DNA of 64,000 nucleotides from a beta proteobacterium CB (GTDB lineage: Bacteria; Pseudomonadota; Gammaproteobacteria; Burkholderiales; Burkholderiaceae). Position 1 is the stretch's first letter. Every line of letters starts with the position of its first letter. Location of the stretch: positions 1,981,721-2,045,720 of the forward strand of contig CP004348.1 in NCBI GenBank assembly GCA_000342265.1. Direction: 5' to 3'. The position numbers were made by a program, and so were the translations under genes. The notes below the pieces were generated by a model. That model was not told the origin of the DNA. It ran no database searches and saw only the letters and a list, made by a program, of their open reading frames with translations. This document shows, piece by piece, positions 1 through 64,000 of this stretch.

Positions 1-65
1 ATTCAATTCCACGCGCTAAGAGAGCATGCGGGCCTTATCTATCAATCTGACCTCACTGGTTAATT

Positions 66-314
66 CTAGCGTGGGCTTGATTGTGGCCAATTGCAATCAA
101 ATACTGCAACTAACTGAGTATCGCTCTTTCTAAAGACGGCAGTCTTCCCATATTGCGCACAATATGCATTCGCCTTTGGCGTGAGCGATGCAATAGATTC
201 GCCGTCACTATTTAAAAAAGTGACATGATTCGAATCTGAGGCATCCGTATAAACTGCAGCACAAGCACTTAAGCCAAGCACCCCGGCTAATAAAAAATAT
301 TTAATATGTTTCAC
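66..314 (-). CDS. Small putative lipoprotein of unknown function
   Basis: Short protein with a basic N-terminus, a hydrophobic stretch and a lipobox-like LSAC, so it is probably exported and lipidated, leaving a soluble tail of about 65 residues. I chose the GTG start at 314 because an AAGAAGAGG ribosome-binding sequence lies 6 nt upstream and the signal peptide then begins with MKHIKYF. An ATG at 341 would add nine residues before the signal peptide. The tail has two cysteines (YCAQYG and VFDCNW). I do not recognise a family. It reads away from the DUF2798 gene side in the same direction and may be co-transcribed with it. Confidence 0.6.
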   Translation of the reverse strand: MKHIKYFLLAGVLGLSACAAVYTDASDSNHVTFLNSDGESIASLTPKANAYCAQYGKTAVFRKSDTQLVAVFDCNWPQSSPR

Positions 315-349
315 ATTAATCCTCTTCTTTAGCAAACACATTCGCCCGC

Positions 350-604
350 TTAAAGCTCTAACTTCTTTACCAAGCTAGCAGTAAGTTTGCTGGCAAACGG
401 GCGATATATCAAAATACAAATCATCGCCACGGGGTAGGCAACCACCCAAACCTCCAACCACACCCATAAGAAATTCTGCGCAAGGCCCACTCGCACCAAA
501 GTGGTAGCAAAAGTAATACTCAATGACATGAGTCCACCCATAATGGCGGCAAAGATAAGATTAGGAATATTCATCATCATCCAATCATAGCGCCTTGACT
601 GCAT
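350..604 (-). CDS. DUF2798 family small membrane protein
   Basis: A two-helix inner-membrane protein. The first hydrophobic segment (around NLIFAAIMGGLMSLSITFATT) and the second (around WLEVWVVAYPVAMICILIY) with the connecting LxxxWLxxWxxxYP pattern match DUF2798, a family of unknown function. Three consecutive ATG codons around residues 9-11 offer a shorter start whose product would begin MNIPNL. The longer start at 604 has no clear ribosome-binding site, so the true start may be near 574-580. It lies just upstream of the small lipoprotein gene in the same orientation. Confidence 0.65.
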   Translation of the reverse strand: MQSRRYDWMMMNIPNLIFAAIMGGLMSLSITFATTLVRVGLAQNFLWVWLEVWVVAYPVAMICILIYRPFASKLTASLVKKLEL

Positions 605-703
605 AGCTGTTATTCTGATTTGTGATCACTATTCCGCGCCCTACTTAGGGGAGTCTACTGAGCAAGCTCAGAGGTTCATCATTCCAAGACTCTAGGAAAA
701 AAT

Positions 704-898
704 ATGGCTGTTGGCCAAAATCAAAGAAATAGAAAAAACGATCCCATGGTTAGTAAAACCGGCAAAGCCAAATTGGGTCCACTAACCGTCACTCAACTGA
801 GTAAATTACTGGAATCCAGTACCAAGCCCAAAGAGAAGGCGAAGATTCAAAGGGCTCTAAATAAGCGGCTCCCAGCATTAGCAACTGCAGCAGCTTAA
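704..898 (+). CDS. Short basic hypothetical protein
   Basis: A 64-residue lysine/arginine-rich protein without signal peptide or membrane segment. The pattern LTVTQLSKLLESSTKPKEKAK followed by RALNKRL suggests a small helical, possibly nucleic-acid-binding protein, but I do not recognise a family. The assignment as a gene rests on an ATG start, charged composition and a strong intrinsic terminator directly after the stop codon (904-930). It is not in an operon with the MOSC gene that follows. Confidence 0.5.
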   Translation: MAVGQNQRNRKNDPMVSKTGKAKLGPLTVTQLSKLLESSTKPKEKAKIQRALNKRLPALATAAA

Positions 899-903
899 AT
901 ATT

Positions 904-931
904 AAGCCCCGAGATTACCGGGGCTTTTTCT
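904..931 (+). terminator. Intrinsic terminator after the small basic protein gene
   Basis: Perfect 8-bp stem AAGCCCCG / CGGGGCTT (904-911 and 919-926) with a 7-nt loop, followed by a T run. Confidence 0.85.
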
Positions 932-950
932 TTTGTAATATGCTCTCATC

Positions 951-1466
951 ATGAAAGCATCTCCGCATATTCACTCCATCTATATTGCCTCTCGAGCAGG
1001 TGAATCTATGGTGCAACTTACTCAGGCTGAGATTGTTGCTGGCGAGGGAATTGTGGGCGATCGCTATGCCTTAGGTATAGGCGCATTCTCAAAATCCAAG
1101 CCTAAGATCCGCCATATTTCTCTGATTGCACTTGCTGCTATCGAGAATGCTAATAGCCAGCTACTTGCCAAGCAGCAAGTAGTTTTTGATCAAGGTGATA
1201 CCCGCAGAAATCTCGTTATTAGTGGAATTTCTGAGGATGAGCTCAATGGGCTAGTTGGTAAGACCTTCTATTTGGGCAGCCTTGCTTTTAGAGGCACTGA
1301 ATTATGCGAGCCTTGTCAGCGACCAGCCAACTTACTGAAAAGACCAGATTTTATGAATGCATTTGCAGGTCGAGGCGGCCTTAGAGCCCAAGCTCTTGAG
1401 TCCGGACACCTCATTGAGGGAAGCCCCCTTCTATTCTGTGCTGCTGAAGAAAATGAATTCAACTGA
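951..1466 (+). CDS. MOSC domain-containing protein
   Basis: A 171-residue single-domain MOSC protein. The family takes its name from the C-terminal domain of molybdenum cofactor sulfurases and binds or delivers sulfur or molybdopterin ligands; YiiM-like members reduce N-hydroxylated bases. Visible hallmarks are GEGIVGDRYA near residue 32, a conserved RRNLVISGI segment mid-protein and the CEPCQRP motif that contains the conserved cysteine. No signal peptide is present, so it is cytoplasmic. The stop is 10 nt before the phosphatase gene start, suggesting co-transcription. The substrate cannot be told from sequence. Confidence 0.85.
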   Translation: MKASPHIHSIYIASRAGESMVQLTQAEIVAGEGIVGDRYALGIGAFSKSKPKIRHISLIALAAIENANSQLLAKQQVVFDQGDTRRNLVISGISEDELNGLVGKTFYLGSLAFRGTELCEPCQRPANLLKRPDFMNAFAGRGGLRAQALESGHLIEGSPLLFCAAEENEFN

Positions 1467-1476
1467 ATATTGAAAT

Positions 1477-2124
1477 ATGTCCACAACAACACTCTGCCTT
1501 ATTCGCCATGGCGAAACTCCCTGGAATGCCGAAAGACGCCTACAAGGGCATACCGACATCCCTCTTAATGCCAAAGGTGCACTACAGGCACGCCAAATGG
1601 CTCAAGCCCTTAAAGATATAAAACTCTCGTTTGATGTCTTGTACACCAGCGACCTCAAAAGAGCGGCCGATACTGCAAACGCTATCGTTGAACTATTTGG
1701 GGTTGAAGCGCAGGTGGATAGTGCTTTACGAGAGCGCCACTTTGGCGCGCTTCAAGGACTCTCCATTAGCGAGGCGCCATCACTACAGCCCGATATTTGG
1801 CAGGCTCATCTTGCTCGTGACTTAGAGCATGATCTTGGTGGTGGCGAAAGCATTCAGAAATTTGCAATGCGTGTTCAAAATGCTCTGGACAAAATTCAAG
1901 AGCGTCATGTCGGTAAAACTATTTTGCTGGTAAGCCACGGCGGTACGCTTGACATGATGTATCGCATTGCAAGCAAGCAAGCCTTAAGCGCTGAAAGAGT
2001 GGCTTCCGTTCCCAATGCTTCATTAAATTGGATTACTCATAGTGCGTCTAATGGCTGGGCAGTCAAGCAATGGGCAGACACTCGCCATCTTGAAGGTCCT
2101 GCTTTAGAAAACGTTGACCTCTAA
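1477..2124 (+). CDS. Histidine phosphatase superfamily protein (phosphoglycerate mutase-like)
   Basis: Cytoplasmic phosphatase of the branch-1 histidine phosphatase superfamily. The catalytic LIRHGET motif is at residues 8-14 (phospho-accepting His11), the general-acid region LRERHFGALQG follows, and the second catalytic histidine is in LLVSHGG near residue 154. At 215 residues it is the size of GpmB/CobC/PhoE-type enzymes. The members act on diverse phosphoesters and the substrate is not deducible. It follows the MOSC gene closely and ends in a shared hairpin terminator with the convergent histone-like gene. Confidence 0.85.
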   Translation: MSTTTLCLIRHGETPWNAERRLQGHTDIPLNAKGALQARQMAQALKDIKLSFDVLYTSDLKRAADTANAIVELFGVEAQVDSALRERHFGALQGLSISEAPSLQPDIWQAHLARDLEHDLGGGESIQKFAMRVQNALDKIQERHVGKTILLVSHGGTLDMMYRIASKQALSAERVASVPNASLNWITHSASNGWAVKQWADTRHLEGPALENVDL

Positions 2125-2128
2125 GCAA

Positions 2129-2155
2129 AAAAGTCACCCGAAGGTGACTTTTGAG
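2129..2155. terminator. Bidirectional terminator with CGAA tetraloop
   Basis: Stem AAGTCACC / GGTGACTT (2131-2138, 2143-2150) with loop CGAA, an A run on the left and T-rich sequence on the right, lying between convergent genes. Confidence 0.8.
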
Positions 2156-2169
2156 TTTTCAGAAAAGGC

Positions 2170-2409
2170 TTACTTTCTGATATGCGCGTGACGAGCGGCA
2201 TCTTGTGACATGCCCTCACCTTTTGGTTTACCTTCAAGCGCTTCTTTTTCAGCAGTAATTTCTTTACGACGCTCTTTGCAAGAACCAGCAATCTCTTGCA
2301 ATGCCTTACGCGCTCTTGCGGCAGAAGCTTTGATTCCTTTTCCGTGGAACTTTTCGTTCTCTGATTGGTATGTTTCGAAAGCGGCAATTAACTTGTCATG
2401 ATGGGACAT
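2170..2409 (-). CDS. Small histone H1-like (Hc1-type) putative DNA-binding protein
   Basis: A 79-residue lysine-rich helical protein. The segment SAARARKALQEIAGSCKERRKEI has the A-x-R-x-RKxLxEIxxxxKxxRKEI rhythm of small bacterial histone-like proteins such as chlamydial Hc1 and the short betaproteobacterial homologues, which coat or bridge DNA. This is a pattern match by eye. The alternative overlapping frame (stop at 2121) has low-complexity Lys/Leu composition and is rejected. The promoter faces the binding-protein gene region at 2410-2480, and transcription ends at the shared terminator near 2140. Confidence 0.65.
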   Translation of the reverse strand: MSHHDKLIAAFETYQSENEKFHGKGIKASAARARKALQEIAGSCKERRKEITAEKEALEGKPKGEGMSQDAARHAHIRK

Positions 2410-2482
2410 ATTTTTCCTTATGAATAATTGAAATAATCGGCTTAAGAAGCACTTTAACCCAATATATGCAAATCACTCTAAT

Positions 2483-3235
2483 TTATTGTGTCCAGCGATT
2501 AATAATCTCTTTTAGCTTTTCAGGGCCCAACTCGGCAAGATAGAGATTAAAGTCATCGCGCAACTTAGAGCCTTTTTTGAAAGCAAAGCCTAGATTATCA
2601 AAGCCAACCACTTGGTAGCTACTGCTAACTGGAAGATTTAATGACTTTTGATAGTTGACCAGCATGACGTTGTCCACAAACACTAAGTCCACATTACCAT
2701 TTTGCAAGGCAAGCAAGGCCTCTGTGGGTGACGGATATAGCTTTACTTGCTCTACCGAGTAATAGCCTTTTGGCTGCAATACAGTCTTTACATAATCATC
2801 AAACACACTACCCGTCGGATAAGCAATGGTGTATTTTTTTAGTTGGGATAAATCAGTAATTTTGATATTGCGGTTCTTTAGTCCAATTAACTGCCATGTA
2901 CTTGTGAAGTAAGGATTTGAAAAATCCATGACTTCTTTACGTTTATCTGTGATGGAGATTCCTGAGAATGCGACATCAGCTTGCCCGCTAGTGACGGCAC
3001 CTAGCATCCCCAACCAATCGTAGGCAGTCGTCTTAAAAGTACAAGCACGCGACTTGCAATAGCCCTCAAATATCTCCAAGTCTATGCCTGTGTATTTACC
3101 GTCTTTTTCAAACAGCATCGGAGGAATGGCAGGTGACACGGCAACCTTAATCACATTAGATGGCTCTTCTTTAGAGCATCCGCCAACAATGAATAGGGCG
3201 GCAAATAGGATGGGAATTAGGCGAGCAAGTCTCAT
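2483..3235 (-). CDS. Substrate-binding lipoprotein, family 3 (amino-acid-type ABC transporter)
   Basis: Periplasmic solute-binding protein of the SBP_bac_3 family, about 250 residues. The chosen ATG at 3235 gives a clean lipoprotein signal (MRLARLIPILFAALFIVGGC, Cys20). Typical motifs follow: IKVAVSPAIPPM, GKYTGIDLEIFE, the DVAFSGISITDKRKEVMDFSNPYF segment and the second-lobe GSVFDDYVK and DLVFVDN. No permease or ATPase gene is adjacent, so it is an orphan binding protein whose ligand (polar amino acid or similar) is inferred from family only. An in-frame start at 3325 would bury the signal peptide and is unlikely. Confidence 0.8.
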   Translation of the reverse strand: MRLARLIPILFAALFIVGGCSKEEPSNVIKVAVSPAIPPMLFEKDGKYTGIDLEIFEGYCKSRACTFKTTAYDWLGMLGAVTSGQADVAFSGISITDKRKEVMDFSNPYFTSTWQLIGLKNRNIKITDLSQLKKYTIAYPTGSVFDDYVKTVLQPKGYYSVEQVKLYPSPTEALLALQNGNVDLVFVDNVMLVNYQKSLNLPVSSSYQVVGFDNLGFAFKKGSKLRDDFNLYLAELGPEKLKEIINRWTQ

Positions 3236-3285
3236 AGAGCATTCAGGATTAAATTGGATGAATGATCTTATCAAGAATCGAATGT

Positions 3286-3312
3286 AAAAAAACCACCCGA
3301 AGGTGGTTTCGC
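3286..3312. terminator. Terminator of the AACCACC-CGAA-GGTGGTT family
   Basis: Stem AAACCACC / GGTGGTTT (3290-3297, 3302-3309), loop CGAA. On the minus strand it is followed by a T run, so it ends the phasin transcript. The same sequence recurs near 8140, 14380, 21730 and 23605. Confidence 0.8.
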
Positions 3313-3334
3313 GCTGACAGCTCACACCTGCTAA

Positions 3335-3892
3335 TTACTTGGTGCGGCTCTTTGTTGCTTTTGGGGTCTGGCCAAATTGACCTTGCGCAGTCTTCATGGC
3401 TGTTTCAACGCTTTTCTCAAAGTTTGCATAGGCATCTTGTGTGCTTGAGCGTACTTGATCAAAGTTTTGCATTGCCGTATTAAATGCGGATGTAAAAGCA
3501 CTTACGTATGCTTCAGAGCCAGCAGGCGCTTTTGAGGTAGCTGTGGCTACAAAGCTCTTCAAATCATCCTGTGATTGGTCAATAGCAGCCTCTACGGCCT
3601 CAACCAACTCTTGATTTCCACGGCGCAGCACTGCAGCAACTTTTTTCTGATAAGCGGCAACTTCAGCAACAGCCTCTTGTACTTCTGGGCTTTGCAGAAG
3701 ATCTAGTGCCGCTTTGGCATCCTTACCCTTTAATAACTCCGCAGCTTTTGCTTGCGCATTTGCTACAGCCTGTTGTGCCGCTTGGTAATTGATTTCTGCT
3801 AACTCTTGGGCATTCTCAAGGGCGGTTTGACCCAGAGCGCGCGCGCTTTCAACGGATTTAGCTTGATTTCCTGCGAATTGATTATTGAACAT
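3335..3892 (-). CDS. Phasin family protein
   Basis: A 185-residue amphipathic helical protein rich in Ala, Gln and Glu with the Phasin_2 pattern (SARALGQTALENAQELAEINYQAAQ near the N-terminus, long coiled-coil-like heptads through the middle, and a basic C-terminus KATKSRTK). Phasins coat polyhydroxyalkanoate granules and control their size in betaproteobacteria. No PHA synthase lies in the window. A purine-rich AAAGGAAAT sequence precedes the ATG. It is transcribed alone and ends at the hairpin near 3300. Confidence 0.85.
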   Translation of the reverse strand: MFNNQFAGNQAKSVESARALGQTALENAQELAEINYQAAQQAVANAQAKAAELLKGKDAKAALDLLQSPEVQEAVAEVAAYQKKVAAVLRRGNQELVEAVEAAIDQSQDDLKSFVATATSKAPAGSEAYVSAFTSAFNTAMQNFDQVRSSTQDAYANFEKSVETAMKTAQGQFGQTPKATKSRTK

Positions 3893-4075
3893 GGTATTTC
3901 CTTTAAAAGGTTATTTGTTGCACTGCACCATATTAATAGTTTATTTTGGGCTTAGCAAGGTAAATATTGCTGCAAAGCAACATATAATCTCGGCAGCTCA
4001 AGTGCTTTCTTGCAAAAACAGCATTAATCCTCAATTAAGAGGTGTTTTCCTTGGTTCAATTTAGAAATATTTGTT

Positions 4076-4627
4076 ATGCGCCGTAGATTCATCGTCTTTT
4101 TACTTCTTTGCATGCCATTGGCAGCGCCCCACGCCGAAAGCATCTCCGACTGGTTTCAAACTACAACAGCTCATCTTGAGTCTGTTTGGGATAAAGGTGG
4201 AAATGAACTCTATATCCCCCTTTACACCTATCACATGCCCTATGCGTATTCTCAAGACAAAATAAATGAATACACCGAATATCCCATGGGAATTGGTTTT
4301 GGCAGGGGCTTAATAAATGAGAGCGGAAATTGGGAAGGCATTTATGGAATGACCTTCAAAGACTCTCATGGAATTTACCAGTACATGGTGGGCTATGGAT
4401 GGATACCAATGTGGAGCATAGGCAATAGTCTTGACTGGAAATATGGTGTTGGGGCAACTGCCTTCATCATGTCACGACAAGACATCATGAACTACGTCCC
4501 CTTTCCTGGGGTGCTCCCTATTGCTTCAATCAGCTATAGGGATCTCAGCATTCAAACTGCCTACGTGCCTGGCGGACAAAACGCTGGAAACATCTTGTTC
4601 ACTTGGGCCAAATACAATTTGCCCTAA
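4076..4627 (+). CDS. pagP: Lipid A palmitoyltransferase PagP
   Basis: Outer-membrane acyltransferase that moves palmitate from a phospholipid to lipid A, altering outer-membrane permeability and innate immune recognition. The N-terminus is a signal peptide (MRRRFIVFLLLCMPLAAPHA). Then come the amphipathic helix SDWFQTTTAHLESVWDKG and the catalytic histidine in LYTYHMPYAY. The DS pair in KDSHG is the second catalytic site, and alternating aromatic strands form the 8-stranded barrel up to a terminal aromatic-rich strand. The length of 183 residues matches the family. The gene is monocistronic and convergent with the peroxiredoxin gene. Confidence 0.9.
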   Translation: MRRRFIVFLLLCMPLAAPHAESISDWFQTTTAHLESVWDKGGNELYIPLYTYHMPYAYSQDKINEYTEYPMGIGFGRGLINESGNWEGIYGMTFKDSHGIYQYMVGYGWIPMWSIGNSLDWKYGVGATAFIMSRQDIMNYVPFPGVLPIASISYRDLSIQTAYVPGGQNAGNILFTWAKYNLP

Positions 4628-4633
4628 CTAAAA

Positions 4634-5194
4634 TCAGGCAGGATTATTTTTTAAATAATCGATGACCCAAGCTGGATCACTGTCGCTTGGAAAAATGGGG
4701 TAGTGCACAGCCTCAATCACACCATCATTCGCTATCAAGGTAATCCGCTTTAATAAAGTCATTCCGGCCGCAACAAAAGTACGCAGTCGCAGGGCTTGCT
4801 GGAATTGATAATCCGCGTCACTCAGTACAGCAAATGGCAAATGCAGGCGCTCTGCCATCTCCTGCTGATATGCGGTTGATTGCACACTCAATCCCACAAC
4901 ATCTGTGCCCAAAGAGCGTAGCTCCTGATAGTGATCCCTGAAAGAGCAGCTTTGTGGAGTACACCCTCTTGCCCCTGGTATCTGATCCCACCCATCAGGT
5001 AAAGCGATATTCGGCTGCCCCGTCATTGGGTAACAGTAAATTACCAATCGACCCTGAAGCTCACCGAAATTAAATTGGCCGCCAGTGGTTGCTCTCAAGG
5101 AGATGGTGGGCAAGCGCATACCTACTAAGTGATTAGCCGCCCCATCATCCTGGGGAATGGGTAGATCGCTAGGCAATTGATTGAGATTTGTCAT
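4634..5194 (-). CDS. Peroxiredoxin (AhpC/TSA fold, PrxQ/BCP-like cysteine pair)
   Basis: Thiol peroxidase of the redoxin fold, cytoplasmic, 186 residues. The core begins VGMRLPTISLRATTGGQFNFGELQGRLVIYCYPMTG. The GCTPQSCSFRDHY segment resembles the GCTxQACxFRD motif of PrxQ/BCP enzymes, suggesting a peroxidatic Cys with a resolving Cys five residues later. Relative to BCP there is an insertion of about 20 residues between YCYPMTG and this motif. It would reduce peroxides with thioredoxin-type electron donors. It is convergent with pagP and downstream of the SRPBCC gene in the same direction. Confidence 0.75.
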   Translation of the reverse strand: MTNLNQLPSDLPIPQDDGAANHLVGMRLPTISLRATTGGQFNFGELQGRLVIYCYPMTGQPNIALPDGWDQIPGARGCTPQSCSFRDHYQELRSLGTDVVGLSVQSTAYQQEMAERLHLPFAVLSDADYQFQQALRLRTFVAAGMTLLKRITLIANDGVIEAVHYPIFPSDSDPAWVIDYLKNNPA

Positions 5195-5224
5195 GGATTG
5201 AATCTTAGCCTAATAACAGCCAGG

Positions 5225-5791
5225 CTACCTACATGCCCTTACCGAGGCCAACTTTTTGAGCGATGCCATCTCAGCCATTGACTCAAACTGTCGACGCACA
5301 ATATTTTTAATGAAATACTCGATCACAGCCGACGGCACCAAAGAGTTTGGTTCAACCTGCGCATCGTATTTAAAGAGAGTGGAATCCTTCTCGGGCAATA
5401 GTCGCCAGCTCCCCTTGTAATACTTTGTATCTCCGCTTAATTGTTCAAAAAGCAATGCTTTATTGGGAACCTCAACGTATTCGAGCTCCGAACGCATCTC
5501 AAATGGGATAAATAAAATTCTCTCCTCGAGTAAGCGGGCAACCCTCACCTTATTACCTGATCTAGAGAGCACTTTTGAATCAACTATTCCAGGTAAATTT
5601 TTGATGCCCTCATAGTCGGTAATAAATGAAAAGGCTTCACATACCGTAATGGGCACCACATAGCTTGCAATCACTTGAAAGCGATCACCTGCTCTGGTGA
5701 CACCGACTCTTAAGTCATAGGGATTAGATGGCTCTTGCGCAAGGGCAATGCCAAACGATGCAATAAGAAATAAGTAGATGAGCCGTTTCAT
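5225..5791 (-). CDS. Exported SRPBCC (START-like) family protein
   Basis: A 188-residue secreted protein with a signal peptide (MKRLIYLFLIASFGIALA, cleavage near AQ) and a polyketide-cyclase/coenzyme-Q-binding type fold. Indicators are SYVVPITVCEAFSFITDYEGIKNLPGIVDSKVLSR and the helix at the C-terminus (IEYFIKNIVRRQFESMAEM). Such proteins bind hydrophobic ligands in a cavity; the ligand here is unknown. Location in the periplasm is inferred from the signal sequence. It lies between the peroxiredoxin and DUF1003 genes on the same strand with short gaps, so a loose operon is possible. Confidence 0.7.
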   Translation of the reverse strand: MKRLIYLFLIASFGIALAQEPSNPYDLRVGVTRAGDRFQVIASYVVPITVCEAFSFITDYEGIKNLPGIVDSKVLSRSGNKVRVARLLEERILFIPFEMRSELEYVEVPNKALLFEQLSGDTKYYKGSWRLLPEKDSTLFKYDAQVEPNSLVPSAVIEYFIKNIVRRQFESMAEMASLKKLASVRACR

Positions 5792-5819
5792 GCCAATAGT
5801 GTAGAGACTGTTAAGTAGA

Positions 5820-6335
5820 CTACCTTTGTATTCTGTCTAACTTTTCACTTAAAGCCTCAACGGAACTCATTAAAGCGAACAGCTCCTTTTCTCTTAAAAG
5901 GTCAATTTTTTGGTGCAGCAGCTCAATCTCTAGCTCTGCTTTCACATTGACCTCAAAATCATTACCAGCCTGTTGACGATCTATTTCTGAAAGACGGTTT
6001 TGGCTCATCATAATTGCCGGAGCAGTATAGGCAGCCTGAAATGAAAGCATGAGGTTGAGCAAAATAAATGGGTATGGATCCCATGCATTCGAGCTGCCTA
6101 TCGAGTTGTAAACAATCCAAGCAAAGATGCAGGCACTTTGAATAAGGATAAATTTCCAAGAGCCCACCGTTTTTGCAACAACATCAGAAATTTTCTGGCC
6201 GGTCGTCAGTCCCGGAAAATAGTCCTCAACATGATTTGCAATCTTGTTAGGGAAGCCCTTGCGGTGCTTGCGTCGGTGAGTCCGAAGGGCCTCTAGAATT
6301 TGCAACTCTTCGATAGTAGGTGTGATAGTCGTCAT
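5820..6335 (-). CDS. DUF1003 family membrane protein
   Basis: A 171-residue protein with the DUF1003 core: a first transmembrane helix (SWKFILIQSACIFAWIVYNS), the conserved WDPYPFILLNLMLSFQAAYTAPAIMMSQNR segment containing the second helix, and a cytoplasmic coiled-coil tail (VKAELEIELLHQKIDLLREKEL). The family's function is unknown, although some members are linked to stress survival. The 5' region codes a charged soluble domain with an RTHRRKHRKGFP run. The start at 6335 is preceded by GCGAGGGAC, an acceptable ribosome-binding site. Confidence 0.8.
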   Translation of the reverse strand: MTTITPTIEELQILEALRTHRRKHRKGFPNKIANHVEDYFPGLTTGQKISDVVAKTVGSWKFILIQSACIFAWIVYNSIGSSNAWDPYPFILLNLMLSFQAAYTAPAIMMSQNRLSEIDRQQAGNDFEVNVKAELEIELLHQKIDLLREKELFALMSSVEALSEKLDRIQR

Positions 6336-6417
6336 AGTCCCTCGCTTTATAGAGCTACTTTACGCCCATCACGAGAGTGCGGCCCCCTGCTTGTGATTTG
6401 CGTGGCAAACCAATAAA

Positions 6418-6570
6418 TTATCGACCCTGACAATCCAGCGGCATTTCCCACAAAGGCTTGCCCTGACTAAAGTCACAATTCACACCCACCGGCGATGTGG
6501 TGCTTGCAAGACAACCGCTCAATGCCCATATCAATAGAGTCATGCATGAAATCTTAAATAATTTTTTCAT
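6418..6570 (-). CDS. Very small putative lipoprotein (50 aa)
   Basis: An ATG start at 6570 opens a 50-codon frame with a textbook lipoprotein signal: two lysines at the N-terminus, a hydrophobic run and LSGC (Cys20). The mature part is only about 30 residues with two further cysteines (VNCDF and LDCQG). The ribosome-binding site is weak. No family is recognised. The signal peptide is the reason I accept it as a gene. It lies between DUF1003 and YoaK genes on the same strand. Confidence 0.55.
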   Translation of the reverse strand: MKKLFKISCMTLLIWALSGCLASTTSPVGVNCDFSQGKPLWEMPLDCQGR

Positions 6571-6676
6571 CTCTATGCTCAATAATAAATATCTCTAAAT
6601 ATAAACACCCTGAATCCAGACTTCCTTGAGGAAGTTTTGATGCCCCTCGATAGCCCGCAGCAGAGGCGCCTAAGGA

Positions 6677-7438
6677 CTAGGATAGCCGATCACGCATCAT
6701 GACCCTAATGTCTCGATAAATCTGCAGGCCAGCGATCAAGATGAGGGATACGGAAAGTGGCACTACTGAAATATAGCCAACCTTTTTAAAGCTGATGGCA
6801 CCAACAATTCCGCCAACCAAAAACACTACAAAAATGAATGTATGGGTTTTTAACTTTTCTCTATTAGCTTTGACATAACTTCTTTGATTTGCTTCATTTG
6901 ATTTATTCCAGTAGATCAACTTACCCAACTCAATACCTATGTCCGTAATCACGCCGGTCATATGGGTAGTTCTAATTTCCGCCTTTGATGCCTTAGTAAC
7001 AATCGCATTTTGTAAGCCCATAACGAAGCAGAGGAGCAACGCAATCGCTGGCACTGTTAAGGGCAAATATAAATTTAAATTGGCTCCGACCAATCCAAAA
7101 ACTAAAAGCAATACTGCCTCTAGCAATAGAGGCAAGGCAAACTCACTATGAATTTTTTTTCTATGCCCCCAATTAACAATAATGGCAGTAGTAGCAGCAC
7201 CAAATAGAAAAGATATTAAGAGTGAAATGCCGCCTACAACTGAAATCAAATCATTCAGAGCCAAATCATCTCCAATAGCAGAAATGATTCCACTCATATG
7301 GGAGGTATAGCGGGCAATGGCCAAGAATCCCCCCGCATTAACCGCGCCCGCAACAAATGCCATATAGGCACCCAGTTGAACATTAGTCTTGTGGGAGCGT
7401 TCGGCGCTTGATAAAAGCCGGATGAACTGAATTGGCAT
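6677..7438 (-). CDS. YoaK family (DUF1275) integral membrane protein
   Basis: A 253-residue inner-membrane protein with about six transmembrane segments. The first contains LGAYMAFVAGAVNAGGFLAIARYTSHMSG, a DUF1275 signature (GxxNAxGF...TSHMSG). The second repeat carries FVMGLQNAIVTKAS and RTTHMTGVITDIGIELG. The internal repeat of a TSHMSG/TTHMTG motif is characteristic. Its transport or signalling role is unknown. A cytoplasmic loop (YWNKSNEANQRSYVKANREKLKTH) separates the fourth and fifth helices. It is probably monocistronic. Confidence 0.85.
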   Translation of the reverse strand: MPIQFIRLLSSAERSHKTNVQLGAYMAFVAGAVNAGGFLAIARYTSHMSGIISAIGDDLALNDLISVVGGISLLISFLFGAATTAIIVNWGHRKKIHSEFALPLLLEAVLLLVFGLVGANLNLYLPLTVPAIALLLCFVMGLQNAIVTKASKAEIRTTHMTGVITDIGIELGKLIYWNKSNEANQRSYVKANREKLKTHTFIFVVFLVGGIVGAISFKKVGYISVVPLSVSLILIAGLQIYRDIRVMMRDRLS

Positions 7439-7570
7439 TGAAGCTCTATTCTACGACTCAGATTTTTTCAAGGATAAAGTTCAGCACCCAAAGCAAGGTC
7501 TAAACAGAAATACGGCTAGGGCATAGATCTATCTTTGGCCCAATAGATGAAGGGCCTTAGGCTCGGGACA

Positions 7571-8089
7571 CTACGCTAGCTCTGCCTCATTGAAAGCATC
7601 ACGCAGATATACAGGCAAATCTATAGATGGCGGTCTAAAACCAGATTGATAAAACATGTCCCCAATATGGCCCCGATGAAACGCCTTGTGATTACAGATA
7701 TGAATCAAAATATCGCCTCTAGTCATTTTTCCGGCACCACCATCAACAAAGGAAAAGCACACTTTTTCATTCAGCAGCGACTCGGTCATCGTATCGGCAT
7801 ATTTCACATACCAGTTGCCCATTTCAATTAACTTTGCTGAAAGCAGCTTTAAAGAATCTGGTGATTCAGTCGTGCGGGATGTAAACCCGTGATCATTGCC
7901 AAGCAAATGGGCCTTCCATATTTGATCGACAATGGCTACATGAGCCAAAGTGAATGCCATGCCACCAAATGCTGCGGCACGTTTTTTGCTGAATTCCTCA
8001 TATGGCAGGGTAGAAATAGCAGCTAGGAGCAAGTTATTTGCCCACTTGTTATAGCGCGTAAGCATTCGTATGTTTCGAACAGCAGACAT
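7571..8089 (-). CDS. DinB family protein (putative metal-dependent hydrolase/transferase)
   Basis: A four-helix-bundle DinB/YfiT-type protein. Metal-ligand histidines are visible in the first half (LAHVAIVDQIWKAH) and as NHKAFHRGH near residue 140, the family's His-x3-His arrangement. The start at 8089 is favoured because AAGAGG lies 7 nt upstream and the protein then begins MSAVRNIRMLTRYNKWAN, the usual first helix (YNxWAN). The longer start at 8125 is less likely. The family includes thiol-dependent transferases, and the specific activity is unknown. Confidence 0.8.
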   Translation of the reverse strand: MSAVRNIRMLTRYNKWANNLLLAAISTLPYEEFSKKRAAAFGGMAFTLAHVAIVDQIWKAHLLGNDHGFTSRTTESPDSLKLLSAKLIEMGNWYVKYADTMTESLLNEKVCFSFVDGGAGKMTRGDILIHICNHKAFHRGHIGDMFYQSGFRPPSIDLPVYLRDAFNEAELA

Positions 8090-8130
8090 ATAGCCTCTTT
8101 TGAATAAGTAAGCACAGTCTAGCAAATGAA

Positions 8131-8157
8131 AAAACCACCCGTAGGTGGTTTTGGTAT
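8131..8157. terminator. Terminator (AACCACC-CGTA-GGTGGTT)
   Basis: Stem AAACCACC / GGTGGTTT (8132-8139, 8144-8151) with loop CGTA. On the minus strand it follows the GNAT gene. Confidence 0.75.
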
Positions 8158-8193
8158 TTTCTGGTGGCCATTAGCTGAGGGCAAATCGCTCCT

Positions 8194-8799
8194 TTACGAA
8201 TGAGGTGATTGCAATCGAAAACTCAAATGCGCATCTACAGCAGGAAATTCCCCGGCCAAAATGCTGTAAACACAGGTATCTCGCAGGCTATCTTTGGCAT
8301 CTGGATGGCGATTAACTTGGTGACTCCGTAATATGCCATCTAATTTCGCGCCCAGCCGCTCAATACCTTTACGACTTTGATGATTAAAAAAATGTGTCCG
8401 AAATTCAACCGCAATACAAGCTAAGTTTGTAAATGCGTAACGCAACAGCATCAATTTACATTCAGTATTGATGGCTGTCCGCTGAACCGACTGACGATAC
8501 CAAGTAGACCCTATCTCAAGCCTACGATTTTCTTGGTCAATATTCATATAAGTGGTCATTCCAACGGGCTTCCCTTTGGCATCCAAAATACAAAATGGAT
8601 TCATTGAACCCAACTGCTGTAAGTTCAAACGCCGATCAATCTCCTTTGACATTGCATCAGGCGAAGGAATGCTGGTGTACCAAAGCTTCCAAAGCTCACC
8701 ATCCCTAACGGCTTCACATAAACCGTCATGATGCGCAATGGTTAATGGCGCCAATGAAGCATGCCTTCCTTGTAAAGTGACTGAATCGGAGAATTTCAT
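8194..8799 (-). CDS. GNAT family N-acetyltransferase (RimJ/RimL type)
   Basis: A 201-residue acetyltransferase of the RimJ/RimL branch. It starts VTLQGRHASLAPLTIAHHDGL, carries the acceptor-side FCILDAKGKPVGMTTYMNID strand and the EIGSTWYRQSVQRTAINTECKLMLLRYAF segment that corresponds to acetyl-CoA-binding motif A (R/QxxGxA/G, here degenerate as QRTAIN). It ends with the ERLGAKLDGILR strand. The start is 1 nt downstream of the dehalogenase stop, so translation is likely coupled. The substrate is unknown. Confidence 0.8.
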   Translation of the reverse strand: MKFSDSVTLQGRHASLAPLTIAHHDGLCEAVRDGELWKLWYTSIPSPDAMSKEIDRRLNLQQLGSMNPFCILDAKGKPVGMTTYMNIDQENRRLEIGSTWYRQSVQRTAINTECKLMLLRYAFTNLACIAVEFRTHFFNHQSRKGIERLGAKLDGILRSHQVNRHPDAKDSLRDTCVYSILAGEFPAVDAHLSFRLQSPHS

Positions 8800-8800
8800 C

Positions 8801-9484
8801 TTATATAACCTTCAAAACCTTACTTAGAGAGTCGCCCTCATAGTTTGGCATTTCACCAATCTCTTCAAAAGGATGATTCAAGCGATTAACCCAAAACACG
8901 TCGAAGCCGAACCACTTGGCCGCTAGAGCATCCCAAGCATTACTTGATACAAATAGTATCTCCTCTTTCTTGACCGGAAACGCTTTAAGCAAAAGTTCGT
9001 AGGCTTGTGGGGCGGTTTTAAATAGGCGAATATCTTCAATGGTTACCACTTTATCGAGATAGGGATTTAAACCATTACTCTCCACTACTGTAGCTAACAT
9101 CTCCCTACTGCCGTTCGACAAAATAGCAGTTGAAATACCTTTTGCCTTAATTGCCTTGAGCACACTCAGACTGTCGTCAAACCCAGTGAGCTTGGCATAC
9201 TGATCCATCAGTCGCTTCTCATATTCTGGGGAAAGGTTTAAGCTCATACGCTTACACACATACCTCAACGAGCGAATAGTTAATTCCCAAAATGGAAGAT
9301 AGTACTTACTACCATTCGGATTAGGGTCGCTCATAGTTACCAAGCGGGTGTATTCGATTTGGCGGTCACGCCACATCAAAGCAAAAGCCTGCCCATGACC
9401 TGGAAATAATTCTTCTGCCAACTGCCCCATGGAATAGACATCAAATAAAGTTCCATAAGCATCAAAGGCTACGAGTTTATACAT
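8801..9484 (-). CDS. Haloacid dehalogenase, type II
   Basis: HAD-superfamily enzyme of the L-2-haloacid dehalogenase class. Motif I is VAFDAYGTLFDVYS with the nucleophilic Asp, motif II is AILSNGS, the conserved Lys lies in the LFKTAPQAYE segment, and motif III is FVSSNAWDALAAKWFGF. It would hydrolyse 2-haloacids via an aspartyl-ester intermediate, although members also act on other small substrates. I chose the ATG at 9484 because AGGGGG lies upstream with 6-7 nt spacing and the HAD fold starts at once (MYKLVAFDAYG). It is the first gene of a two-gene unit with the acetyltransferase. Confidence 0.85.
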   Translation of the reverse strand: MYKLVAFDAYGTLFDVYSMGQLAEELFPGHGQAFALMWRDRQIEYTRLVTMSDPNPNGSKYYLPFWELTIRSLRYVCKRMSLNLSPEYEKRLMDQYAKLTGFDDSLSVLKAIKAKGISTAILSNGSREMLATVVESNGLNPYLDKVVTIEDIRLFKTAPQAYELLLKAFPVKKEEILFVSSNAWDALAAKWFGFDVFWVNRLNHPFEEIGEMPNYEGDSLSKVLKVI

Positions 9485-9574
9485 GCCATCCCCCTGCTTT
9501 TTTATTATCAATTTATATTGTCGTTTAAAACAATAATTGATTATGCAGTTATACCAAGCAAAGGATCTCTGACT

Positions 9575-10189
9575 CTATTCCATCTTACAAAAACAATACA
9601 AGAACTGCTGGGTAGCTCCCATTGGGGTTTGATGGAGCTCTGTTGAGCTTTTGATTAATTTGAATGTTTTGCCAAACTGCTCATGAAGATTTTCAGAGTC
9701 ATAGCGAACTACATCCAAGCCACTGCACTTCTCTGGGCCCTCGGGGCCAAAGGTCGACATAATCACATAGCCGCCATGCTTCACTGAACGCATCACTTGC
9801 TCTACATAGCTCGCTCGCTGCGCCTCTTCAGTTAAAAAATGAAAAACGGCTCTATCGTGCCAAACATCAAAATAGTTCTGGGGTAATGTGGCCTGCGTTA
9901 TATCAGCGCAATACCAGTGAACCTTATCAGCCCGCTCGCCAATTCGAGCTCTTGCCACATCAATTGCTTTTTGAGAGATGTCTAAAACACTGATGTCCTC
10001 ATAACCCCCAAACAAAAGGTCATCAACTAACGTGGATTCACCGCCACCAATATCAATAATGGCGAAACTCTTATCGGTGCTGGCTTGATGAATCAGATTT
10101 AATGATGTCTCAAGGTGTGGCGCATACCAACTTACCGCCTCTGGCGCCTTAGTGTCATAAACCTTTTCCCAATGCCGCTTGTTGTCCAT
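9575..10189 (-). CDS. Class I SAM-dependent methyltransferase, chromosomal copy
   Basis: A 204-residue methyltransferase with motif I as AIIDIGGGESTLVDDL, motif II as ISVLDISQKAID, the motif III/IV region WYCADITQATLPQNYFDVWHDRAVFHFL and motif post-I strands. The WHDRAVFHFL segment is typical of thiopurine/tellurite-resistance-like small methyltransferases, but the substrate is unknown. A second copy lies inside the island at 20532-21146 and differs at 35 of 204 residues by my count. The coding region faces the TonB-like gene divergently, with a 130-bp shared promoter region. Confidence 0.8.
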   Translation of the reverse strand: MDNKRHWEKVYDTKAPEAVSWYAPHLETSLNLIHQASTDKSFAIIDIGGGESTLVDDLLFGGYEDISVLDISQKAIDVARARIGERADKVHWYCADITQATLPQNYFDVWHDRAVFHFLTEEAQRASYVEQVMRSVKHGGYVIMSTFGPEGPEKCSGLDVVRYDSENLHEQFGKTFKLIKSSTELHQTPMGATQQFLYCFCKME

Positions 10190-10321
10190 AATTACCTTTT
10201 ACATAATTATTTATTTGATTCTATGCCCTTTTTACGAGATAGATGTCCTATCCTTGACATTATCTAGGCATCACAAGCCACCACCCTTCATCAGCAATAG
10301 AGTCTAATTCCCCGCTATTTA

Positions 10322-11113
10322 ATGACACAACTACGGCTTAGACCTTCCCTCGCTATCTGGCTATCAATTGCGCTCCACCTTGGTCTCATTCTGCTGTGGG
10401 CTACATATGAAGGCTTTATCTTTGCTAAACCCAAAGATAGAAATCCAGACATCATTGAGGTCCATCTAGAAGAACCTATTGCTAAAAATAATAGTGACTT
10501 AGCTACCAGCCTAAATAGCGATAAACAAGCAGCATCATCAGAGGCACCATCAGCCCCAACTGCAGAAGAATGGGCATTCGCATCCAAGTACACACTAAAA
10601 AATAGTAAAGGATATCGCCATTCCTTTGGTCAACAAGTGCGAAGCATGATGGGCACTGCTATCGAGGGGCCAGACCAAGGGCAGGTGAGATTCAGTATTG
10701 AAATTGCGCCAAATGGAACTGTTACTAAAGTGGAAACACTTTGGAAAACCTCTGATAAAGCAGAACGGCTGGCAAGAAGGGCCATTCAATCTATGCCGAC
10801 TCTGCCACCAACACCAACAGGAAAACCACTTATTTTTGAGAGAACGATTTCGTTCACACCATTTGCCTCTAATGATGCTCCAGTCTATAGAGACGACTGT
10901 CTGCCTGACCCACCATCATTTGGCAATCCATTTGCCTGGGATGGCAAATCACCGCAAGATATTAAGAAAAATAAACCTGCTGAAAAGCCAAGCCCTGAAG
11001 CGCTAGCTGAATGTCTTAAACAATTACCCCAAGACTCTATTGAAGGCATAGCTGCCCATAACCAAAGACAACTGGATCAATGGAGATCAAACAAGCTGAA
11101 CCAAGAAAAATAA
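10322..11113 (+). CDS. TonB-family energy transducer-like protein
   Basis: A 263-residue envelope protein. A single N-terminal transmembrane anchor (SLAIWLSIALHLGLILLW) with the Ser/His pattern of TonB anchors is followed by a short acidic linker and a TonB C-terminal type domain (GQVRFSIEIAPNGTVTKVETLWKTSDKAERLARRAIQSMPTLPP). After that comes a long Pro/Lys-rich tail with two cysteines (DDCLPDP and ECLKQLP). The classical Pro-Glu/Pro-Lys periplasm-spanning region is missing, so it may serve a different partner than ExbBD. No exbB/exbD genes are nearby. Confidence 0.7.
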   Translation: MTQLRLRPSLAIWLSIALHLGLILLWATYEGFIFAKPKDRNPDIIEVHLEEPIAKNNSDLATSLNSDKQAASSEAPSAPTAEEWAFASKYTLKNSKGYRHSFGQQVRSMMGTAIEGPDQGQVRFSIEIAPNGTVTKVETLWKTSDKAERLARRAIQSMPTLPPTPTGKPLIFERTISFTPFASNDAPVYRDDCLPDPPSFGNPFAWDGKSPQDIKKNKPAEKPSPEALAECLKQLPQDSIEGIAAHNQRQLDQWRSNKLNQEK

Positions 11114-11174
11114 TTCCATGTCGATTAAGGTGGTATTCCTATAATGGGATAGCCCTCCAACATCAAAGGCTTAT

Positions 11175-11525
11175 ATGGCTTGGATCATTACAAAATATTT
11201 ACTAACCGCAGGAATAGTTGTATTCATTTCTGAGCTTGCTAAACGAAGTGATCGACTGGGTGGCTTTATTGCGGCATTGCCACTAATGACCTTGCTTACT
11301 CTAACCTGGCTATATATTGAAAACCAGCCAGAAGAGAAAATTGCCAATCACGCGTATTACACCTTCTGGTATGTGATTCCAACATTGCCTATGTTTCTAT
11401 TATTTCCTTACCTGCTTCCAAGATTGGGATTTTGGATGACTATGGGCGCCTGCATAGTGGCAACCATGATCTGCTTTGGCTTATTTACTTTGCTGATGAA
11501 GAGCTTTGGAATTAATCTGCTCTAA
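11175..11525 (+). CDS. DUF3147/GlpM-like membrane protein, chromosomal copy
   Basis: A 116-residue inner-membrane protein with four hydrophobic helices (TKYLLTAGIVVFISELAKRS, GGFIAALPLMTLLTLTWLYIE, YYTFWYVIPTLPMFLLFPYLLP, MTMGACIVATMICFGLFTLL). The pattern fits the DUF3147/GlpM-like family of unknown function. A paralogue in the island (20114-20464) differs at about 15 of 116 residues. The gene follows the TonB-like gene by 61 nt and could be read with it. A degenerate hairpin (AACCGCC..GGTTTT near 11530) follows. Confidence 0.75.
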   Translation: MAWIITKYLLTAGIVVFISELAKRSDRLGGFIAALPLMTLLTLTWLYIENQPEEKIANHAYYTFWYVIPTLPMFLLFPYLLPRLGFWMTMGACIVATMICFGLFTLLMKSFGINLL

Positions 11526-11711
11526 ATAAAAAAACCGCCCTGAGTTGGTTTTGGCATTCATAGGTCGCGCGTGACGGGGCCCACCAAGATCTAGGGCGCT
11601 AGATTCTATGATCTATTTATTCGATTACTAAGTCCATTTAAATTCGTTGGACTGATAACCCCAGAAGGAACAAGATAACTTCATCGCAACTAACAGCAGA
11701 TGGAGTTAAAA
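11526..11711. other. Non-coding region with a decayed terminator
   Basis: Begins with a degenerate member of the AACCACC..GGTGGTT hairpin family (11528-11553, arms no longer fully complementary). I see no RNA gene in the rest. Confidence 0.4.
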
Positions 11712-11834
11712 ATGAAGATTCAAAATAGATTAGCGGGAATAGCGGAAGGCTTGTACTTCATTAACCATGAATTTGAGAGGGATTTGGCATCAGTCTTAAA
11801 GCCCGCCCCAAGAGCCTCCAAAGAGGCCCAATGA
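11712..11834 (+). CDS. Possible 40-aa small protein
   Basis: A short frame (starting MKIQNRLAGIAEGLYF, ending in SKEAQ) preceded by GGAG 7 nt before the ATG. Its composition is protein-like, with an amphipathic helix, and a further 11-codon ATG frame overlaps its stop. There is no homology I can name. It lies about 130 bp upstream of katG and could be a leader or simply an unannotated small protein. Evidence is limited to the ribosome-binding site and composition. Confidence 0.35.
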   Translation: MKIQNRLAGIAEGLYFINHEFERDLASVLKPAPRASKEAQ

Positions 11835-11946
11835 TGAGCATTCTCATTGACTTCATGGCAGGCGTATAGCCATCACAAAAGAAGATTGGCATCTGAATGA
11901 GCCAATTTTTGCTAGATCAGTTAAGCTAAAATAGTCAGACACATGA

Positions 11947-14121
<2,175 letters not shown>

Positions 14122-14141
14122 ATAAACTCTCGCTTACTTAC

Positions 14142-14170
14142 AAGGGGTAGCAATTGCTACCCCTTTTTAT
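14142..14170 (+). terminator. katG terminator
   Basis: Ten-bp perfect stem AAGGGGTAGC / GCTACCCCTT (14142-14151, 14156-14165), loop AATT, then T run. Confidence 0.9.
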
Positions 14171-14179
14171 TGAAGAGAA

Positions 14180-14308
14180 TTAGTCGTTGCGAAAAGTTCC
14201 CTGAAACTCACGATCTTCAAGTTGCTCCAGCTCTAAAGCTCGTTCAGTCTGAGCCTGCTTTTCTTCTTTTGAAAGATCTTTAGTGCGGTTATCAGAATTA
14301 TTTTCCAT
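14180..14308 (-). CDS. Small acidic/charged protein (42 aa)
   Basis: A frame from ATG 14308 to TAA 14180 encoding a 42-residue charged peptide rich in Glu, Gln, Lys and Arg with a single predicted helix (around LSKEEKQAQTERALELEQLEDR). There is no clear ribosome-binding site. It is convergent with katG and uses the katG hairpin as its own terminator. I accept it tentatively because the composition is that of a soluble helical protein and the interval otherwise has no function. The family is unknown. Confidence 0.45.
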   Translation of the reverse strand: MENNSDNRTKDLSKEEKQAQTERALELEQLEDREFQGTFRND

Positions 14309-14371
14309 AGGATCAGTCTATCGAATAATGGATTAAGGGTCTAGTTACTGGATTGTGGGGAAAGATGGGGA

Positions 14372-14452
14372 ATGAAAAAACCACCCGAAGGTGGTTTTGG
14401 TATTTCTTGGTGGCCCGGGGCGGAATCGAACCACCGACACAAGGATTTTCAA
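14372..14452. repeat. Left island boundary: 81-bp direct repeat with tRNA-Phe 3' half (attL-like)
   Basis: Identical over 81 bp to 21720-21800: the GGTGGTT terminator followed by the 3' part of tRNA-Phe (minus strand; 14404-14452). The match stops right after TTTTCAA in the anticodon loop, and what follows (14453 on) is not tRNA. This is the original 3' half of the gene now split by the island. Confidence 0.85.
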
Positions 14453-14799
14453 ATATCCTCCGATAGACCGCTTCGTCTATGAAATCAACTGGTTACGCCA
14501 CCCCAGACATTTCGTGCGCAAAATTTACATATTGTGTCGGTCAAAATATCGAGCGTAATCAGAAAGTTACGATAGCGTGTAGAAACTGTGCGCAAACTTT
14601 GGATGAACATGTATCAGTCACTCACCATGGTTACTCGCAATGTCTTTTTGAACGACAAACTATTTTCACTATACCTTTCATCCTTTTTAGGTACATTTTT
14701 TATACAGATAAAAACCCACTGAAACCATGCTCTTTCGGTGGTGATCTCAAGGGGTGGTTAAAAATCACCACGGCCTGAGAAAAGTAGTTAAACAAAAAT
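14453..14799. other. Non-coding left end of the island
   Basis: No convincing gene. The first bases restore an AGGAT/ATCCT stem around the anticodon loop with two extra bases, as expected of an attP arm. A 99-codon frame at 14479-14778 shows no recognisable protein features and is not called. Confidence 0.4.
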
Positions 14800-15114
14800 T
14801 TATTGCGAGGAATTTTTTGATGCTAGTGGATCTACCTCTTTGGGCTTTAGCTTGTCAAACATTTGCTTAACTTTCTTCATCTGCTCTTGCGAACTTAAAT
14901 CTAATGCATTGCTGGGTAATGGCTTTGGGGGCGGTGGGGGTGGGGGTGGTACTTTCAACTTAACTTGTTTTGGCCTACCCTTCTTGGGCTTTATCTTTTT
15001 TGCTTGATTTACCGCATCAGTATTCTGCTGTTGTATTGCAGACCATGTGCAATTAGATATTAGCTTTAGAAGATTGAGCTGGTCTTCACTGCTTGTAATT
15101 TCATTAATGAGCAT
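14800..15114 (-). CDS. Hypothetical proline-tract protein near the broken integrase
   Basis: A 104-residue protein with a helical N-terminal part, a basic segment (AKKIKPKKGRPKQVKLKV), a run of eight prolines and a charged C-terminal helix (SSQEQMKKVKQMFDKLKPKE). There is no signal peptide or membrane segment. Its position just downstream of the truncated integrase, next to the attachment site, suggests an element-encoded accessory protein, but I cannot assign a function. The ribosome-binding site is weak. Confidence 0.5.
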   Translation of the reverse strand: MLINEITSSEDQLNLLKLISNCTWSAIQQQNTDAVNQAKKIKPKKGRPKQVKLKVPPPPPPPPKPLPSNALDLSSQEQMKKVKQMFDKLKPKEVDPLASKNSSQ

Positions 15115-15176
15115 GGATTTCTCTGTAGTATCCCCTTAGATTCGTACATTTAAACTGCTGTGCACGATCAGAGGGA

Positions 15177-15923
15177 CTACCGAGCACAGGCAGAAAACAA
15201 CACTTTAGGAATGTCGGCTTGACGGGGGATACTACAAAATAACTTGGTAATCTCTTCGCGACTAAAGGCAGGGCGTGTTTTACCTTTATGGCCACGAGTA
15301 GTTAATTTAGGTATTGCCACACGCTCACTAATCCAACCTTTATTAACTGCTGTCTGCTGTAGCTTTGCCCAAGCACTGGCAAAGTTCATTAAGGTACTGG
15401 ATTTGGGTACTAGTCGCATTTGCCTATTACGCCAAATCTCAAACTCATGAACGTCTGTATAGGTTATTTCCTCTAGCCGCTTATCCATGAAATAGGGCAG
15501 AAAATATTTCTCAATACAAGTGATGTAGCTTAGATAAACGCTCTTACCTATACCTTCACCCAAATCACGCCGCATTTCATAAAGCGTGGCGTGCGCTATT
15601 TCTGCGAAGGTGGGTACTTTTTGTGCAAGCCCTAATCGCTGGCGAAATCTGGCTTCATCATATAAATCACAGGCAACTCTGACAGCATGCTCAATTGAAG
15701 CTTGCTTAGTTGAGACTCTATCCCATGTGTTGTCATGTCGTTTAAAACGACATTGCCAGAGAGGGCTATTTGGTCTGCGGAAGAGAACTACATCACCATC
15801 ACGCAAATAAAGCTCTGTAGGCTCTGCGTATTTAAGTTGGCTAAGTGTTGTAGGTTGGTGATATTGAGGTGGTGAGGGTAGAACTTCTAGATTCGTAAGT
15901 TTGGTGACTACGCCCTTAGGCAT
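15177..15923 (-). pseudogene. Tyrosine recombinase/integrase, truncated (catalytic domain lost)
   Basis: The 248 residues correspond to the N-terminal part of the integrase at 29804-31018. Shared features are LYLRDGDVVLFRRPNSPLWQCRFKR (compare LTLFRRPKSNKWQCRFK), a helical SAM-like core-binding domain ending LVPKSSTLMNFASAWAKLQQ, and the RPAFSREEITKLF stretch that precedes the catalytic domain. The Arg, His-x-x-Arg and Tyr residues are all missing; the frame ends after an unrelated PKVLFSACAR. It lies about 0.7 kb from the left boundary, where the integrase of a tRNA-targeting element is expected, so it was probably the original integrase and is now inactive. Confidence 0.8.
15736..15752 (-). 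repeat. 17-nt near-palindrome, copy 1 (inside integrase remnant)
   Basis: Minus strand reads TGTCGTTTTAAACGACA. It lies within the coding sequence, encoding CRFKRHD, where the intact paralogue has CRFKLPNG. Confidence 0.7.
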
Positions 15924-15995
15924 GGGCTTGCTGTAAAAGTTTTGAGCTCATACAGCTAGTTTATTTTCAGAGATTCGGATTGGGCAATTAAAACT

Positions 15996-16012
15996 TGTCG
16001 TTTAAAACGACA
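15996..16012 (-). repeat. 17-nt near-palindrome, copy 2
   Basis: Same 17-mer on the minus strand, intergenic, 73 bp upstream of the integrase remnant and just downstream of the PAS kinase gene. Confidence 0.75.
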
Positions 16013-16121
16013 TTTTTGTACGCCAACTGGCTTGTAACTTAAGACTCAGAATGCATAAATGCTCAATTAGACTCCATTTAGTATCTAATAACTTTAATAA
16101 TCAGAGTGCAATCTAATTATC

Positions 16122-17366
16122 TTATTGCTCTGAACTAATAACTTCCCAAGCACTATCCCAGCAGCAAACATGAGCATAGTCATTGATCACATGAATTGCT
16201 GGCCGTTGATTTTGTGGAAATTTGGCTACATAGCTTTTTGCCACCTCTGCTGCACGAGCGTTATCTTTTGCTATTCTCTGAATTAGCTCTTCTAACCTTA
16301 ACTTTTGATTGATGGGGGCTAGTTCCCCTAGTTCTTCAATTTCCATTTGAAGATTTTGTGTATTAACACTCATGGCTCCTAGAGGATTATTGATTTCATG
16401 CGCTAAAGCGCTAACAAGATTGCCCATACTGGCAGCTTTAGCAGAAGTGGCCATTGACTTAAGTAGTTGATTTTTTTCAAACAATGCTTTGCTAAGCTCT
16501 TGATTTACTTTTTCAAGCTGCTCAAGCTTGACTAATTTTTTATTGGCAAGGCTTAGCTCAATACCACGCTCAATAGACTCTTGCTCTGCTAATTTTCGAG
16601 CAGTGATATCACGTATCGCCGATACGGTTGCGCGCTTTCCATTGATCAGTTCTTGCATTGCGATGGAACGACTTTCAAAGTGATATACCGTTCCGTCTTT
16701 TGCAGTTAATGGATACTCTATCGATATACTCGCATTGCTCCTTAGAACCTGCTGGATAAAAGCGTAAAAATTTTGAGCAACCTCTGCTGGAAAAATATCA
16801 TTAAAAGTTTTTCCAATAAGACTTGGATAATCTGGAAAAAATAGTGCAAGATATTTAGATTGGTTTGTTTCAACATATCGACCATCTTCATCGATGATTA
16901 AAAGAAGATCTGGAATGGTTAAACTCAAAGCAGTGAGTTTTGCTTCCTGCTGCTTCTTTTCAGTTACATCCAAAATATATCCAGACCGGGTATAGACACC
17001 CTTGACCATCTTATTGGTTTGCTGGGAAGATACTTGAACCCATTTCACTAAACCGCTGGCAGCAATTACCCTAAGTTCGATAAAGAATTTTTCTCCTGTT
17101 TCCCTAGTTCGCAAGTCTTCTGCAGCCAAACGCCCTACGTCGTCGGGGTGAATATATTTCCAAATAAGGCTTGCATCTTTTCCAAGATCTTCTCGTTCAA
17201 TTTCTAATATCTCTAATAGGCGATCATTAAAGTAAATGAAATGGCTTTCTCCATCAAGAGCCAAATAGTACTCATACACGCCACATGGAATGGCGGCATG
17301 GATTCGATGAAACCTATCTTCATAACTTTCGATACTTTGGTCGGGAGCTTTGTTGGGTATTTGCAT
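16122..17366 (-). CDS. PAS-domain sensor histidine kinase, lacking the ATPase domain
   Basis: A 414-residue cytoplasmic sensor with two PAS domains (residues ~15-140, including the FHRIHAAIPCGVYEYY and IHPDDVGRLAAEDLRT PAC-type region; and ~145-270, ending IRDITARKLAEQES), a coiled coil (~270-315), and a HisKA-like dimerisation helix with the phospho-acceptor in SALAHEINNPLGAM. The HATPase_c domain is absent; the sequence runs into an unrelated Trp/Cys-containing tail after about 40 residues. It is therefore a 3'-truncated kinase that cannot autophosphorylate alone. No response regulator is adjacent. The gene is flanked by inverted copies of the 17-nt motif. Confidence 0.75.
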   Translation of the reverse strand: MQIPNKAPDQSIESYEDRFHRIHAAIPCGVYEYYLALDGESHFIYFNDRLLEILEIEREDLGKDASLIWKYIHPDDVGRLAAEDLRTRETGEKFFIELRVIAASGLVKWVQVSSQQTNKMVKGVYTRSGYILDVTEKKQQEAKLTALSLTIPDLLLIIDEDGRYVETNQSKYLALFFPDYPSLIGKTFNDIFPAEVAQNFYAFIQQVLRSNASISIEYPLTAKDGTVYHFESRSIAMQELINGKRATVSAIRDITARKLAEQESIERGIELSLANKKLVKLEQLEKVNQELSKALFEKNQLLKSMATSAKAASMGNLVSALAHEINNPLGAMSVNTQNLQMEIEELGELAPINQKLRLEELIQRIAKDNARAAEVAKSYVAKFPQNQRPAIHVINDYAHVCCWDSAWEVISSEQ

Positions 17367-17492
17367 TTTGCAATTCTAGATTTACTCGGCAAAACTATCA
17401 ATTAATTAAAATCTTTTCTTCCGCCATTGATAATAATTTTCAGTACATTTCTGTCATCATCTGATTGTTATATCTTCATATCTATCTAAATT

Positions 17493-17509
17493 TGTCGTTT
17501 TAAACGACA
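17493..17509 (+). repeat. 17-nt near-palindrome, copy 3
   Basis: TGTCGTTTTAAACGACA on the plus strand, upstream of the PAS kinase gene. Confidence 0.75.
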
Positions 17510-17971
17510 CGCCAAGTAACCACCCTAGATGGTTCCCACGGTTAGGCAGAGTTAGAGCAAATAGACAGCGGTGGGCAAAGTCCGAAAGCGTCAATTACTG
17601 TAGGCAACAGTAAACACTAAGACTAGAAAAGAAAAATGGCTACCTAAGCAGTCATTTTGAAGTTCTTGGTGGTGGATAGTTGACTACTTGCGAACTTGCT
17701 ATTTCGACTACTTAGTAATTAAAAGTAAATGAGAGGGAATGCGCGGTAAGAACTTAACAGCTTAATTGCACCAATATGATGCATTTACTATTTCTGGATT
17801 TGAACCCAAGTCCACTCTAACTTTTAAGGTCTGCTCCGCAGCGGTTGCTGCCGTTCGAGTTTTCAACGTGAATGCCCTTGGCGTGCCGGATTGCGATCAC
17901 TCCTATTCATGCATCGTGGTAATGCGCAGAGACAGGTTTCAGGCGCGCAGTTGACATTGCTAGAGAGTTGA
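17510..17971. other. Gene-poor junction region
   Basis: Contains a decayed AACCACC..TGGTT hairpin (17518-17536) and a short TTCTTGGTGG matching the 3' edge of tRNA-Phe (near 17658), but no convincing gene. GC content rises sharply from about 17930 on. Confidence 0.4.
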
Positions 17972-18184
17972 CAACAGCGTGCAGAGATCTGCAAGCTCGA
18001 CGAGCAAGACTGCAGCAGCATCAAGCATGGTGCGATCAATCACCTGGGCGTGTCGCCAGCGTTGATGGCTTACCGCGAGCACAAGGCCATGCTGGGCAAG
18101 ACTTAGGCCGGCGAGAAGTTCCCGGCGGTTGTGATGATGGGGGCTGGCTGGATGGTGGTCCCCGACATCAAACCAGGCAAGTGA
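17972..18184 (+). pseudogene. GC-rich 3' gene remnant with an internal stop
   Basis: One reading frame gives a protein-like C-terminus (...SSIKHGAINHLGVSPALMAYREHKAML...) interrupted by a single TAG at about 18102 and continuing in frame with AGEKFPAVVMMGAGWMVVP to a TGA at 18182. This looks like the decayed 3' end of a larger gene from a GC-rich donor. There is no start codon and I do not recognise the family. It sits at the left edge of the GC-rich block. Confidence 0.5.
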
Positions 18185-18188
18185 TGGT

Positions 18189-18219
18189 GAGTGGCTGACC
18201 CGCCCTGGGTCAGCCACTC
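18189..18219. terminator. Long perfect hairpin between convergent GC-rich genes
   Basis: Thirteen-bp perfect stem GAGTGGCTGACCC / GGGTCAGCCACTC with a 5-nt loop. It lacks a T run but is placed as terminator for the cytochrome c gene (minus) and the remnant (plus). Confidence 0.65.
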
Positions 18220-18293
18220 AGTCGGGATCGCTGTTTGCAGGTGATCCCGTCCTTTTTGTCAGTTGGCGCAACAGCGCTGTGGCCAACCAGCCA

Positions 18294-18641
18294 TCACTTT
18301 GATCCACCCGAAGCCTTGGCCACGTAGGCCGCCAGGGCGGCAATTTGCGCATCACTGAGTTTGCCGTTGTAGGACGGCATCTGCCCAATGCCGTTGCGCA
18401 GCGCGGTGGCCACGCGCTTGGCATCGGGCTTGAGCTCGTCCAGGCTGGGGCCCACGGCGCCTTCGGCTCCCGCGTCCTTGAGCGCATGGCACAGGGCGCA
18501 GGCAGGCACCGCGCCTTGGCCGAACAACACCTTGCCTTGTTGAAGTTGCGCGGCATCGTCGGCGGCGTGCACGGGCAGCACTGTGAATGCCAACGACCAC
18601 AGGGCAGCGACCAACGCGTGTTTTTGGATTGTGCGCTTCAT
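18294..18641 (-). CDS. Periplasmic c-type cytochrome (sulfite dehydrogenase electron acceptor)
   Basis: A 115-residue monohaem class I cytochrome c. A signal peptide (MKRTIQKHALVAALWSLAFTVLPVHA) is followed by the haem site CALCHAL, the GPSLDEL segment and a distal Met candidate in IGQMPSYNGKLSDAQIAALAAYV. Its ATG overlaps the stop of the molybdenum oxidoreductase gene (ATGA), so translation is coupled and the pair is a SorAB-like unit: the cytochrome takes electrons from the molybdenum enzyme in the periplasm. Codon use is very GC-rich, unlike the flanking chromosome. Confidence 0.85.
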   Translation of the reverse strand: MKRTIQKHALVAALWSLAFTVLPVHAADDAAQLQQGKVLFGQGAVPACALCHALKDAGAEGAVGPSLDELKPDAKRVATALRNGIGQMPSYNGKLSDAQIAALAAYVAKASGGSK

Positions 18642-19870
18642 GCCACGCTCACTTTCACGGCGTGGTCGGCCCAGCTGGTGTTGTTGTAGCCGCCCGCGTT
18701 TTCCATGCGTTGTTCGGGCTGCACGTTGCCTGCGGTGTCGGTGGCTCGGCTCGCCAGGGTGAACTGGCCCGCCGGCAGGCGCGCCGCAAAAACAAACTGC
18801 CGCCACGCAAAGCGGCCGAGGTCGGGCCCCACCATGCGCGCGAGCTGCCAGGTTTTTCCGCCGTCCAGAGAAACCTCGACCTTGGCCACCGCGTTCATGC
18901 CGCCAAACGCCACGCCATGGATCTGTGTGTCACCCGCTTTAAGCGGGGCGCCGTCCGTGCCGGGACCGTTGATCCACGACTTCACCGTCATTTCCTGCAC
19001 CGATGGCTGCGACGGGTCGCCCTTCGCGCCGGGCGGTGAAATGCGGTAGCCGTGCGACATGATGCGTGCGTCGGTCTCCTGAGCGGTGAAGGCCAGGCGT
19101 TTGACGTACTTGATGTTGTTCACGCCCGTGTAACCCGGCACGATCAAGCGCAGTGGGCCGCCGTGGGCCAGCGAAATCGGCACACCGTTCATTTCCCAGG
19201 CCAGCAGGGCATCGGCGAGTGCGGCAGCAGGCACCGAGCGTTCCACGATCACGCTCTTGGGGTCCAGTCCATCGGGGAGTTTTTCGCCGCCTGTGCCGGT
19301 GAGGTAGGCCATGCCGGCCTCCACGCCGCCCAGGGCATCCACCACCCAGCGCACCGGCACACCGCTCCACACCACACAGCCTGCTGCGCCCACTTGCCAA
19401 GGCGTTCCACTGGGCTTGTTGGGGAAGTAGCCGCGTCCGTTGCCAGAGCATTGCAACACCATCGCCGTGGTCTCGATGCCTATGCGCTTGAGGTCGCCCA
19501 GCGTGAGTTTGCGCGGGTTCTTCACCCCCTCGATGTTGATCTCCCAGGCATCGCGGTTGCCCAGGATCGAGGCGTCGGGCGCGGGCAGGTTGTTGCGGAT
19601 GTAGAGCTGCTCGGACGGCGTGATTACGCTGGTGCCGAACACACTGCGCTTGGTCTCAATGGTGGTGCTGCTGTGCACGATCAGGCTGGCCGGGTCCTTC
19701 CAGCCCACGTACGCTGGCAGAGGCTTGGCAGCACCGGCCAAGGCGACGGGCGCGGTCTCACCAGCAGCGGCTGCGGTGCGGCCAAAGCTGGCCAGACCAA
19801 CGGCAGCCAAAGCAGCGCCGCTGCCGGCCAGCAGGTGGCGCCGGGGGAGCGAGGTGGGTTGTTGGTTCAT
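18638..19870 (-). CDS. Molybdopterin-dependent sulfite oxidase-type dehydrogenase (SorA/SoxC-like)
   Basis: A 410-residue exported molybdoenzyme. A twin-arginine-type signal (PRRHLLAGSGAALAAVGLA) is followed by the oxidoreductase molybdopterin-binding domain with the molybdenum-ligand Cys in VLQCSGNGRGYF, the SGVPVRWVVDALGG and GGPLRLIVPGYTGVNNIKYVKRL segments, and a C-terminal Mo-co dimerisation domain (KVEVSLDGGKTWQLARM...). Predicted to oxidise sulfite to sulfate in the periplasm and pass electrons to the coupled cytochrome; a related S-oxide or thiosulfate role is possible. The start at 19870 has GGAG upstream. GC content far exceeds the neighbourhood, a sign of transfer from a GC-rich betaproteobacterium. 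No sox genes or cofactor genes are nearby. Confidence 0.85.
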   Translation of the reverse strand: MNQQPTSLPRRHLLAGSGAALAAVGLASFGRTAAAAGETAPVALAGAAKPLPAYVGWKDPASLIVHSSTTIETKRSVFGTSVITPSEQLYIRNNLPAPDASILGNRDAWEINIEGVKNPRKLTLGDLKRIGIETTAMVLQCSGNGRGYFPNKPSGTPWQVGAAGCVVWSGVPVRWVVDALGGVEAGMAYLTGTGGEKLPDGLDPKSVIVERSVPAAALADALLAWEMNGVPISLAHGGPLRLIVPGYTGVNNIKYVKRLAFTAQETDARIMSHGYRISPPGAKGDPSQPSVQEMTVKSWINGPGTDGAPLKAGDTQIHGVAFGGMNAVAKVEVSLDGGKTWQLARMVGPDLGRFAWRQFVFAARLPAGQFTLASRATDTAGNVQPEQRMENAGGYNNTSWADHAVKVSVA

Positions 19871-19934
19871 TTCTGGGGTCTCCGGTGGTTGGGCGTCGTG
19901 CGCCGGTTGGGGTGAAAGGGGTGAGCGGTTGATT

Positions 19935-20008
19935 CGTTGACAGGATCGCGCCCATGCCTGGACTGGCAAAAGCGATACCAGCGAAATTAAAAATATCTTT
20001 CTCAACAA
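19935..20008 (-). other. Possible signal-peptide remnant at the right edge of the GC-rich block
   Basis: In frame with, and upstream of, the molybdoenzyme start lies an AT-rich stretch coding RKIFLISLVSLLPVQAWAR, which looks like a Sec signal peptide. It switches to GC-rich sequence at about 19955, so a native exported gene may have been cut here. A TTG is the only in-frame start. Confidence 0.35.
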
Positions 20009-20113
20009 ATAAATTATGTTAGCACCATTTTCAACTTAATGTTTAGGCAATTGATTGCTTAGTAAATATTAAATTTTTCGCCATTATTTACTCTAAATCA
20101 TTAAGGGGCCATT

Positions 20114-20464
20114 ATGGCTTGGATCATCACCAAATACTTACTAACAGCCGCAATGGTTGTATTCATTTCTGAAGTGGCAAAACGAAGCGATAAGTTGGGC
20201 GGGTTTATTGCCGCACTACCTGTGATGACACTGCTCACACTGACTTGGCTCTATATTGAAAATCAGCCGGAGGAAAAGATAGCTAATCATGCCTATTACA
20301 CATTTTGGTATGTTATTCCTACGCTACCAATGTTTCTGCTGTTCCCATACCTACTTCCAAAAATTGGGTTTTGGTTAACTATGGGTGCGTGTGTAGTGGC
20401 AACAGTCATCTGCTTTGGCTTATTTACCTTAGCTATGAAGGCCTTTGACGTTCAGCTGTTGTAA
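20114..20464 (+). CDS. DUF3147/GlpM-like membrane protein, island copy
   Basis: A second copy of the four-helix protein at 11175-11525, same length (116 aa) and nearly the same sequence; differences are conservative and clustered in helix 1 and the C-terminus. The AAGGGGCC before the ATG is a plausible ribosome-binding site. Here it stands directly upstream of the island copy of the methyltransferase, whereas the chromosomal copies are separated by the TonB-like gene. The divergence indicates acquisition from a related strain rather than a fresh duplication. The function is unknown. Confidence 0.75.
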   Translation: MAWIITKYLLTAAMVVFISEVAKRSDKLGGFIAALPVMTLLTLTWLYIENQPEEKIANHAYYTFWYVIPTLPMFLLFPYLLPKIGFWLTMGACVVATVICFGLFTLAMKAFDVQLL

Positions 20465-20468
20465 ATTT

Positions 20469-20485
20469 TGTCGTTTTAAACGACA
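20469..20485 (+). repeat. 17-nt near-palindrome, copy 4
   Basis: TGTCGTTTTAAACGACA on the plus strand, between the island DUF3147 and methyltransferase genes. Confidence 0.75.
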
Positions 20486-20531
20486 CAGCAATCATAAGAA
20501 GCATAGAATAAAGATATACAACGGAAGAGTC

Positions 20532-21146
20532 ATGAACAATAAAGATCACTGGGAAAAAGTTTACAACACAAAATCTCCCGAGTCGGTGAGTTGGTTCGCT
20601 CCGCATTTGGAAATCTCCCTAAATCTTATTCATCAAGCAAGCTCAAGCAAAGACTCAGCCATTATTGATATTGGGGGTGGCGAAGCAACCCTGGTAGATG
20701 ATCTTCTATCTGAAGGTTATACCGATATTAGTGTTCTCGATATTTCTCAAAAAGCAATTGATGTCGCAAGAAATCGTATTGGAATCTTGGCAGATAAGGC
20801 TCATTGGTATTGCGCCAACATCACTCAGGCAACACTCCCTCAAAACTACTTTGATATTTGGCACGATAGGGCCGTATTTCATTTTCTAACTGAAGAAGTA
20901 GATCGAATGAGATATATCGAGCAAGTCATGCGCTCAGTAAAGCATGGCGGATACGTGATTATGTCTACTTTTGGCCCCGAGGGTCCTGAGAAATGTAGTG
21001 GCTTAGATGTCGTTCGCTATGACGCAAAAAATTTACATGGTCAGTTTGGTAAATCATTCAAGCTGATTAATAGCTCGACGGAGATTCACAAAACTCCCAT
21101 GGGCACTACCCAACAATTTCTATATTGCTTCTGTAGGATGGAATAA
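20532..21146 (+). CDS. Class I SAM-dependent methyltransferase, island copy
   Basis: Same length and architecture as the chromosomal enzyme at 9575-10189 (motif I AIIDIGGGEATLVDDL, ISVLDISQKAID, YFDIWHDRAVFHFL). Substitutions concentrate in surface helices while the SAM site is unchanged, so the enzyme is probably active. The ATG at 20532 is preceded by GGAAGAG; a longer frame start at 20445 would run through the 17-nt motif and is rejected. A short hairpin (AATAGCCCA / TGGGCTATT, 21152-21174) follows. Confidence 0.8.
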   Translation: MNNKDHWEKVYNTKSPESVSWFAPHLEISLNLIHQASSSKDSAIIDIGGGEATLVDDLLSEGYTDISVLDISQKAIDVARNRIGILADKAHWYCANITQATLPQNYFDIWHDRAVFHFLTEEVDRMRYIEQVMRSVKHGGYVIMSTFGPEGPEKCSGLDVVRYDAKNLHGQFGKSFKLINSSTEIHKTPMGTTQQFLYCFCRME

Positions 21147-21151
21147 ATGAA

Positions 21152-21174
21152 AATAGCCCAACATGTGGGCTATT
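21152..21174. terminator. Hairpin after the island methyltransferase
   Basis: Nine-bp stem AATAGCCCA / TGGGCTATT with loop ACATG. There is little T run on the plus side. Confidence 0.5.
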
Positions 21175-21178
21175 GAGA

Positions 21179-21203
21179 TTCTTGGTGGCCCGGGGCGGAA
21201 TCG
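21179..21203 (-). repeat. Short tRNA-Phe 3'-end fragment
   Basis: 25 bp identical to the 3' end of tRNA-Phe (CCA end, acceptor and part of the T arm) and its flank. The match stops inside the T arm and is followed by unrelated sequence: a third, shorter relic of the target gene. Confidence 0.7.
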
Positions 21204-21239
21204 GCCTGGGCCTAGGATGCTTAATCCTGCTTGCTACTA

Positions 21240-21635
21240 TTACATCTTCACAATTTTCCAAGCACCATTTAAGAAGCCGTCTCCAGTCTTATCTCCTGGC
21301 TTGGTATCTTTAACCCAGAAATACAGGGGCATTCCTTTGAATGCTAATTGCTTTTTGCCGTCATCACGAGTGATTACAGAATAATCGCCAGACACTGCTG
21401 GACTACCATCAACTAATAGTGGTGGCCAGTTGGTGGCACATGGGCCATTACACATAGACTTACCTGAACCAGCCGCATCTTTGGCAAAGGTATACAGGGT
21501 CATATTATTACTACCTACTAACATGCCATCATTTACTTTGGTATATGGCGCCATGGCTCCGCCCGTCATCGACGCACATGCAGCTAATGTAGCAGCAGCG
21601 ATCAAACTAATTAATACGCCCTTAATACGATTCAT
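21240..21635 (-). CDS. COG4315-type lipoprotein with Yx(F/W/Y)xxD repeats
   Basis: A 131-residue predicted lipoprotein (signal MNRIKGVLISLIAAATLAAC, Cys20). The mature part has the family pattern: a LYTFAKD motif, the CNGPCATNWPPLLV segment with paired cysteines, and a second LYFWVKD motif followed by PGDKTGDGFLNGAWKIV. These secreted repeats are common in proteobacteria; the function is unknown. It sits in the island between the tRNA fragment and the complete tRNA-Phe. Confidence 0.8.
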   Translation of the reverse strand: MNRIKGVLISLIAAATLAACASMTGGAMAPYTKVNDGMLVGSNNMTLYTFAKDAAGSGKSMCNGPCATNWPPLLVDGSPAVSGDYSVITRDDGKKQLAFKGMPLYFWVKDTKPGDKTGDGFLNGAWKIVKM

Positions 21636-21719
21636 GTAGATCCCCTTTAAAAGTTAAGTTAACACTCTACTGGTTATTTATGTTTGAAGTATGACGTGAT
21701 TAAAACTAAGGGGCTAGGC

Positions 21720-21800
21720 ATGAAAAAACCACCCGAAGGTGGTTTTGGTATTTCTTGGTGGCCCGGGGCGGAATCGAACCACCGACACAAGGATTTTCAA
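21720..21800. repeat. 81-bp direct repeat, internal copy
   Basis: Identical to 14372-14452; here it continues into the 5' half of the tRNA. Confidence 0.85.
21723..21745. terminator. GGTGGTT-family terminator downstream of tRNA-Phe
   Basis: Stem AAACCACC / GGTGGTTT with loop CGAA, part of the 81-bp repeat. It follows tRNA-Phe on the minus strand. Confidence 0.75.
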
Positions 21801-21831
21801 TCCTCTGCTCTACCGACTGAGCTACCAGGCC
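21756..21831 (-). tRNA. tRNA-Phe (GAA), complete copy inside the island
   Basis: A 76-nt cloverleaf with encoded CCA: acceptor GGCCTGG pairs with CCGGGCC (one G-U), D arm GCTCAGTCGGTAGAGC, anticodon loop TTGAAAA (GAA anticodon), T arm GGTTCGATTCC. A TATAAT-like -10 (21842-21847) lies upstream. It is the only intact tRNA-Phe in the window; two outer copies are half genes. Confidence 0.95.
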
Positions 21832-21942
21832 AAGAGATGAAATTATAAATGAAACTCCCTTCCAGCCCGAAAAAAGGGTCAATAGCCGATAAGTCTTGGG
21901 CAAACGCTGAAAAACAGAGACAAAAGGCTCTTGTTTCCCACC

Positions 21943-22455
21943 CTAAGCACCGATAGCTGCAGCCTTCACTCTAGCGGCATGAATTTTCTTGTAGCTATCA
22001 ATCAGGCGATGATGTCTGTCTAGACCATCTAACTTCATGTTTGTGGGAGTCAAGCCAAAGAATCGGACTGTACCGTCCACCGAGCCCACGACGGCATCCA
22101 TTCTCTCGTCACCATACATCCGGCGAAAATTCACTATGTAGTTTTCAAGCTCAAGATCGTCATCTAGCAAAATCTCTAGCACTGCATTTAGTGCCTGATA
22201 AAACAATTTACGCTCGACCGTATTGTCGTTGTACTGAAGGAAGGCACCCACTAATTCTTGGGCTTGATCGAATTGTTTCAAAGCTAGATGAATTAACAGC
22301 TTTAACTCAAGAACTGTTAACTGACCCCATGGCGTATTTTCATCAAACTCAATGCCAATCAATGTGGCGATATCACCATATTCATCCAACTCATTATTCT
22401 CTAGCTTCTCAAGTAGCTTGCTTAAACCCACCTCACCCAATTGATGCAGATTCAA
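21943..22455 (-). pseudogene. C-terminal fragment of an OsmC/YcaO protein
   Basis: About 170 residues. The first 27 (LHQLGEVGLSKLLEKLENNELDEYG) match the last residues of the truncated YcaO gene at 44144, and the rest is a helical tail (LTVLELKLLIHLALKQFDQAQELVGAFLQYNDNTVERKLF...) that the 44144 copy has lost. There is no ATG or ribosome-binding site; the 5' part is replaced by a WYL regulator fragment at about 22456-22471. Nucleotide identity to 43956-44144 is high but not perfect (roughly 14 differences in 228 by my count), so it derives from a related strain. Confidence 0.85.
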
Positions 22456-22456
22456 A

Positions 22457-23020
22457 ATGTCGGCACGAAAAAGTGATGTTGAATGCTTTCAGGAGGCTGG
22501 TGTAGCCTTGTTAAAGCGTAAGCGACTACAGATTATTTACTACGCAAGAAGTTCAGACAAAATAACGGAAAGAGAAATATCTCCTCAGCGTCTTATCTTC
22601 TACCGCGATAACTGGTACCTAGACGCATATTGCCATCTACGTAAAGAGCTTAGAAGCTTTGCTGTAGATAGCATCAAGCAAGCATTGATTACAAATAACA
22701 AGGCTGATGAGGTTTCAGATAAACAATTACAGGAGTTCTTTGCTGAGAGCTATGGAATCTTTTCAGGAAAAGCCAATCAGCGAGCAAAACTTAAATTCAC
22801 ATCGGCAAAAGCAAGATGGGTGGCAAATGAAACTTGGCACTCACAACAAACTGGCGCATTCGACAAAGATGGAAACTACATCCTTGAGTTTGATTACAAC
22901 CAAGATCCTGAGCTTGTCATGGATATTCTCAAACATGGTTCAGATGTTGAAGTTCTCGCTCCACCCAGTCTTCGCAAACGAGTTAAAGATGAACTAAACA
23001 AAGCATTAAACAATTATTAA
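22457..23020 (+). pseudogene. WYL-domain regulator fragment (HTH lost)
   Basis: Encodes the C-terminal 187 residues of a WYL transcription regulator: a WYL core (ISPQRLIFYRDNWYLDAYCHLRKELRSFAVDSI) plus a WCX-type C-terminal extension (LEFDYNQDPELVMDILKHGSDVEVLAPPSLRKRVKDEL). It aligns throughout with the full-length paralogue at 36518-37486 from its internal MSARK onward; the N-terminal winged HTH (about 135 residues) is absent. The first bases are shared with the abutting YcaO fragment, marking the recombination point. A truncated product might still be translated from the internal ATG. Confidence 0.8.
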
Positions 23021-23031
23021 TTGAGAGGTAT

Positions 23032-23523
23032 ATGAGAGAACCGCTACAACTAATTACAAAAGAATCTCCAAGACAAATTATTTTTGAAGACTTTAAATTG
23101 GATTTGCCAATAACCGGCGGGTGGGGCTATGACTTCGAAAGCGCCTGTGTTATTGATAAAAACGACTCCATAGTAAGCAAGGGAATCCCCTTCAACGGCG
23201 TAAGTATTGAATATGTGTTTGTTGAAAAACGCATCTACGAAGAGATGGTTATTTTTCGTCAAGCCAATGAAAAATACTCTGGCATTCGATGGGAGCTTAA
23301 AACACAAGAGCTTCTTTTTAGGGACGATAAGCCCTACGATAAATTAGTTTTTAATGTTGTTGGATTTACAGATGAAGTTTGGGATGAGCTTACTAGTCGA
23401 TTTGAAGCAATAAAAATAAATGGAAAACTGGAGCTAATAAGTGAATTGGATGCCTATAGAGAATCTAAGGCGCACACTAAGGCGCCAAAAAAAATTGGGT
23501 TGTACTTTTTCATATTCTTTTAA
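23032..23523 (+). CDS. Hypothetical protein following the WYL fragment
   Basis: A 163-residue soluble protein with no recognised domain. The sequence alternates strands and helices (QIIFEDFKLDLPITGGWGYDFESACVI, FNGVSIEYVFVEKRIYEEMVIFRQA, KLVFNVVGFTDEVWDELTSRFEAI). The gene starts 11 nt after the WYL fragment with a GAGAGG ribosome-binding site, so the two formed an operon; the WYL protein may have controlled or cooperated with it. The C-terminus (KKIGLYFFIFF) is hydrophobic and may be a frameshifted or truncated end. It is not found beside the full WYL gene at 36518. Confidence 0.6.
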   Translation: MREPLQLITKESPRQIIFEDFKLDLPITGGWGYDFESACVIDKNDSIVSKGIPFNGVSIEYVFVEKRIYEEMVIFRQANEKYSGIRWELKTQELLFRDDKPYDKLVFNVVGFTDEVWDELTSRFEAIKINGKLELISELDAYRESKAHTKAPKKIGLYFFIFF

Positions 23524-23593
23524 CTTGTTTTGTTAAGCAAATTAAAACATAGCGTACCAATATTAATTATTAGCTTTATAGCTAATATCTATT

Positions 23594-23620
23594 AAAAAAC
23601 CACCCGAAGGTGGTTTTTTA
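23594..23620. terminator. Bidirectional terminator between convergent genes
   Basis: Eleven-bp stem AAAAAACCACC / GGTGGTTTTTT (23594-23604, 23609-23619), loop CGAA. Confidence 0.9.
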
Positions 23621-23641
23621 GCAAGCAGTTTAAAAACATTT

Positions 23642-24691
23642 TCAGTTTAAAGACTTCATATCAATTACAAATCGATACTTCACATCACTTTTTAAAATGC
23701 GCTCATAAGATTCATTGATGTAAGACATGTCAATCATTTCAATATCGGAAACAATTTGATGCTCAGCACAAAAATCCAACATCTCTTGTGTTTCTGCAAT
23801 ACCCCCAATTAAAGAGCCAGCTAATTTTCTACGTTTAAAAATTAAATTGAAGACTTCGATTGATGGGTGCGGATCAGCTGGCGCACCAACTAGTGTCATT
23901 GTTCCATCTTTTTTCAAAAGCTGAAGATAAAGATCTAGTTTATGTGGTGCGGCCACGGTATTTAAAATAAAGTCTAATTGATTAATATAGTTAGCAATCT
24001 GAACCTCATCGGTTGAAATACAAACCTCATCTGCGCCAAGCTTTAAAGCATCATTCACTTTATTTTTAGAAGTCGTGAATAAAACAACCTGAGCTCCCAT
24101 AGCGTGAGCGATTTTTACAGCCATATGCCCTAAACCACCCAAACCAACTACGCCTATCTTTTTTCCTGGCCCAACACCCCAATTTTTAAGAGGTGAGTAT
24201 GTTGTGATACCGGCGCATAAAAGTGGTGCAACACTAGGTAAATATTTTTCATCATGCTTGATACTTAAAACAAATGCCTCCTTAACAACGATTGATTTGG
24301 AATAACCACCAAAGGTGTTTTCACCACCAAATACTGGGCCGTTATAGGTTCCTGTAAATCCCGTTTCACAGTATTGCTCATCATGTTCGGAGCAAGATGG
24401 GCATTTGCCACAACTATCAACCATACATCCAACGCCAACTAAATCACCAACTTTAAATTTACTAACTGTTTTGCCAATTGCACTCACTCTTCCTACAATT
24501 TCATGTCCAGGAACCGAGGGATACAAAGTATTTTTCCATTCATTTCTTGCAGTATGAATGTCAGAGTGACAGACGCCGCAATAAAGTATTTCAATTTCCA
24601 CATCATCCGAATTCGGGTTGCGCCGATCAATCTCCATTAACGATAAAGGCGATGAAGCGTTTTGAGTGCCGAATGCTTTTACTTTTGTCAT
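23642..24691 (-). CDS. Zinc-dependent NAD(P) alcohol dehydrogenase (YahK/CAD-type)
   Basis: A 349-residue medium-chain dehydrogenase. The catalytic zinc ligands lie in CGVCHSD, GHEIVG and the LCAGITTYSPL region. The structural zinc site is CGKCPSCSEHDEQYC, and the nucleotide fold is GVVGLGGLGHMAVKIAHAMGA. The overall pattern is that of cinnamyl-alcohol-dehydrogenase-like aldehyde reductases such as YahK, which reduce a range of aldehydes with NADPH. The motif residue after the third strand (TTSKNK) is consistent with NADPH preference. It is monocistronic, in the island, with AT-rich codon use similar to the chromosome. Confidence 0.85.
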   Translation of the reverse strand: MTKVKAFGTQNASSPLSLMEIDRRNPNSDDVEIEILYCGVCHSDIHTARNEWKNTLYPSVPGHEIVGRVSAIGKTVSKFKVGDLVGVGCMVDSCGKCPSCSEHDEQYCETGFTGTYNGPVFGGENTFGGYSKSIVVKEAFVLSIKHDEKYLPSVAPLLCAGITTYSPLKNWGVGPGKKIGVVGLGGLGHMAVKIAHAMGAQVVLFTTSKNKVNDALKLGADEVCISTDEVQIANYINQLDFILNTVAAPHKLDLYLQLLKKDGTMTLVGAPADPHPSIEVFNLIFKRRKLAGSLIGGIAETQEMLDFCAEHQIVSDIEMIDMSYINESYERILKSDVKYRFVIDMKSLN

Positions 24692-24886
24692 GTTTTTTAT
24701 AACCTTGCTTATTAAGATTAGAGTCTTGATTATACGCCCTAATAATATTTTTTACTTTTAACAGTGAATTCATAATTAACATCCCAATATGGCCACTCTA
24801 TTCTGTAATCATGGTTCTGAGCTCACACAAAATTAAAGATCTTTTTAACATCTCTACTGTATTGTTATGGCAGAGAATCAGGCCCT

Positions 24887-25466
24887 CTATTCACCAACTA
24901 TTACTTCAATCTGACCTGTTTTGATCCACTTAATTATTGCCTTTGAGACGGACTCTTCCCGACCCTCAAATGAATGATAATGCCCGCTCCCGCAAACATC
25001 ACCATTAGGATTTCCACCCTTTACTGTTATTAAATTACTATTTGAGTATGCTAAAACTGTTGAATAAGGTGTATAGGCGCATTGATCATCAGCATGATGG
25101 ATATTTAATGTTGGCGCCTTTAAAGACCGCATGTCAAATGATTCTGTTGAGTAAGCGTAGGCGCGATTTCGCGTCGCTACAGTTTGAGCGGCTGAATGAA
25201 TGCTGCCACTCAATTCATCCCCTAGATTTTTAGCAAGCCATTTTGAAGATATTGCCCCATAACTGTGCCCCATGACATAAAACTTTTTTAAGCCATACTT
25301 TTCTTTTAATACAGAAAGAATTTTTCTTACATCGTCAGCATGTTTATTTGAAGAGCGGTAATCATCGCTGCACGCTAAAGGGGTGTTACCTGCTGCAACA
25401 GCATTCTCGTCACTGGGGCAATCCATCACCACAAGTGAGATACCGGCTTGAGCAAAATGGGTGTCA
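24887..25466 (-). pseudogene. Alpha/beta hydrolase, 5'-truncated
   Basis: Encodes the C-terminal two thirds of a serine hydrolase: nucleophile elbow YVMGHSYGAISSKWLA, an acid-containing LNIHHADDQCAYTP segment and a C-terminal GSGHYHSFEG with the catalytic-His candidate. The frame stays open upstream only to about 25466 (HFAQAGISLVVMDCPSDEN) and then meets a stop; no start codon or signal peptide is present. At the same point a different gene begins on the opposite strand, so the 5' part was removed by recombination. Confidence 0.7.
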
Positions 25467-25899
25467 CGAAGTCATAGTGCTAGATGAAACTAGCAAATTT
25501 CACAAGCTACCCGAATACAACATAGAAAATATAAGTCGTAATTTCAATATTGAGTCTCTCAAACAAGATATTCTCAAATTTTCTCTAGCCCCGATTGTTG
25601 CCTTATATATTGCAGCAAAGATTTTTCCTAATCGATTTAATATGGAGAGAATGCTCGAATTTCTAACCAAGAAATTTCCTTCCGTTGCCAGCATGCAACC
25701 TCAAGGTAGGTCAAATGTTGTTTCAGCTTGGCTACAAACTAGAGTGCCGCTAATTAAAAAGGCCTATGGAAAATCATACGAGTGGAATAGTGATTTTGAT
25801 AGCCTGATTGCATCTTCACTTCTAAGCGAGTGGATCACAGTGAACTACCGTGGCGAACTTCCAAGTGAGGATGATATTAATTCTGTTGTTGATCAATAA
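25459..25899 (+). pseudogene. 3' fragment of an unknown gene
   Basis: Open frame (GCHEVIVLDETSKFHKLPEYNIENI...) of about 146 residues with protein-like composition, ending in ELPSEDDINSVVDQ. There is no start codon or ribosome-binding site at the 5' edge, which coincides with the truncated hydrolase (overlap 25459-25466). It contains a hydrophobic helix (LAPIVALYIAAKIF). I do not recognise the family. Confidence 0.5.
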
Positions 25900-25929
25900 A
25901 AACTTTGATGGCACAAACATGAAGATGCT

Positions 25930-26088
25930 TCATATACCTCCGAGCGCCGTCTGCCCAGTCTTGATCTTCTGCCTAGCTCGTTCAGCCTTAACGGCCTCTT
26001 GATCACGTTTAACACGATCCTTCATAGATTTAAGTCTTGCTTGCTCGGGGCTAAGGGGTTTGATTGGGGCTATTTCATCAAATCTCAT
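25930..26088 (-). CDS. Small charged mobile-element protein (52 aa)
   Basis: A frame from ATG 26088 to TGA 25930 coding a Lys/Arg/Glu-rich helical peptide (MRFDEIAPIKPLSPEQARLK, then KDRVKRDQEAVKAERARQKIKT). Its ATG begins 2 nt after the stop of the next small gene, so the two are translationally linked, and both follow the DUF6641 gene. The arrangement is typical of small accessory genes of integrative elements; the function is unknown. Confidence 0.6.
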   Translation of the reverse strand: MRFDEIAPIKPLSPEQARLKSMKDRVKRDQEAVKAERARQKIKTGQTALGGI

Positions 26089-26090
26089 CG

Positions 26091-26237
26091 TTAACCAATC
26101 TGTAAGGGTTGATGTGGCACGTTGTTGGCGCCAAAGATAGCTTGAAACAGCTTGTATGCCTGGGCTTGATTTTGAGCATACAGAATCGTCTCAACCCATA
26201 GTCCGCTTGCATTTACTGTTGCCTTATATCTTTTCAT
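26091..26237 (-). CDS. Small mobile-element protein (48 aa)
   Basis: A frame from ATG 26237 to TAA 26091 with a beta-alpha look: MKRYKATVNASGLWVETILY, then AQNQAQAYKLFQAIFG. This resembles short ferredoxin-like or RHH-sized proteins encoded beside DUF6641 genes, but I cannot name a family. It is preceded by the hairpin at 26248-26275 and followed directly by the 52-aa gene. Confidence 0.6.
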   Translation of the reverse strand: MKRYKATVNASGLWVETILYAQNQAQAYKLFQAIFGANNVPHQPLQIG

Positions 26238-26247
26238 ACAAGTATTT

Positions 26248-26275
26248 AGCGTCCAGCGTCTAGTAGCTGGACGCT
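26248..26275 (-). repeat. Conserved-loop hairpin family, H1
   Basis: Ten-bp perfect stem AGCGTCCAGC / GCTGGACGCT, downstream of the DUF6641 gene. It shares the AGCGTC...GACGCT arms and the CTAGT loop core with H2-H6. Confidence 0.7.
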
Positions 26276-26282
26276 TATGTTG

Positions 26283-26723
26283 TTATCGCTTAAACCCACT
26301 CCTTAAGCTGGCGCTTGCAGTTTCTATCTGAGCATCTAATTCTCCCGCCTCTACTGCCGACTTAATCGACTCCAATGCCTTTACTAGCTCAAGGCCACTA
26401 GCCACCTCAACACTGGGCTTGCCCTTTGCCAATTCTATGGTCCAGCTTCCATACTTCACAGAGACGCAAACCTTGCCTTGTTCTGATTGGAACCACCAGG
26501 GCTTAATTCTTTTTGGAACCTCCACTTGCTTACGCAATCCAGTTTGAGGGTCTTTAATTGAGCGATATTTCATCACTACAAACGGCGTGCCATCCATTTG
26601 ACTTTTGGCCAACTGGATCTGCTCCCAAAGTTTTGATCCCAGCTTATTTCTGCGAATCACGACGGCAGGCATATGGGTTGGTTTTTTAACTGCTACTAGT
26701 TTTAAGTTGCTCAATGCGCTCAT
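26283..26723 (-). CDS. DUF6641 family protein
   Basis: A 146-residue basic protein matching the DUF6641 pattern: MSALSNLKLVAVKKP N-terminus, a RRNKLGSKLWEQIQLAKSQ helix, a beta-rich middle (PWWFQSEQGKVCVSVKYGSWTIELAKGKPSVEV) and a C-terminal LELVKALESIKSAVEAGELDAQIETASASLRSGFK helix. The family is known mainly from integrative elements and plasmids of betaproteobacteria; the function is undescribed. It heads a leftward operon with the two small genes and reads away from a long repeat-bearing regulatory region. Confidence 0.75.
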   Translation of the reverse strand: MSALSNLKLVAVKKPTHMPAVVIRRNKLGSKLWEQIQLAKSQMDGTPFVVMKYRSIKDPQTGLRKQVEVPKRIKPWWFQSEQGKVCVSVKYGSWTIELAKGKPSVEVASGLELVKALESIKSAVEAGELDAQIETASASLRSGFKR

Positions 26724-27108
26724 TGTTTTCTCCTATGTAGTTAATGGGCATAAGCAGTTTGTTTTCGATCTGTTTATTTGGTCGACCTCTTTTTGCCAAT
26801 TCTTCTATTTCGACTCATTTTGGATAGAAAAAATGCGGGTTTTATTGAGCTGTCATAAATATTTTTGCGAGTTGCTTGGTTGCATAGTTGAAGTCGCAAG
26901 AAGAAAAAGAAGTTGCATAGTTGAGTTTGAGTAGTTGCTAGTAAGTTACTCGTAGTGGCAAATGAGTAACTCTGACCAAGTAACACAACTTCGTAACTCC
27001 TCTTTTGAGATCTGCGACTTTTACTGCAACTGATCTCTTCTGATCTCTCTTGTAACCAACCAAGCAACTAGCAACAAGAACTCAATTAATAACACAAGGA
27101 GAAAATAA
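26724..27108. promoter_or_regulatory. Divergent regulatory region with direct and inverted repeats
   Basis: 385 bp between divergent operons. It holds a direct repeat TTGCATAGTTGA (26880-26891, 26913-26924; spacing 33), further GTTGC words, and an inverted repeat GTTACTC..GAGTAAC (26945-26951, 26964-26970). It is AT-rich and lacks a credible gene. It could be a control region, or an origin/transfer site of the mobile module. Confidence 0.5.
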
Positions 27109-27567
27109 ATGAGAGAAATCGCAATCAGAGGCTTTATCAACGAGAAGTACAACACCCTATTTGGCAAGGGATTATTTAGACGAGCCATCTACAACGGATC
27201 GGTGGAGCTTCATAATCCAAACCAAAAGTATCTAGTAGATTTTTATGAATATGAACAATTTCAACATACCGCCAAGACAGATCAACAAATCGCTACTCTC
27301 AAAAAGTTTGAAGCCTGCGGGGTAGCGAATACGCCCGATCTTGTGATGTCATGGATTGTGCATTACGAACCCCTAACTAAATCTAAAGAGCTGGTCGATG
27401 GCTATTGCATTTACCTACAAACTACGGGTGAAGTGCATATTGAAATTGATGATGTTCTAAATGGAACAAATGATGAGTGGGACTTAAAAGCACATCATTG
27501 CAAAGCCATGGGCGCCAACAAGCCTGTATTTGTTGCCACGAACGTGGACTTGAACATAAAACAATAA
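27109..27567 (+). CDS. Hypothetical mobile-module protein
   Basis: A 152-residue soluble acidic protein preceded by a strong AAGGAGAAAATAA ribosome-binding site. No domain is recognised. Notable segments are the N-terminal IRGFINEKYNTLFGKGLFRRAIYNGSV and a central VMSWIVHYEPLTKS. It is the first rightward gene of the module that includes the short recombinase; a role in element maintenance is only inferred from position. Confidence 0.55.
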   Translation: MREIAIRGFINEKYNTLFGKGLFRRAIYNGSVELHNPNQKYLVDFYEYEQFQHTAKTDQQIATLKKFEACGVANTPDLVMSWIVHYEPLTKSKELVDGYCIYLQTTGEVHIEIDDVLNGTNDEWDLKAHHCKAMGANKPVFVATNVDLNIKQ

Positions 27568-27886
27568 AAACCCCTCAAAAAAGCTCTACACGCAACGATT
27601 TTGGGGCATCACACGCCTTGTTGCTGGGCGCATATCAAATAGCGTGCAGGGTTGATTTGAGCTATTGCTGTATGAAGCACTCAGATCATCGTCTAAAGAC
27701 GACAGGCACTAGGGATTTGGCATAAATATTTAAAGCAAATATAGGTTAAGAAAACTCTACTTTTCTTAACCTGATTTTGTAACTCATTGATTCTTGGAGG
27801 ATCTTTGCTTAAAAGCTTTCGGTCGCTTTATTTGCAATAAGAAAACACACTTGTATGTGCTTTTTTATTTATGAAAGGATTTACAA
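27568..27886. other. Intergenic region with a 12-bp inverted repeat
   Basis: Contains the perfect inverted repeat AGGTTAAGAAAA / TTTTCTTAACCT (27743-27754, 27761-27772, loop CTCTAC), a likely terminator or operator, and further hairpin-like sequence ahead of the recombinase (27841-27870). No gene is seen. Confidence 0.55.
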
Positions 27887-28453
27887 ATGGCTCAAGCTAA
27901 AACCCTTACCCAAGCAGAAATTGATCAAGTTCTGCGTTACGCAAGCACTAGAAAATATCCCGAGCGCAATCGCGCTCTCATCCTCACCAGCTTTTTGACC
28001 GGGATGCGGGTCGCCGAGATCGCCTCCATAAAGTTAGGCGACATTGTCAATGACGATGGCACGATCAAAAACGAAGTAAGACTATCTGCTGCGCAAACCA
28101 AAGGCGGTCATCCTCGCACCGTCTTTATCGCTAGCAAACTCAAAGCGGAATTAGAAGTATATTTGAAGACCAGGCATATCAAAGATCCCACAATTGCTTT
28201 TTTTCACACTGATAGAAGACTTAAATTCACACCCAACGGTTTATGCGTATGGTTCTTTTCACTATATCGAGGTGCGGGCATTAGTGGTGCAAGTAGCCAT
28301 TCGGGAAGACGCTCGATGATTACCTCACTTGCCCAAAAAGGAATTGGGGTGCGAGTCTTAGCTGAAATCGCAGGTCATCGGTCGATTGCGGTAACCCAAA
28401 AATATATCGATGCCAATCCTGAAATGTGTCGCAATGCGATGGAATTAATTTGA
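27887..28453 (+). CDS. Short tyrosine recombinase (catalytic domain only)
   Basis: At 188 residues this is essentially a stand-alone tyrosine-recombinase catalytic domain. All key residues are visible: Arg41 (TGMRVAEI), Lys72 (QTKGGHPR), His138-x-x-Arg141 (SHSGRR), His164 (AGHRSIAVTQ) and nucleophile Tyr173 (KYID). The core-binding N-terminal domain of Xer or phage integrases is missing, yet the frame has a good GAAAGGATTTAC upstream sequence, so this is its natural size. Such short recombinases occur on plasmids and integrative elements, where they may resolve or invert DNA. It is followed by a long hairpin (28472-28500 region). Confidence 0.8.
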   Translation: MAQAKTLTQAEIDQVLRYASTRKYPERNRALILTSFLTGMRVAEIASIKLGDIVNDDGTIKNEVRLSAAQTKGGHPRTVFIASKLKAELEVYLKTRHIKDPTIAFFHTDRRLKFTPNGLCVWFFSLYRGAGISGASSHSGRRSMITSLAQKGIGVRVLAEIAGHRSIAVTQKYIDANPEMCRNAMELI

Positions 28454-28699
28454 TAGTCGGTTAAGAATTTAATCACTACATTTTCTTAATCACAAAAAAG
28501 TAGTGATTTTTCTCAAAAAGAAAATCGCCTGCTAAGCCCCTGTTCATGGGGATTTAATTTTTCGGAATTTTCTGTCAAGGAAATAAAACAACGCGGTGAT
28601 TTGTTTGAAAAATCCCAAAAATGTAGAGTTGCCCTTATCAACAAAGCACAAAGGCACTTTCGCCATTACCGCCTTGTTGATTTTTAAGGAGCTTTAAAA
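28454..28699. other. Intergenic region with two structured elements
   Basis: A hairpin AATCACTAC..GTAGTGATT (about 28472-28510) with trailing Ts acts as recombinase terminator. An ATCAACAA..TTGTTGAT pairing (about 28638-28680) lies just before the next gene and could be a leader structure. No gene is seen. Confidence 0.5.
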
Positions 28700-29740
28700 A
28701 TGGAAAATGCAATTGAAGTAACTAGCCATGCAGTAAACCCATCAGCAGCACAATCAACCACTCCTTCTGTGGATATTCGCAATATGAATGCCAATGTCAT
28801 CACTGAGGATTCATCGACTTTTGATGAAGTATTTGAGGTGGAAGGTGAAGTCAAACCCTCATCAAAACCTGTAGCGCCATCTGAACTCAAAGAATCGGAC
28901 AAAGATAAGGCGCAGCGTATGCAGGCAAGCTTGGATAAAGCCAAAGCGGCAAAATCTGCCAGCACCAGTCTCGTTCAGTACGAGCGTAAGCTCAGCTTAG
29001 AGGCTGCAACGGCAGATACATCAGCAATCATCCCAAAAGAGCGTAAAGAATACGTATCTGCGTTTAAAGCTGGCGTTGAGAAAACTGCTCGCAGTACTTT
29101 AGAGATGTGCCGCGTAGTATATGAAGCTGAGCAATCACTAGATAAGTTTCAATTTAAGACTTTTTGCGAAGAAGTCGGGCTTAAGGACTACAGCAGTACT
29201 GTTCGCAAGTTCTCTGCAATTGGTCGGGTATATCCACGCTTTATTCAATATGTGGATCAACTGCCAGCAAGCTGGACCAATATCTACTTGATTACTCAAA
29301 TTCCAGCAGATGCATTTGAGGAGTGCCTGACTAAGGGGTATGCCTTAAATAAGCTAACAGGCGCAAAGCTTGATGAGCTGGTCAAAAGCACAAAGGACAT
29401 CAATAAGATTGAAGAGCCTTTAAGCTTTGATAGCAAAAACTCTGGCTATGTATTTGCCAAGCTCTTGTTTACCAATAAACCTGATGACACCGATTGGCGT
29501 GCAATGGAAAAAGCATTAGCTGAAATCTCTGCCCGCTTACCAATCAAGTTTGTTATCAACAAAGAAGCTGGGGAGTTTGTGCAAGCTCGCCGTGAACAAC
29601 GCTATGAGCAGATCAAGCAAAGCAGCAAAAATGTCGATCTCAAGCCTGATTTATGGGATTTGGGCGCAGAAGCGAATGCCGTTTATAAAGTCGCAGAACG
29701 TACTGTTAATACAGCTGACAAGGCAGTCATTACTGTTTAA
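28700..29740 (+). CDS. Mobile-module protein with DUF3102/partition-like helical core
   Basis: A 346-residue soluble protein. The first 100 residues are low-complexity and acidic/Lys-rich; residues ~115-220 form a helical domain (TARSTLEMCRVVYEAEQSLDKFQFKTFCEEVGLKDYSSTVRKFSAIGRVYPRF) that resembles the DUF3102-type wing found in plasmid/element proteins that recognise DNA. The remainder has an alpha/beta segment (DTDWRAMEKALAEISARLPIKFVIN). Family placement is tentative. The AAGGAGCTTTAAAA sequence fixes the start. It probably serves regulation or maintenance of the module. Confidence 0.5.
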   Translation: MENAIEVTSHAVNPSAAQSTTPSVDIRNMNANVITEDSSTFDEVFEVEGEVKPSSKPVAPSELKESDKDKAQRMQASLDKAKAAKSASTSLVQYERKLSLEAATADTSAIIPKERKEYVSAFKAGVEKTARSTLEMCRVVYEAEQSLDKFQFKTFCEEVGLKDYSSTVRKFSAIGRVYPRFIQYVDQLPASWTNIYLITQIPADAFEECLTKGYALNKLTGAKLDELVKSTKDINKIEEPLSFDSKNSGYVFAKLLFTNKPDDTDWRAMEKALAEISARLPIKFVINKEAGEFVQARREQRYEQIKQSSKNVDLKPDLWDLGAEANAVYKVAERTVNTADKAVITV

Positions 29741-29747
29741 GACGACT

Positions 29748-29767
29748 GCTACCACTGCAGGGGTAGC
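29748..29767 (+). terminator. Hairpin after the DUF3102-like gene
   Basis: Stem GCTACC / GGTAGC with an 8-nt loop, followed by GTTGTTTT. Confidence 0.5.
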
Positions 29768-29782
29768 CGTTGTTTTAATACG

Positions 29783-29801
29783 TTGTTCCATTTAGAACAG
29801 G
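29783..29801. repeat. Partial copy of the TTGTTC..GAACAG repeat
   Basis: TTGTTCCATTTAGAACAGG, matching the inner part of the 71-bp repeats at 39092, 41387 and 42148. It abuts the stop codon of the integrase. Confidence 0.5.
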
Positions 29802-29803
29802 TT

Positions 29804-31018
29804 TTAAGCCAACTTCTCAGCATTCATCATCGGAGTGAGTTTTGAATAATGCCTTTCAATCATGCCAACACTAGTGCCCATTTGCCTAGCCAAAGTATGG
29901 ATATCAACCCCTCTTGCTAAGGCAAATGTGGCATAGGTGTGACGCAGGCTATATAAGGTTCTATTCTGACCTCCGCCATCAACCCGCATATTGCTACGAA
30001 CCATTAAGTTACGAAAGATATTTTCCATGTTGCTAATTTGCTCACCTGTTGGCAATCTAAATATCACCGCATCTAACTTAGCCTCAATCACTGCATTGAG
30101 CCCCGAGTAAGGCAACTTTTGCCACTTCATTACTCGTTCTAATACCTTGACCACAGCAGTTCTTGCTATCAAATATCTAGGGCCCGTTTTACCTGATACC
30201 CAAATCCTTAAGTATTTCTTTTCCCCAATCCAATGCCATTGCAAATGCTTCCACCTTAGCGGTAAGGCTTCCGTTCCATGTCGAACGCCTGTATTAACTA
30301 AAAACTCTATGTAATAAGTACACAGCGTTCTCATCAATGCTGTTCTCGCCGTATAAGAGCTCTTTTGCCATGTCTCCGTATAACTAAGTAACTCCTTAAT
30401 CTCTTCTGCTGTAAAGGCGGGGCGGGGCTGGCTCTTTTTACCTTTGCTATCTAATAGCGGCACGGCTTGATTGAGTCCAATATAGCCGCGATCACGGGCT
30501 AGATTAATCACACGAATATATGCGCTTGCGTGATTACGCTTAGTGCTTGCCATAGGAGTCTTGCCCATTTGTGAGATGCGCCAAGACTCAAAGTCGCCTA
30601 GTAGTTCATTGGTGATTTTGCTAATCTCATATTGCCCAAAGAACGGGATCAAGTATTTGTTAATAGCAAAGGCATAATCACGATAGATGCGTTTTCCTAG
30701 CTTGTTGTGAAGAGCCTGCGCCATATTGGCTAACTCATCTAGAGCAATTTGCTTAAAGGTTTTAGTGACAACGGCCAGGCCAGCGCCAATCTTGACTTTG
30801 ACAGTTTCGTAAATCGCAATTGCTTGAGTTTGAGCTTGATCAGCATCTTCCGTAGCAGTGGAGGCCGCGTGCCATTGCCCATTAGGCAACTTAAAACGGC
30901 ATTGCCACTTATTGCTTTTGGGGCGCCTAAACAGAGTTAATTCACCACGCAATAAGGAAATTGTTTTGGGTGACACTTGATTTGTATTGGCAGGGAAAAG
31001 CTGATTAAAGTTTTGCAA
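29804..31018 (-). CDS. Full-length tyrosine-type integrase
   Basis: A 404-residue phage/ICE-type site-specific recombinase. It has an N-terminal arm-binding region (LLRGELTLFRRPKSNKWQCRFKLPNGQW), a core-binding helical domain (residues ~90-200) and a catalytic domain with Arg in NTGVRHGTEAL, His-x-x-Arg in YSLRHTYATFALARG and nucleophile Tyr in MIERHYSKL. All catalytic elements are intact. The N-terminal half is clearly homologous to the broken integrase at 15177-15923. It is the best candidate for the enzyme that moves the internal module or the whole island. The start is immediately preceded by hairpin H2, with no space for a usual promoter. Confidence 0.88.
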   Translation of the reverse strand: MQNFNQLFPANTNQVSPKTISLLRGELTLFRRPKSNKWQCRFKLPNGQWHAASTATEDADQAQTQAIAIYETVKVKIGAGLAVVTKTFKQIALDELANMAQALHNKLGKRIYRDYAFAINKYLIPFFGQYEISKITNELLGDFESWRISQMGKTPMASTKRNHASAYIRVINLARDRGYIGLNQAVPLLDSKGKKSQPRPAFTAEEIKELLSYTETWQKSSYTARTALMRTLCTYYIEFLVNTGVRHGTEALPLRWKHLQWHWIGEKKYLRIWVSGKTGPRYLIARTAVVKVLERVMKWQKLPYSGLNAVIEAKLDAVIFRLPTGEQISNMENIFRNLMVRSNMRVDGGGQNRTLYSLRHTYATFALARGVDIHTLARQMGTSVGMIERHYSKLTPMMNAEKLA

Positions 31019-31022
31019 GTCG

Positions 31023-31043
31023 AGCGTCTAGTTATGGGACGCT
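31023..31043 (-). repeat. Conserved-loop hairpin family, H2
   Basis: Minus strand reads AGCGTC, loop CCATAACTA, GACGCT; identical to H5. It lies 42 nt after the stop of the 57-aa gene and 5 bp before the integrase start. Confidence 0.75.
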
Positions 31044-31084
31044 TGCTAGCTTAATTTCAGATTGAAGATTGGGCAACCGATAGA

Positions 31085-31258
31085 TTAGTTATTCCGAGTT
31101 CTACGATTCCTCTGCTCAAACTCAATAGCCTCTTCCAGTAGAGCCTTTTGCTTCTCAGCCTCTTTTGCTCGCTTGATTAAGTCTTTTCCTGCAATAACTT
31201 GTTGATCTTTAAGCAAAGAGTCTAGCGTGGGCTTACTCTTCCCATGGGAATCGTTCAC
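31085..31258 (-). CDS. Small charged protein downstream of the type III R-M genes (57 aa)
   Basis: A GTG-initiated frame with a GGAGGAG ribosome-binding sequence; GTG 31258 lies inside the end of the preceding gene (26-bp overlap), so translation is coupled. The product is helical and very charged (LIKRAKEAEKQKALLEEAIEFEQRNRRTR), starting MNDSHGKSKPTLDSLL. No known family. It is the last gene of the mod-res transcription unit and could be an accessory, such as a modulator of the restriction enzyme, by position only. Confidence 0.6.
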   Translation of the reverse strand: MNDSHGKSKPTLDSLLKDQQVIAGKDLIKRAKEAEKQKALLEEAIEFEQRNRRTRNN

Positions 31259-31445
31259 GACTTAACTCCTCCATGATTTCACGCTTGCTCTTGGCAGATT
31301 TTGTAGAGCGATTAGTGCCGTACTTTGCCCAGTGAGCTTGATCGGCATGAATTTCATCCAGCTCACCTTTGGAGTCTTCGGCTAATGAGGTTAGCTTTTC
31401 AGCTTTTACCTTCCCCATAAACTCTATGTTGGATTCGGTTGTCAT
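31233..31445 (-). CDS. Small protein in the type III R-M operon (70 aa)
   Basis: A 70-residue acidic/basic mixed peptide starting MTTESNIEFMGKVKAEKL and ending in EELSRERFPWEE. It is separated from res by 9 bp and overlaps the next small gene, so it is clearly part of the operon. I do not recognise a domain; the central ADQAHWAKYGTNRSTKSAKS segment is predicted disordered. It is not a restriction or methylase fragment. Confidence 0.6.
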   Translation of the reverse strand: MTTESNIEFMGKVKAEKLTSLAEDSKGELDEIHADQAHWAKYGTNRSTKSAKSKREIMEELSRERFPWEE

Positions 31446-31454
31446 TATCTAGGT

Positions 31455-34142
31455 CTAGGCACCCAAGATCTTGTCGCTTATCTGTTGGGTTACATTGCGT
31501 CCATTTTCATCTCGTGCAAGCGCAAATAGAAATATGCAACGCCCATCACTAGATTTTTCCCATTGAGATCCAACCTGCATCTTCTCTCTAGAATCATCAT
31601 TGGTTGCATATACCTCGCCCTTATACTCAACCACAAGCACTCTTCCATCATTTAATTCAGCTACGAAGTCAGGATAAAAATAATCCGTAGATGTAGGCAG
31701 CCAAAAAGATAGTTTTGGCTGTCGCTCAATATTTCTAACCCAATGCTTCACCTCACTATTCGCGTCAATTGCTAATGCGCAAGCAAACTCTTCAGAAACA
31801 TTTCCCGAAGCAGTTTTTTCCTTCAAATCGTGAATAGAGGGATAAAAATGCTTGCCGAAGCTATAGCTACCCCGATATAAATTTCGCGCAGGATACTCAC
31901 CTGCTTTAAATTGAAAACTGAAATGCAACATATCGTGCTGTGTTGGCACAGCCATGTCCATTAGGCGAAGCTGGAAGCCTTTTTTAATTGCCAAATCTCT
32001 TAGTCGCTCAATCTCTCTGGTAATTGCAGTAGATAAAGGACTTTTCCCCCTAACCAAAGAGGTCAGGGTAAAGCCTCTATCACGAATTAAATGGGAAGTG
32101 AGCTTAGTAAGGTATGCCTGAAGAGCCCCTTGCGTTATACCCCAGTAACGGTTCATAACCTGCCTATCTAGCCACCGAACAAGATCTTGCTCGGAAACAT
32201 GGCTATCAATGCTATTCAAGTCGATCTGCTGTGTATTGGCAATTCGCCAAGTGACCTTTTCTCCGGCCATATCTATTTCAAATGCTTTTGTATCTTCGCT
32301 GATTGAGAATCCTGCCAGTTGCACTGGCGTTGCCAATAAATCCCAATCACCCAATATAGAGAGAGTTTCTTGCTCAACAAGCTCCAACTGACCATCCATG
32401 CTTAAACAAAGCTGCGGAATTGGCGCAAAGGCGGCACCCAAAGTGGCTGGGGCATTTAGCGCAACTCGGTTTGCACGATGATCATCAAATTGATCTTGAG
32501 CAGCTTGTTGATCTTTGGGCTTAACTGTTGCCTTAACAAATTGCTCCACCTGAGAAAAGGATTCCGCATCTACATAACGAGCAACCAAGGTAATGCCCTG
32601 TGTTGTTTTCCGAACCTCCACTAGATTCTTTATCTCTTCAGGCCAGTTAGTTCTATCGGGCTCAGCCGTGAGCTGGATGTGACATTCAGGAATTGCTGGG
32701 GCTGTCGGCCTTGTTTGTCCACCCTCAAATGGAAGCTGCTGGGTGGATGGAATAATGACTGATGCAAGCTCCAGTCTCTCAAACCCCATGTTTTGCACCA
32801 TGCGATCCTTTAGCCCAGCCGCAGCTTCAGCAAAGTTTTCCGCAACAATATGTGCATAAGCTTTATTGAGTTCATCTTGTTCTCTATTCTTTGCATAGGG
32901 CATGCGCAACACACGGCCCAATAGCTGCTCAACATCTTTAGATGAGTTCACAGATTGCAAAGATGCGAGAACATAAGCAAAGGAGCAATCCCACCCCTCC
33001 TTCAAAGCTTCAACTGTAATGACATATTGAATTTTGCATTCTGGGCTAAAAAGATTGATTCCATCTAACTCTTTTTGCGTCCCCGTGGCTATAGCAATTT
33101 GCTCTTCAGGAATTTTTTCTTCTTCAATTAGATATTGCTTTACAGCAGAAACAGTAGCCTCATTCCCGATTGGCGCAGCTTGAATAAGTGCTATTGGGCG
33201 AATATAGTCTGACTCTTTTTGTGCAATAGCGGCTAGGTTATCCCTTGTCAAAATGGCATCACGCAAACAATCACGCCAACCCGTAGGGTGCTCCGATAGA
33301 ACAATTGGCAACTTAATCATCTGCTCGGCCTTAAGCTCTTGAGCGGATACATGATATAAAACATTGTTACCCGTAATGGGAGTGGCTGTGAGCTCAAGCA
33401 CACAAGCTGGATTTAGCCTATCTAATGTAGCAAAAAATCGATCGGTTCGATTATTGTGTGCTTCGTCAACAATCACAATTGGATTTTGTAAGTGAAGCCA
33501 GTTTGCTATTGAATACTTAACCTTACCTATATCTTTATCCGTAAGATAGGGCTGGGTCACTAAATCATCAGCAGTAACTTTTTCTAAGTCGGCACTTAAA
33601 TTACTTGGCAGAGCGGAAAAATGTGGTGCCAACTCCTCAAAGAAAGAATAGACATTTCTTTGAGGAGTATTAGTCACATTGAAAGCTTGAATTGTGGCAA
33701 CAACCACAACACATGACCGACCAACATCTTGAGGATTTATAGTCTGAAGACTCTCTAAATCGCACACCTTAATCCTGTCTCCAAACTTCTCAGCAAGAGC
33801 TTGTCTATAAGGATGTTTTGAGTTGGACAAGGCTTCAAGTGTCTGTGAGCGAATAGTGTCTGAGGGAGTAAGCCAAAGAACAGTTGGGGCATCACTATCT
33901 AGCATCGCTTTACCAGCTAATGCAACACTATGTGCTGCAATAACTGTTTTTCCACCACCCGTTGGAACACGTAGACAAACTGATGGCGCCTTCTTAAATA
34001 TCTGGTTGTAAGTTTGGCTGGGCCGACCCTGCTCAAGCAAGGCCTTATTAAATGAATCTTGATGACTTGAGATTCTGGAGTTAATTAGAAACCGCTCAAG
34101 GCAAGAGAGGGCATTCTTTTGATAATTTTTTAATGTGAACAT
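31455..34142 (-). CDS. res: Type III restriction enzyme, Res subunit
   Basis: An 895-residue ATP-dependent restriction subunit. The superfamily 2 helicase core has Walker A PTGGGKT (residue ~64), the DEAH box in IVIVDEAHNN, motif III ELTATP, the C-terminal RecA motifs (EALKEGWDCSFAYVLASLQ and QLLGRVLRMP), and a C-terminal PD-(D/E)xK nuclease (FYPDFVAELNDGRVLVVEYKGE). With Mod it would cut DNA when two unmodified asymmetric sites in suitable orientation are met. The gene starts 12 nt after mod. No frameshift or missing motif is seen, so the system looks intact. Confidence 0.92.
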   Translation of the reverse strand: MFTLKNYQKNALSCLERFLINSRISSHQDSFNKALLEQGRPSQTYNQIFKKAPSVCLRVPTGGGKTVIAAHSVALAGKAMLDSDAPTVLWLTPSDTIRSQTLEALSNSKHPYRQALAEKFGDRIKVCDLESLQTINPQDVGRSCVVVVATIQAFNVTNTPQRNVYSFFEELAPHFSALPSNLSADLEKVTADDLVTQPYLTDKDIGKVKYSIANWLHLQNPIVIVDEAHNNRTDRFFATLDRLNPACVLELTATPITGNNVLYHVSAQELKAEQMIKLPIVLSEHPTGWRDCLRDAILTRDNLAAIAQKESDYIRPIALIQAAPIGNEATVSAVKQYLIEEEKIPEEQIAIATGTQKELDGINLFSPECKIQYVITVEALKEGWDCSFAYVLASLQSVNSSKDVEQLLGRVLRMPYAKNREQDELNKAYAHIVAENFAEAAAGLKDRMVQNMGFERLELASVIIPSTQQLPFEGGQTRPTAPAIPECHIQLTAEPDRTNWPEEIKNLVEVRKTTQGITLVARYVDAESFSQVEQFVKATVKPKDQQAAQDQFDDHRANRVALNAPATLGAAFAPIPQLCLSMDGQLELVEQETLSILGDWDLLATPVQLAGFSISEDTKAFEIDMAGEKVTWRIANTQQIDLNSIDSHVSEQDLVRWLDRQVMNRYWGITQGALQAYLTKLTSHLIRDRGFTLTSLVRGKSPLSTAITREIERLRDLAIKKGFQLRLMDMAVPTQHDMLHFSFQFKAGEYPARNLYRGSYSFGKHFYPSIHDLKEKTASGNVSEEFACALAIDANSEVKHWVRNIERQPKLSFWLPTSTDYFYPDFVAELNDGRVLVVEYKGEVYATNDDSREKMQVGSQWEKSSDGRCIFLFALARDENGRNVTQQISDKILGA

Positions 34143-34154
34143 TGCTTCTCGCAG

Positions 34155-35699
34155 TTACAAGACATTAATGTCGTATGGAATTTGTTTAAACGTAATTCCT
34201 GCCGCAGATAATCTGCCTTGACCCAGTCTTGCAGACTCTCCGTAGATCACCTTTGGACCATCGTGGGGCAAAATCTCATTTATTGCCTTCAGAACTGCTC
34301 CCGTCAGAACATTTCCGCTTTCTGGTCGTCTATCACCAAGAATTCCGTTATAGAGCAAGTAATAGCCAACTCCGTTATGAATCCCAAGAAACGGGCTATC
34401 AAAGTTTCTATTGCCAGCTTGATTAGTTTCTATGCGCCATATAAAGCTAGCGAGCGTCTGAAACTTAACCTCGGAGTTAATTGAACCATCAGCATTGAAA
34501 ATGGGCGCCCCTAATTTATAGAAATTAAATCCCCCGCCACCCTGCCAATTAACCAAATCACTAATGCCGCCTTGTTCTCCTCCAATAACTTTTTCAAGTC
34601 GTGGTATGCAATGAGTCACCGCATGACTGCCCATTTCAATGCCAATATAGCGGAGTCCCATTTTGTGGGCTACAGCTGCCGTCGTTCCGGAGCCCAAAAA
34701 AGAATCAAGAACTAAGTCATCTTTGTCTGTAGATAACCTTAATATTCTTTCTAAAAGTTTTTCAGGTTTCGGGGTAGAAAATGGATCCGATTGGTTAAAC
34801 TTTTTAACCTCTTGTCTTGCATTTCTGTTTTCCCCCACCTCTTCGTATAACCAGACAGATTTAGGGACGATCTTGGATTCCTCAACTTCAACAAGAAATC
34901 TTTTAATGCATGGCTTATTCGAGCCACCCTTTCCAAATGTAATTCGATTTTCCGCAAGTAATTCTTCGAATTTTTGGCGCGAATACACCCAGGCGCGACC
35001 ATCAGCAGGCTTAACAACTCGACCGGAGGGCGTCTCTATGTCATAAAGAGCGCTCTCGCTGACTGTTTTTACTGTCATGTCTCCAGCAAACCATGGCCCG
35101 CGACCGTAATGATTGCCTTTTTCATCAATTCCATCAAATTCATCAGAATTTTTATAGATCGCATTTTGCGCATCGCTACGCTCTAGTTTATTTGGCCTCC
35201 AAATTGATTTATCTTTGGCATAAACCAAAATATGGTCATGATTATCAGAAATCCATTTCGCGTCATTTGATGGCGATGATTTCTTTTGCCATATTACGTT
35301 TGAAATAAAATTCCGACGGCCAAATATTTCGTCACACATTACTTTTAGATAGTGCGCCTCATCATCATCAATTGAAATCCATAACGAGCCATTTTCAGAT
35401 AAAAGATCTCGAATTAAAGAAACTCTTGGATACATTGTTGATAGCCACCAACTATGTTCAAGTTTGTCGTCATAATGTCCGAAATCGTTCTGGGTGTTGT
35501 AGGGTGGATCGATATAAATGCACTTAACCTGACCCGCATAAAATGGGAGCAAGGCTTTGAGGGCTAGCAAGTTGTCGCCCTGAATAATCATATTCTCTGA
35601 ATCATCGCCAAAGGACTTCTCCTGCTTAAGCAAGTGGTATGGCACGCCCTTGGTTGCATCTATTGCTTGATTCTTGTTTATCCAATCTAGGAATGGCAT
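34155..35699 (-). CDS. mod: Type III DNA methyltransferase, Mod subunit
   Basis: A 514-residue site-specific DNA adenine methyltransferase, beta-class order. The catalytic motif IV DPPYN (YIDPPYNTQNDFGHYDD) comes before the SAM motif I DSFLGSGTTAAVAHKMG; the central ~200 residues hold the target-recognition domain. It methylates one strand of an asymmetric site, both protecting the host and directing Res. At 514 aa it is at the short end for the family. I see no simple-sequence repeat in the coding region that would suggest phase variation. It is the first gene of a four-gene leftward operon. Confidence 0.92.
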   Translation of the reverse strand: MPFLDWINKNQAIDATKGVPYHLLKQEKSFGDDSENMIIQGDNLLALKALLPFYAGQVKCIYIDPPYNTQNDFGHYDDKLEHSWWLSTMYPRVSLIRDLLSENGSLWISIDDDEAHYLKVMCDEIFGRRNFISNVIWQKKSSPSNDAKWISDNHDHILVYAKDKSIWRPNKLERSDAQNAIYKNSDEFDGIDEKGNHYGRGPWFAGDMTVKTVSESALYDIETPSGRVVKPADGRAWVYSRQKFEELLAENRITFGKGGSNKPCIKRFLVEVEESKIVPKSVWLYEEVGENRNARQEVKKFNQSDPFSTPKPEKLLERILRLSTDKDDLVLDSFLGSGTTAAVAHKMGLRYIGIEMGSHAVTHCIPRLEKVIGGEQGGISDLVNWQGGGGFNFYKLGAPIFNADGSINSEVKFQTLASFIWRIETNQAGNRNFDSPFLGIHNGVGYYLLYNGILGDRRPESGNVLTGAVLKAINEILPHDGPKVIYGESARLGQGRLSAAGITFKQIPYDINVL

Positions 35700-35888
35700 T
35701 TTTACCTTACTGTAATTTAAGAATGTCGCTCAAAGCGGTCATTAAATAATCTCAACAACTATCATTTTGCGTTATTTGCTACCCATGATCAATTTTGTCC
35801 CTCAAAACTACATTATTGGTTTGGTAGCTCACTTAATGAGCCTTTAGCTCTCTAATCTCCTTCTAAGGACCACCTTTAGGAGATAGTC

Positions 35889-36203
35889 ATGAAATACCTA
35901 CTCACCATATTTTTGCTTGCCCAAGCAGCCCTATACGCACAAAAGAGCTTTGCTCAAGTAACTAATTTAGACAATTCACCCTACAACATGCAAAACAGCC
36001 AATACAACATGGAGAACTCACCCTACAACATGCGCAACAGTCCATACAACATGGACAACAGCGCATATAACGCCAGCGCCAAGAATGGGGTTTACGACAA
36101 TACGGGCAATCGCCTTGCTTACGAAGTTCAAGCTCCAACTGGGGTTACTAACTACTTTGACAATTCAGGTAATCGAATTGGCTATACGCCTGCCAAACGG
36201 TAG
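35889..36203 (+). CDS. Secreted NSPYNM heptapeptide-repeat protein
   Basis: A 104-residue exported protein. The signal peptide is MKYLLTIFLLAQAALYAQKSFA. Then come about five tandem heptads (NSPYNMQ, NSQYNME, NSPYNMR, NSPYNMD, NSAYNAS) and two copies of a YDNTGNRLAYEV / FDNSGNRIGYTP motif. The function is unknown; Asn/Tyr-rich repeats with a periodic aromatic may form a beta-solenoid or bind a surface. An AGGAGATAGTC ribosome-binding site supports the start. It is transcribed rightward, divergent from mod. Confidence 0.7.
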   Translation: MKYLLTIFLLAQAALYAQKSFAQVTNLDNSPYNMQNSQYNMENSPYNMRNSPYNMDNSAYNASAKNGVYDNTGNRLAYEVQAPTGVTNYFDNSGNRIGYTPAKR

Positions 36204-36207
36204 CGCC

Positions 36208-36456
36208 ATGATTTCCAGCGCAATCATCCTAAGCATCTTGGTTCCATTGCAAATTTCGCTTAAAGACCCAAGATTTGAACCATTTATTGTCAAGGCAACC
36301 ATTGATGCTGCAGTAATTGCTGGCATTCCATCTTCAAGATCAGCAAAGAAATATGCATTGCAGGCTCAAAAGCCTGATTTCTTAATGTCTGAGGCTTTTC
36401 TCGCTTCTGAGACAGTTAGTTGGCGAAGACTGTACTTTAGAAAACTCTTTTCCTAA
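36208..36456 (+). CDS. Possible small protein with N-terminal hydrophobic helix
   Basis: An 82-codon frame from an ATG 4 nt after the stop of the repeat protein: a short hydrophobic start (MISSAIILSILVPLQI) and a basic C-terminus. The spacing suggests coupling with the upstream gene. There is no recognisable family and coding signal is modest, so this is uncertain; a fragment is equally possible. Confidence 0.35.
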   Translation: MISSAIILSILVPLQISLKDPRFEPFIVKATIDAAVIAGIPSSRSAKKYALQAQKPDFLMSEAFLASETVSWRRLYFRKLFS

Positions 36457-36517
36457 TAGGCTCATTTCATGAGCTAGTCGAGTAAGATTCAATTATCAAA
36501 TCCAATAGAGAGTAGTT

Positions 36518-37486
36518 ATGGGTGACATGGAACGACTTCACAAAATCAAATACATGATTCAAGCTCGTGAATGCGTTCCGCTGAATGACTTTCTTGATGA
36601 GCTCGAAATATCAAAAGCGACATTCAAAAGAGACCTTGAATATCTTAGAAGCAGAATGAATGCCTCTATTGTCTATGACAGATTTAAGGGTGGTTATTGT
36701 TTTGATGGACAAGTCGTTGGCGAAAAGATTGAGCTTCCAGGGCTATGGTTCTCTGAGAAAGAGGCTACTGCCCTTGTTCTCATGCAACACCTTCTATCAG
36801 GCTTAGATAAGGGCGGATTAATTGAGCCTCATATTGCGCCGCTCACCTCAATCATTGATGGCATTCTTGGACAGAGCAACACGCCTACTAAAGAGCTACG
36901 CAAAAGACTAAAAGTATTTGGAATGTCTGCCCGAAAAGGCACCATAGATAACTTTGAAGAAATTGGTAGCGCCCTGCTTAAACGCAAACGTCTTGTCATC
37001 ACTTATCACGCTCGTGGCACCAATAAAACTACGGAGCGAGAGATATCTCCGCAACGATTGATCTTTTATAGGGATAACTGGTATTTGGATGCCTATTGCC
37101 ATCTACGTAAAGATCTACGCAGTTTCACTCTTGATGGGATTGCTAAAGTTGTTGTTATCAACATAAAGGCTGATGAGGTCTCAGATAAGCAATTGCATGA
37201 ACACTTTGCTGAAAGTTATGGAATCTTCTCAGGCAAAGCAAGCCAAAGAGCAAAGCTAAAGTTTTCTCCCGAGAAAGCACGATGGGTTAGTGCCGAGACA
37301 TGGCATGGTCAACAGGTTGGATCATTTGATAAAGATGGAAATTATCTCTTGGAGTTTGATTACAACCAAGATCCTGAGCTAGTGATGGATATCTTGAAAT
37401 ACGGATCCGGAGTGGAAGTTCTTGCCCCAACAACCCTTCGAAAAAGGATTGAAGAGGAGTTGGGCAAGGCATTACAGCACTACTAA
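36518..37486 (+). CDS. WYL-domain transcriptional regulator (full length)
   Basis: A 322-residue regulator: N-terminal winged helix-turn-helix (residues ~5-65, MERLHKIKYMIQAREC, then FLDELEISKATFKRDLEYLRSRM), a linker, a WYL ligand-sensing domain (ISPQRLIFYRDNWYLDAYCHLRKDLRSFTLDGI) and a C-terminal extension (LEFDYNQDPELVMDILKYGSGVEVLAP). WYL regulators often control phage-defence and DNA-damage genes. It lies close to the type III R-M operon and other defence genes but is not obviously co-transcribed. Its C-terminal half has a truncated twin at 22457. Confidence 0.85.
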   Translation: MGDMERLHKIKYMIQARECVPLNDFLDELEISKATFKRDLEYLRSRMNASIVYDRFKGGYCFDGQVVGEKIELPGLWFSEKEATALVLMQHLLSGLDKGGLIEPHIAPLTSIIDGILGQSNTPTKELRKRLKVFGMSARKGTIDNFEEIGSALLKRKRLVITYHARGTNKTTEREISPQRLIFYRDNWYLDAYCHLRKDLRSFTLDGIAKVVVINIKADEVSDKQLHEHFAESYGIFSGKASQRAKLKFSPEKARWVSAETWHGQQVGSFDKDGNYLLEFDYNQDPELVMDILKYGSGVEVLAPTTLRKRIEEELGKALQHY

Positions 37487-37492
37487 ACAATC

Positions 37493-37659
37493 TTAATCGA
37501 CATTATTGGCAGTTTGCACTTTTCCAATTGAAAGATTGTCACCCTCACCCTTAGCAGCATTCATATCCTTTTGCTGTTCGGCTAAGGATGTTGGATAGCA
37601 ACCAGCAAACCAACCGTGATTAGAGAGGTAATTGCGATGGTATAGATGAATTGACTCAT
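37493..37659 (-). pseudogene. Frameshifted small lipoprotein gene (possible)
   Basis: From ATG 37659 the frame MSQFIYTIAITSLITVGLLVA ends at a TAG after 25 codons. In a neighbouring frame the next bases read AGCYPTSLAEQQKDMNAAKG...NNVD to TAA 37493. Joined with a single indel they would make a lipoprotein with an LVAGC lipobox and a hydrophilic 38-residue tail. It may instead be a 25-residue membrane peptide. It is shown as a probable pseudogene. Confidence 0.4.
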
Positions 37660-37683
37660 AAGGGTTTCTGTAAAGGAGGTAAA

Positions 37684-37704
37684 AATGGGGGTCAGAGCCC
37701 CCGT
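37684..37704 (-). terminator. Terminator of the outer-membrane protein gene
   Basis: On the minus strand GGGGGCTC TGACCCCC followed by ATTTTTA, 10 nt after the stop codon. Confidence 0.75.
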
Positions 37705-37712
37705 ATCGTTGA

Positions 37713-38402
37713 TTAGAACTTGTAGCCTAAGCCGACTAGCAAGTTGTAAGCATTGGCATTTGAAGTTATAGATGAGGTCACGGTATATCCCGCAACTGTG
37801 CCTGTAGAGCTAGCAGTTTGATTGCCATAGCTCATATAGTTAAATTCACCAAATCCATATAAACCACCTGTAATGATCTGTTTATATCCAAGACCGAGCG
37901 AATAGCCTGTGTAATTGGTGTTGGTTGAATTTGAACCAAAGTTATCTTTTACGGTAGCGCCTGTATATCCAACTTTTCCATATAGCAAACCATCTGTTCC
38001 AATTGGTGTTGCTGGTGATAAGAAGATGTTGTATGAATTTTCTTTGTTGTACTGCCCGTTACCTAAAGATGTTCCCAAAACGCTTCCTGAGTAATTTGCT
38101 TTTTGACCTGCAATTGGTGAATACTCGGCACCGATACCCAACAAGAAATCTTTTGTAATTGCACCCATGTAACCAACTGTGACAACGCCAGTAAATCCAT
38201 TTGAGTTGCTGATTGATGTGTTGATTGGCGCAGTACCCACACCTGAAACTGTAAAGTTACTATTTGAATAACTAGGTGCAACACTTTCGTAGCCAATACC
38301 AACCTGACCATAAGCCCCTTCAAACTTTGACTGAGCACTCGCAACACCAATTGATGCTGAAATAAGCCCCACAGAAATTAACGCTTTAGATAATTTTTTC
38401 AC
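37713..38402 (-). CDS. Outer-membrane beta-barrel protein (OmpW/OMP_b-brl-like)
   Basis: A 229-residue small porin-like protein. A GTG start at 38402 with AAGGGGAAATAAAA upstream yields a clean signal peptide (MKKLSKALISVGLISASIGVASA). The mature part is composed of alternating Gly/aromatic strands (FEGAYGQVGIGYESV, GVVTVGYMGAITKDFLLGIGAEYSP, GLLYGKVGYTGATVKDNFG, YSLGLGYKQIITGGLYGFGEFNYM) and ends LLVGLGYKF with the terminal Phe required for barrel insertion. An 8-stranded barrel is likely. The role (transport or surface) is unknown. It follows the MarR-like gene on the same strand. Confidence 0.8.
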   Translation of the reverse strand: MKKLSKALISVGLISASIGVASAQSKFEGAYGQVGIGYESVAPSYSNSNFTVSGVGTAPINTSISNSNGFTGVVTVGYMGAITKDFLLGIGAEYSPIAGQKANYSGSVLGTSLGNGQYNKENSYNIFLSPATPIGTDGLLYGKVGYTGATVKDNFGSNSTNTNYTGYSLGLGYKQIITGGLYGFGEFNYMSYGNQTASSTGTVAGYTVTSSITSNANAYNLLVGLGYKF

Positions 38403-38479
38403 TTTTATTTCCCCTTGCTGGTTAATGGAAAATTGAGTATCAGCTTGGAGAGAATGAGTTTCAATAAAATTCAAACATA

Positions 38480-38510
38480 AAAAATATACATATTAGATAT
38501 GTATATTTTT
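38480..38510. terminator. Thirteen-bp inverted repeat between the MarR-like and OMP genes
   Basis: Perfect repeat AAAAATATACATA / TATGTATATTTTT, loop TTAGA. It follows the MarR-like stop with a T run and may also act as an operator for the OMP gene. Confidence 0.65.
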
Positions 38511-38515
38511 CTTTT

Positions 38516-38851
38516 CTAATTAAAGAAGTTTTTACCCAAATCATTAATAAGTTTTTTTAGCTTATCAGTTGGTGTCAATAATTTTTGACGCTTATCCTTC
38601 GTATCCTGGATCAACTCAACCCAACCGTGCCTAGTCAGATGATTTAAATGCTTCCGCGTATTCAGCATGCTTTGAGTTGTTTGCGTACACACCTCTTTAA
38701 TCGTTGTTGGCTTGTTGTTTAAGTGCGACTCTAAAATTCGCAGCAACAAATCATATGTAACCAATGAGTGGCCGTTGTACAAAGATTTGTCTAAATATTT
38801 CTTTGCTTGGATAATTTTTTTTAAATTTTGTACGTATTCCATTCTTTTCAT
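38516..38851 (-). CDS. MarR-like winged-helix protein
   Basis: A 111-residue protein with a winged-helix core: TYDLLLRILESHLNNKPTTIKEVCTQTTQSMLNTRKHLNHLTRHGWVELIQDTKDKRQKLLTPTDKLKKLI. The order helix-HTH-wing (DTKDKRQK) fits the MarR family, although it is shorter at both ends. A TATAAAC GCC GTTTATA inverted repeat overlaps the promoter region, 10 bp from the start, and is a likely self-operator. It may control the outer-membrane protein gene downstream. Confidence 0.7.
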   Translation of the reverse strand: MKRMEYVQNLKKIIQAKKYLDKSLYNGHSLVTYDLLLRILESHLNNKPTTIKEVCTQTTQSMLNTRKHLNHLTRHGWVELIQDTKDKRQKLLTPTDKLKKLINDLGKNFFN

Positions 38852-38860
38852 ACACCTATG

Positions 38861-38877
38861 TATAAACGCCGTTTATA
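38861..38877. promoter_or_regulatory. Candidate operator of the MarR-like gene
   Basis: Perfect inverted repeat TATAAAC GCC GTTTATA ending 10 bp before the start codon region, the size expected for a MarR dimer site. Confidence 0.5.
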
Positions 38878-39236
38878 AAAAAATCTAGAAAAGAAATAGA
38901 TAAAAAATAGAGCAATTAAATATGCATAGTTACGCTGTCTATTTCCCAATTACTTGCTGGGTATGTAAGTAGATTAGTAATTAGTAGGCTCATGAATTGA
39001 GCTTGAGACAAAAAACATTACAAATTTTATAACTACTGTTTATTTGTACAGTAATAGTTAGCTAGATCTTGATTAACCCAATAAGAATAAGAGCGTCCTG
39101 TAACTAGACGCTGAATAAATTTGTTCTATATTGAACGGACAATTAAGTATTCCTTATCTATCGACAGCCTAGTGGAATTCAATTGGCCACGTTTTCAATA
39201 CTACCCAAAGGTTGTTTTGATATTTCTTGACCCAAG
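38878..39236. other. Gene-free region with one 71-bp repeat
   Basis: AT-rich, without a gene; contains H3 and its extended repeat (39092-39162). Another decayed hairpin word is at 39205-39225. Confidence 0.5.
39092..39162 (+). repeat. 71-bp repeat with hairpin H3
   Basis: Starts AGCGTC CTGTAACTA GACGCT, continues with TTGTTCTATATTGAACGGAC and ends TTATCTATC. Same layout as the copies at 41387 and 42148. Confidence 0.75.
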
Positions 39237-39776
39237 CTAATTGGACTGAAGGTATCTACCTAATGTAAATACCGAGTTAGGGCCTAAACGTGGCTTAGAA
39301 GGCTTCACAGTTTTATTGCTCTTTTTTGCTTCAGCAGAAGTTTGGGTATGCGTTAGTGATGCCATTTTCATGATGGCCATTCCTTTAGTGGCGGCCTCAA
39401 TTTCTATAGATAGCCTGCCTAATTCACTAGCTAGATTGACCTTTTTCATTTGCTCACTCATGTAAAAATCTAAATCATTCCACAAGTGCGTACATAGGTC
39501 ATCGCGCATGATTGATTGATCATTAACAAGACACACTACATCAAACAAAGAGATGTCTTGTGGCTTTTTTAATAATGAGTAACCTCCTCCAGGGCCGCGA
39601 AAACTGCGAATGTATCCAGCTGACTTCAAGATCCCAAATATGATTTCCAAATAAGAATGGGAAAGTTTATGCCTACGACACAGCAATGGAATAGAAATAG
39701 CCTTGCCTTTTGCTGTATGAGCGGCAACATCCAAAAGCACTTGAAAAGTAATTTTGCTTTTACTAGAGATTCTCAT
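39237..39776 (-). CDS. Rrf2 family transcriptional regulator
   Basis: A 179-residue regulator with the Rrf2 winged helix: SKITFQVLLDVAAHTAKGKAISIPLLCRRHKLSHSYLEIIFGILKSAGYIRSFRGPGGGYSLLKKPQDISLFDVV. The hallmark is the HKLSHSYLE..L..AGYIRS.RGPGGGY run. The three-cysteine Fe-S ligand set of IscR is not present (a single Cys in DDLCTHL), so it does not look like an iron-sulfur sensor. The C-terminal extension is Lys/Ser-rich. I chose the ATG at 39776 because it begins at the fold; 39806 would add a hydrophobic decapeptide. Its target is unknown. Confidence 0.8.
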   Translation of the reverse strand: MRISSKSKITFQVLLDVAAHTAKGKAISIPLLCRRHKLSHSYLEIIFGILKSAGYIRSFRGPGGGYSLLKKPQDISLFDVVCLVNDQSIMRDDLCTHLWNDLDFYMSEQMKKVNLASELGRLSIEIEAATKGMAIMKMASLTHTQTSAEAKKSNKTVKPSKPRLGPNSVFTLGRYLQSN

Positions 39777-40096
39777 GACAACAATATACAAGAAGGTTGC
39801 TGCCAATCGATAAACGTAATTTTAGCTTTCTAAATTGCAAGGCAAATTATTGGTCCAACTTACTACTGGCCAATTAATAAAAAATCATTCATACGCCCAT
39901 GAATGAGATCAACTCATTGGGTATAGAAAAAACAGCTCAAAATGGCCTAACAATCCCAGAAAAATCTTGATACCAAGGCTGCGATGCCCAAAAATGATGC
40001 ACCTTAAGCAATAAAAAATGCTGTCATGCAGCATACTTAAAAAAATGATAGTCTATCTAAGTATTAACCCTAATACAATTGGATAAGGAGCCTTAC

Positions 40097-40288
40097 ATGA
40101 CACAATTATTGAGCCCCCTTCATCAAGCTTTGGGTAACCAACCTAAAAGCAGTGATTTGGAGCAATTTATCAAAACCGAAAGTCTCATTAGTAGCATCAA
40201 ACGAGCCTTCAATGACTTGATAGAGGCCTGGTTCGAGGCCAAATCTAATCTGGCAAAGCATTACAACAAGCGTGGTCATTTTGAGTAA
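40097..40288 (+). CDS. Small hypothetical protein coupled to a GNAT gene
   Basis: A 63-residue helical protein (SPLHQALGNQPKSSDLEQFIK, then AFNDLIEAWFEAKSNLAKHYN) with a GGATAAGGAGCC ribosome-binding sequence. It ends 4 nt before the acetyltransferase start. There is no homology I can name. Size and genetic coupling to a GNAT enzyme recall an antitoxin-like partner, but the typical RHH antitoxin of GNAT toxins is not visible. Confidence 0.5.
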   Translation: MTQLLSPLHQALGNQPKSSDLEQFIKTESLISSIKRAFNDLIEAWFEAKSNLAKHYNKRGHFE

Positions 40289-40292
40289 TGCC

Positions 40293-40844
40293 ATGCTAAC
40301 TACTGAATTTCTCTCGCGAGATCAGCATGCTAAATATGGAACTTGGTTAAAAGCCCAAGATCCTCAAACCCTACACAACTACTTTGGCTACGCGATGGGC
40401 AAAAAGTCAATTGACGCCCTAGTGAAACAGTTTGCGAGCAATCCCAAGAATAATCAGTTTTTGGTTGCCAAAATTGATGGCAAATGGGCGGGCACCATTC
40501 ATATCGCCATAAGCGGCACCGAAGTGGAGTTTGGTGTCATTGTGAGCCCTAAGTATCGCAAGCAAGGCATTGCTGACACCATGATGGATGAAGCGATTAC
40601 TTGGGCTCGCAATCGCCACTACCACCATCTCTTTATGCATTGCATCAGCTGGAACCGCCCAATAAAACGCCTTTGTGAAAAGCACGGTTTAGTGCCGCGC
40701 AACATGATGGGGGATTCAGAGGCGAACCTGCAGTTAGAGCCACCCAATTGGGGCACCTACTTTAAAGAGCAAATGAGCGTTGCTAAGCGTAATTGGCTGT
40801 TATTGCTTCCACTTACAAAGCAGAACTGTCTATTGGGAAAGTAA
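40293..40844 (+). CDS. GNAT family N-acetyltransferase
   Basis: A 183-residue acetyltransferase. The acetyl-CoA site is visible as EVEFGVIVSPKYRKQGIADTMMDEAITWA (motif V-x-P-x-Y-R-x-Q-G-I-A), followed by LFMHCISWNRPIKRLCEKHGLVPR. The substrate is unknown. The ATG at 40293 is used; a GTG at 40272 would overlap the preceding gene. It has coupled translation with the 63-aa gene. The thioesterase pseudogene starts right after its stop. Confidence 0.8.
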   Translation: MLTTEFLSRDQHAKYGTWLKAQDPQTLHNYFGYAMGKKSIDALVKQFASNPKNNQFLVAKIDGKWAGTIHIAISGTEVEFGVIVSPKYRKQGIADTMMDEAITWARNRHYHHLFMHCISWNRPIKRLCEKHGLVPRNMMGDSEANLQLEPPNWGTYFKEQMSVAKRNWLLLLPLTKQNCLLGK

Positions 40845-41357
40845 ATGATGGATTACTCTAACGCTCAATTAACGATGACAGTGCTCATGACTCTTGATAG
40901 GGCCAACTTTACTGGCAACGTCCATGGTGGTGACTTGCTGAAGTTCTCGATCAAGTAGCCTACGCTTGTGCCAGTCGTTACGCTGGCAAACAAGTGGTGA
41001 CTCTGAGAGTAGATCAAGTAACTTTTAGACAGCCCATTCATGTGGGTGAGTGAGCTAGTCAATTGCTTTGCCTTTGTCAATTGCACCGGAAATACCTCGA
41101 TGAAAATTGGTATTAAAGTAATTGCAGAGAACATTCAGTCGCAGATTAAACGCCATGTAAATAGTTGCTTCTTTACGATGGTAGCTATCGGTCAAGATGG
41201 CAGGCCTTCATCTGTGCCCACACTTACACCCACTGCACCTGATGAATTACGCCGCTACAGAGGAGCAAGGCTACGCCGAGAAATGCGTCGTCAATACGAG
41301 GATGAGGCTTTAAGCATCAGGGGCTCAAAAGCTATGCAACCCACAGAAAGCTTATAG
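40845..41357 (+). pseudogene. YciA-like acyl-CoA thioesterase, two frameshifts
   Basis: Translations in three successive frames assemble one hotdog-fold thioesterase: MMDYSNAQLTMTVLMTLDRANFTGNVHGGDLLK, then LDQVAYACASRYAGKQVVTLRVDQVTFRQPIHVGE, then ELVNCFAFVNCTGNTSMKIGIKVIAENIQ onward. Frames change near 40940 and 41045. The hotdog signature (GNVHGG..LLK.LDQ.AY.CASRY) is intact, so the gene died recently. It ends in a long basic tail and is followed by hairpin H4. Confidence 0.8.
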
Positions 41358-41386
41358 TAATTAATCTTGTTTCAATCATTTTCATC

Positions 41387-41456
41387 AACGTCCCGCAACT
41401 AGACGCTGAGTAAATTGCTCCATTTGGAACAGACAATAATCGATCCTCTATCTATC
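41387..41456 (+). repeat. 70-bp repeat with hairpin H4
   Basis: AACGTC CCGCAACTA GACGCT, then TTGCTCCATTTGGAACAGAC and TCCTCTATCTATC. It lies 30 bp after the thioesterase pseudogene. Confidence 0.75.
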
Positions 41457-41568
41457 AAGGCTTGATGAAATGCTGCTGAGCGCCTAGCAATTAGATGCTT
41501 AGGCCATCTTTAGCGTTACTCCTGAAGGTTGATCTACATTTCTTGCGGAATCTAATAATTTTATATAC

Positions 41569-41586
41569 AATACTATCAATCGTATT
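41569..41586. promoter_or_regulatory. Candidate operator of the toxin-antitoxin operon
   Basis: AATAC TATCAATC GTATT inverted repeat just upstream of the AAAGGAG ribosome-binding site of the antitoxin gene. Such sites usually bind the antitoxin for autoregulation. Confidence 0.4.
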
Positions 41587-41601
41587 ATAAAGGAGATTAT
41601 T

Positions 41602-41868
41602 ATGGGCACTGTCGTAGCCAATGACTTAAAGACCAAAGGCATTAAAGCCATTGAAGACGCTTTGCTGGGCCAGCTAGAAGCGCCCGTAACTGTGCGCGGA
41701 CAAGTCAAGTATGTAGTGATGAACCAGCAGCAGTATCAATATCTACGTGAATGTGAGCTTGAAGCTGCACTAGCTGAATCTAAAGCAGATTTAGCTAATG
41801 GCAAGTTTGTTAAAGAAACTGTTGCCCAGCACATCAAGCGTTTAAAGCAAATCAATAAAGCTGCGTAA
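41602..41868 (+). CDS. Type II antitoxin, Phd/YefM family
   Basis: An 88-residue antitoxin: N-terminal DNA-binding part with VTVRGQVKYVVMNQQQYQYLRE (the V-x-x-x-G-x-x-x-Y-V-V-M pattern of Phd/prevent-host-death proteins) and a disordered, charged C-terminal part (LAESKADLANGKFVKETVAQHIKRL) that would wrap the toxin. Its stop overlaps the toxin start (TAATG). A strong AAAGGAG precedes the ATG. It is expected to repress its own promoter with the toxin. Confidence 0.85.
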   Translation: MGTVVANDLKTKGIKAIEDALLGQLEAPVTVRGQVKYVVMNQQQYQYLRECELEAALAESKADLANGKFVKETVAQHIKRLKQINKAA

Positions 41869-42143
41869 TGAGCTGGCAGTTAATCTTTACTGAGCAATAC
41901 AACAGGCGTGCCGCAAAGTTTTTAAAGCGACATCCTGATGCCGAGTCTCAATATACCAAGGCTCTAGAATTACTAGAACTCAATCCGCACCATCCCTCGC
42001 TTCGCCTCCATGGCTTATCAGGAAAACTAGATGGATTACAAAGCATTTCCATCAACTTGAAATATCGCATCGTCATTGAAATGATCATTACTGAAACTGA
42101 AATTGTGTTGATTAATGTTGGCGACCATGATGCAGTCTATTAA
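41868..42143 (+). CDS. Type II toxin, RelE/ParE superfamily
   Basis: A 91-residue RelE-fold toxin: MSWQLIFTEQYNRRAAKFLKRHP, then HHPSLRLHGLSGKLDGLQSISINLKYRIVIEM and VLINVGDHDAVY. The L-R-x-H-x-L-x-G segment and terminal GDHD.VY are typical of YafQ/YoeB-like mRNA interferases, which cut mRNA on the ribosome. It overlaps the antitoxin by one base (41868). Hairpin H5 begins 4 nt after its stop. Confidence 0.85.
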   Translation: MSWQLIFTEQYNRRAAKFLKRHPDAESQYTKALELLELNPHHPSLRLHGLSGKLDGLQSISINLKYRIVIEMIITETEIVLINVGDHDAVY

Positions 42144-42147
42144 TCTG

Positions 42148-42218
42148 AGCGTCCCATAACTAGACGCTGAATAAGTTTGTTCTATTTGGAACAGACAAAA
42201 ACAAATCCTCTATCTATC
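42148..42218 (+). repeat. 71-bp repeat with hairpin H5
   Basis: AGCGTC, loop CCATAACTA, GACGCT, then TTGTTCTATTTGGAACAGAC and TCCTCTATCTATC. The hairpin is identical to H2 (reverse orientation). Confidence 0.8.
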
Positions 42219-42238
42219 CGACTCCGTAGAATCAAGGC

Positions 42239-42427
42239 ATGAGAACGGAAGATATTGGAATGATTTGCCCAGCTTGCGGAAAGGCTAATGACTGCCAAAT
42301 AGCTGGTAACAAGAAATGTTGGTGTTTTGATATGACAGTTGATAACGCCAGGCTAGATGACGCATTGAAAGATAAATCTAAAGATCAGTGCTTGTGTAGG
42401 GATTGCTTAAAGAAGTTAAGTGTCTAG
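42239..42427 (+). CDS. Cysteine-rich CWC family protein
   Basis: A 62-residue putative zinc protein with CPACGKANDCQIAGNKKCWCFD and QCLCRDCLKKL, i.e. eight cysteines in CxxC pairs with the CWC word that names the family. The function is unknown. Its stop codon lies within hairpin H6. It is downstream of the toxin gene and may be a separate small transcription unit. Confidence 0.7.
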   Translation: MRTEDIGMICPACGKANDCQIAGNKKCWCFDMTVDNARLDDALKDKSKDQCLCRDCLKKLSV

Positions 42428-42439
42428 TTATGGGTCACT
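42419..42439 (-). repeat. Conserved-loop hairpin family, H6 (decayed arms)
   Basis: Minus strand AGTGAC, loop CCATAACTA, GACACT: arms mutated, loop intact. It sits 15 bp after the KAP ATPase stop on that strand. Confidence 0.65.
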
Positions 42440-42454
42440 TACGCGGGCGCCCCA

Positions 42455-43702
42455 TCAATCAAAGGTTCCTTCAATATGACGAAGCGCCACCCTTACAGAC
42501 TCAGAAAGCGGAACCCCAAAACTTGTGCAGAATTGCTTTAGCTCTTCATCCTTTTCATCAAAGATGGCATTCTCATAACTCCTATGCAGCCTTATAAAAA
42601 CCTGAGCTGGTCTATAGTTGCGATCATCCTCATCTATGCCTAGCAATAAATTTCCAGCAAGATGATGCGAAGATTTATCACCCATCTGAATGCCTTGATA
42701 AATTAATGGATATTTTGCTTTCAAGCCGATAAGCCATGTTTCTAAGACTATAAAATTTCTTGTGGGGGACATTGTCCACCAATCCAACATTCTGTGAGAC
42801 TGTCTGGCATTCAAACTCAATAATGTTGAGACGGCTATTAGCCAAGGGGAATTATTTAAATATCTTGCCCGCTTTGCCTCATCCATATCTTGAGAAAATT
42901 TTCTAAGGAGTCTTTCCATTGGAGAGAAACTTGTTCCACCATTTGTAATGGGGATGGTAATTGGGTAGTCAATAAATTTATCAAGGTACATTGCACCATC
43001 CGTTCCTGCTCCATAAAAAGCCTCGACAGTTTGTTTAATCTGGGACCTATTCCATAGCAAAAGAAAAACTACGCCATCTATATTGAATAAATGTTTAAGC
43101 CTTTCCAATAAACGAATAGCATAAGAAGGGGAGCATCTATCTAGCTCATCAACAATAACAACTATTTTTCCGCCCTTAGCATCTTTAATGTGCTTCGAAA
43201 TTTGCTCTTTTAGATGCTCGAGAGTCCTCTTTCTTTCGGCCAAGTCCTCTAGCTTCAACCGAACAATTTCTTCACTTTCATCTCTTAGAATATCTGCCGC
43301 AGTATCAAGAACATCTTTATCAAGTCCAATAATATTTCCTGCAGTTTTAGCGGCTGCTTTTACTAGGCCGGGAATTGCCTTTGCAACTAAAGGGGCAACT
43401 GAATCAAAAAGGCTCTTCTTCTTTTCCTCTTCAAGGTCTGCGCCTATCGAGGAAATCAAAGTTAATGCAGGATCATCGATCCAATCCGCTTCAAATGCAT
43501 CAATCCAAATCGAACCAAACTCATCTTTTGAATCTATTAGTGTTTTAAGATTTTCACCAAACCAGGTCTTTCCAATACCCCACTCGCCATCAATTGCTAC
43601 AACTCCCTTAGGCAGTTGCTGTAACAACTTGTAAACACCCTCTCCAAGCTTTTTTCTATCTAATGCATCGTCAGCAAATGCCTTGGAAGTTAAATTAGTC
43701 AT
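42455..43702 (-). CDS. KAP family P-loop NTPase (candidate anti-phage ATPase)
   Basis: A 415-residue STAND/KAP-type NTPase. Walker A is in VVAIDGEWGIGKTWFGENL (residue ~35-50), Walker B in KIVVIVDELDRCSPSYAIRLLERLKHLF, with the KAP-typical D-E-L-D-R-C sequence; a helical insert (LEEEKKKSLFDSVAPLVAKAIPGLVKAAAKTA) lies between them. The KAP families include phage-exclusion proteins such as PifA. This shorter protein without visible transmembrane pairs would be cytosolic. It lies at the end of the island by the tRNA boundary, reading leftward. Start ATG 43702; the next promoter-like sequence upstream is that of the broken tRNA-Phe. Confidence 0.8.
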   Translation of the reverse strand: MTNLTSKAFADDALDRKKLGEGVYKLLQQLPKGVVAIDGEWGIGKTWFGENLKTLIDSKDEFGSIWIDAFEADWIDDPALTLISSIGADLEEEKKKSLFDSVAPLVAKAIPGLVKAAAKTAGNIIGLDKDVLDTAADILRDESEEIVRLKLEDLAERKRTLEHLKEQISKHIKDAKGGKIVVIVDELDRCSPSYAIRLLERLKHLFNIDGVVFLLLWNRSQIKQTVEAFYGAGTDGAMYLDKFIDYPITIPITNGGTSFSPMERLLRKFSQDMDEAKRARYLNNSPWLIAVSTLLSLNARQSHRMLDWWTMSPTRNFIVLETWLIGLKAKYPLIYQGIQMGDKSSHHLAGNLLLGIDEDDRNYRPAQVFIRLHRSYENAIFDEKDEELKQFCTSFGVPLSESVRVALRHIEGTFD

Positions 43703-43917
43703 GGCGATTCCTCATTGTTAAATTCACCAATTGATTAAGAGTTTGGATTGCTTTTTGAATGTAACAGATTGCTTAAGTAACGCGAACGCGAAACTGCAGA
43801 TGCCATTCGTGAAATATTTGAAACCGCTGGGAGCCAATAGATTCGGTGCTTGTAGGGCGGTAGGTCACAACCAGCTAAGACCCAATGTGCAGAACTGTTT
43901 TAGTCCTCTATCCTAGC

Positions 43918-43955
43918 TTTTCAATCCTCTGCTCTACCGACTGAGCTACCAGGCC
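43918..43955 (-). pseudogene. tRNA-Phe 5' half at the right island boundary (attR-like)
   Basis: 38 bp identical to the 5' half of the intact tRNA-Phe, from the anticodon loop (TTTTCAA) to the first base. On the island side it continues as non-tRNA sequence, so this gene is not functional. Its ATTATA/TATAAT -10 is preserved at 43966-43971. Confidence 0.85.
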
Positions 43956-44143
43956 AAGAGATGAAATTATAAATGAAACTGTCTTCCAGCCCGAAAAAAG
44001 GGTCAATAGCCGATAAGCCTTGGGCAAACACTGAAAAACAGAGACAAAAGGCTCTTGTTTCCTGCCCTAAGCGCCGATAGCTGTAGCCTTTACTCTAGCA
44101 ACATGAAGTTTCTTATAGCTATCAATCAGGCGATGATGTCTGT

Positions 44144-45919
44144 CTAACCATATTCATCCAACTCATTATTCTCTAGCTTCTCAAGTAGCTTGCTTAAGCC
44201 CACCTCATCTAATTGATGCAGATTCAAAATGTCGGCACGAAACAGTAGCGCCTTGTTCGTGTTATCCCAAACCAAATCTTCAATTGGATAAATCTCAGAA
44301 TATCCTGGAACTAGGATTCGGCATGCAATCGCGCCCAACTGATCATAGACCGCAACATAAGCCTCTTTACCTAAGGATTCAAGAATGCCAAATAAGGTTG
44401 CAGCTTCTTGGGTATTTGAGTTTTCGCCTTTACCAGAAAAATCCCATTCAACAAAATCGTAATCTGATTTTGCACTGAAGAAACGCCACGAAACAATCCC
44501 GCTCGAATCAATAAAGTGCTCAACAAAGTTATTTGGCTCAGTGACTGCTTCACTTGCAAAAGTGGGTGGGGGTAAGTCGTTCAAACCCTCCAGGCTGCGA
44601 CCCTGAAGCAACTCCGTCAAGCTCCGCTCCAGTGCCACCTCGAAACTTGGGTGCGCACCAAACGATGCAAATACTCCACCTGTTCGAGGATTCATCAAAG
44701 TAACGCACATGACCGGGTAGACGCCGCCTAATGATGCATCCTTCACCAGCACCGGAAAGCCCTGCTCTTCAAGGCCTTGAATGCCAGCCAGAATACTAGG
44801 ATATTTTGCAAGCACTGCTTGCGGGACATCTGGTAAAGCAATTTCATCTTCAAGAATTTCACGCTTAACTGCGCGCTCAAAAATCTCTGAAAGGCACTGC
44901 ACCTGGGCTTCAGCTAATGTATTGCCGGCACTCATGCCATTGCTAACGTATAAATTTTCAATCAGATTAGATGGAAAATAAACAGTCTTGCTATCGGACT
45001 GACGTGTATACGGCAGAGAACAAATTCCGCGCTCGATATTTCCAGAATTAGTATCGATTAAATGTGAGCCACGTAACTCACCGTCAGCATTAAAAATACT
45101 GAGGCAGTACTCATCCAGAATTTCTTTTGGTAGCGCATCTTTAGGGCCGGGCTTAAACCAGCGCTCATTCGGGTAATGAACAAATGTACTATTGGCAATC
45201 TCTTCGCCCCAGAATGCACCAGCATAGAAATGATTGTTGCTAAGTCGCTCAATATACTCACCCAAGGCTGAGGCGAGGGCGCTTTCCTTCGTAGAGCCTT
45301 TACCATTTGTAAAGCACATTGGTGAGTGCGCATCACGAATATGTAGGGACCATACATTTGGTATGAGATTGCGCCATGAGGCGATTTCAATCTTGATTCC
45401 CAGATTAGCTAATACAGCAGACATATTCGCAATGGTTTGCTCTAAGGGCAAATCCTTTCCCGGAATATAAGTACTTGCATCGGAAGCTGAGCCCAAATTT
45501 AGGAGGCTCTGCGCATCAGCGTCTAGGTTCTTGACCACCTCTATAACAAACTCTGGACCCGCTTGTACGACCTTCTTCACTGTGCAGCGCTCGATGGAAC
45601 GCAAAATACCCTTACGATCGTTGGCGGAAATATCCTCTGGCAACTCAACCTGAATTTTAAATATCTGCTGGTAACGGTTTTCTGGGTCAACAATATTGTT
45701 TTGCGAAAGACGAATATTTTCGGTTGAAATATTGCGCGTATCACAATACAACTTCACAAAATAGGCCGCACATAAGGCCGATGAGGCCAAAAAGTAATCG
45801 AAAGGTCCAGGGGCTGAGCCATCACCCTTATATCGAATGGGCTGATCAGCAATCACCGTGAAGTCATCGAACTTGGCTTCAAGACGCAACTTATCGAGAA
45901 AGTTAACCTTTATTTCCAT
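44144..45919 (-). CDS. ycaO: OsmC-YcaO fusion protein, 3'-truncated
   Basis: Encodes an N-terminal OsmC/Ohr-like domain (residues ~1-135: VIADQPIRYKGDGSAPGPFDYFLASSALCAAYFVKLYC) and a YcaO domain (~150-545) with the ATP-binding elements SALGEYIERLSNNHFY and FERAVKRE. YcaO enzymes activate peptide backbones or help ribosomal-protein S12 methylthiolation. The protein stops at LDEYG, residue 591. By comparison with the fragment at 21943 about 143 residues of helical tail are missing, because 352 bp between positions homologous to 22023 and 22374 have been deleted with a frame change. The activity of the shortened protein is uncertain. Confidence 0.85.
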   Translation of the reverse strand: MEIKVNFLDKLRLEAKFDDFTVIADQPIRYKGDGSAPGPFDYFLASSALCAAYFVKLYCDTRNISTENIRLSQNNIVDPENRYQQIFKIQVELPEDISANDRKGILRSIERCTVKKVVQAGPEFVIEVVKNLDADAQSLLNLGSASDASTYIPGKDLPLEQTIANMSAVLANLGIKIEIASWRNLIPNVWSLHIRDAHSPMCFTNGKGSTKESALASALGEYIERLSNNHFYAGAFWGEEIANSTFVHYPNERWFKPGPKDALPKEILDEYCLSIFNADGELRGSHLIDTNSGNIERGICSLPYTRQSDSKTVYFPSNLIENLYVSNGMSAGNTLAEAQVQCLSEIFERAVKREILEDEIALPDVPQAVLAKYPSILAGIQGLEEQGFPVLVKDASLGGVYPVMCVTLMNPRTGGVFASFGAHPSFEVALERSLTELLQGRSLEGLNDLPPPTFASEAVTEPNNFVEHFIDSSGIVSWRFFSAKSDYDFVEWDFSGKGENSNTQEAATLFGILESLGKEAYVAVYDQLGAIACRILVPGYSEIYPIEDLVWDNTNKALLFRADILNLHQLDEVGLSKLLEKLENNELDEYG

Positions 45920-46027
45920 GGGAATAATTCCGAAATGATATGAGCGCTATTATCGGTCGCAACAGCGATACTATGTGCGCATCAATGGTCTCAAAGAATC
46001 ACTGGCGGCAACTGATAGCGCCGCGTC

Positions 46028-46708
46028 TTATTGCTCAGCCTTATTGCGTGAAGTATCGATTCCCAGGGCTTTTAGTTTACGGTAGAGATGGGTTCGCTCT
46101 AGACCCGTGTATTCAGAAATCTTAGTCATGCTGCCGCCCATGATGATCATTTGATGCTCGAAGTAGGCTTTTTCGAATAAATCTCTGGCTTCACGTAGCG
46201 GTAAATCAAAGTAGGTTTTTGCAATCCCACTGATGTACTCACCGTCCGGGGCTTGGGGCGCCTGCTCACTCACCATCGTTTTAGGACTTGGAGTTGATGG
46301 GGGCGCTGTGGACGCTTTTTCTTCAATGGGCTCAACGTACTTAGGCGAACTCTCAAGCGCCTTGTTGACGGTCTTGAGTAATTTTTGGAGTGCGATAGGC
46401 TTTTCTAAGAAGTTGAGCGCACCAATGCGTGTGGCTTCGACGGCCGTATCAATCGTGGCATGTCCTGACATCATAACAACTGGCATCGTCAGCTGCCCAG
46501 TCTTGGACCACTCTTTAAGCAAGGTGATGCCGTCAACATCGGGCATCCAGATATCGAGCAAGACGAGGTCTGGGCGCATCTGCTCACGGATTGTACGTGC
46601 CTGCATAGCGCTCTCAGCCGCATAAACAGTGTGGCCTTCATCCGTCAGGATCTCATTGAGAAGCTCCCGAATTCCCATCTCATCATCGACCACCAAAATA
46701 CTTGCCAT
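46028..46708 (-). CDS. NtrX-like response regulator without AAA+ domain
   Basis: A 226-residue regulator with a receiver domain (ASILVVDDEMGIRELL; phosphorylated Asp in LVLLDIWMPD; VMMSGHAT; Lys in FLEKPI), a Pro/Ser linker, and a Fis-type helix-turn-helix (ISEYTGLERTHLYRKLKALGID). It lacks the central sigma-54 AAA+ domain of NtrX/NtrC, like the short version common in Burkholderiales. It follows the NtrY-like kinase by 2 bp and is surely its partner; targets are unknown but probably respiration or envelope stress. Confidence 0.85.
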   Translation of the reverse strand: MASILVVDDEMGIRELLNEILTDEGHTVYAAESAMQARTIREQMRPDLVLLDIWMPDVDGITLLKEWSKTGQLTMPVVMMSGHATIDTAVEATRIGALNFLEKPIALQKLLKTVNKALESSPKYVEPIEEKASTAPPSTPSPKTMVSEQAPQAPDGEYISGIAKTYFDLPLREARDLFEKAYFEHQMIIMGGSMTKISEYTGLERTHLYRKLKALGIDTSRNKAEQ

Positions 46709-46710
46709 TC

Positions 46711-49020
46711 TTATGCTGCCTCTTTTGCCAGATTCATAAACAAAATTGATATTTGTGCACCGATCACTTCATCTCCCTGCATGCGATTCCGAACTTCAAT
46801 TTTGGCACCGTGATCATCTACGATTTTCTTCACCACCGCTAAGCCCAATCCAGTACCCTTACTCTTCGTCGTTACATAGGGCTCAAAAGCTCTTGCCAAT
46901 ATCTTAGCTGGAAACCCTGAACCACTATCACTTATTGTTAAACGCACCGCATTTTGTGGCAGACCATTTAATTCACCGTAAGGCACTAATTCAGTTTTAA
47001 CTTCAACCGGCTCGGTTTGGTGCGCGCCCTCAAGAGTAGCATCTTGTGCGTTTTGTAAAAGATTATGAATAATCTGTCTCAGTTGCGTAGGGTCGCCCAT
47101 AATATTTGGGCAACGTGGATCAAGTTGGGTTTTTAAAGGGCTTCCTTCATACAAACCGAGAATCTCTTGTGTCAGAGTATTGATGGACACTGATTTCAAT
47201 TGCGGGCTTGGCGTCTTAGCAAAGTCCCTAAAATCATTCACCATTTCTTTCATCGCCTGCACTTGTCCAATGATGGTTTCGGTGCTGCGATTCATCATCT
47301 CTTCCTGCTCAGGGCTCAATTTACCTGCCAACTTATGCTGCAATCTCTCTGCAGAGAGTTGAATCGGGGTCAACGGATTCTTAATTTCATGAGCCAAACG
47401 CCTTGCCACCTCACTCCAGGCAATAGAGCGCTGCGCACTTACTACGTCCGTAATGTCATCAAATACCACCATGCGTAAGTCCGCAGTCAATTCGGTTCCA
47501 CGGATAAACAAAGTCACGCCAGGCTCATTCTCAAACTCGTTGGTACTGTGGAGCTGAATTTGCTTTTGCCAAACCGGTGCCGACTTATGCGCCCCCATGT
47601 CTTGCTGCTTTGCCTCCGTACCAACCGCCAACTTCATCGTAGCAAAACCCTCTTTAATGGCTTGATCAAACTCAACAAGGCTTGGGCTATCACTTAATGG
47701 CCGCCCATCCATTTGCGTTAAGTCTTGCGCGAAGATTCGATCCGCACCAGCATTGCTAGACACCACATTGAAATTCTTATCAAAGATACAAACACCAGCA
47801 GTGAGGCTGCCTAAAACAGTCTCTAAAAAAGACTTCGATTCTTGCAAGGAAGTTCTTGTATCAGCCAATTGGCGAGTCATCACATTAAATTGCCGCGTCA
47901 ACATTCCTAGCTCATCACCAGTATCAAGCTCTGGTTTGGGCGATAGATCGCCCTGAGCAACCGCCTGAGTTCCCTTTAAGAGCATCAATAGAGGTCTAGC
48001 TAGCTGACGGCCCAAAATTAAAGCCAATGTCACAGCCACAAACAATGCAAAGAACAGGGTTAACGTGAGCGTACCCACAAACATTTTTCTTAGACCGGTT
48101 CGACCTAATGACTTCTCTTGATAATCGCTATAGGCAGACTCAACCGCAACAATATTTTTAGCCAATGGGCCGGGAATAAAGCGCACTAACTGCAAAAAGT
48201 ATTTATCCTCCACCTCTTTGCCAGCATCCAACTTGCTGGAGATCTGCTTCTTGCGCACAATCGGCACAATCGCTCTTACTCGATAGCCACGCTGTCCTCC
48301 ATCCATTTCAATTTGATCTACAGAGGTAATCCCCTTCTTTTTAAAGGCCTCGGCAACCACATCGACGCTAGGTGCAGGCAAATATTTTTTTGGCCTTGAT
48401 TCGCTAGTGAAAATTAAATTGCGCTGAATACTAAAAAGGCTGACCTCTTGAATGCCGAATTGGTTGCGCGTTTTCATGACCATGGCGCCAACTTGTTCAG
48501 AAGTACTACCTGATGGAACTTGCACTATTTGCTCGGCAATGTAATTACCCTCAGCCAAGATCTCTTCTTGTGCAACCCGAAGGGTAACGCGACCCAACTC
48601 GAGACCAGCATCTAGCGCGGACTCTACCTGAACATCAAACCAAGTTTCAATACTCCGAGAAACGAACTGCAGGGAGACGCCATATAAAATTAATCCGGGA
48701 ACGACACCAACTAAAGCAAAAATCATGGCTAACTTTGCTACTAAGCGCGTGCCAAATCGACCCTTACGCCAACGAATGGCAATCACAATTACCAAACTTA
48801 GAATCACCAAGGTTAGGCAAATGCCAATAATTACATTGGCTGCATACAGCCAAATAAAGTAGTTATCAAAAAACTCTGTGTTTGATGTTGCAATAGATAA
48901 GAGCACAAGCAACAAAAGCGCAAACGTGCCAATCACTGCCATCGCTATCGGCAGTGCGCGTCTTTTCCAAGCGTCCTTCTCAAAGGCGTTTGATCCAATG
49001 AAATCTAAGGAGATCTTCAT
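46711..49020 (-). CDS. NtrY-like sensor histidine kinase
   Basis: A 769-residue membrane kinase: three to four N-terminal transmembrane segments (ALPIAMAVIGTFALLLLVLL; WLYAANVIIGICLTLVILSLVIVIA; LVAKLAMIFALVGVVPGLIL), a periplasmic sensor region (~residues 120-300), another helix and HAMP (LALILGRQLARPLLMLLKGTQAVAQGDL), a PAS domain, HisKA with phospho-His in ARRLAHEIKNPLTPI, and HATPase with NLLQNAQDA and GxGFP...GTGLGLAVVKKIV boxes. The start overlaps the end of DUF4390 by 4 bp. It signals to the adjacent regulator. Confidence 0.9.
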   Translation of the reverse strand: MKISLDFIGSNAFEKDAWKRRALPIAMAVIGTFALLLLVLLSIATSNTEFFDNYFIWLYAANVIIGICLTLVILSLVIVIAIRWRKGRFGTRLVAKLAMIFALVGVVPGLILYGVSLQFVSRSIETWFDVQVESALDAGLELGRVTLRVAQEEILAEGNYIAEQIVQVPSGSTSEQVGAMVMKTRNQFGIQEVSLFSIQRNLIFTSESRPKKYLPAPSVDVVAEAFKKKGITSVDQIEMDGGQRGYRVRAIVPIVRKKQISSKLDAGKEVEDKYFLQLVRFIPGPLAKNIVAVESAYSDYQEKSLGRTGLRKMFVGTLTLTLFFALFVAVTLALILGRQLARPLLMLLKGTQAVAQGDLSPKPELDTGDELGMLTRQFNVMTRQLADTRTSLQESKSFLETVLGSLTAGVCIFDKNFNVVSSNAGADRIFAQDLTQMDGRPLSDSPSLVEFDQAIKEGFATMKLAVGTEAKQQDMGAHKSAPVWQKQIQLHSTNEFENEPGVTLFIRGTELTADLRMVVFDDITDVVSAQRSIAWSEVARRLAHEIKNPLTPIQLSAERLQHKLAGKLSPEQEEMMNRSTETIIGQVQAMKEMVNDFRDFAKTPSPQLKSVSINTLTQEILGLYEGSPLKTQLDPRCPNIMGDPTQLRQIIHNLLQNAQDATLEGAHQTEPVEVKTELVPYGELNGLPQNAVRLTISDSGSGFPAKILARAFEPYVTTKSKGTGLGLAVVKKIVDDHGAKIEVRNRMQGDEVIGAQISILFMNLAKEAA

Positions 49021-49598
49021 CGTTTAATTAGGTTAGGGCCACTTGGCAAAAAAGGAAAGCGCACCCAATCACTGGTGACATTCCAATCTCGATTGTTCAA
49101 GGCATTTACCTGAAATGGTTTAGGTAGCTTAGCCAAATCTAAGGTCATTCTGATTGCAGCAGTGTAAGACTTGCTCGGATCAATTTGATTGCCTTCTATT
49201 ACCCGCCAACCCCCGATACTGCCGACTGCTTGCAAAGCCTCAAACATCGTTCTCGCAGAAAAAGTAAAGCCTTCAGATGCAATCCGATATTGCTGAGTCA
49301 TTGGTTGATAGGACAAGCGCGTAAGTCGTTGAGCAAGCGCAGGCTTTTCATCAAACCAATACCAACGCGAACGAGTTACATCAAACTCTGTCTGAAAATA
49401 TAAGACAACCCCTTTTTGGACTGCGTCTTCTAAGCCGGGGGTTAATTCAATCTTAAACGTGGCATTCAATAGCCAGTCGTTATCCACCCGCTCTAGCTCA
49501 GCAGATTTAAGCTTAATTCCCTCTGCATTTGCGGCCGCTGAAAACAGGCTCAGCGCCATCAAACTGCAAAGAATGAATTGTTTAATGCTTTGGCTCAT
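49017..49598 (-). CDS. DUF4390 domain exported protein
   Basis: A 193-residue secreted protein with signal peptide MSQSIKQFILCSLMALSLFSAAANA and the DUF4390 core (LKSAELERVDNDWLLNATFKIELTPGLEDAVQKGVVLYFQTEFDVTRSRWYWFDEKPA). The family is restricted to betaproteobacteria and typically sits between rsmB and an NtrY-like gene as here, hinting that it belongs to the signal pathway, perhaps as a periplasmic modulator. The stop overlaps the kinase start (ATGA-type) and its start overlaps rsmB's end. Confidence 0.85.
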   Translation of the reverse strand: MSQSIKQFILCSLMALSLFSAAANAEGIKLKSAELERVDNDWLLNATFKIELTPGLEDAVQKGVVLYFQTEFDVTRSRWYWFDEKPALAQRLTRLSYQPMTQQYRIASEGFTFSARTMFEALQAVGSIGGWRVIEGNQIDPSKSYTAAIRMTLDLAKLPKPFQVNALNNRDWNVTSDWVRFPFLPSGPNLIKR

Positions 49599-50908
49599 GG
49601 CCCATTTTTCTTAAACAAAGCATAGTAAAAACCATCATTTAGCTCCGCAGGCAAAATTTGTCCAGGGGCGCTTAATCGTAACGCATCCAGATGTTCCGCT
49701 GCAAACCAAGCCGCCTGCTCCTCACCCTCCTCGGGAAATACCGAGCAAGTTACATATAAGAGCGTACCTCCGGCCTTTAGCATCTTCCAGGATTGCTCCA
49801 AAATAGCGCGCTGCCGTAGTTGCAAGGCCTTAATGTCTGCCTCACGACGTAAGAACGGGATATCTGGATGCCTCGCAACAATGCCCGATGCTGAACAAGG
49901 CGCATCTAAGAGAATTTTGTCGAATGCTTTTCCATCCCACCAAGCAGACTTTGACGCATCACCGCGCACAACTCGAACCTCATCAGACCGAAGGCGCAAA
50001 CGATCTAGGTTGCCACCAATTTTTCCGAGACGTTCGCCGTCGAGCTCCAAAGCAGTCATCTCGCATTGTGCCAACTCCAATAAATGAGCGGTTTTTCCTC
50101 CGGGGGCAGCACAAGCATCTAATATTCGCTCGCCTGGTTTTGGATCAAGCAATACAGCTGCAATTTGTGCGCCCGCGTCCTGCACAGAAACTGCGCCACT
50201 ATAAAAGCCAGGTAAATCTGAAACGGGTACCGGCTCACGCAGCAACAAAGCAGAATCTAATGAAATCCCGGCAACGCTAGTGATGGGTTCTGCTGCAATG
50301 CCAACTTCATGCAATAGGTCTTGGTATTCCTGACGTGTATGTTGTTTAGCGTTTACTCGCAATATCAACGGTGCACGTTGAGCCTGCTGAATCAACATGG
50401 CCTGCCAATCCTTGGAATAATTACGCTTCAGGCTAGCTCTCCACCAGGGCGGGAAAAACATGGGGATGGGGTCGGGCGGATAAGGCTTTTCACTCTCTGC
50501 TTGAACAGCAAGACTCACCTTGCGCAGTACAGCATTCACTAAGCCTTTGGCATACATCGTAGGCTCATATTCACTACAAGCTTTTACCGCCTGGTCGACA
50601 ATCGTATGTGCTGCGTAACCCTTGCCTTCCACACCATTCTGCAGAAACAAGGCAATGGAAACGCTGAGTAGATACTCTACTTCTTGTGGCGGCGCCTTTG
50701 GAATGAACTGCTTAATAAGCTCATGTGATCTTACCCACTTACGAAGAGCATCAAATGTGAGGCTTTGCACGATAGGGCGCTCATGAGCATCTAGCTGGTC
50801 CAAAACCTCTGTAAGCGATCGTCCTAACATCACCTCGCCAATTGCTTGCGCTGAAATAGTGATTGCTTCCGATAGCGGAAGAGTGCGTGGTGTTTTTTGG
50901 TCGATCAA
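49595..50908 (-). CDS. rsmB: 16S rRNA (cytosine967-C5)-methyltransferase RsmB
   Basis: A 437-residue rRNA methyltransferase: N-terminal NusB-like helical domain (residues ~10-140), then RsmB catalytic domain with motif I LDACAAPGGKTAHLLEL, motif IV DAPCSASGIVARHPDI (proline-cysteine) and motif VI LLYVTCSVFPEEGE with the catalytic Cys. It methylates C967 of 16S rRNA using SAM. The gene overlaps DUF4390 by 4 bp and follows htpX by 1 bp, so the five genes from fmt downward are one transcription unit. Confidence 0.92.
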   Translation of the reverse strand: MIDQKTPRTLPLSEAITISAQAIGEVMLGRSLTEVLDQLDAHERPIVQSLTFDALRKWVRSHELIKQFIPKAPPQEVEYLLSVSIALFLQNGVEGKGYAAHTIVDQAVKACSEYEPTMYAKGLVNAVLRKVSLAVQAESEKPYPPDPIPMFFPPWWRASLKRNYSKDWQAMLIQQAQRAPLILRVNAKQHTRQEYQDLLHEVGIAAEPITSVAGISLDSALLLREPVPVSDLPGFYSGAVSVQDAGAQIAAVLLDPKPGERILDACAAPGGKTAHLLELAQCEMTALELDGERLGKIGGNLDRLRLRSDEVRVVRGDASKSAWWDGKAFDKILLDAPCSASGIVARHPDIPFLRREADIKALQLRQRAILEQSWKMLKAGGTLLYVTCSVFPEEGEEQAAWFAAEHLDALRLSAPGQILPAELNDGFYYALFKKNGP

Positions 50909-50909
50909 A

Positions 50910-51776
50910 TTATTCCGCTCCGGGGTAAACCCCGTTTTTAGCCATACTGATTAAACGGGCTACTCGCTCCTCCATTGGAGGATGAGTAGAAAAAAGTTGG
51001 GCGACTCCACCAGCGGTCAAAGGATTAATAATCATCATCTGTGCCGTTTCGGGATGTCGCTCAATCGCTTGAAATGGGGTGCCTTGAGAGTAAGCATGAA
51101 TTTTTTGCAGGGCTTGCGCCAGGGCCTCCGGATCGGCACTTATTTCTGCGCCGCCTCGATCCGCCTCATATTCACGTGCACGAGAAATACTCATCTGAAT
51201 TAGGCTAGCTGCTAGCGGGGCTAAAAACATTACCAAGAGCGATGCCAGTGGATTGCCTTGTCGACCCTCTGAATTACGACCGCCAGCAAACATAGCCAAG
51301 TTGGCTAATGCAGAAATTGCACCGGCCATCGTTGCTGCCACAGTAGAAATTAAGATATCTCGGTGCTTAACGTGAGCAAGCTCATGTGCCATGACGCCGC
51401 GTAATTCGCGGCTTGAGAGGACTCTCAAAATGCCAGTGGTTGCCGCAACGGAAGCATGCTCTGGATTTCGACCTGTTGCAAACGCATTGGGAGCATCCTC
51501 CTCAATCACAAATACTTTTGGCATAGGTAACCCGGCTTTATCGGCTAGCTCCTGAACTAAGGCATACAGCTGTGGAGCGGAACGCTCGTCTACCTGCTGC
51601 GCATTAGTCATTTTTAGCACCATCGTATCTGAGAACCAGTAGCTAAAAAAGTTCATTCCGATCGCTATTAATAGCGCCATGAACATTCCCTGCTCGCCAC
51701 CCAACATGCCGCCAACCACGACAAAAAGTGCAGTGATTGCCGCCATCAAGATAGCAGTCTTCGCCAAATTAAACAT
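50910..51776 (-). CDS. htpX: Membrane zinc metalloprotease HtpX
   Basis: A 288-residue membrane protease for quality control of inner-membrane proteins. Two N-terminal transmembrane helices ([39 protein letters not shown]), the zinc site [10 protein letters not shown] and the third ligand region [10 protein letters not shown]; two further hydrophobic segments follow the HExxH helix. The start at 51776 is fixed by AGGAGGCGCGA. It overlaps fmt by 8 bp. Length and motifs match M48B peptidases. Confidence 0.93.
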
Positions 51777-52791
51777 TCGCGCCTCCTTGCATATTTGCGA
51801 GCTTTTCAAATCTCATTAAGGAGTTTGTATTAACACCACTAGAAATACATAGGCTGGCAGCAATTCGTTTTCCACCAGGCTTTTGCATTTCTAAAATTTC
51901 GATAACACCCTCTCCACATTGCACGTACACGCCATTTCCACTAAAGCCCAAAACCTGCCCAGGAGTAGTGTCTTGATGTGTTTGCACTTTGTCAGACAAA
52001 CGAGAACTCCAAAGCTTCAGCTGTTCCCCGCCAAGACTGCTTGTGGATCCAGGAAATGGATTGAAGGCTCGAATACGTCGATCGATTTCAGCGGCGCTTA
52101 GCCGCCAATCAATTTCTGCCTCACTCTTTAATATTTTTTCTGCGTACGTAATACCTTCAGTAGCCTGCGGAGTTCTTGTAACGGTAAGGCCTTGATCTAA
52201 CTCGTTGAGAGTTTTCACCATCAACTCAGCGCCTAGGGCCGCAAGACGATCATGGAGTGATGCGCTAGTTTCTTCGGGTGTTATTTTCAAATCACCAACC
52301 AAAACAGTGTCGCCAGTATCTAAGCCTGGATCCATTTGCATGATGCTCACACCCGTAAGAGCATCACCACTCTCAATGGAACGCTGTATTGGCGCTGCAC
52401 CGCGCCACCTTGGCAGCAGAGAGGCATGAATGTTAAAGCAGCCATGCCTACCATTGCGAGCAGCAAGATCAAGAATATCTTGAGGAAGAATTAATCCATA
52501 AGCAACAACAACCATTGCATCAAAATCAATACCAGATAAATATTGATACGCCTCTTGCGCTGCCGCTCGTTTCTGCAGGTCGGCATGATTCTGCTTCAGG
52601 GATTCTGGTTGTAATACGGGAATATTTTTCTCTTGCGCAAATATTTTTACAGGGCTCGCCTGCAAGTGCATGCCGCGACCAGCACGGCGATCTGGCTGAG
52701 TGAGCGCTAAAACAATTTGATGGCCAGCCTTTTCTATTGCGCGCATTGCTTGCGCAGCAAACTCTGGGGTACCAGCAAAAACAATTCTCAT
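51769..52791 (-). CDS. fmt: Methionyl-tRNA formyltransferase
   Basis: A 340-residue enzyme transferring a formyl group from 10-formyl-tetrahydrofolate to initiator Met-tRNA. The N-terminal Rossmann-like domain starts [16 protein letters not shown]; the catalytic region is [22 protein letters not shown] with Asn-His and the downstream D in [11 protein letters not shown]; the C-terminal OB-fold follows ([27 protein letters not shown]). It sits 7 bp after def, the classical def-fmt pair that adds and removes the formyl group. Confidence 0.96.
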
Positions 52792-52798
52792 TGGGCGC

Positions 52799-53314
52799 TT
52801 AGCGCTCGCCTACTAATTCTTTTGCGCGCTTTTTCATTTTGAGAGAAATACGATTGCGCTTCAACATCGAGAGATACTCAACAAATACTTTGCCTTGTAA
52901 ATGATCCATCTCGTGTTGCAAGCAGACCGATAACAAACCATCTGCCTCTACTTCAAATTCTTTTCCATTGATGTCGAGGGCCTTTACTCGCACCACCGCT
53001 GGACGATCAACTTCATCGTAATACTCGGGTACAGAAAGACAGCCCTCACGCCAGGATTTTTTTTCTGAGCTTGCCCAAACCAACTCAGGATTAATGAAGA
53101 CCATTAACTCGTTTTGATTATCCGAGACATCAATCACAACAATTCGCTCATGAATATCTACCTGAGTTGCAGCCAAGCCAACACCAGGTGCGTCATACAT
53201 AGTCTCGGCCATATCAGCCACAATTTTTTTGATGCGCGCATCTACCTGCGCTACGGGTTTGGCAACCTTGTGTAGGCGTGGGTCTGGGTAACAAAGGACA
53301 GTTAATAAAGCCAT
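52799..53314 (-). CDS. def: Peptide deformylase
   Basis: A 171-residue metallo-enzyme removing the N-terminal formyl group of new proteins. The three conserved motifs are present: [20 protein letters not shown] (metal Cys) and [11 protein letters not shown] (HExxH). ATG 53314 is chosen since the protein then starts [18 protein letters not shown], the family's usual N-terminus. It heads the leftward def-fmt-htpX-rsmB-DUF4390-ntrY-ntrX-like run and is divergent from dprA. Confidence 0.95.
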
Positions 53315-53385
53315 ATGGGAATTATCCAACAGAGTAATCAGGCTGTCCTGATAGTTCTCTACAGCCCTATGTTGAAAATTGCTTT

Positions 53386-54084
53386 ATGCGCACCCAAAAA
53401 AACCCAAACATCCTCCAAATTCAACGAAATTCTCCTGACTACCCAGCTCGCCTACTGGATTTATACGATCCACCCAAGTCACTCTATATATACGGTGATA
53501 TTCGTCTACTAAACGCACCAACAATTGCCATCGTAGGCTCAAGGGTTGCGAGCCCGGAGGGAGTCAAAAATGCGCACCATTTTGCGCAAGCCTTATCTGC
53601 TGAGGGTTATCTCATTGTTTCCGGACTGGCACGGGGCATTGATGGAGCCGCCCACTTAGGCGCTCTGGGGCCAAATCGTAAGCATCCAACCCTAGCGGTA
53701 TGTGGAACAGGGCTGGATATCGTGTACCCAAGAGAACATCTTGGGTTAGCCCAAGCCATTGGTGACGCAGGCCTCCTGGTATCTGAGCTAGCCCCAGGGT
53801 CAGGGCCAAAGACATGGCACTTCCCACGCAGGAACCGCATCATTGCCGCCCTCTCCATTGGAATCCTAGTAGTTGAGGCGGCCGAGCGCTCTGGCTCGCT
53901 CATTACAGCAAGGCTAGGCTGCGAGCTCGGCAGAGAGATTTTTGCTATTCCAGGGTCGATAGATAGCCCCCTTAAAAAGGGCTGCCACCAGCTACTTCAA
54001 CAGGGGGCTAAGCTGGTTCAATCCCCAAAAGACATCCTTGAGGAGCTACCAAAATGGTCAAAAACCCGTTTTAAAGGTATTTAA
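53386..54084 (+). CDS. dprA: DprA/Smf, minimal Rossmann core
   Basis: DNA-processing protein loading RecA on incoming single strands in natural transformation. The Rossmann core is complete: IAIVGSRVASPEG, LIVSGLARGIDGAAHLGAL, TLAVCGTGLDIVYPREH, SELAPGSGPKTWHFPRRNRIIAALS, AERSGSLITARLGCELGREIFAIPGSI. The usual N-terminal SAM-like domain and the C-terminal winged-helix domain (DML1) are both missing, leaving 232 residues against 350-380 in most relatives. The def gene begins only 71 bp upstream, so no room exists for a longer N-terminus, and the frame ends in a clear terminator region. Confidence 0.85.
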   Translation: MRTQKNPNILQIQRNSPDYPARLLDLYDPPKSLYIYGDIRLLNAPTIAIVGSRVASPEGVKNAHHFAQALSAEGYLIVSGLARGIDGAAHLGALGPNRKHPTLAVCGTGLDIVYPREHLGLAQAIGDAGLLVSELAPGSGPKTWHFPRRNRIIAALSIGILVVEAAERSGSLITARLGCELGREIFAIPGSIDSPLKKGCHQLLQQGAKLVQSPKDILEELPKWSKTRFKGI

Positions 54085-54128
54085 AGTGCTTTTTTAAGGA
54101 AATCTAGGGCTTTAAACGGGGTCTGACT

Positions 54129-54152
54129 AAACCCCAAAAAAGGGGTTTTTGG
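54129..54152 (+). terminator. dprA terminator
   Basis: AAACCCC / GGGGTTT stem with an AAAAAA loop and a T run (54146-54150). A GGGGTCTGACTA word occurs on both sides (54116 and 54197). Confidence 0.7.
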
Positions 54153-54281
54153 ACTTTTGTCAATTTATCGGTTAATAATAAAAAAGGGGTATAGAGGGGT
54201 CTGACTATGATCTGGTTTAAATTGGTCACCCGTTTTCACCCATTAAAAACATCATTTCAAGCTCAAATTTAGGCAAAACGC

Positions 54282-56960
54282 GTGGCAACTAAAGCATCTA
54301 CCAAAAAAAGCAGCTCAAAGACTTCAACCGTTGATCACCCAAAGGCGCTGATCATTGCGGAGAAACCTTCCGTTGCAAATGACATTGCCAAAGCTTTAGG
54401 TGGCTTCACTAAATACGAGGATTATTTCGAGAGCGATAACTTCGTGATCTCCTCTGCTGTTGGCCATCTATTAGAAATCGCCGCCCCTGAAGAGTTTGAT
54501 GTCAAACGCGGCAAATGGTCTTTTGCAAACCTGCCTGTTGTACCCCCTTATTTTGATTTACGCCCGATCGCTAAAACTGAATCGCGGCTTAAGGTATTAC
54601 AAAAGCTGATAAAGCGTAAAGATATTAACGAACTGATTAATGCATGTGACGCGGGCCGTGAAGGTGAATTGATCTTCCGTTTAATTGCGCAACATGCGAA
54701 AGCACCTCAAGCAATCAAGCGCCTCTGGTTGCAATCAATGACGCCAGCAGCCATTCGTGATGGCTTTGCTTCTCTGCGCAGCGATAGCGATATGCAGCCT
54801 CTAGCGGATGCAGCACGCTGCCGCTCTGAGGCAGATTGGCTCGTCGGAATCAATGGCACTCGCGCCATGACAGCATTCAATAGCAAGAGTGGTGGATTCT
54901 TTCTGACGACAGTTGGTCGAGTGCAAACACCAACCTTATCAATCGTTGTAGAACGCGAAGAACTGATTCGTAAATTTATCTCTAAAGACTACTGGGAAGT
55001 GAAGGCAGAATTCATTGCTGCAGCCGGCGTATATGAAGGGCGCTGGTTTGACCCCAAGTTCAAGAAAGATGTTGCAGCTCCAGATGCTCGCGAAAATCGC
55101 CTCTGGAGTGAAGCTGCCGCCCAAAGTATTGTGGCAGCGTGCCGTGATAAAAAAGCCAGCGTCAAAGAAGAGGCTAAGCCAGCAACCCAACTAGCACCGC
55201 AGTTATTTGACTTAACCAGCCTACAACGCGAAGCAAATGCGCGCTTTGGTTTCTCTGCCAAAAATACTCTAGGCTTAGCCCAAGCTCTTTACGAGCGCCA
55301 TAAAGTGCTGACCTATCCACGTACCGATGCCAAGGCTCTGCCTGAAGATTATCTGGATACCGTAAAGCAAACCATGGAAAACTTAGCCGAGAACTCACAA
55401 GAGTATCGGCCCTTTGCTAAACAAATTTTGCAAGGCGACCCCAAGGATCCAAAAGCTAAAGCAGGATATGGCTGGATTAAACCCAATAAACGTATTTTTG
55501 ATAATTCAAAAATATCAGATCACTTTGCGATCATCCCTACCTTAGAGTCACCAAAGAGCCTTAGCGAACCAGAGCAAAAGCTGTACGACTTGGTTGTACG
55601 TCGATTCTTGGCAGTCTTTTATCCCGCAGCCGAATTCCGCGTCACCACACGCATTACGGAAGCGTCAGGTCATCACTTTAAAACTGAAGGTCGCGTACTA
55701 GTCACGCCGGGTTGGTTAACAGTCTATGGCAGATCTAATCAGGCGGATGATGAGTTAGTGGCAGTACAAGAAGGTGAAACTGTCCAAAATGAATCCATTG
55801 CAGCAGTTGCACTAAAAACCAAGCCGCCAGCTCGCTATACCGAGGCAACCTTGCTGTCGGCTATGGAAAGCGCTGGCAAGTGGGTGGATGACGATGAGAT
55901 GCGTGAAGCCATGGCCGAAAAAGGTTTGGGCACACCTGCAACACGCGCCGCCATTATTGAAGGCCTCCTTGCAGAAAAATATATGGTTCGTGAAGCGCGT
56001 GAGCTCATTCCTACCGCTAAAGCATTCCAATTAATGACGCTCTTGCGAGGCCTAGATGTTGAAGAATTAACGCGGCCAGATCTCACCGGTAGTTGGGAAA
56101 ATAAACTCTCCCTGATTGAGCGTGGTGAGATGAATCGCGACACATTCATGCAAGAAATTGCACAAATGACGCAACGCATCGTCAAGCGCGCCAAAGAATA
56201 TGACAGCGACACTATTCCAGGCGACTATGCCACGATGTCTACGCCTTGCCCACATTGCAAAGGCGCAGTGAAAGAAAACTATCGCCGCTTTGCATGTGAA
56301 AAATGTGGGTTTACGATTAGCAAAACCCCGGGTGGGCGCGCCTTTGAGTATCCAGAGGTAGAAGAGTTGCTGCGTGAAAAAACCATTGGACCGCTCCAAG
56401 GCTTCCGCAGCAAGATGGGAAGACCATTTGCTGCAATTATTAAATTAAGCGAAATTCCTGAAGATGATACTGATTATCCAAACGCAGGCTTTAAGCTTGA
56501 GTTTGATTTTGGCAACACGCAAGAAGATGAGTCCGAGGCAATTGACTTTACTGGTCGTCAAGCTTTGGGCGTTTGTCCAAAATGTTCTGGCGCCGTGTAT
56601 GAAGATGGCATGCGCTACCTGTGTGAAAACAATACTGGTCCAAATAAGTCGTGCGACTTCAAAACAGGTAAAGTCGTTTTGCAACAAGAAATTTCTGCAG
56701 AGCAAGTTCAAAAATTGCTCAGCGAGGGCAAAACAGATTTGCTAACCAACTTCAAATCGAACCGAACTGGTCGTGGCTTTAAGGCCTATCTCGCCTTGGG
56801 AGCAGATGGCAAAATTGGTTTCGAATTTGAAGCAAAGGCACCTAAAGCGGGTGCTGCTGCTAAAGCACCAGCGAAGAAACGCGCGGGTGCCAGTGCGGCC
56901 ACTAAATCTGCAGCAAAACCTAAGCGCGCCAGCAAAGCAAAGTCATCTTCAAGCACTTGA
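54282..56960 (+). CDS. topB: DNA topoisomerase III (TopB type IA)
   Basis: An 892-residue type IA topoisomerase. The TOPRIM domain begins ALIIAEKPSVANDIAKALGG (EKPSVA is the topo III hallmark, TopA has ESPxKA), with the acidic metal site DACDAGREGELIF; the active-site Tyr is in VLTYPRTDAKALPEDY. Beyond the core lie zinc-binding domains (CPHCKGAVKENYRRFACEKC and CPKCSGAVYEDGMRYLC) and a basic Ala/Lys-rich tail. It decatenates and relaxes negatively supercoiled DNA and resolves recombination intermediates. GTG start. The gene ends inside the antisense MnmC-like gene. In Burkholderiales it regularly follows dprA. Confidence 0.92.
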   Translation: MATKASTKKSSSKTSTVDHPKALIIAEKPSVANDIAKALGGFTKYEDYFESDNFVISSAVGHLLEIAAPEEFDVKRGKWSFANLPVVPPYFDLRPIAKTESRLKVLQKLIKRKDINELINACDAGREGELIFRLIAQHAKAPQAIKRLWLQSMTPAAIRDGFASLRSDSDMQPLADAARCRSEADWLVGINGTRAMTAFNSKSGGFFLTTVGRVQTPTLSIVVEREELIRKFISKDYWEVKAEFIAAAGVYEGRWFDPKFKKDVAAPDARENRLWSEAAAQSIVAACRDKKASVKEEAKPATQLAPQLFDLTSLQREANARFGFSAKNTLGLAQALYERHKVLTYPRTDAKALPEDYLDTVKQTMENLAENSQEYRPFAKQILQGDPKDPKAKAGYGWIKPNKRIFDNSKISDHFAIIPTLESPKSLSEPEQKLYDLVVRRFLAVFYPAAEFRVTTRITEASGHHFKTEGRVLVTPGWLTVYGRSNQADDELVAVQEGETVQNESIAAVALKTKPPARYTEATLLSAMESAGKWVDDDEMREAMAEKGLGTPATRAAIIEGLLAEKYMVREARELIPTAKAFQLMTLLRGLDVEELTRPDLTGSWENKLSLIERGEMNRDTFMQEIAQMTQRIVKRAKEYDSDTIPGDYATMSTPCPHCKGAVKENYRRFACEKCGFTISKTPGGRAFEYPEVEELLREKTIGPLQGFRSKMGRPFAAIIKLSEIPEDDTDYPNAGFKLEFDFGNTQEDESEAIDFTGRQALGVCPKCSGAVYEDGMRYLCENNTGPNKSCDFKTGKVVLQQEISAEQVQKLLSEGKTDLLTNFKSNRTGRGFKAYLALGADGKIGFEFEAKAPKAGAAAKAPAKKRAGASAATKSAAKPKRASKAKSSSST

Positions 56961-58021
56961 GCAGTAATTAGCTTGGCTGCTAAAGCAGACCACAGCACGC
57001 CTCTCGACCCCAGGGCTGTTGCCAAAAATATCCCTGGGCGTTGAGTCAGTGCGCCAATGATTGGTAAGCGATCGCCGGCAACACATCGCACACCTACAAA
57101 ACTTCCTCGCTTCTGGAGATGACTAACATCACCTTCTACATAGTCCAGCAAACCCCTTGCCTGCTCACGATTAAAGTCATCGCTTGAATCCCAATCTTGG
57201 AGATCGGATTCTCCCTCGTCAAAGCTAGAACCCACTATCCACTGATAATTTCCATCGGCCGATTTTTTAACTGGTAAACAATAGCCATCTCCAGATATAG
57301 CCGTGCGAGGTAGTCTTGGCGCCCATGGGCTTTTTGGGTCAATAGAAAAAATACTTAATTGACCACGCACCGGTCTCAGAGGAAGCCGCACATCAATACT
57401 TGCAGCCAACTTTTTAGTTTCTAGGGCAGCAGCAACAATGACTTTTCTAGCAGTCATGATGGGCTTGTCTTGAGAATCAATTAACTGCCAACCCAGATCG
57501 ACTTTTTCCAGTCGAGCGACTGAAGTATTCCAGCAGCAAGTGAGCCTTGGATGGGGTTTTAGGGCATCTTTTGTTGCTTCGAATAAATTTAACGATGCGC
57601 CGCGAGGAAGCCAAATTCCGTCTTGATTAATTCTGCAGGCTTGCATCGATTCTTTTGCAGAGAGTGCTTGAGCCATACCTTCGTCAAGATTAAGTGACTG
57701 CAGGTAGCTTGCGACATCATCGCGCTGAAAGACCTTATCTTTTTTGCTTGGCTGAAAGATGCCATGTTGCTTCCAGACCTTGCCCCAACGAGTTTCAGCC
57801 ATCAAAAATGCAATTCGAGTTAAGCGCAATAAACGGGGGGCGCCGCGCCCGACATGAGGGTGGGCAATGGCGTAGGCGTGACTAGAACATGCTGATGCAG
57901 GATAGGGCGCTGAGTCAATAATGCAAACTGCTTGACCGCGTTCCAGCAACTCACTGGCAATGCTAGATCCTGCAATGCCTGCCCCAATCACCACAATGTC
58001 ATGGTGTTGGGGGGAGGTCAT
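56786..58021 (-). CDS. FAD-dependent oxidoreductase (MnmC C-domain-like)
   Basis: A 411-residue DAO-type flavoprotein: dinucleotide-binding motif DIVVIGAGIAGSSIASELLERGQAVCIID near the N-terminus, YAIAHPHVGRGAPRLLRLTRIAF, LRPVRGQLSIF and RCVAGDRLPIIGAL. This combination matches the FAD domain of MnmC, which demethylates 5-carboxymethylaminomethyl-2-thiouridine in tRNA wobble positions; here it is a separate protein without the methyltransferase half. The C-terminal ~58 residues, an Ala-rich stretch, overlap the 3' end of topB by 175 bp. The start is 47 bp upstream of the pckG stop. Confidence 0.85.
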   Translation of the reverse strand: MTSPQHHDIVVIGAGIAGSSIASELLERGQAVCIIDSAPYPASACSSHAYAIAHPHVGRGAPRLLRLTRIAFLMAETRWGKVWKQHGIFQPSKKDKVFQRDDVASYLQSLNLDEGMAQALSAKESMQACRINQDGIWLPRGASLNLFEATKDALKPHPRLTCCWNTSVARLEKVDLGWQLIDSQDKPIMTARKVIVAAALETKKLAASIDVRLPLRPVRGQLSIFSIDPKSPWAPRLPRTAISGDGYCLPVKKSADGNYQWIVGSSFDEGESDLQDWDSSDDFNREQARGLLDYVEGDVSHLQKRGSFVGVRCVAGDRLPIIGALTQRPGIFLATALGSRGVLWSALAAKLITAQVLEDDFALLARLGFAADLVAALAPARFFAGALAAAPALGAFASNSKPILPSAPKAR

Positions 58022-58068
58022 TCAATAAAGATGTTTTTGAAAAGACTTCTTAAATTTCTAGGGTAGGC

Positions 58069-59916
58069 CTAGGCGTTTAAGCGCTTCTCAATTTTACTGC
58101 GGGCTTCGATTAACTCTTTAGGCAAACGCTCGCCCAAATGCTCAAATAATTCTGAATGAAGTTTGAGCTCGTTCTTCCAATCGTCAACTGCAACAGTAAT
58201 GGCTTTATCAAATTTTTCTACTGAGTAATCAAGGCCATGCCAATGCATGTCGGCATGCTCTGGGCAAATACCAAATACAGTTTCCTTGCCTTTGGCTGTG
58301 CCTTCAGCGCGACCCAAGATCCAAGAAAGTACACGCATGTTTTCGCCGAAACCAGGCCAAACAAACTTGCCGTTTTCATCTTTACGGAACCAGTTCACAC
58401 AGTAAATCTTTGGCAGCACAGCACCTTCAGTAGCAAGCTTGCTACCAATATTCAACCAATGTTGGAAGTAGTCGCTCATGTTGTAACCAGCAAATGCAAT
58501 CATTGCAAATGGATCACGGCGAACAACACCAACTTGGCCAGTAATCGCTGCAGTAGTTTCTGAACCCATTGTTGCGGCCATGTAAACGCCCTCCACCCAG
58601 TCACGCGCCTCGCTTACCAATGGCACTGTATTTGAGCGACGACCGCCAAACAAGAATGCATCAATTGCTACACCTTCAGGATCGTCCCAGTTAGGATCAA
58701 CTGCAGGGTTGTTTGTTGCAGCAACAGTGAAGCGTGAATTTGGGTGTGCTGCTTTACGACCTGCAGCGCCATCAGCAGGAGTCCAATCCTTGCCCTGCCA
58801 ATCAATGAGGTGTGCTGGAGGCGTATCAGTCAAACCTTCCCACCAAACATCACCATCATCAGTTAAACCAACGTTAGTGAAGATGACGTCTTGGTTTAAT
58901 GAATCAAGACAGTTTGGGTTGGTTTGACGGTTGGTTCCTGGGGCAACACCAAAGTAACCAGACTCAGGGTTAATTGCGAACAAGCGTGTCTTACCTGTAA
59001 CAGCATCTTTACGCGGCTTAATCCAAGCAATGTCATCGCCAACTGTAGTGACCTTCCAACCCTCAAAGCCTTTTGGAGGAATCATCATAGAGAAGTTCGT
59101 TTTTCCACAGGCTGATGGGAATGCTGCAGCAATGTGGTATTTCTTACCCTCAGGTGAAGTCACGCCCAAGATCAGCATGTGCTCTGCCAACCAACCCTGA
59201 TCGCGACCCATGTTGGATGCAATGCGCAATGCAAAACATTTTTTACCCAACAACGCGTTGCCACCGTAACCAGATCCAAAAGACCAAATCTCGCGTGTTT
59301 CAGGATAGTGAACGATGTACTTATTTTTATTATTAGGCCATGCAACGTCTTTTTCGCCGGCAGCTAAAGGCTTACCAACGGTGTGAATACATGGCACGAA
59401 TTCACCAGTAGCACCAAGCTGATCAATTACCGCTTTACCCATGCGAGTCATCAAGCGCATGTTGATGGCAACGTACGGGCTGTCAGAAAGCTCAACACCA
59501 ATATGAGCAATCGGGGAGCCAATTGGGCCCATAGAAAATGGCACTACGTACATGGTTCTACCGCGCATACAACCATCAAACAATGGTTGGAGGGTGGCAC
59601 GCATTTCACTTGGCTCTACCCAATTGTTTGTTGGGCCAGCATCTTCTTTTTTTGCTGAACAAATAAAAGTGCGATCTTCAACGCGCGCTACGTCATCAGG
59701 ATCAGACAAGGCCAAGAAAGAGTTTTTGCGTTTGGCTGGATTGAGGCGCCTGAAAACCCCTGCATTTACCAGCAACTCACAAAATTCATCATATTCGGCC
59801 TGGGAACCATCACACCAGCGAATTTTGTCTGGTTTGGTAAGCGCCGCTACTTCAGCAACCCATTGAATTAGTTTTTGATTTTTTACGTACTCTGGTGCGT
59901 TGGTATTGATAGTCAT
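58069..59916 (-). CDS. pckG: Phosphoenolpyruvate carboxykinase (GTP)
   Basis: A 615-residue gluconeogenic enzyme that converts oxaloacetate plus GTP to phosphoenolpyruvate. The kinase P-loop is [13 protein letters not shown] (residue ~285), metal-binding GDDIAWIKP, the [16 protein letters not shown] region, and the GTP-class signature at [20 protein letters not shown]. Length matches GTP-dependent PEPCK, not the ATP form. It would feed gluconeogenesis from organic acids, fitting a freshwater heterotroph. It is monocistronic, and 88 bp separate its start from the end of mnmE. Confidence 0.96.
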
Positions 59917-60004
59917 GAGAGTCCTTGAAATGTAATATTTTTGATCGCACTATTTTAACATTTTGGGCATATTTTTAGGCTTGTACCCACCAAGAGCAAA
60001 CCCT

Positions 60005-61387
60005 TTACTTGCCAATACAAAATTGGCTAAAAATCTTGCCCAACAAATCGTCCGGGAGCAGCTTTCCAGTAATTTGTCCAAGCTGATCTTGTGCTAAACG
60101 GAGCTCTTCTGCGAATAACTCCAGAGATATGCTGCCATCTGCTGCGAATTGCTGAGATTTATCTAAATGAGTAGCCGCCCTGTCCAGACAATCTAAATGT
60201 CGTCTACGGGCGACAATAGCGCCCTCCTGGGTGCCGCCCCAACCGACCGACTCCAGAATTCTCTGTTTTAGATCTTCGATACCCTCACCTGTCTTGGCTG
60301 AAATAAGCAGAGATGAACTTTCGCCATGCTTGGCCGAGAGTTTGTCCAACAAGTCTGATTTATTCCCCACCTCTAAAACAGGGCATTTGGGCGGGAGGGC
60401 CTTCAATATTTGGGTTTTCAGCTCCAAAGCTTCGGCGCCCTCAACCGTTTCTTTGGCGCTGGGATCTTGCAAAAAAATGACCAAGTCTGCCGTACGAATG
60501 GCGTCCCACGATCTTTCAATTCCCTTTGCCTCAACCAGATCACTGGTCTCACGCAAGCCAGCGGTATCAATGATGTGCATCGGAACACCGTTGATGGTGA
60601 TGCTCTCCTTAACGCGATCTCTCGTAGTGCCTGCGATAGGAGTAACAATGGCGACCTCCTCGCCAGCCAAGCGATTCAGGAGAGAGCTTTTTCCAACATT
60701 AGGGGCGCCAGCTAAAACTAACTGAACCCCATCACGCAGAATTTTTCCCTGCTTTGCGCCTTCTCTCAATGCTTTTAACTTTTGCATCACCATGCTGAGA
60801 CGCTGACGTGCTTGGGCATTCTCCAAAAACTCAATCTCTTCTTCAGGAAAATCCAGCGTGGACTCAACCAAAATACGTAACTGGGTAATTTCCTCAATTA
60901 GGCTGTTGATATCGTTTGAGAAAGCGCCCTGCAATGAGCGTGCCGCTCCGCGAACCGCTGCCTCACTTTGCGCATCAATTAAATCTGCGATTGCTTCTGC
61001 TTGAGCTAAATCGATTTTGTTATTGAGATAGGCTCGTAAAGAAAATTCGCCTGGCTCGGCAATGACCAAGCTCTGGTCTTTTCCTAGCTCGAGACAGCGC
61101 TTCATGACCAACTCTAAAAGTTGTGGCCCACCATGGCATTGCAACTCTAAAACATCTTCGCCAGTAAAGGAGGCAGGGGCGGCAAAATAAATGGCAATGA
61201 GTTGATCAATCGATTCGCCGCGCGCATCTCGAAGTGTCAGCAAGTTAGCTTGGCGTGGTGCAAGCGCCTTATGAAATAAAGCTTCAGCCATTGGCAAAAG
61301 CTGTTGCCCACTAATGCGAATAACACCAACACCCGCCTTGCCAGGCGCAGTGGCAACCGCAATGATGGGTAGCTTTCTCGTCATCAT
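60005..61387 (-). CDS. mnmE: tRNA uridine-5-carboxymethylaminomethyl(34) synthesis GTPase MnmE
   Basis: A 460-residue GTPase acting with MnmG to add the carboxymethylaminomethyl group to wobble uridine of several tRNAs. N-terminal tetrahydrofolate-binding domain (PIIAVATAPGKAGVGVIRISG, ELQCHGGPQLLELVM), helical domain, G domain with G1 GAPNVGKSSLLN, G2 TPIAGTTRD, G3 DTAGLRE, G4 NKSD, and the terminal C-I-G-K motif with the essential Cys. It lies in the conserved rpmH-rnpA-yidD-yidC-mnmE order. Two ATG codons are present at the start; either is possible. Confidence 0.97.
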   Translation of the reverse strand: MMTRKLPIIAVATAPGKAGVGVIRISGQQLLPMAEALFHKALAPRQANLLTLRDARGESIDQLIAIYFAAPASFTGEDVLELQCHGGPQLLELVMKRCLELGKDQSLVIAEPGEFSLRAYLNNKIDLAQAEAIADLIDAQSEAAVRGAARSLQGAFSNDINSLIEEITQLRILVESTLDFPEEEIEFLENAQARQRLSMVMQKLKALREGAKQGKILRDGVQLVLAGAPNVGKSSLLNRLAGEEVAIVTPIAGTTRDRVKESITINGVPMHIIDTAGLRETSDLVEAKGIERSWDAIRTADLVIFLQDPSAKETVEGAEALELKTQILKALPPKCPVLEVGNKSDLLDKLSAKHGESSSLLISAKTGEGIEDLKQRILESVGWGGTQEGAIVARRRHLDCLDRAATHLDKSQQFAADGSISLELFAEELRLAQDQLGQITGKLLPDDLLGKIFSQFCIGK

Positions 61388-61425
61388 TGCGGGTACCCCC
61401 TGTTCATCTTTAAGCAGCTAAAAAT

Positions 61426-63102
61426 TTATTTAGCTGGCTTCTTCCCAAACATTTGGTTGATCTGCCATTGTTGGGCAATCGAGAGTAGGTTGTTCACCAC
61501 CCAATACAAAACCAAGCCCGCAGGGAAGAAGAAGAACATGACCGAAAACACGAGGGGCATATACATCATTATCTTCGCCTGAACTGGGTCTGGAGGCGTT
61601 GGGTTAAGTTTGGTTTGCACAAACATGGATGCAGCCATGATGATCGGCAAAATGTAATATGGGTCTGGGACTGATAAGTCATGAATCCACCCAATCCAAG
61701 GTGCGTTGCGCATCTCTACTGATGAGAGTAGAACCCAATACAAAGAGATAAACACAGGGATCTGAATCACCACAGGCAAGCAACCGCCCAGGGGATTGAT
61801 TTTTTCCTTACGATACATCTCCATCATGGCTTGATTTAGTTTTTGTGGCTCACCCTTGTATTGCTCTTTCATTGCAAGCAAGCGTGGTTGAACCTCTTTC
61901 ATGCGCGCCATTGATTTGTAGCTTGCGGCTGACAGCGGGAAGAACACTAACTTAATTAAGATGGTCAAAAGAATGATTGACCAACCCCAGTTGCCAACAT
62001 AGGCATGGATATTTTCCAGCAACCAAAAAATCGGTTTAGCAAGAATCGTGAGGTAACCATAATCTTTTAACAACGCAAAGCCAGGGGCAATTGTTTCCAG
62101 AACACTTTCTTCTTGTGGGCCTACAAACAACTTTGCTTTTTCAACAACCGTTGTGCCAGGTGCAACAACACCTAACGGCGTTTGCATACCAATACGGTAA
62201 AGGTTGTTATCAATTTTTCCGGCATAGATGTCACGCGCTGCCTTGTCACCAGGAATCCAAGCGCTTGCAAAGTAGTGTTGAACCATAGCAATCCATGCAG
62301 GATCGCCAGCAGGTACTTGAGTAGGAATGGTGATTTTATTTTTATCAATTGCTGTGAATTCCAGCTTGTTGAATTTTTCTTTTTCAGTATAAGCAGCCGG
62401 TCCAGTAAATGTGCTTGCTGAGAACGCACCATCGAAAGGTCCAATTTTTTGCTCTTGTGAAGCATCGCGTACGATTTCTGTATACAGAACTAGTGGCGCT
62501 GCATTTGCATTACTTTGAGTAACGCGATGACCAACATCAACGACATAGCTACCAGGAGTTAAGACAAAAGTCTTTTCTAACTTTACGCCATTGCGCTCAC
62601 TGGCCAGAACAACAAAAGGTTTTCCAGATCCATCTTTGCCAGACTGCACTAATTTAAATGTGCTGGTGTGATTAGGAAGATCCGCATTGCCCAAAGCAAT
62701 TAAACCTGAACGTGCAAAATATTTATGATTTGGAGCGTACTGAAATAACTCAACCGGTTTTTGTTCTGCAGTGAGCTGCTTAGGCAACTTCGCATCAATC
62801 ACGTTGGCGCCATTTGCGCTGATTTCTAAAATCAATACATCATTTTGTAAAACAAATTTTTCTGATGTTTCGATTGCTCCAGCGAGCACAGCAGGCGCTT
62901 GGCTCGGCGCGGCAATGCTTGGGCTTTGAGTGGGGGTTGGTATATCAACTTTGTTTGCTGAGGCCTTGTCAGCTACTACAGCAGTGCTTGCAGGATTTCC
63001 ACCAAACATGGATGGTTTGCCTTCATGAACTTGCCAGTTGTTGTACAACATCAGGCCCGACATAGAGAAGACTGCCCAAAGAATTGTTTTTTTAAAGTCC
63101 AT
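61426..63102 (-). CDS. yidC: Membrane protein insertase YidC
   Basis: A 558-residue inner-membrane insertase, acting alone or with SecYEG. An N-terminal anchor (FKKTILWAVFSMSGLMLYN), a large periplasmic beta-domain (~residues 60-350) and the conserved core of five membrane helices beginning YLTILAKPIFWLLENIHAYVGNWGWSIILLTILIKLVFFPLSAASYKSMARMKEVQP, with the hydrophilic-groove Arg in that core, and ending with the KPAK tail. I prefer the ATG at 63102, with AAGTGA six bases upstream, over the one at 63108. It is located next to yidD. Confidence 0.95.
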   Translation of the reverse strand: MDFKKTILWAVFSMSGLMLYNNWQVHEGKPSMFGGNPASTAVVADKASANKVDIPTPTQSPSIAAPSQAPAVLAGAIETSEKFVLQNDVLILEISANGANVIDAKLPKQLTAEQKPVELFQYAPNHKYFARSGLIALGNADLPNHTSTFKLVQSGKDGSGKPFVVLASERNGVKLEKTFVLTPGSYVVDVGHRVTQSNANAAPLVLYTEIVRDASQEQKIGPFDGAFSASTFTGPAAYTEKEKFNKLEFTAIDKNKITIPTQVPAGDPAWIAMVQHYFASAWIPGDKAARDIYAGKIDNNLYRIGMQTPLGVVAPGTTVVEKAKLFVGPQEESVLETIAPGFALLKDYGYLTILAKPIFWLLENIHAYVGNWGWSIILLTILIKLVFFPLSAASYKSMARMKEVQPRLLAMKEQYKGEPQKLNQAMMEMYRKEKINPLGGCLPVVIQIPVFISLYWVLLSSVEMRNAPWIGWIHDLSVPDPYYILPIIMAASMFVQTKLNPTPPDPVQAKIMMYMPLVFSVMFFFFPAGLVLYWVVNNLLSIAQQWQINQMFGKKPAK

Positions 63103-63112
63103 TTGCATTCAC

Positions 63113-63349
63113 TTAATGATGAGATTTTGGTTTTACTGCGGGGTCATATCCACCTTGAGCCCACGGGTTGCAGCGCAAAATGCGCCAAACCATCAGACTA
63201 AAGCTTTTTAAAAATCCGTAATTGGCAAAGCAGTCGCAAGCATATTGCGAGCAGCTCGGCGCAAATTTACACTGCATGCCTATGAAAGGGCTGAGTGTTA
63301 ATTGATAAAGCCTCACAACTTTAATGGCTAGCTTATTGAATAGGCGCAC
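63113..63349 (-). CDS. yidD: Membrane protein insertion efficiency factor YidD
   Basis: A 78-residue short amphipathic membrane-associated protein. Family marks are LTLSPFIGMQCKFAPSCSQYA, and WRILRCNPWAQGGYDPA with conserved cysteines. It aids YidC-dependent insertion. Its start is adjacent to the rnpA stop and its stop is 4 bp before the alternative yidC start, so the four genes are one operon. Confidence 0.95.
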   Translation of the reverse strand: MRLFNKLAIKVVRLYQLTLSPFIGMQCKFAPSCSQYACDCFANYGFLKSFSLMVWRILRCNPWAQGGYDPAVKPKSHH

Positions 63350-63350
63350 G

Positions 63351-63668
63351 TTAAATTAGTCCTGCAATTTGATTTCGCAGAACTTCTTTTTCTTTGCTTC
63401 TAAGTCTGCCGCGGGTTTCGCGACCAATGGGTTTTTTCAGTTTCACTACAACATCGCTGTTAAGGCTGGTTGCTTGAGCACTTCTGACTAGTTCACGAAT
63501 CATACGTTTTAGTCGGTTGCGATCCACTGCTCGCTTAGCTAGTTTTTTAGCTACCGCAATACCTAAATCCGGTCTTGCGCCCTGATCCGAAGATGCCAAA
63601 TACAAACCCCAATACAAACTTGTCTTGGGGCGTGTTTTTAGTAATTCAGAAATCCTGGCGCTATTCAA
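63351..63668 (-). CDS. rnpA: Ribonuclease P protein component
   Basis: A 105-residue basic protein subunit of RNase P, which processes tRNA 5' ends. The signature KRAVDRNRLKRMIRELVR (RNR motif) is in the middle, with the preceding LGIAVAKKLAKRAV strand. It starts 8 bp after the rpmH stop, in the universal rpmH-rnpA arrangement. The final gene order toward the window edge is as in most bacteria. Confidence 0.95.
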   Translation of the reverse strand: MNSARISELLKTRPKTSLYWGLYLASSDQGARPDLGIAVAKKLAKRAVDRNRLKRMIRELVRSAQATSLNSDVVVKLKKPIGRETRGRLRSKEKEVLRNQIAGLI

Positions 63669-63676
63669 CTGCTAAA

Positions 63677-63811
63677 TTAAACAGCTAAACGTTTGCGACC
63701 TTTAGCGCGGCGTGCGTTTAATACTGCGCGTCCACTCTTAGTTTTCATACGAATACGGAATCCGTGAGTGCGTTTGCGACGTGTTACTGAGGGTTGGTAT
63801 GTTCTTTTCAT
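63677..63811 (-). CDS. rpmH: 50S ribosomal protein L34
   Basis: 44-residue L34, very basic: [18 protein letters not shown], then [22 protein letters not shown], complete at both ends. It is the first gene of the rpmH-rnpA-yidD-yidC block, with its promoter in the DnaA-box region beyond 63830. L34 is one of the last large-subunit proteins to join the ribosome. Confidence 0.97.
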
Positions 63812-64000
63812 GATTCATCCTGCAAAACCCAGTATTTTCCTTGTTGCAAGGCAAAAGGTCAACCGCTGCTGAAGAATATATAGGTATTTTTCTCTATTAA
63901 ATTGATTCAATCTTTGTAAACAATTGATTTTTATTGGTTTTATATCTTTATTCACAAGTTATCCACAGGTTTTCCACGTTTTTCCAACTTGTGGATAACT
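63812..64000. other. Edge of the oriC region with DnaA boxes
   Basis: AT-rich rpmH upstream region leading to DnaA boxes: TTATTCACA (63948-63956), TTATCCACA (63959-63967) and an inverted TGTGGATAA (63990-63998), plus weaker TTTTCCACG words. The dnaA gene is expected just beyond the window. Confidence 0.8.

Follow-up and report, generated by a model that had tools for sequence, protein, structure and literature searches.

Islands that tyrosine integrases insert into tRNA genes are recognised, in the available text of the Islander study (PMC4383910), by an intact tRNA gene with displaced fragments in the same orientation, 3′ fragments lying downstream and 5′ fragments upstream. Islander counted 159 islands with 5′ fragments among 3919 and 3760 with 3′ fragments, and islands of the 5′ type are known as a minority class. 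The locus described here resembles these 5′-fragment islands in its tyrosine integrase, its tRNA target, the intact gene at one end and the displaced 5′ fragment at the other. It differs from the minority class, so far as that text describes it, in that the 5′ class recurs often at a single gene within a single genus and has integrase groups of its own, and in that it uses the same core as the 3′-type elements, so that both flank one gene. Archaeal integrases of the pTN3 type also use the 5′ half of the gene, a mode seldom encountered in bacteria according to the available portion of a review (PMC8371274); the same portion describes an archaeal integrase gene that is split on integration, whereas the integrase frame is unsplit here. 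In the tRNA-dependent lysogeny of actinobacteriophages, as in our case, the host tRNA is interrupted at a short core and element DNA preserves its function, but in the available part of that paper (PMC10865867) no junction rebuilds the tRNA and the whole tRNA is cargo, whereas both classes found here restore the gene at a junction. Tycheposons, as described in the available part of a citing paper (PMC10872708), are likewise tRNA-linked elements with a tyrosine recombinase, found in aquatic bacteria. Among the papers listed, our search of the literature found nothing on tRNA-Phe islands in Polynucleobacter; an earlier paper on a Polynucleobacter island may contain a prior description, and the word tRNA does not occur in the available text of another (PMC5644125).

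The window, by which we mean the whole stretch of DNA analysed, is the final 64 kb of a single-contig Polynucleobacter genome of 2,045,720 bases. ARAGORN and Rfam agree on a single tRNA in it (Rfam model span 21759-21831), which confirms the complete tRNA-Phe of a preliminary description made from the sequence alone. Searched against the whole genome, the 76-base gene gave five matches, one of them full length. Three are tRNA-Phe fragments, all in the window: positions 32-76 of the tRNA on the left (E 2.4e-17), positions 1-38 on the right, at 43918-43955 (E 1.5e-13), and a short older fragment. The fifth, outside the window and 76% identical, is a tRNA-Lys. Because the other matches are fragments or tRNA-Lys, this is the only intact tRNA-Phe found, and the supposition that the gene is single copy held up, no further intact copy being found elsewhere in the genome. 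Among 186 Polynucleobacter genomes searched, 148 have an exact 33-base stretch spanning the anticodon loop, which is single in 142 of them; more than one copy was found in G019, G101, G107, G142, G151 and G185.

The borders of the region each consist of a displaced half of the gene (Table 1). On the left, the 81-bp block matches its internal counterpart with zero mismatches, as had been claimed. On the right, 21794-22022 differs from 43918-44146 at 13 of 229 bases, close to the earlier count by eye of about 14 in 228, and the mismatches fall wholly outside the tRNA half (13/191); 22375-22474 differs from 44147-44246 at 4 of 100 bases. The internal and right border copies are thus 94-96% identical overall, short of the perfect identity that had been named beforehand as the mark of a simple duplication, and 352 bases of the internal copy (22023-22374) are deleted from the right one. 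What the two outer halves have in common is exactly the 7-bp anticodon loop, TTTTCAA; joining them in silico restores a 76-base gene with the same sequence as the internal tRNA-Phe. Judged from the sequence, this layout is the footprint expected from insertion by a tyrosine integrase at the anticodon loop. The fragments have the orientation and sides of the Islander definition (PMC4383910, available text), the crossover lies at a known tRNA subsite, the scar edges being tRNA positions 32-38, and integrase genes lie inside, as an open frame in the right-hand element, E2, and as a remnant in the left-hand element, E1.

Table 1. Features of the tRNA-Phe region, in window coordinates
Feature	Coordinates	Strand	Evidence
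Displaced 3′ half (14408-14452, tRNA positions 32-76) with the tRNA-Phe terminator, forming the left border and ending at TTTTCAA	14372-14452	minus	repeat of 21720-21800; genome match
E1, degraded 3′-type element; putative source of 21720-21800 (terminator and 3′ half)	14453-21719		likeness to G006; scar type
E1 integrase remnant, 248 aa	15177-15923	minus	phmmer 8.3e-37 to E2 integrase; tree
Older tRNA-Phe fragment (positions 56-76) within E1, behind a methyltransferase gene	21183-21203	minus	repeat and genome search
Intact tRNA-Phe(GAA)	21756-21831	minus	ARAGORN and Rfam; sole intact copy found in genome
Crossover core: anticodon loop, tRNA positions 32-38, TTTTCAA	21794-21800	minus	both scar boundaries; same core in relatives
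tRNA leader (promoter) and ycaO 3′ end, probably related-strain DNA; in the expected place of the right-hand element's left end	21832-22474	minus	YcaO_C; 94-96% to right flank
E2 body, 5′-type element; right end at 43917 of terminus family A	22475-43917		terminus comparison with relatives
Small tyrosine recombinase, 188 aa; partner of the large integrase in relatives	27887-28453	plus	Phage_integrase 1e-23
E2 integrase, 404 aa	29804-31018	minus	Phage_integrase 2.4e-8; 5′-type tree group with G043 and G105
Type III restriction-modification cargo of E2 (res 31455-34142, mod 34155-35699)	31455-35699	minus	domain and defence matches
Displaced 5′ half (43918-43955) with native leader and what remains of the native ycaO tail, forming the right border	43918-44246	minus	repeat comparison; genome match
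Native ycaO (OsmC/YcaO fusion), 591 aa, C-terminal end lost through a 352-bp deletion	44144-45919	minus	TIGR03549 matched to position 585 of 723

The region is very probably a two-sided accretion of integrative elements at a single tRNA-Phe gene. That two opposed elements rebuilt one tRNA is argued from the separate scar classes, from the sides on which the scars lie and from the clustering of integrases by polarity. In the mechanism that we propose, two opposed classes of element would recombine at the same 7-bp anticodon-loop core by means of related tyrosine integrases. E1, of the 3′ type, would bring a 3′ half and a terminator, leaving the old 3′ half on the terminator side, while E2, of the 5′ type, would bring a 5′ half and an upstream promoter, leaving the old 5′ half on the ycaO side. 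The two insertions together would leave one intact gene where the elements meet, and whichever two cores then recombined in an excision, the chromosome would still keep a single whole tRNA-Phe.

Both scar classes occur across Polynucleobacter. Exact patterns found 3′-half-only scars at no fewer than 76 sites in 52 of 186 genomes and 5′-half-only scars at no fewer than 39 sites in 32 of 186; these counts are lower bounds, since exact patterns miss variants such as the 3′ scar of G086, preceded by A, and the 5′ scar of G011, followed by T. Ten genomes have both types, about what independence would give (8.9). Their order was read in 38 loci, made up of 37 stretches picked for their scars plus the window, each with exactly one intact gene (G064b, G011b and G076, whose stretches have no single intact gene, were left out, and a 5′-half call in G065, with 7 mismatches and on the unexpected side of the intact gene, was excluded by a stricter mismatch limit). 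The terminator side holds all 31 of the 3′ scars and the ycaO side all 23 of the 5′ scars, and five of the 38 loci have both kinds. Each class also occurs alone: by exact pattern, the 5′ scar is absent from G006, which has an E1-like 3′-type element, and the 3′ scar is absent from G036, G107, G108, G110 and G044, which have the terminus family of E2. Among 16 loci whose stretches show 3′ scars only, a ycaO frame lies within about 170 bp of the core in seven (G006, G008, G010, G038, G072, G073 and G091); among 15 whose stretches show 5′ scars only, ycaO is visible in six (G004, G036, G064, G107, G108 and G112), always behind the scar. Beyond the core, the termini at 5′ scars are conserved: in the 30 loci examined, out of 39 5′-scar sites, 16 belong to the family of E2, termed A, and 6, 4 and 3 to three other families, with 1 in none. 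The 5′-half scars of tRNA-Phe were absent, by exact pattern, which variant tRNA sequences could escape, from all 218 genomes of other genera, and the 5′-half pattern matched 5 of the 249 genomes searched, all within the genus.

Integrase matches were found in 18 of 41 stretches and none in the remaining 23. A large integrase (about 404-460 aa, truncated in one case by the end of the stretch) and a small tyrosine recombinase (about 190-253 aa) are present together in 17 of the 18, G009 having two integrase pieces only. Neither recombinase was seen in G036, G107, G108, G112, G110 and G044, which have family A ends, and these elements may be non-autonomous. Elements of about 4.5-9.2 kb that have family A ends and no integrase found in the stretch (L126, L127, L128, L129, L139 and L143) are candidates for mobilisation in trans. 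In six elements (G041, G046, G052, G069, G086 and one of G105) a distance of 160-190 bp separates the integrase gene from the scar end; in G011, G023, G066 and G068 the gene is on the rebuilt-tRNA side, and in the others it is deeper inside.

A tree was built from 29 integrases, of which 26 were labelled by polarity and three left unlabelled, among them a 225-aa piece (L192); a search of genome contigs contributed 80 of its 152 loci, 10 of which were used in the tree. Polarity changes twice on this tree, against 7.1 times for shuffled labels, none of 500 shuffles being as low, with the labels of E1 and E2 set according to the two-element hypothesis. The E1 remnant clusters with the 3′-type integrases of G006, G076 and G064 (support 100/99), and the E2 integrase with those of the 5′-type elements in G043 and G105 (support 100/100; 96% identity to G043). 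The group of E1 is backed by just three other 3′-type rows at tRNA-Phe, a fourth, G073, being a long branch. Nor is each polarity a single clade, as a 5′-type group (G022, G066, G068, G023 and G011) sits beside 3′-type rows, and two 3′-type rows from tRNA-Arg sit beside 5′-type integrases. The 5′ mode is also found at tRNA-Met in four Polynucleobacter contigs (L178, L181, L188 and L192). A phage or viral vehicle for the E2 integrase family was considered and rejected, the matches being two viral contigs at 41% identity, phages at 26% and plasmids at 25-41%.

The 30 bp upstream of the intact tRNA contain an exact TATAAT in 19 of 20 loci with 5′ scars, the window included, and in 18 of 18 others, and none of the 38 has it in any of seven intervals further upstream; the sole 5′-scar exception, G044, has TACAAT at the promoter position. 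As TATAAT is kept near the gene, a 5′-type insertion would appear to swap the promoter for another, apparently intact one. We advance only tentatively the broader idea that the promoter of the usually single tRNA-Phe of Polynucleobacter is a mobile trait, which 5′-type elements with their own integrase groups replace repeatedly while 3′-type elements oppose them from the other side, the elements thus controlling an essential tRNA and becoming hard to lose. The system lets the cost of replacing a tRNA promoter be asked, and the use of a single-copy tRNA by two opposed classes offers a direct test of how integrase specificity sets which half of the gene is carried.

Turning to the two elements themselves, the opening 138 bp of E1 are 95% identical to the left end of the 3′-type element in G006. 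As its integrase is truncated, self-mobility of E1 cannot be demonstrated. Part of E1 (20101-21203) is 75-83% identical to genes in the tRNA-Phe regions of other species and ends in the older tRNA-Phe fragment; this part is perhaps the remains of an older layer.

In relatives with the terminus family and integrase group of E2, the element brings a 5′ half and upstream sequence, and the old 5′ fragment is displaced. In E2 itself the supplied 5′ half is now accompanied by a leader of chromosomal type. The interval from the core to the part shared with E2, about 570 bases in G105 and about 960 bases in G043, is absent from E2. When the leaders of relatives were compared with 22475-25949 in search of the lost left end, only two matches, of 21 and 36 bases, appeared (E 0.003), and no lost 5′ half with at least 25 of 38 matching bases was found in the whole window beyond the two known. 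Because the left end of E2 differs from that of its relatives, its original 5′ half is one that we infer.

At 21832-22474 no element-type leader was found; what stands there, after an intact tRNA with a 5′ scar, is 643 bases of chromosomal sequence made up of the leader and the 3′ end of ycaO, an arrangement that occurs in this genome only among the loci read, the sequence after the intact gene being unlike the ycaO side in the other 5′-scar loci. The YcaO_C domain lies in the frame 21943-22455 (E 1.4e-67), which is broken at 22474 and fused to a fragment of a WYL-domain gene. The open frame of ycaO spans about 730-780 aa in most relatives. With the C-terminal end missing from the native gene, and the displaced tail giving the only YcaO_C match of the genome, the strain seems to have no whole ycaO left. 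Repeated capture of a ycaO tail in the genus was also looked for and set aside: 118 of 186 genomes match at E 1e-10, 117 of them once and G034 as two overlapping pieces, the one match of G000 is the internal tail, and no other capture was seen.

The internal leader and ycaO tail are probably chromosomal DNA of a strain about 94% identical. The search for a donor among relatives, which the preliminary description had proposed, found none: 185 of 186 genomes gave some match, the best full-length match in another species reached 81% among the matches listed, and no place in plasmid records covered 80% of the query. With 81% as the best full-length match elsewhere, each of the two copies, internal and right, has the other as its nearest match among the sequences seen. 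The differing sites were polarised with 14 of 15 relatives (G044 was left out because a landmark is missing). At most of these sites the base of each copy also occurs among the relatives, and neither copy has simply decayed; by simple majority, the change is placed in the internal copy at 13 sites and in the right copy at 5, of which one is at the edge of the deletion, with several near ties. Third codon positions hold 7 of the 11 ycaO coding differences (binomial p = 0.04, on only 11 differences). This bias and the mixed polarity fit alleles that accumulated their differences apart, in strains that each had a functional ycaO. The earlier claim of a related-strain origin, as opposed to a new duplication, therefore stands as probable on the bases of the relatives and the third-position bias, short of certainty in that no donor was found and the copies are nearest each other. 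The trapped tail may record a natural transfer of chromosomal DNA together with a tRNA island or into one.

The left end of E2 would thus have given way to that strain's leader and ycaO tail. This could have come about through an aberrant excision there that took neighbouring chromosome along, in the manner of a specialised transducing particle, or through homology-anchored illegitimate recombination with incoming DNA; both routes would give the observed structure. It is also possible, if somewhat doubtful, that within the two-element scheme E1, the tRNA and the ycaO tail arrived together as one sister-strain tract by homologous replacement, anchored in the left flank and joined illegitimately into a resident E2 at 22474/22475: a single step would then explain the ycaO tail, the loss of the left end of E2 and the intact tRNA, but the donor tract was not found in the genus set and E1 has no allelic marker. 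A local duplication of the leader and ycaO tail in this genome, followed by divergence, seems unlikely. It would agree with copies that are more similar to each other than either is to the best full-length match in other species, but the differences are not confined to one decayed copy, and coding differences are concentrated at third positions though neither copy now belongs to a whole ycaO.

Highly improbable, and rejected on the separate elements of relatives and on the integrase groups, is a single 29.5-kb island with a 7-bp attP and a complete tRNA-Phe as cargo replacing the destroyed gene, an idea whose nearest known case is the tRNA-dependent lysogeny of mycobacteriophages: the outer borders do have just 7 bp in common and interrupt the gene, they enclose an intact single-copy tRNA and the cargo principle exists in phages (PMC10865867, available part), but in relatives the left and right border types occur separately, single-class insertions there rebuild the gene at a junction at one end each, the integrases of the two sides belong to different groups, and the 81-bp identity on the left is the ordinary signature of a 3′-type element. 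The earlier proposal that the island both destroys and supplies the tRNA survives as regards destruction, insertion at the anticodon loop having split the original gene, but not as regards supply by one island, as there are two classes, each with the gene rebuilt when alone.

Two opposed elements at one tRNA gene, which we take as the best reading, would be an unusual arrangement of known processes. An intact tRNA in a bordered island is not necessarily cargo; it can also mark the join between two islands, a point of consequence for software that uses a single fragment to call the ends of an island. Within E2, the small tyrosine recombinase, a 346-aa protein without a Pfam match (28700-29740) and the large integrase form a stretch (27887-31018) that is matched along its whole DNA in G043 and G105. 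Adjoining the right end of E2, 42455-43702 encodes a KAP-type P-loop NTPase that matches the candidate defence family PDC-S20. A 21-base repeat runs head-to-tail inside an open frame at 35970-36074, and a 42-base sequence occurs four times, spaced, between 29783 and 42218, two of these occurrences sitting in longer 77-base copies at 39086 and 42142.
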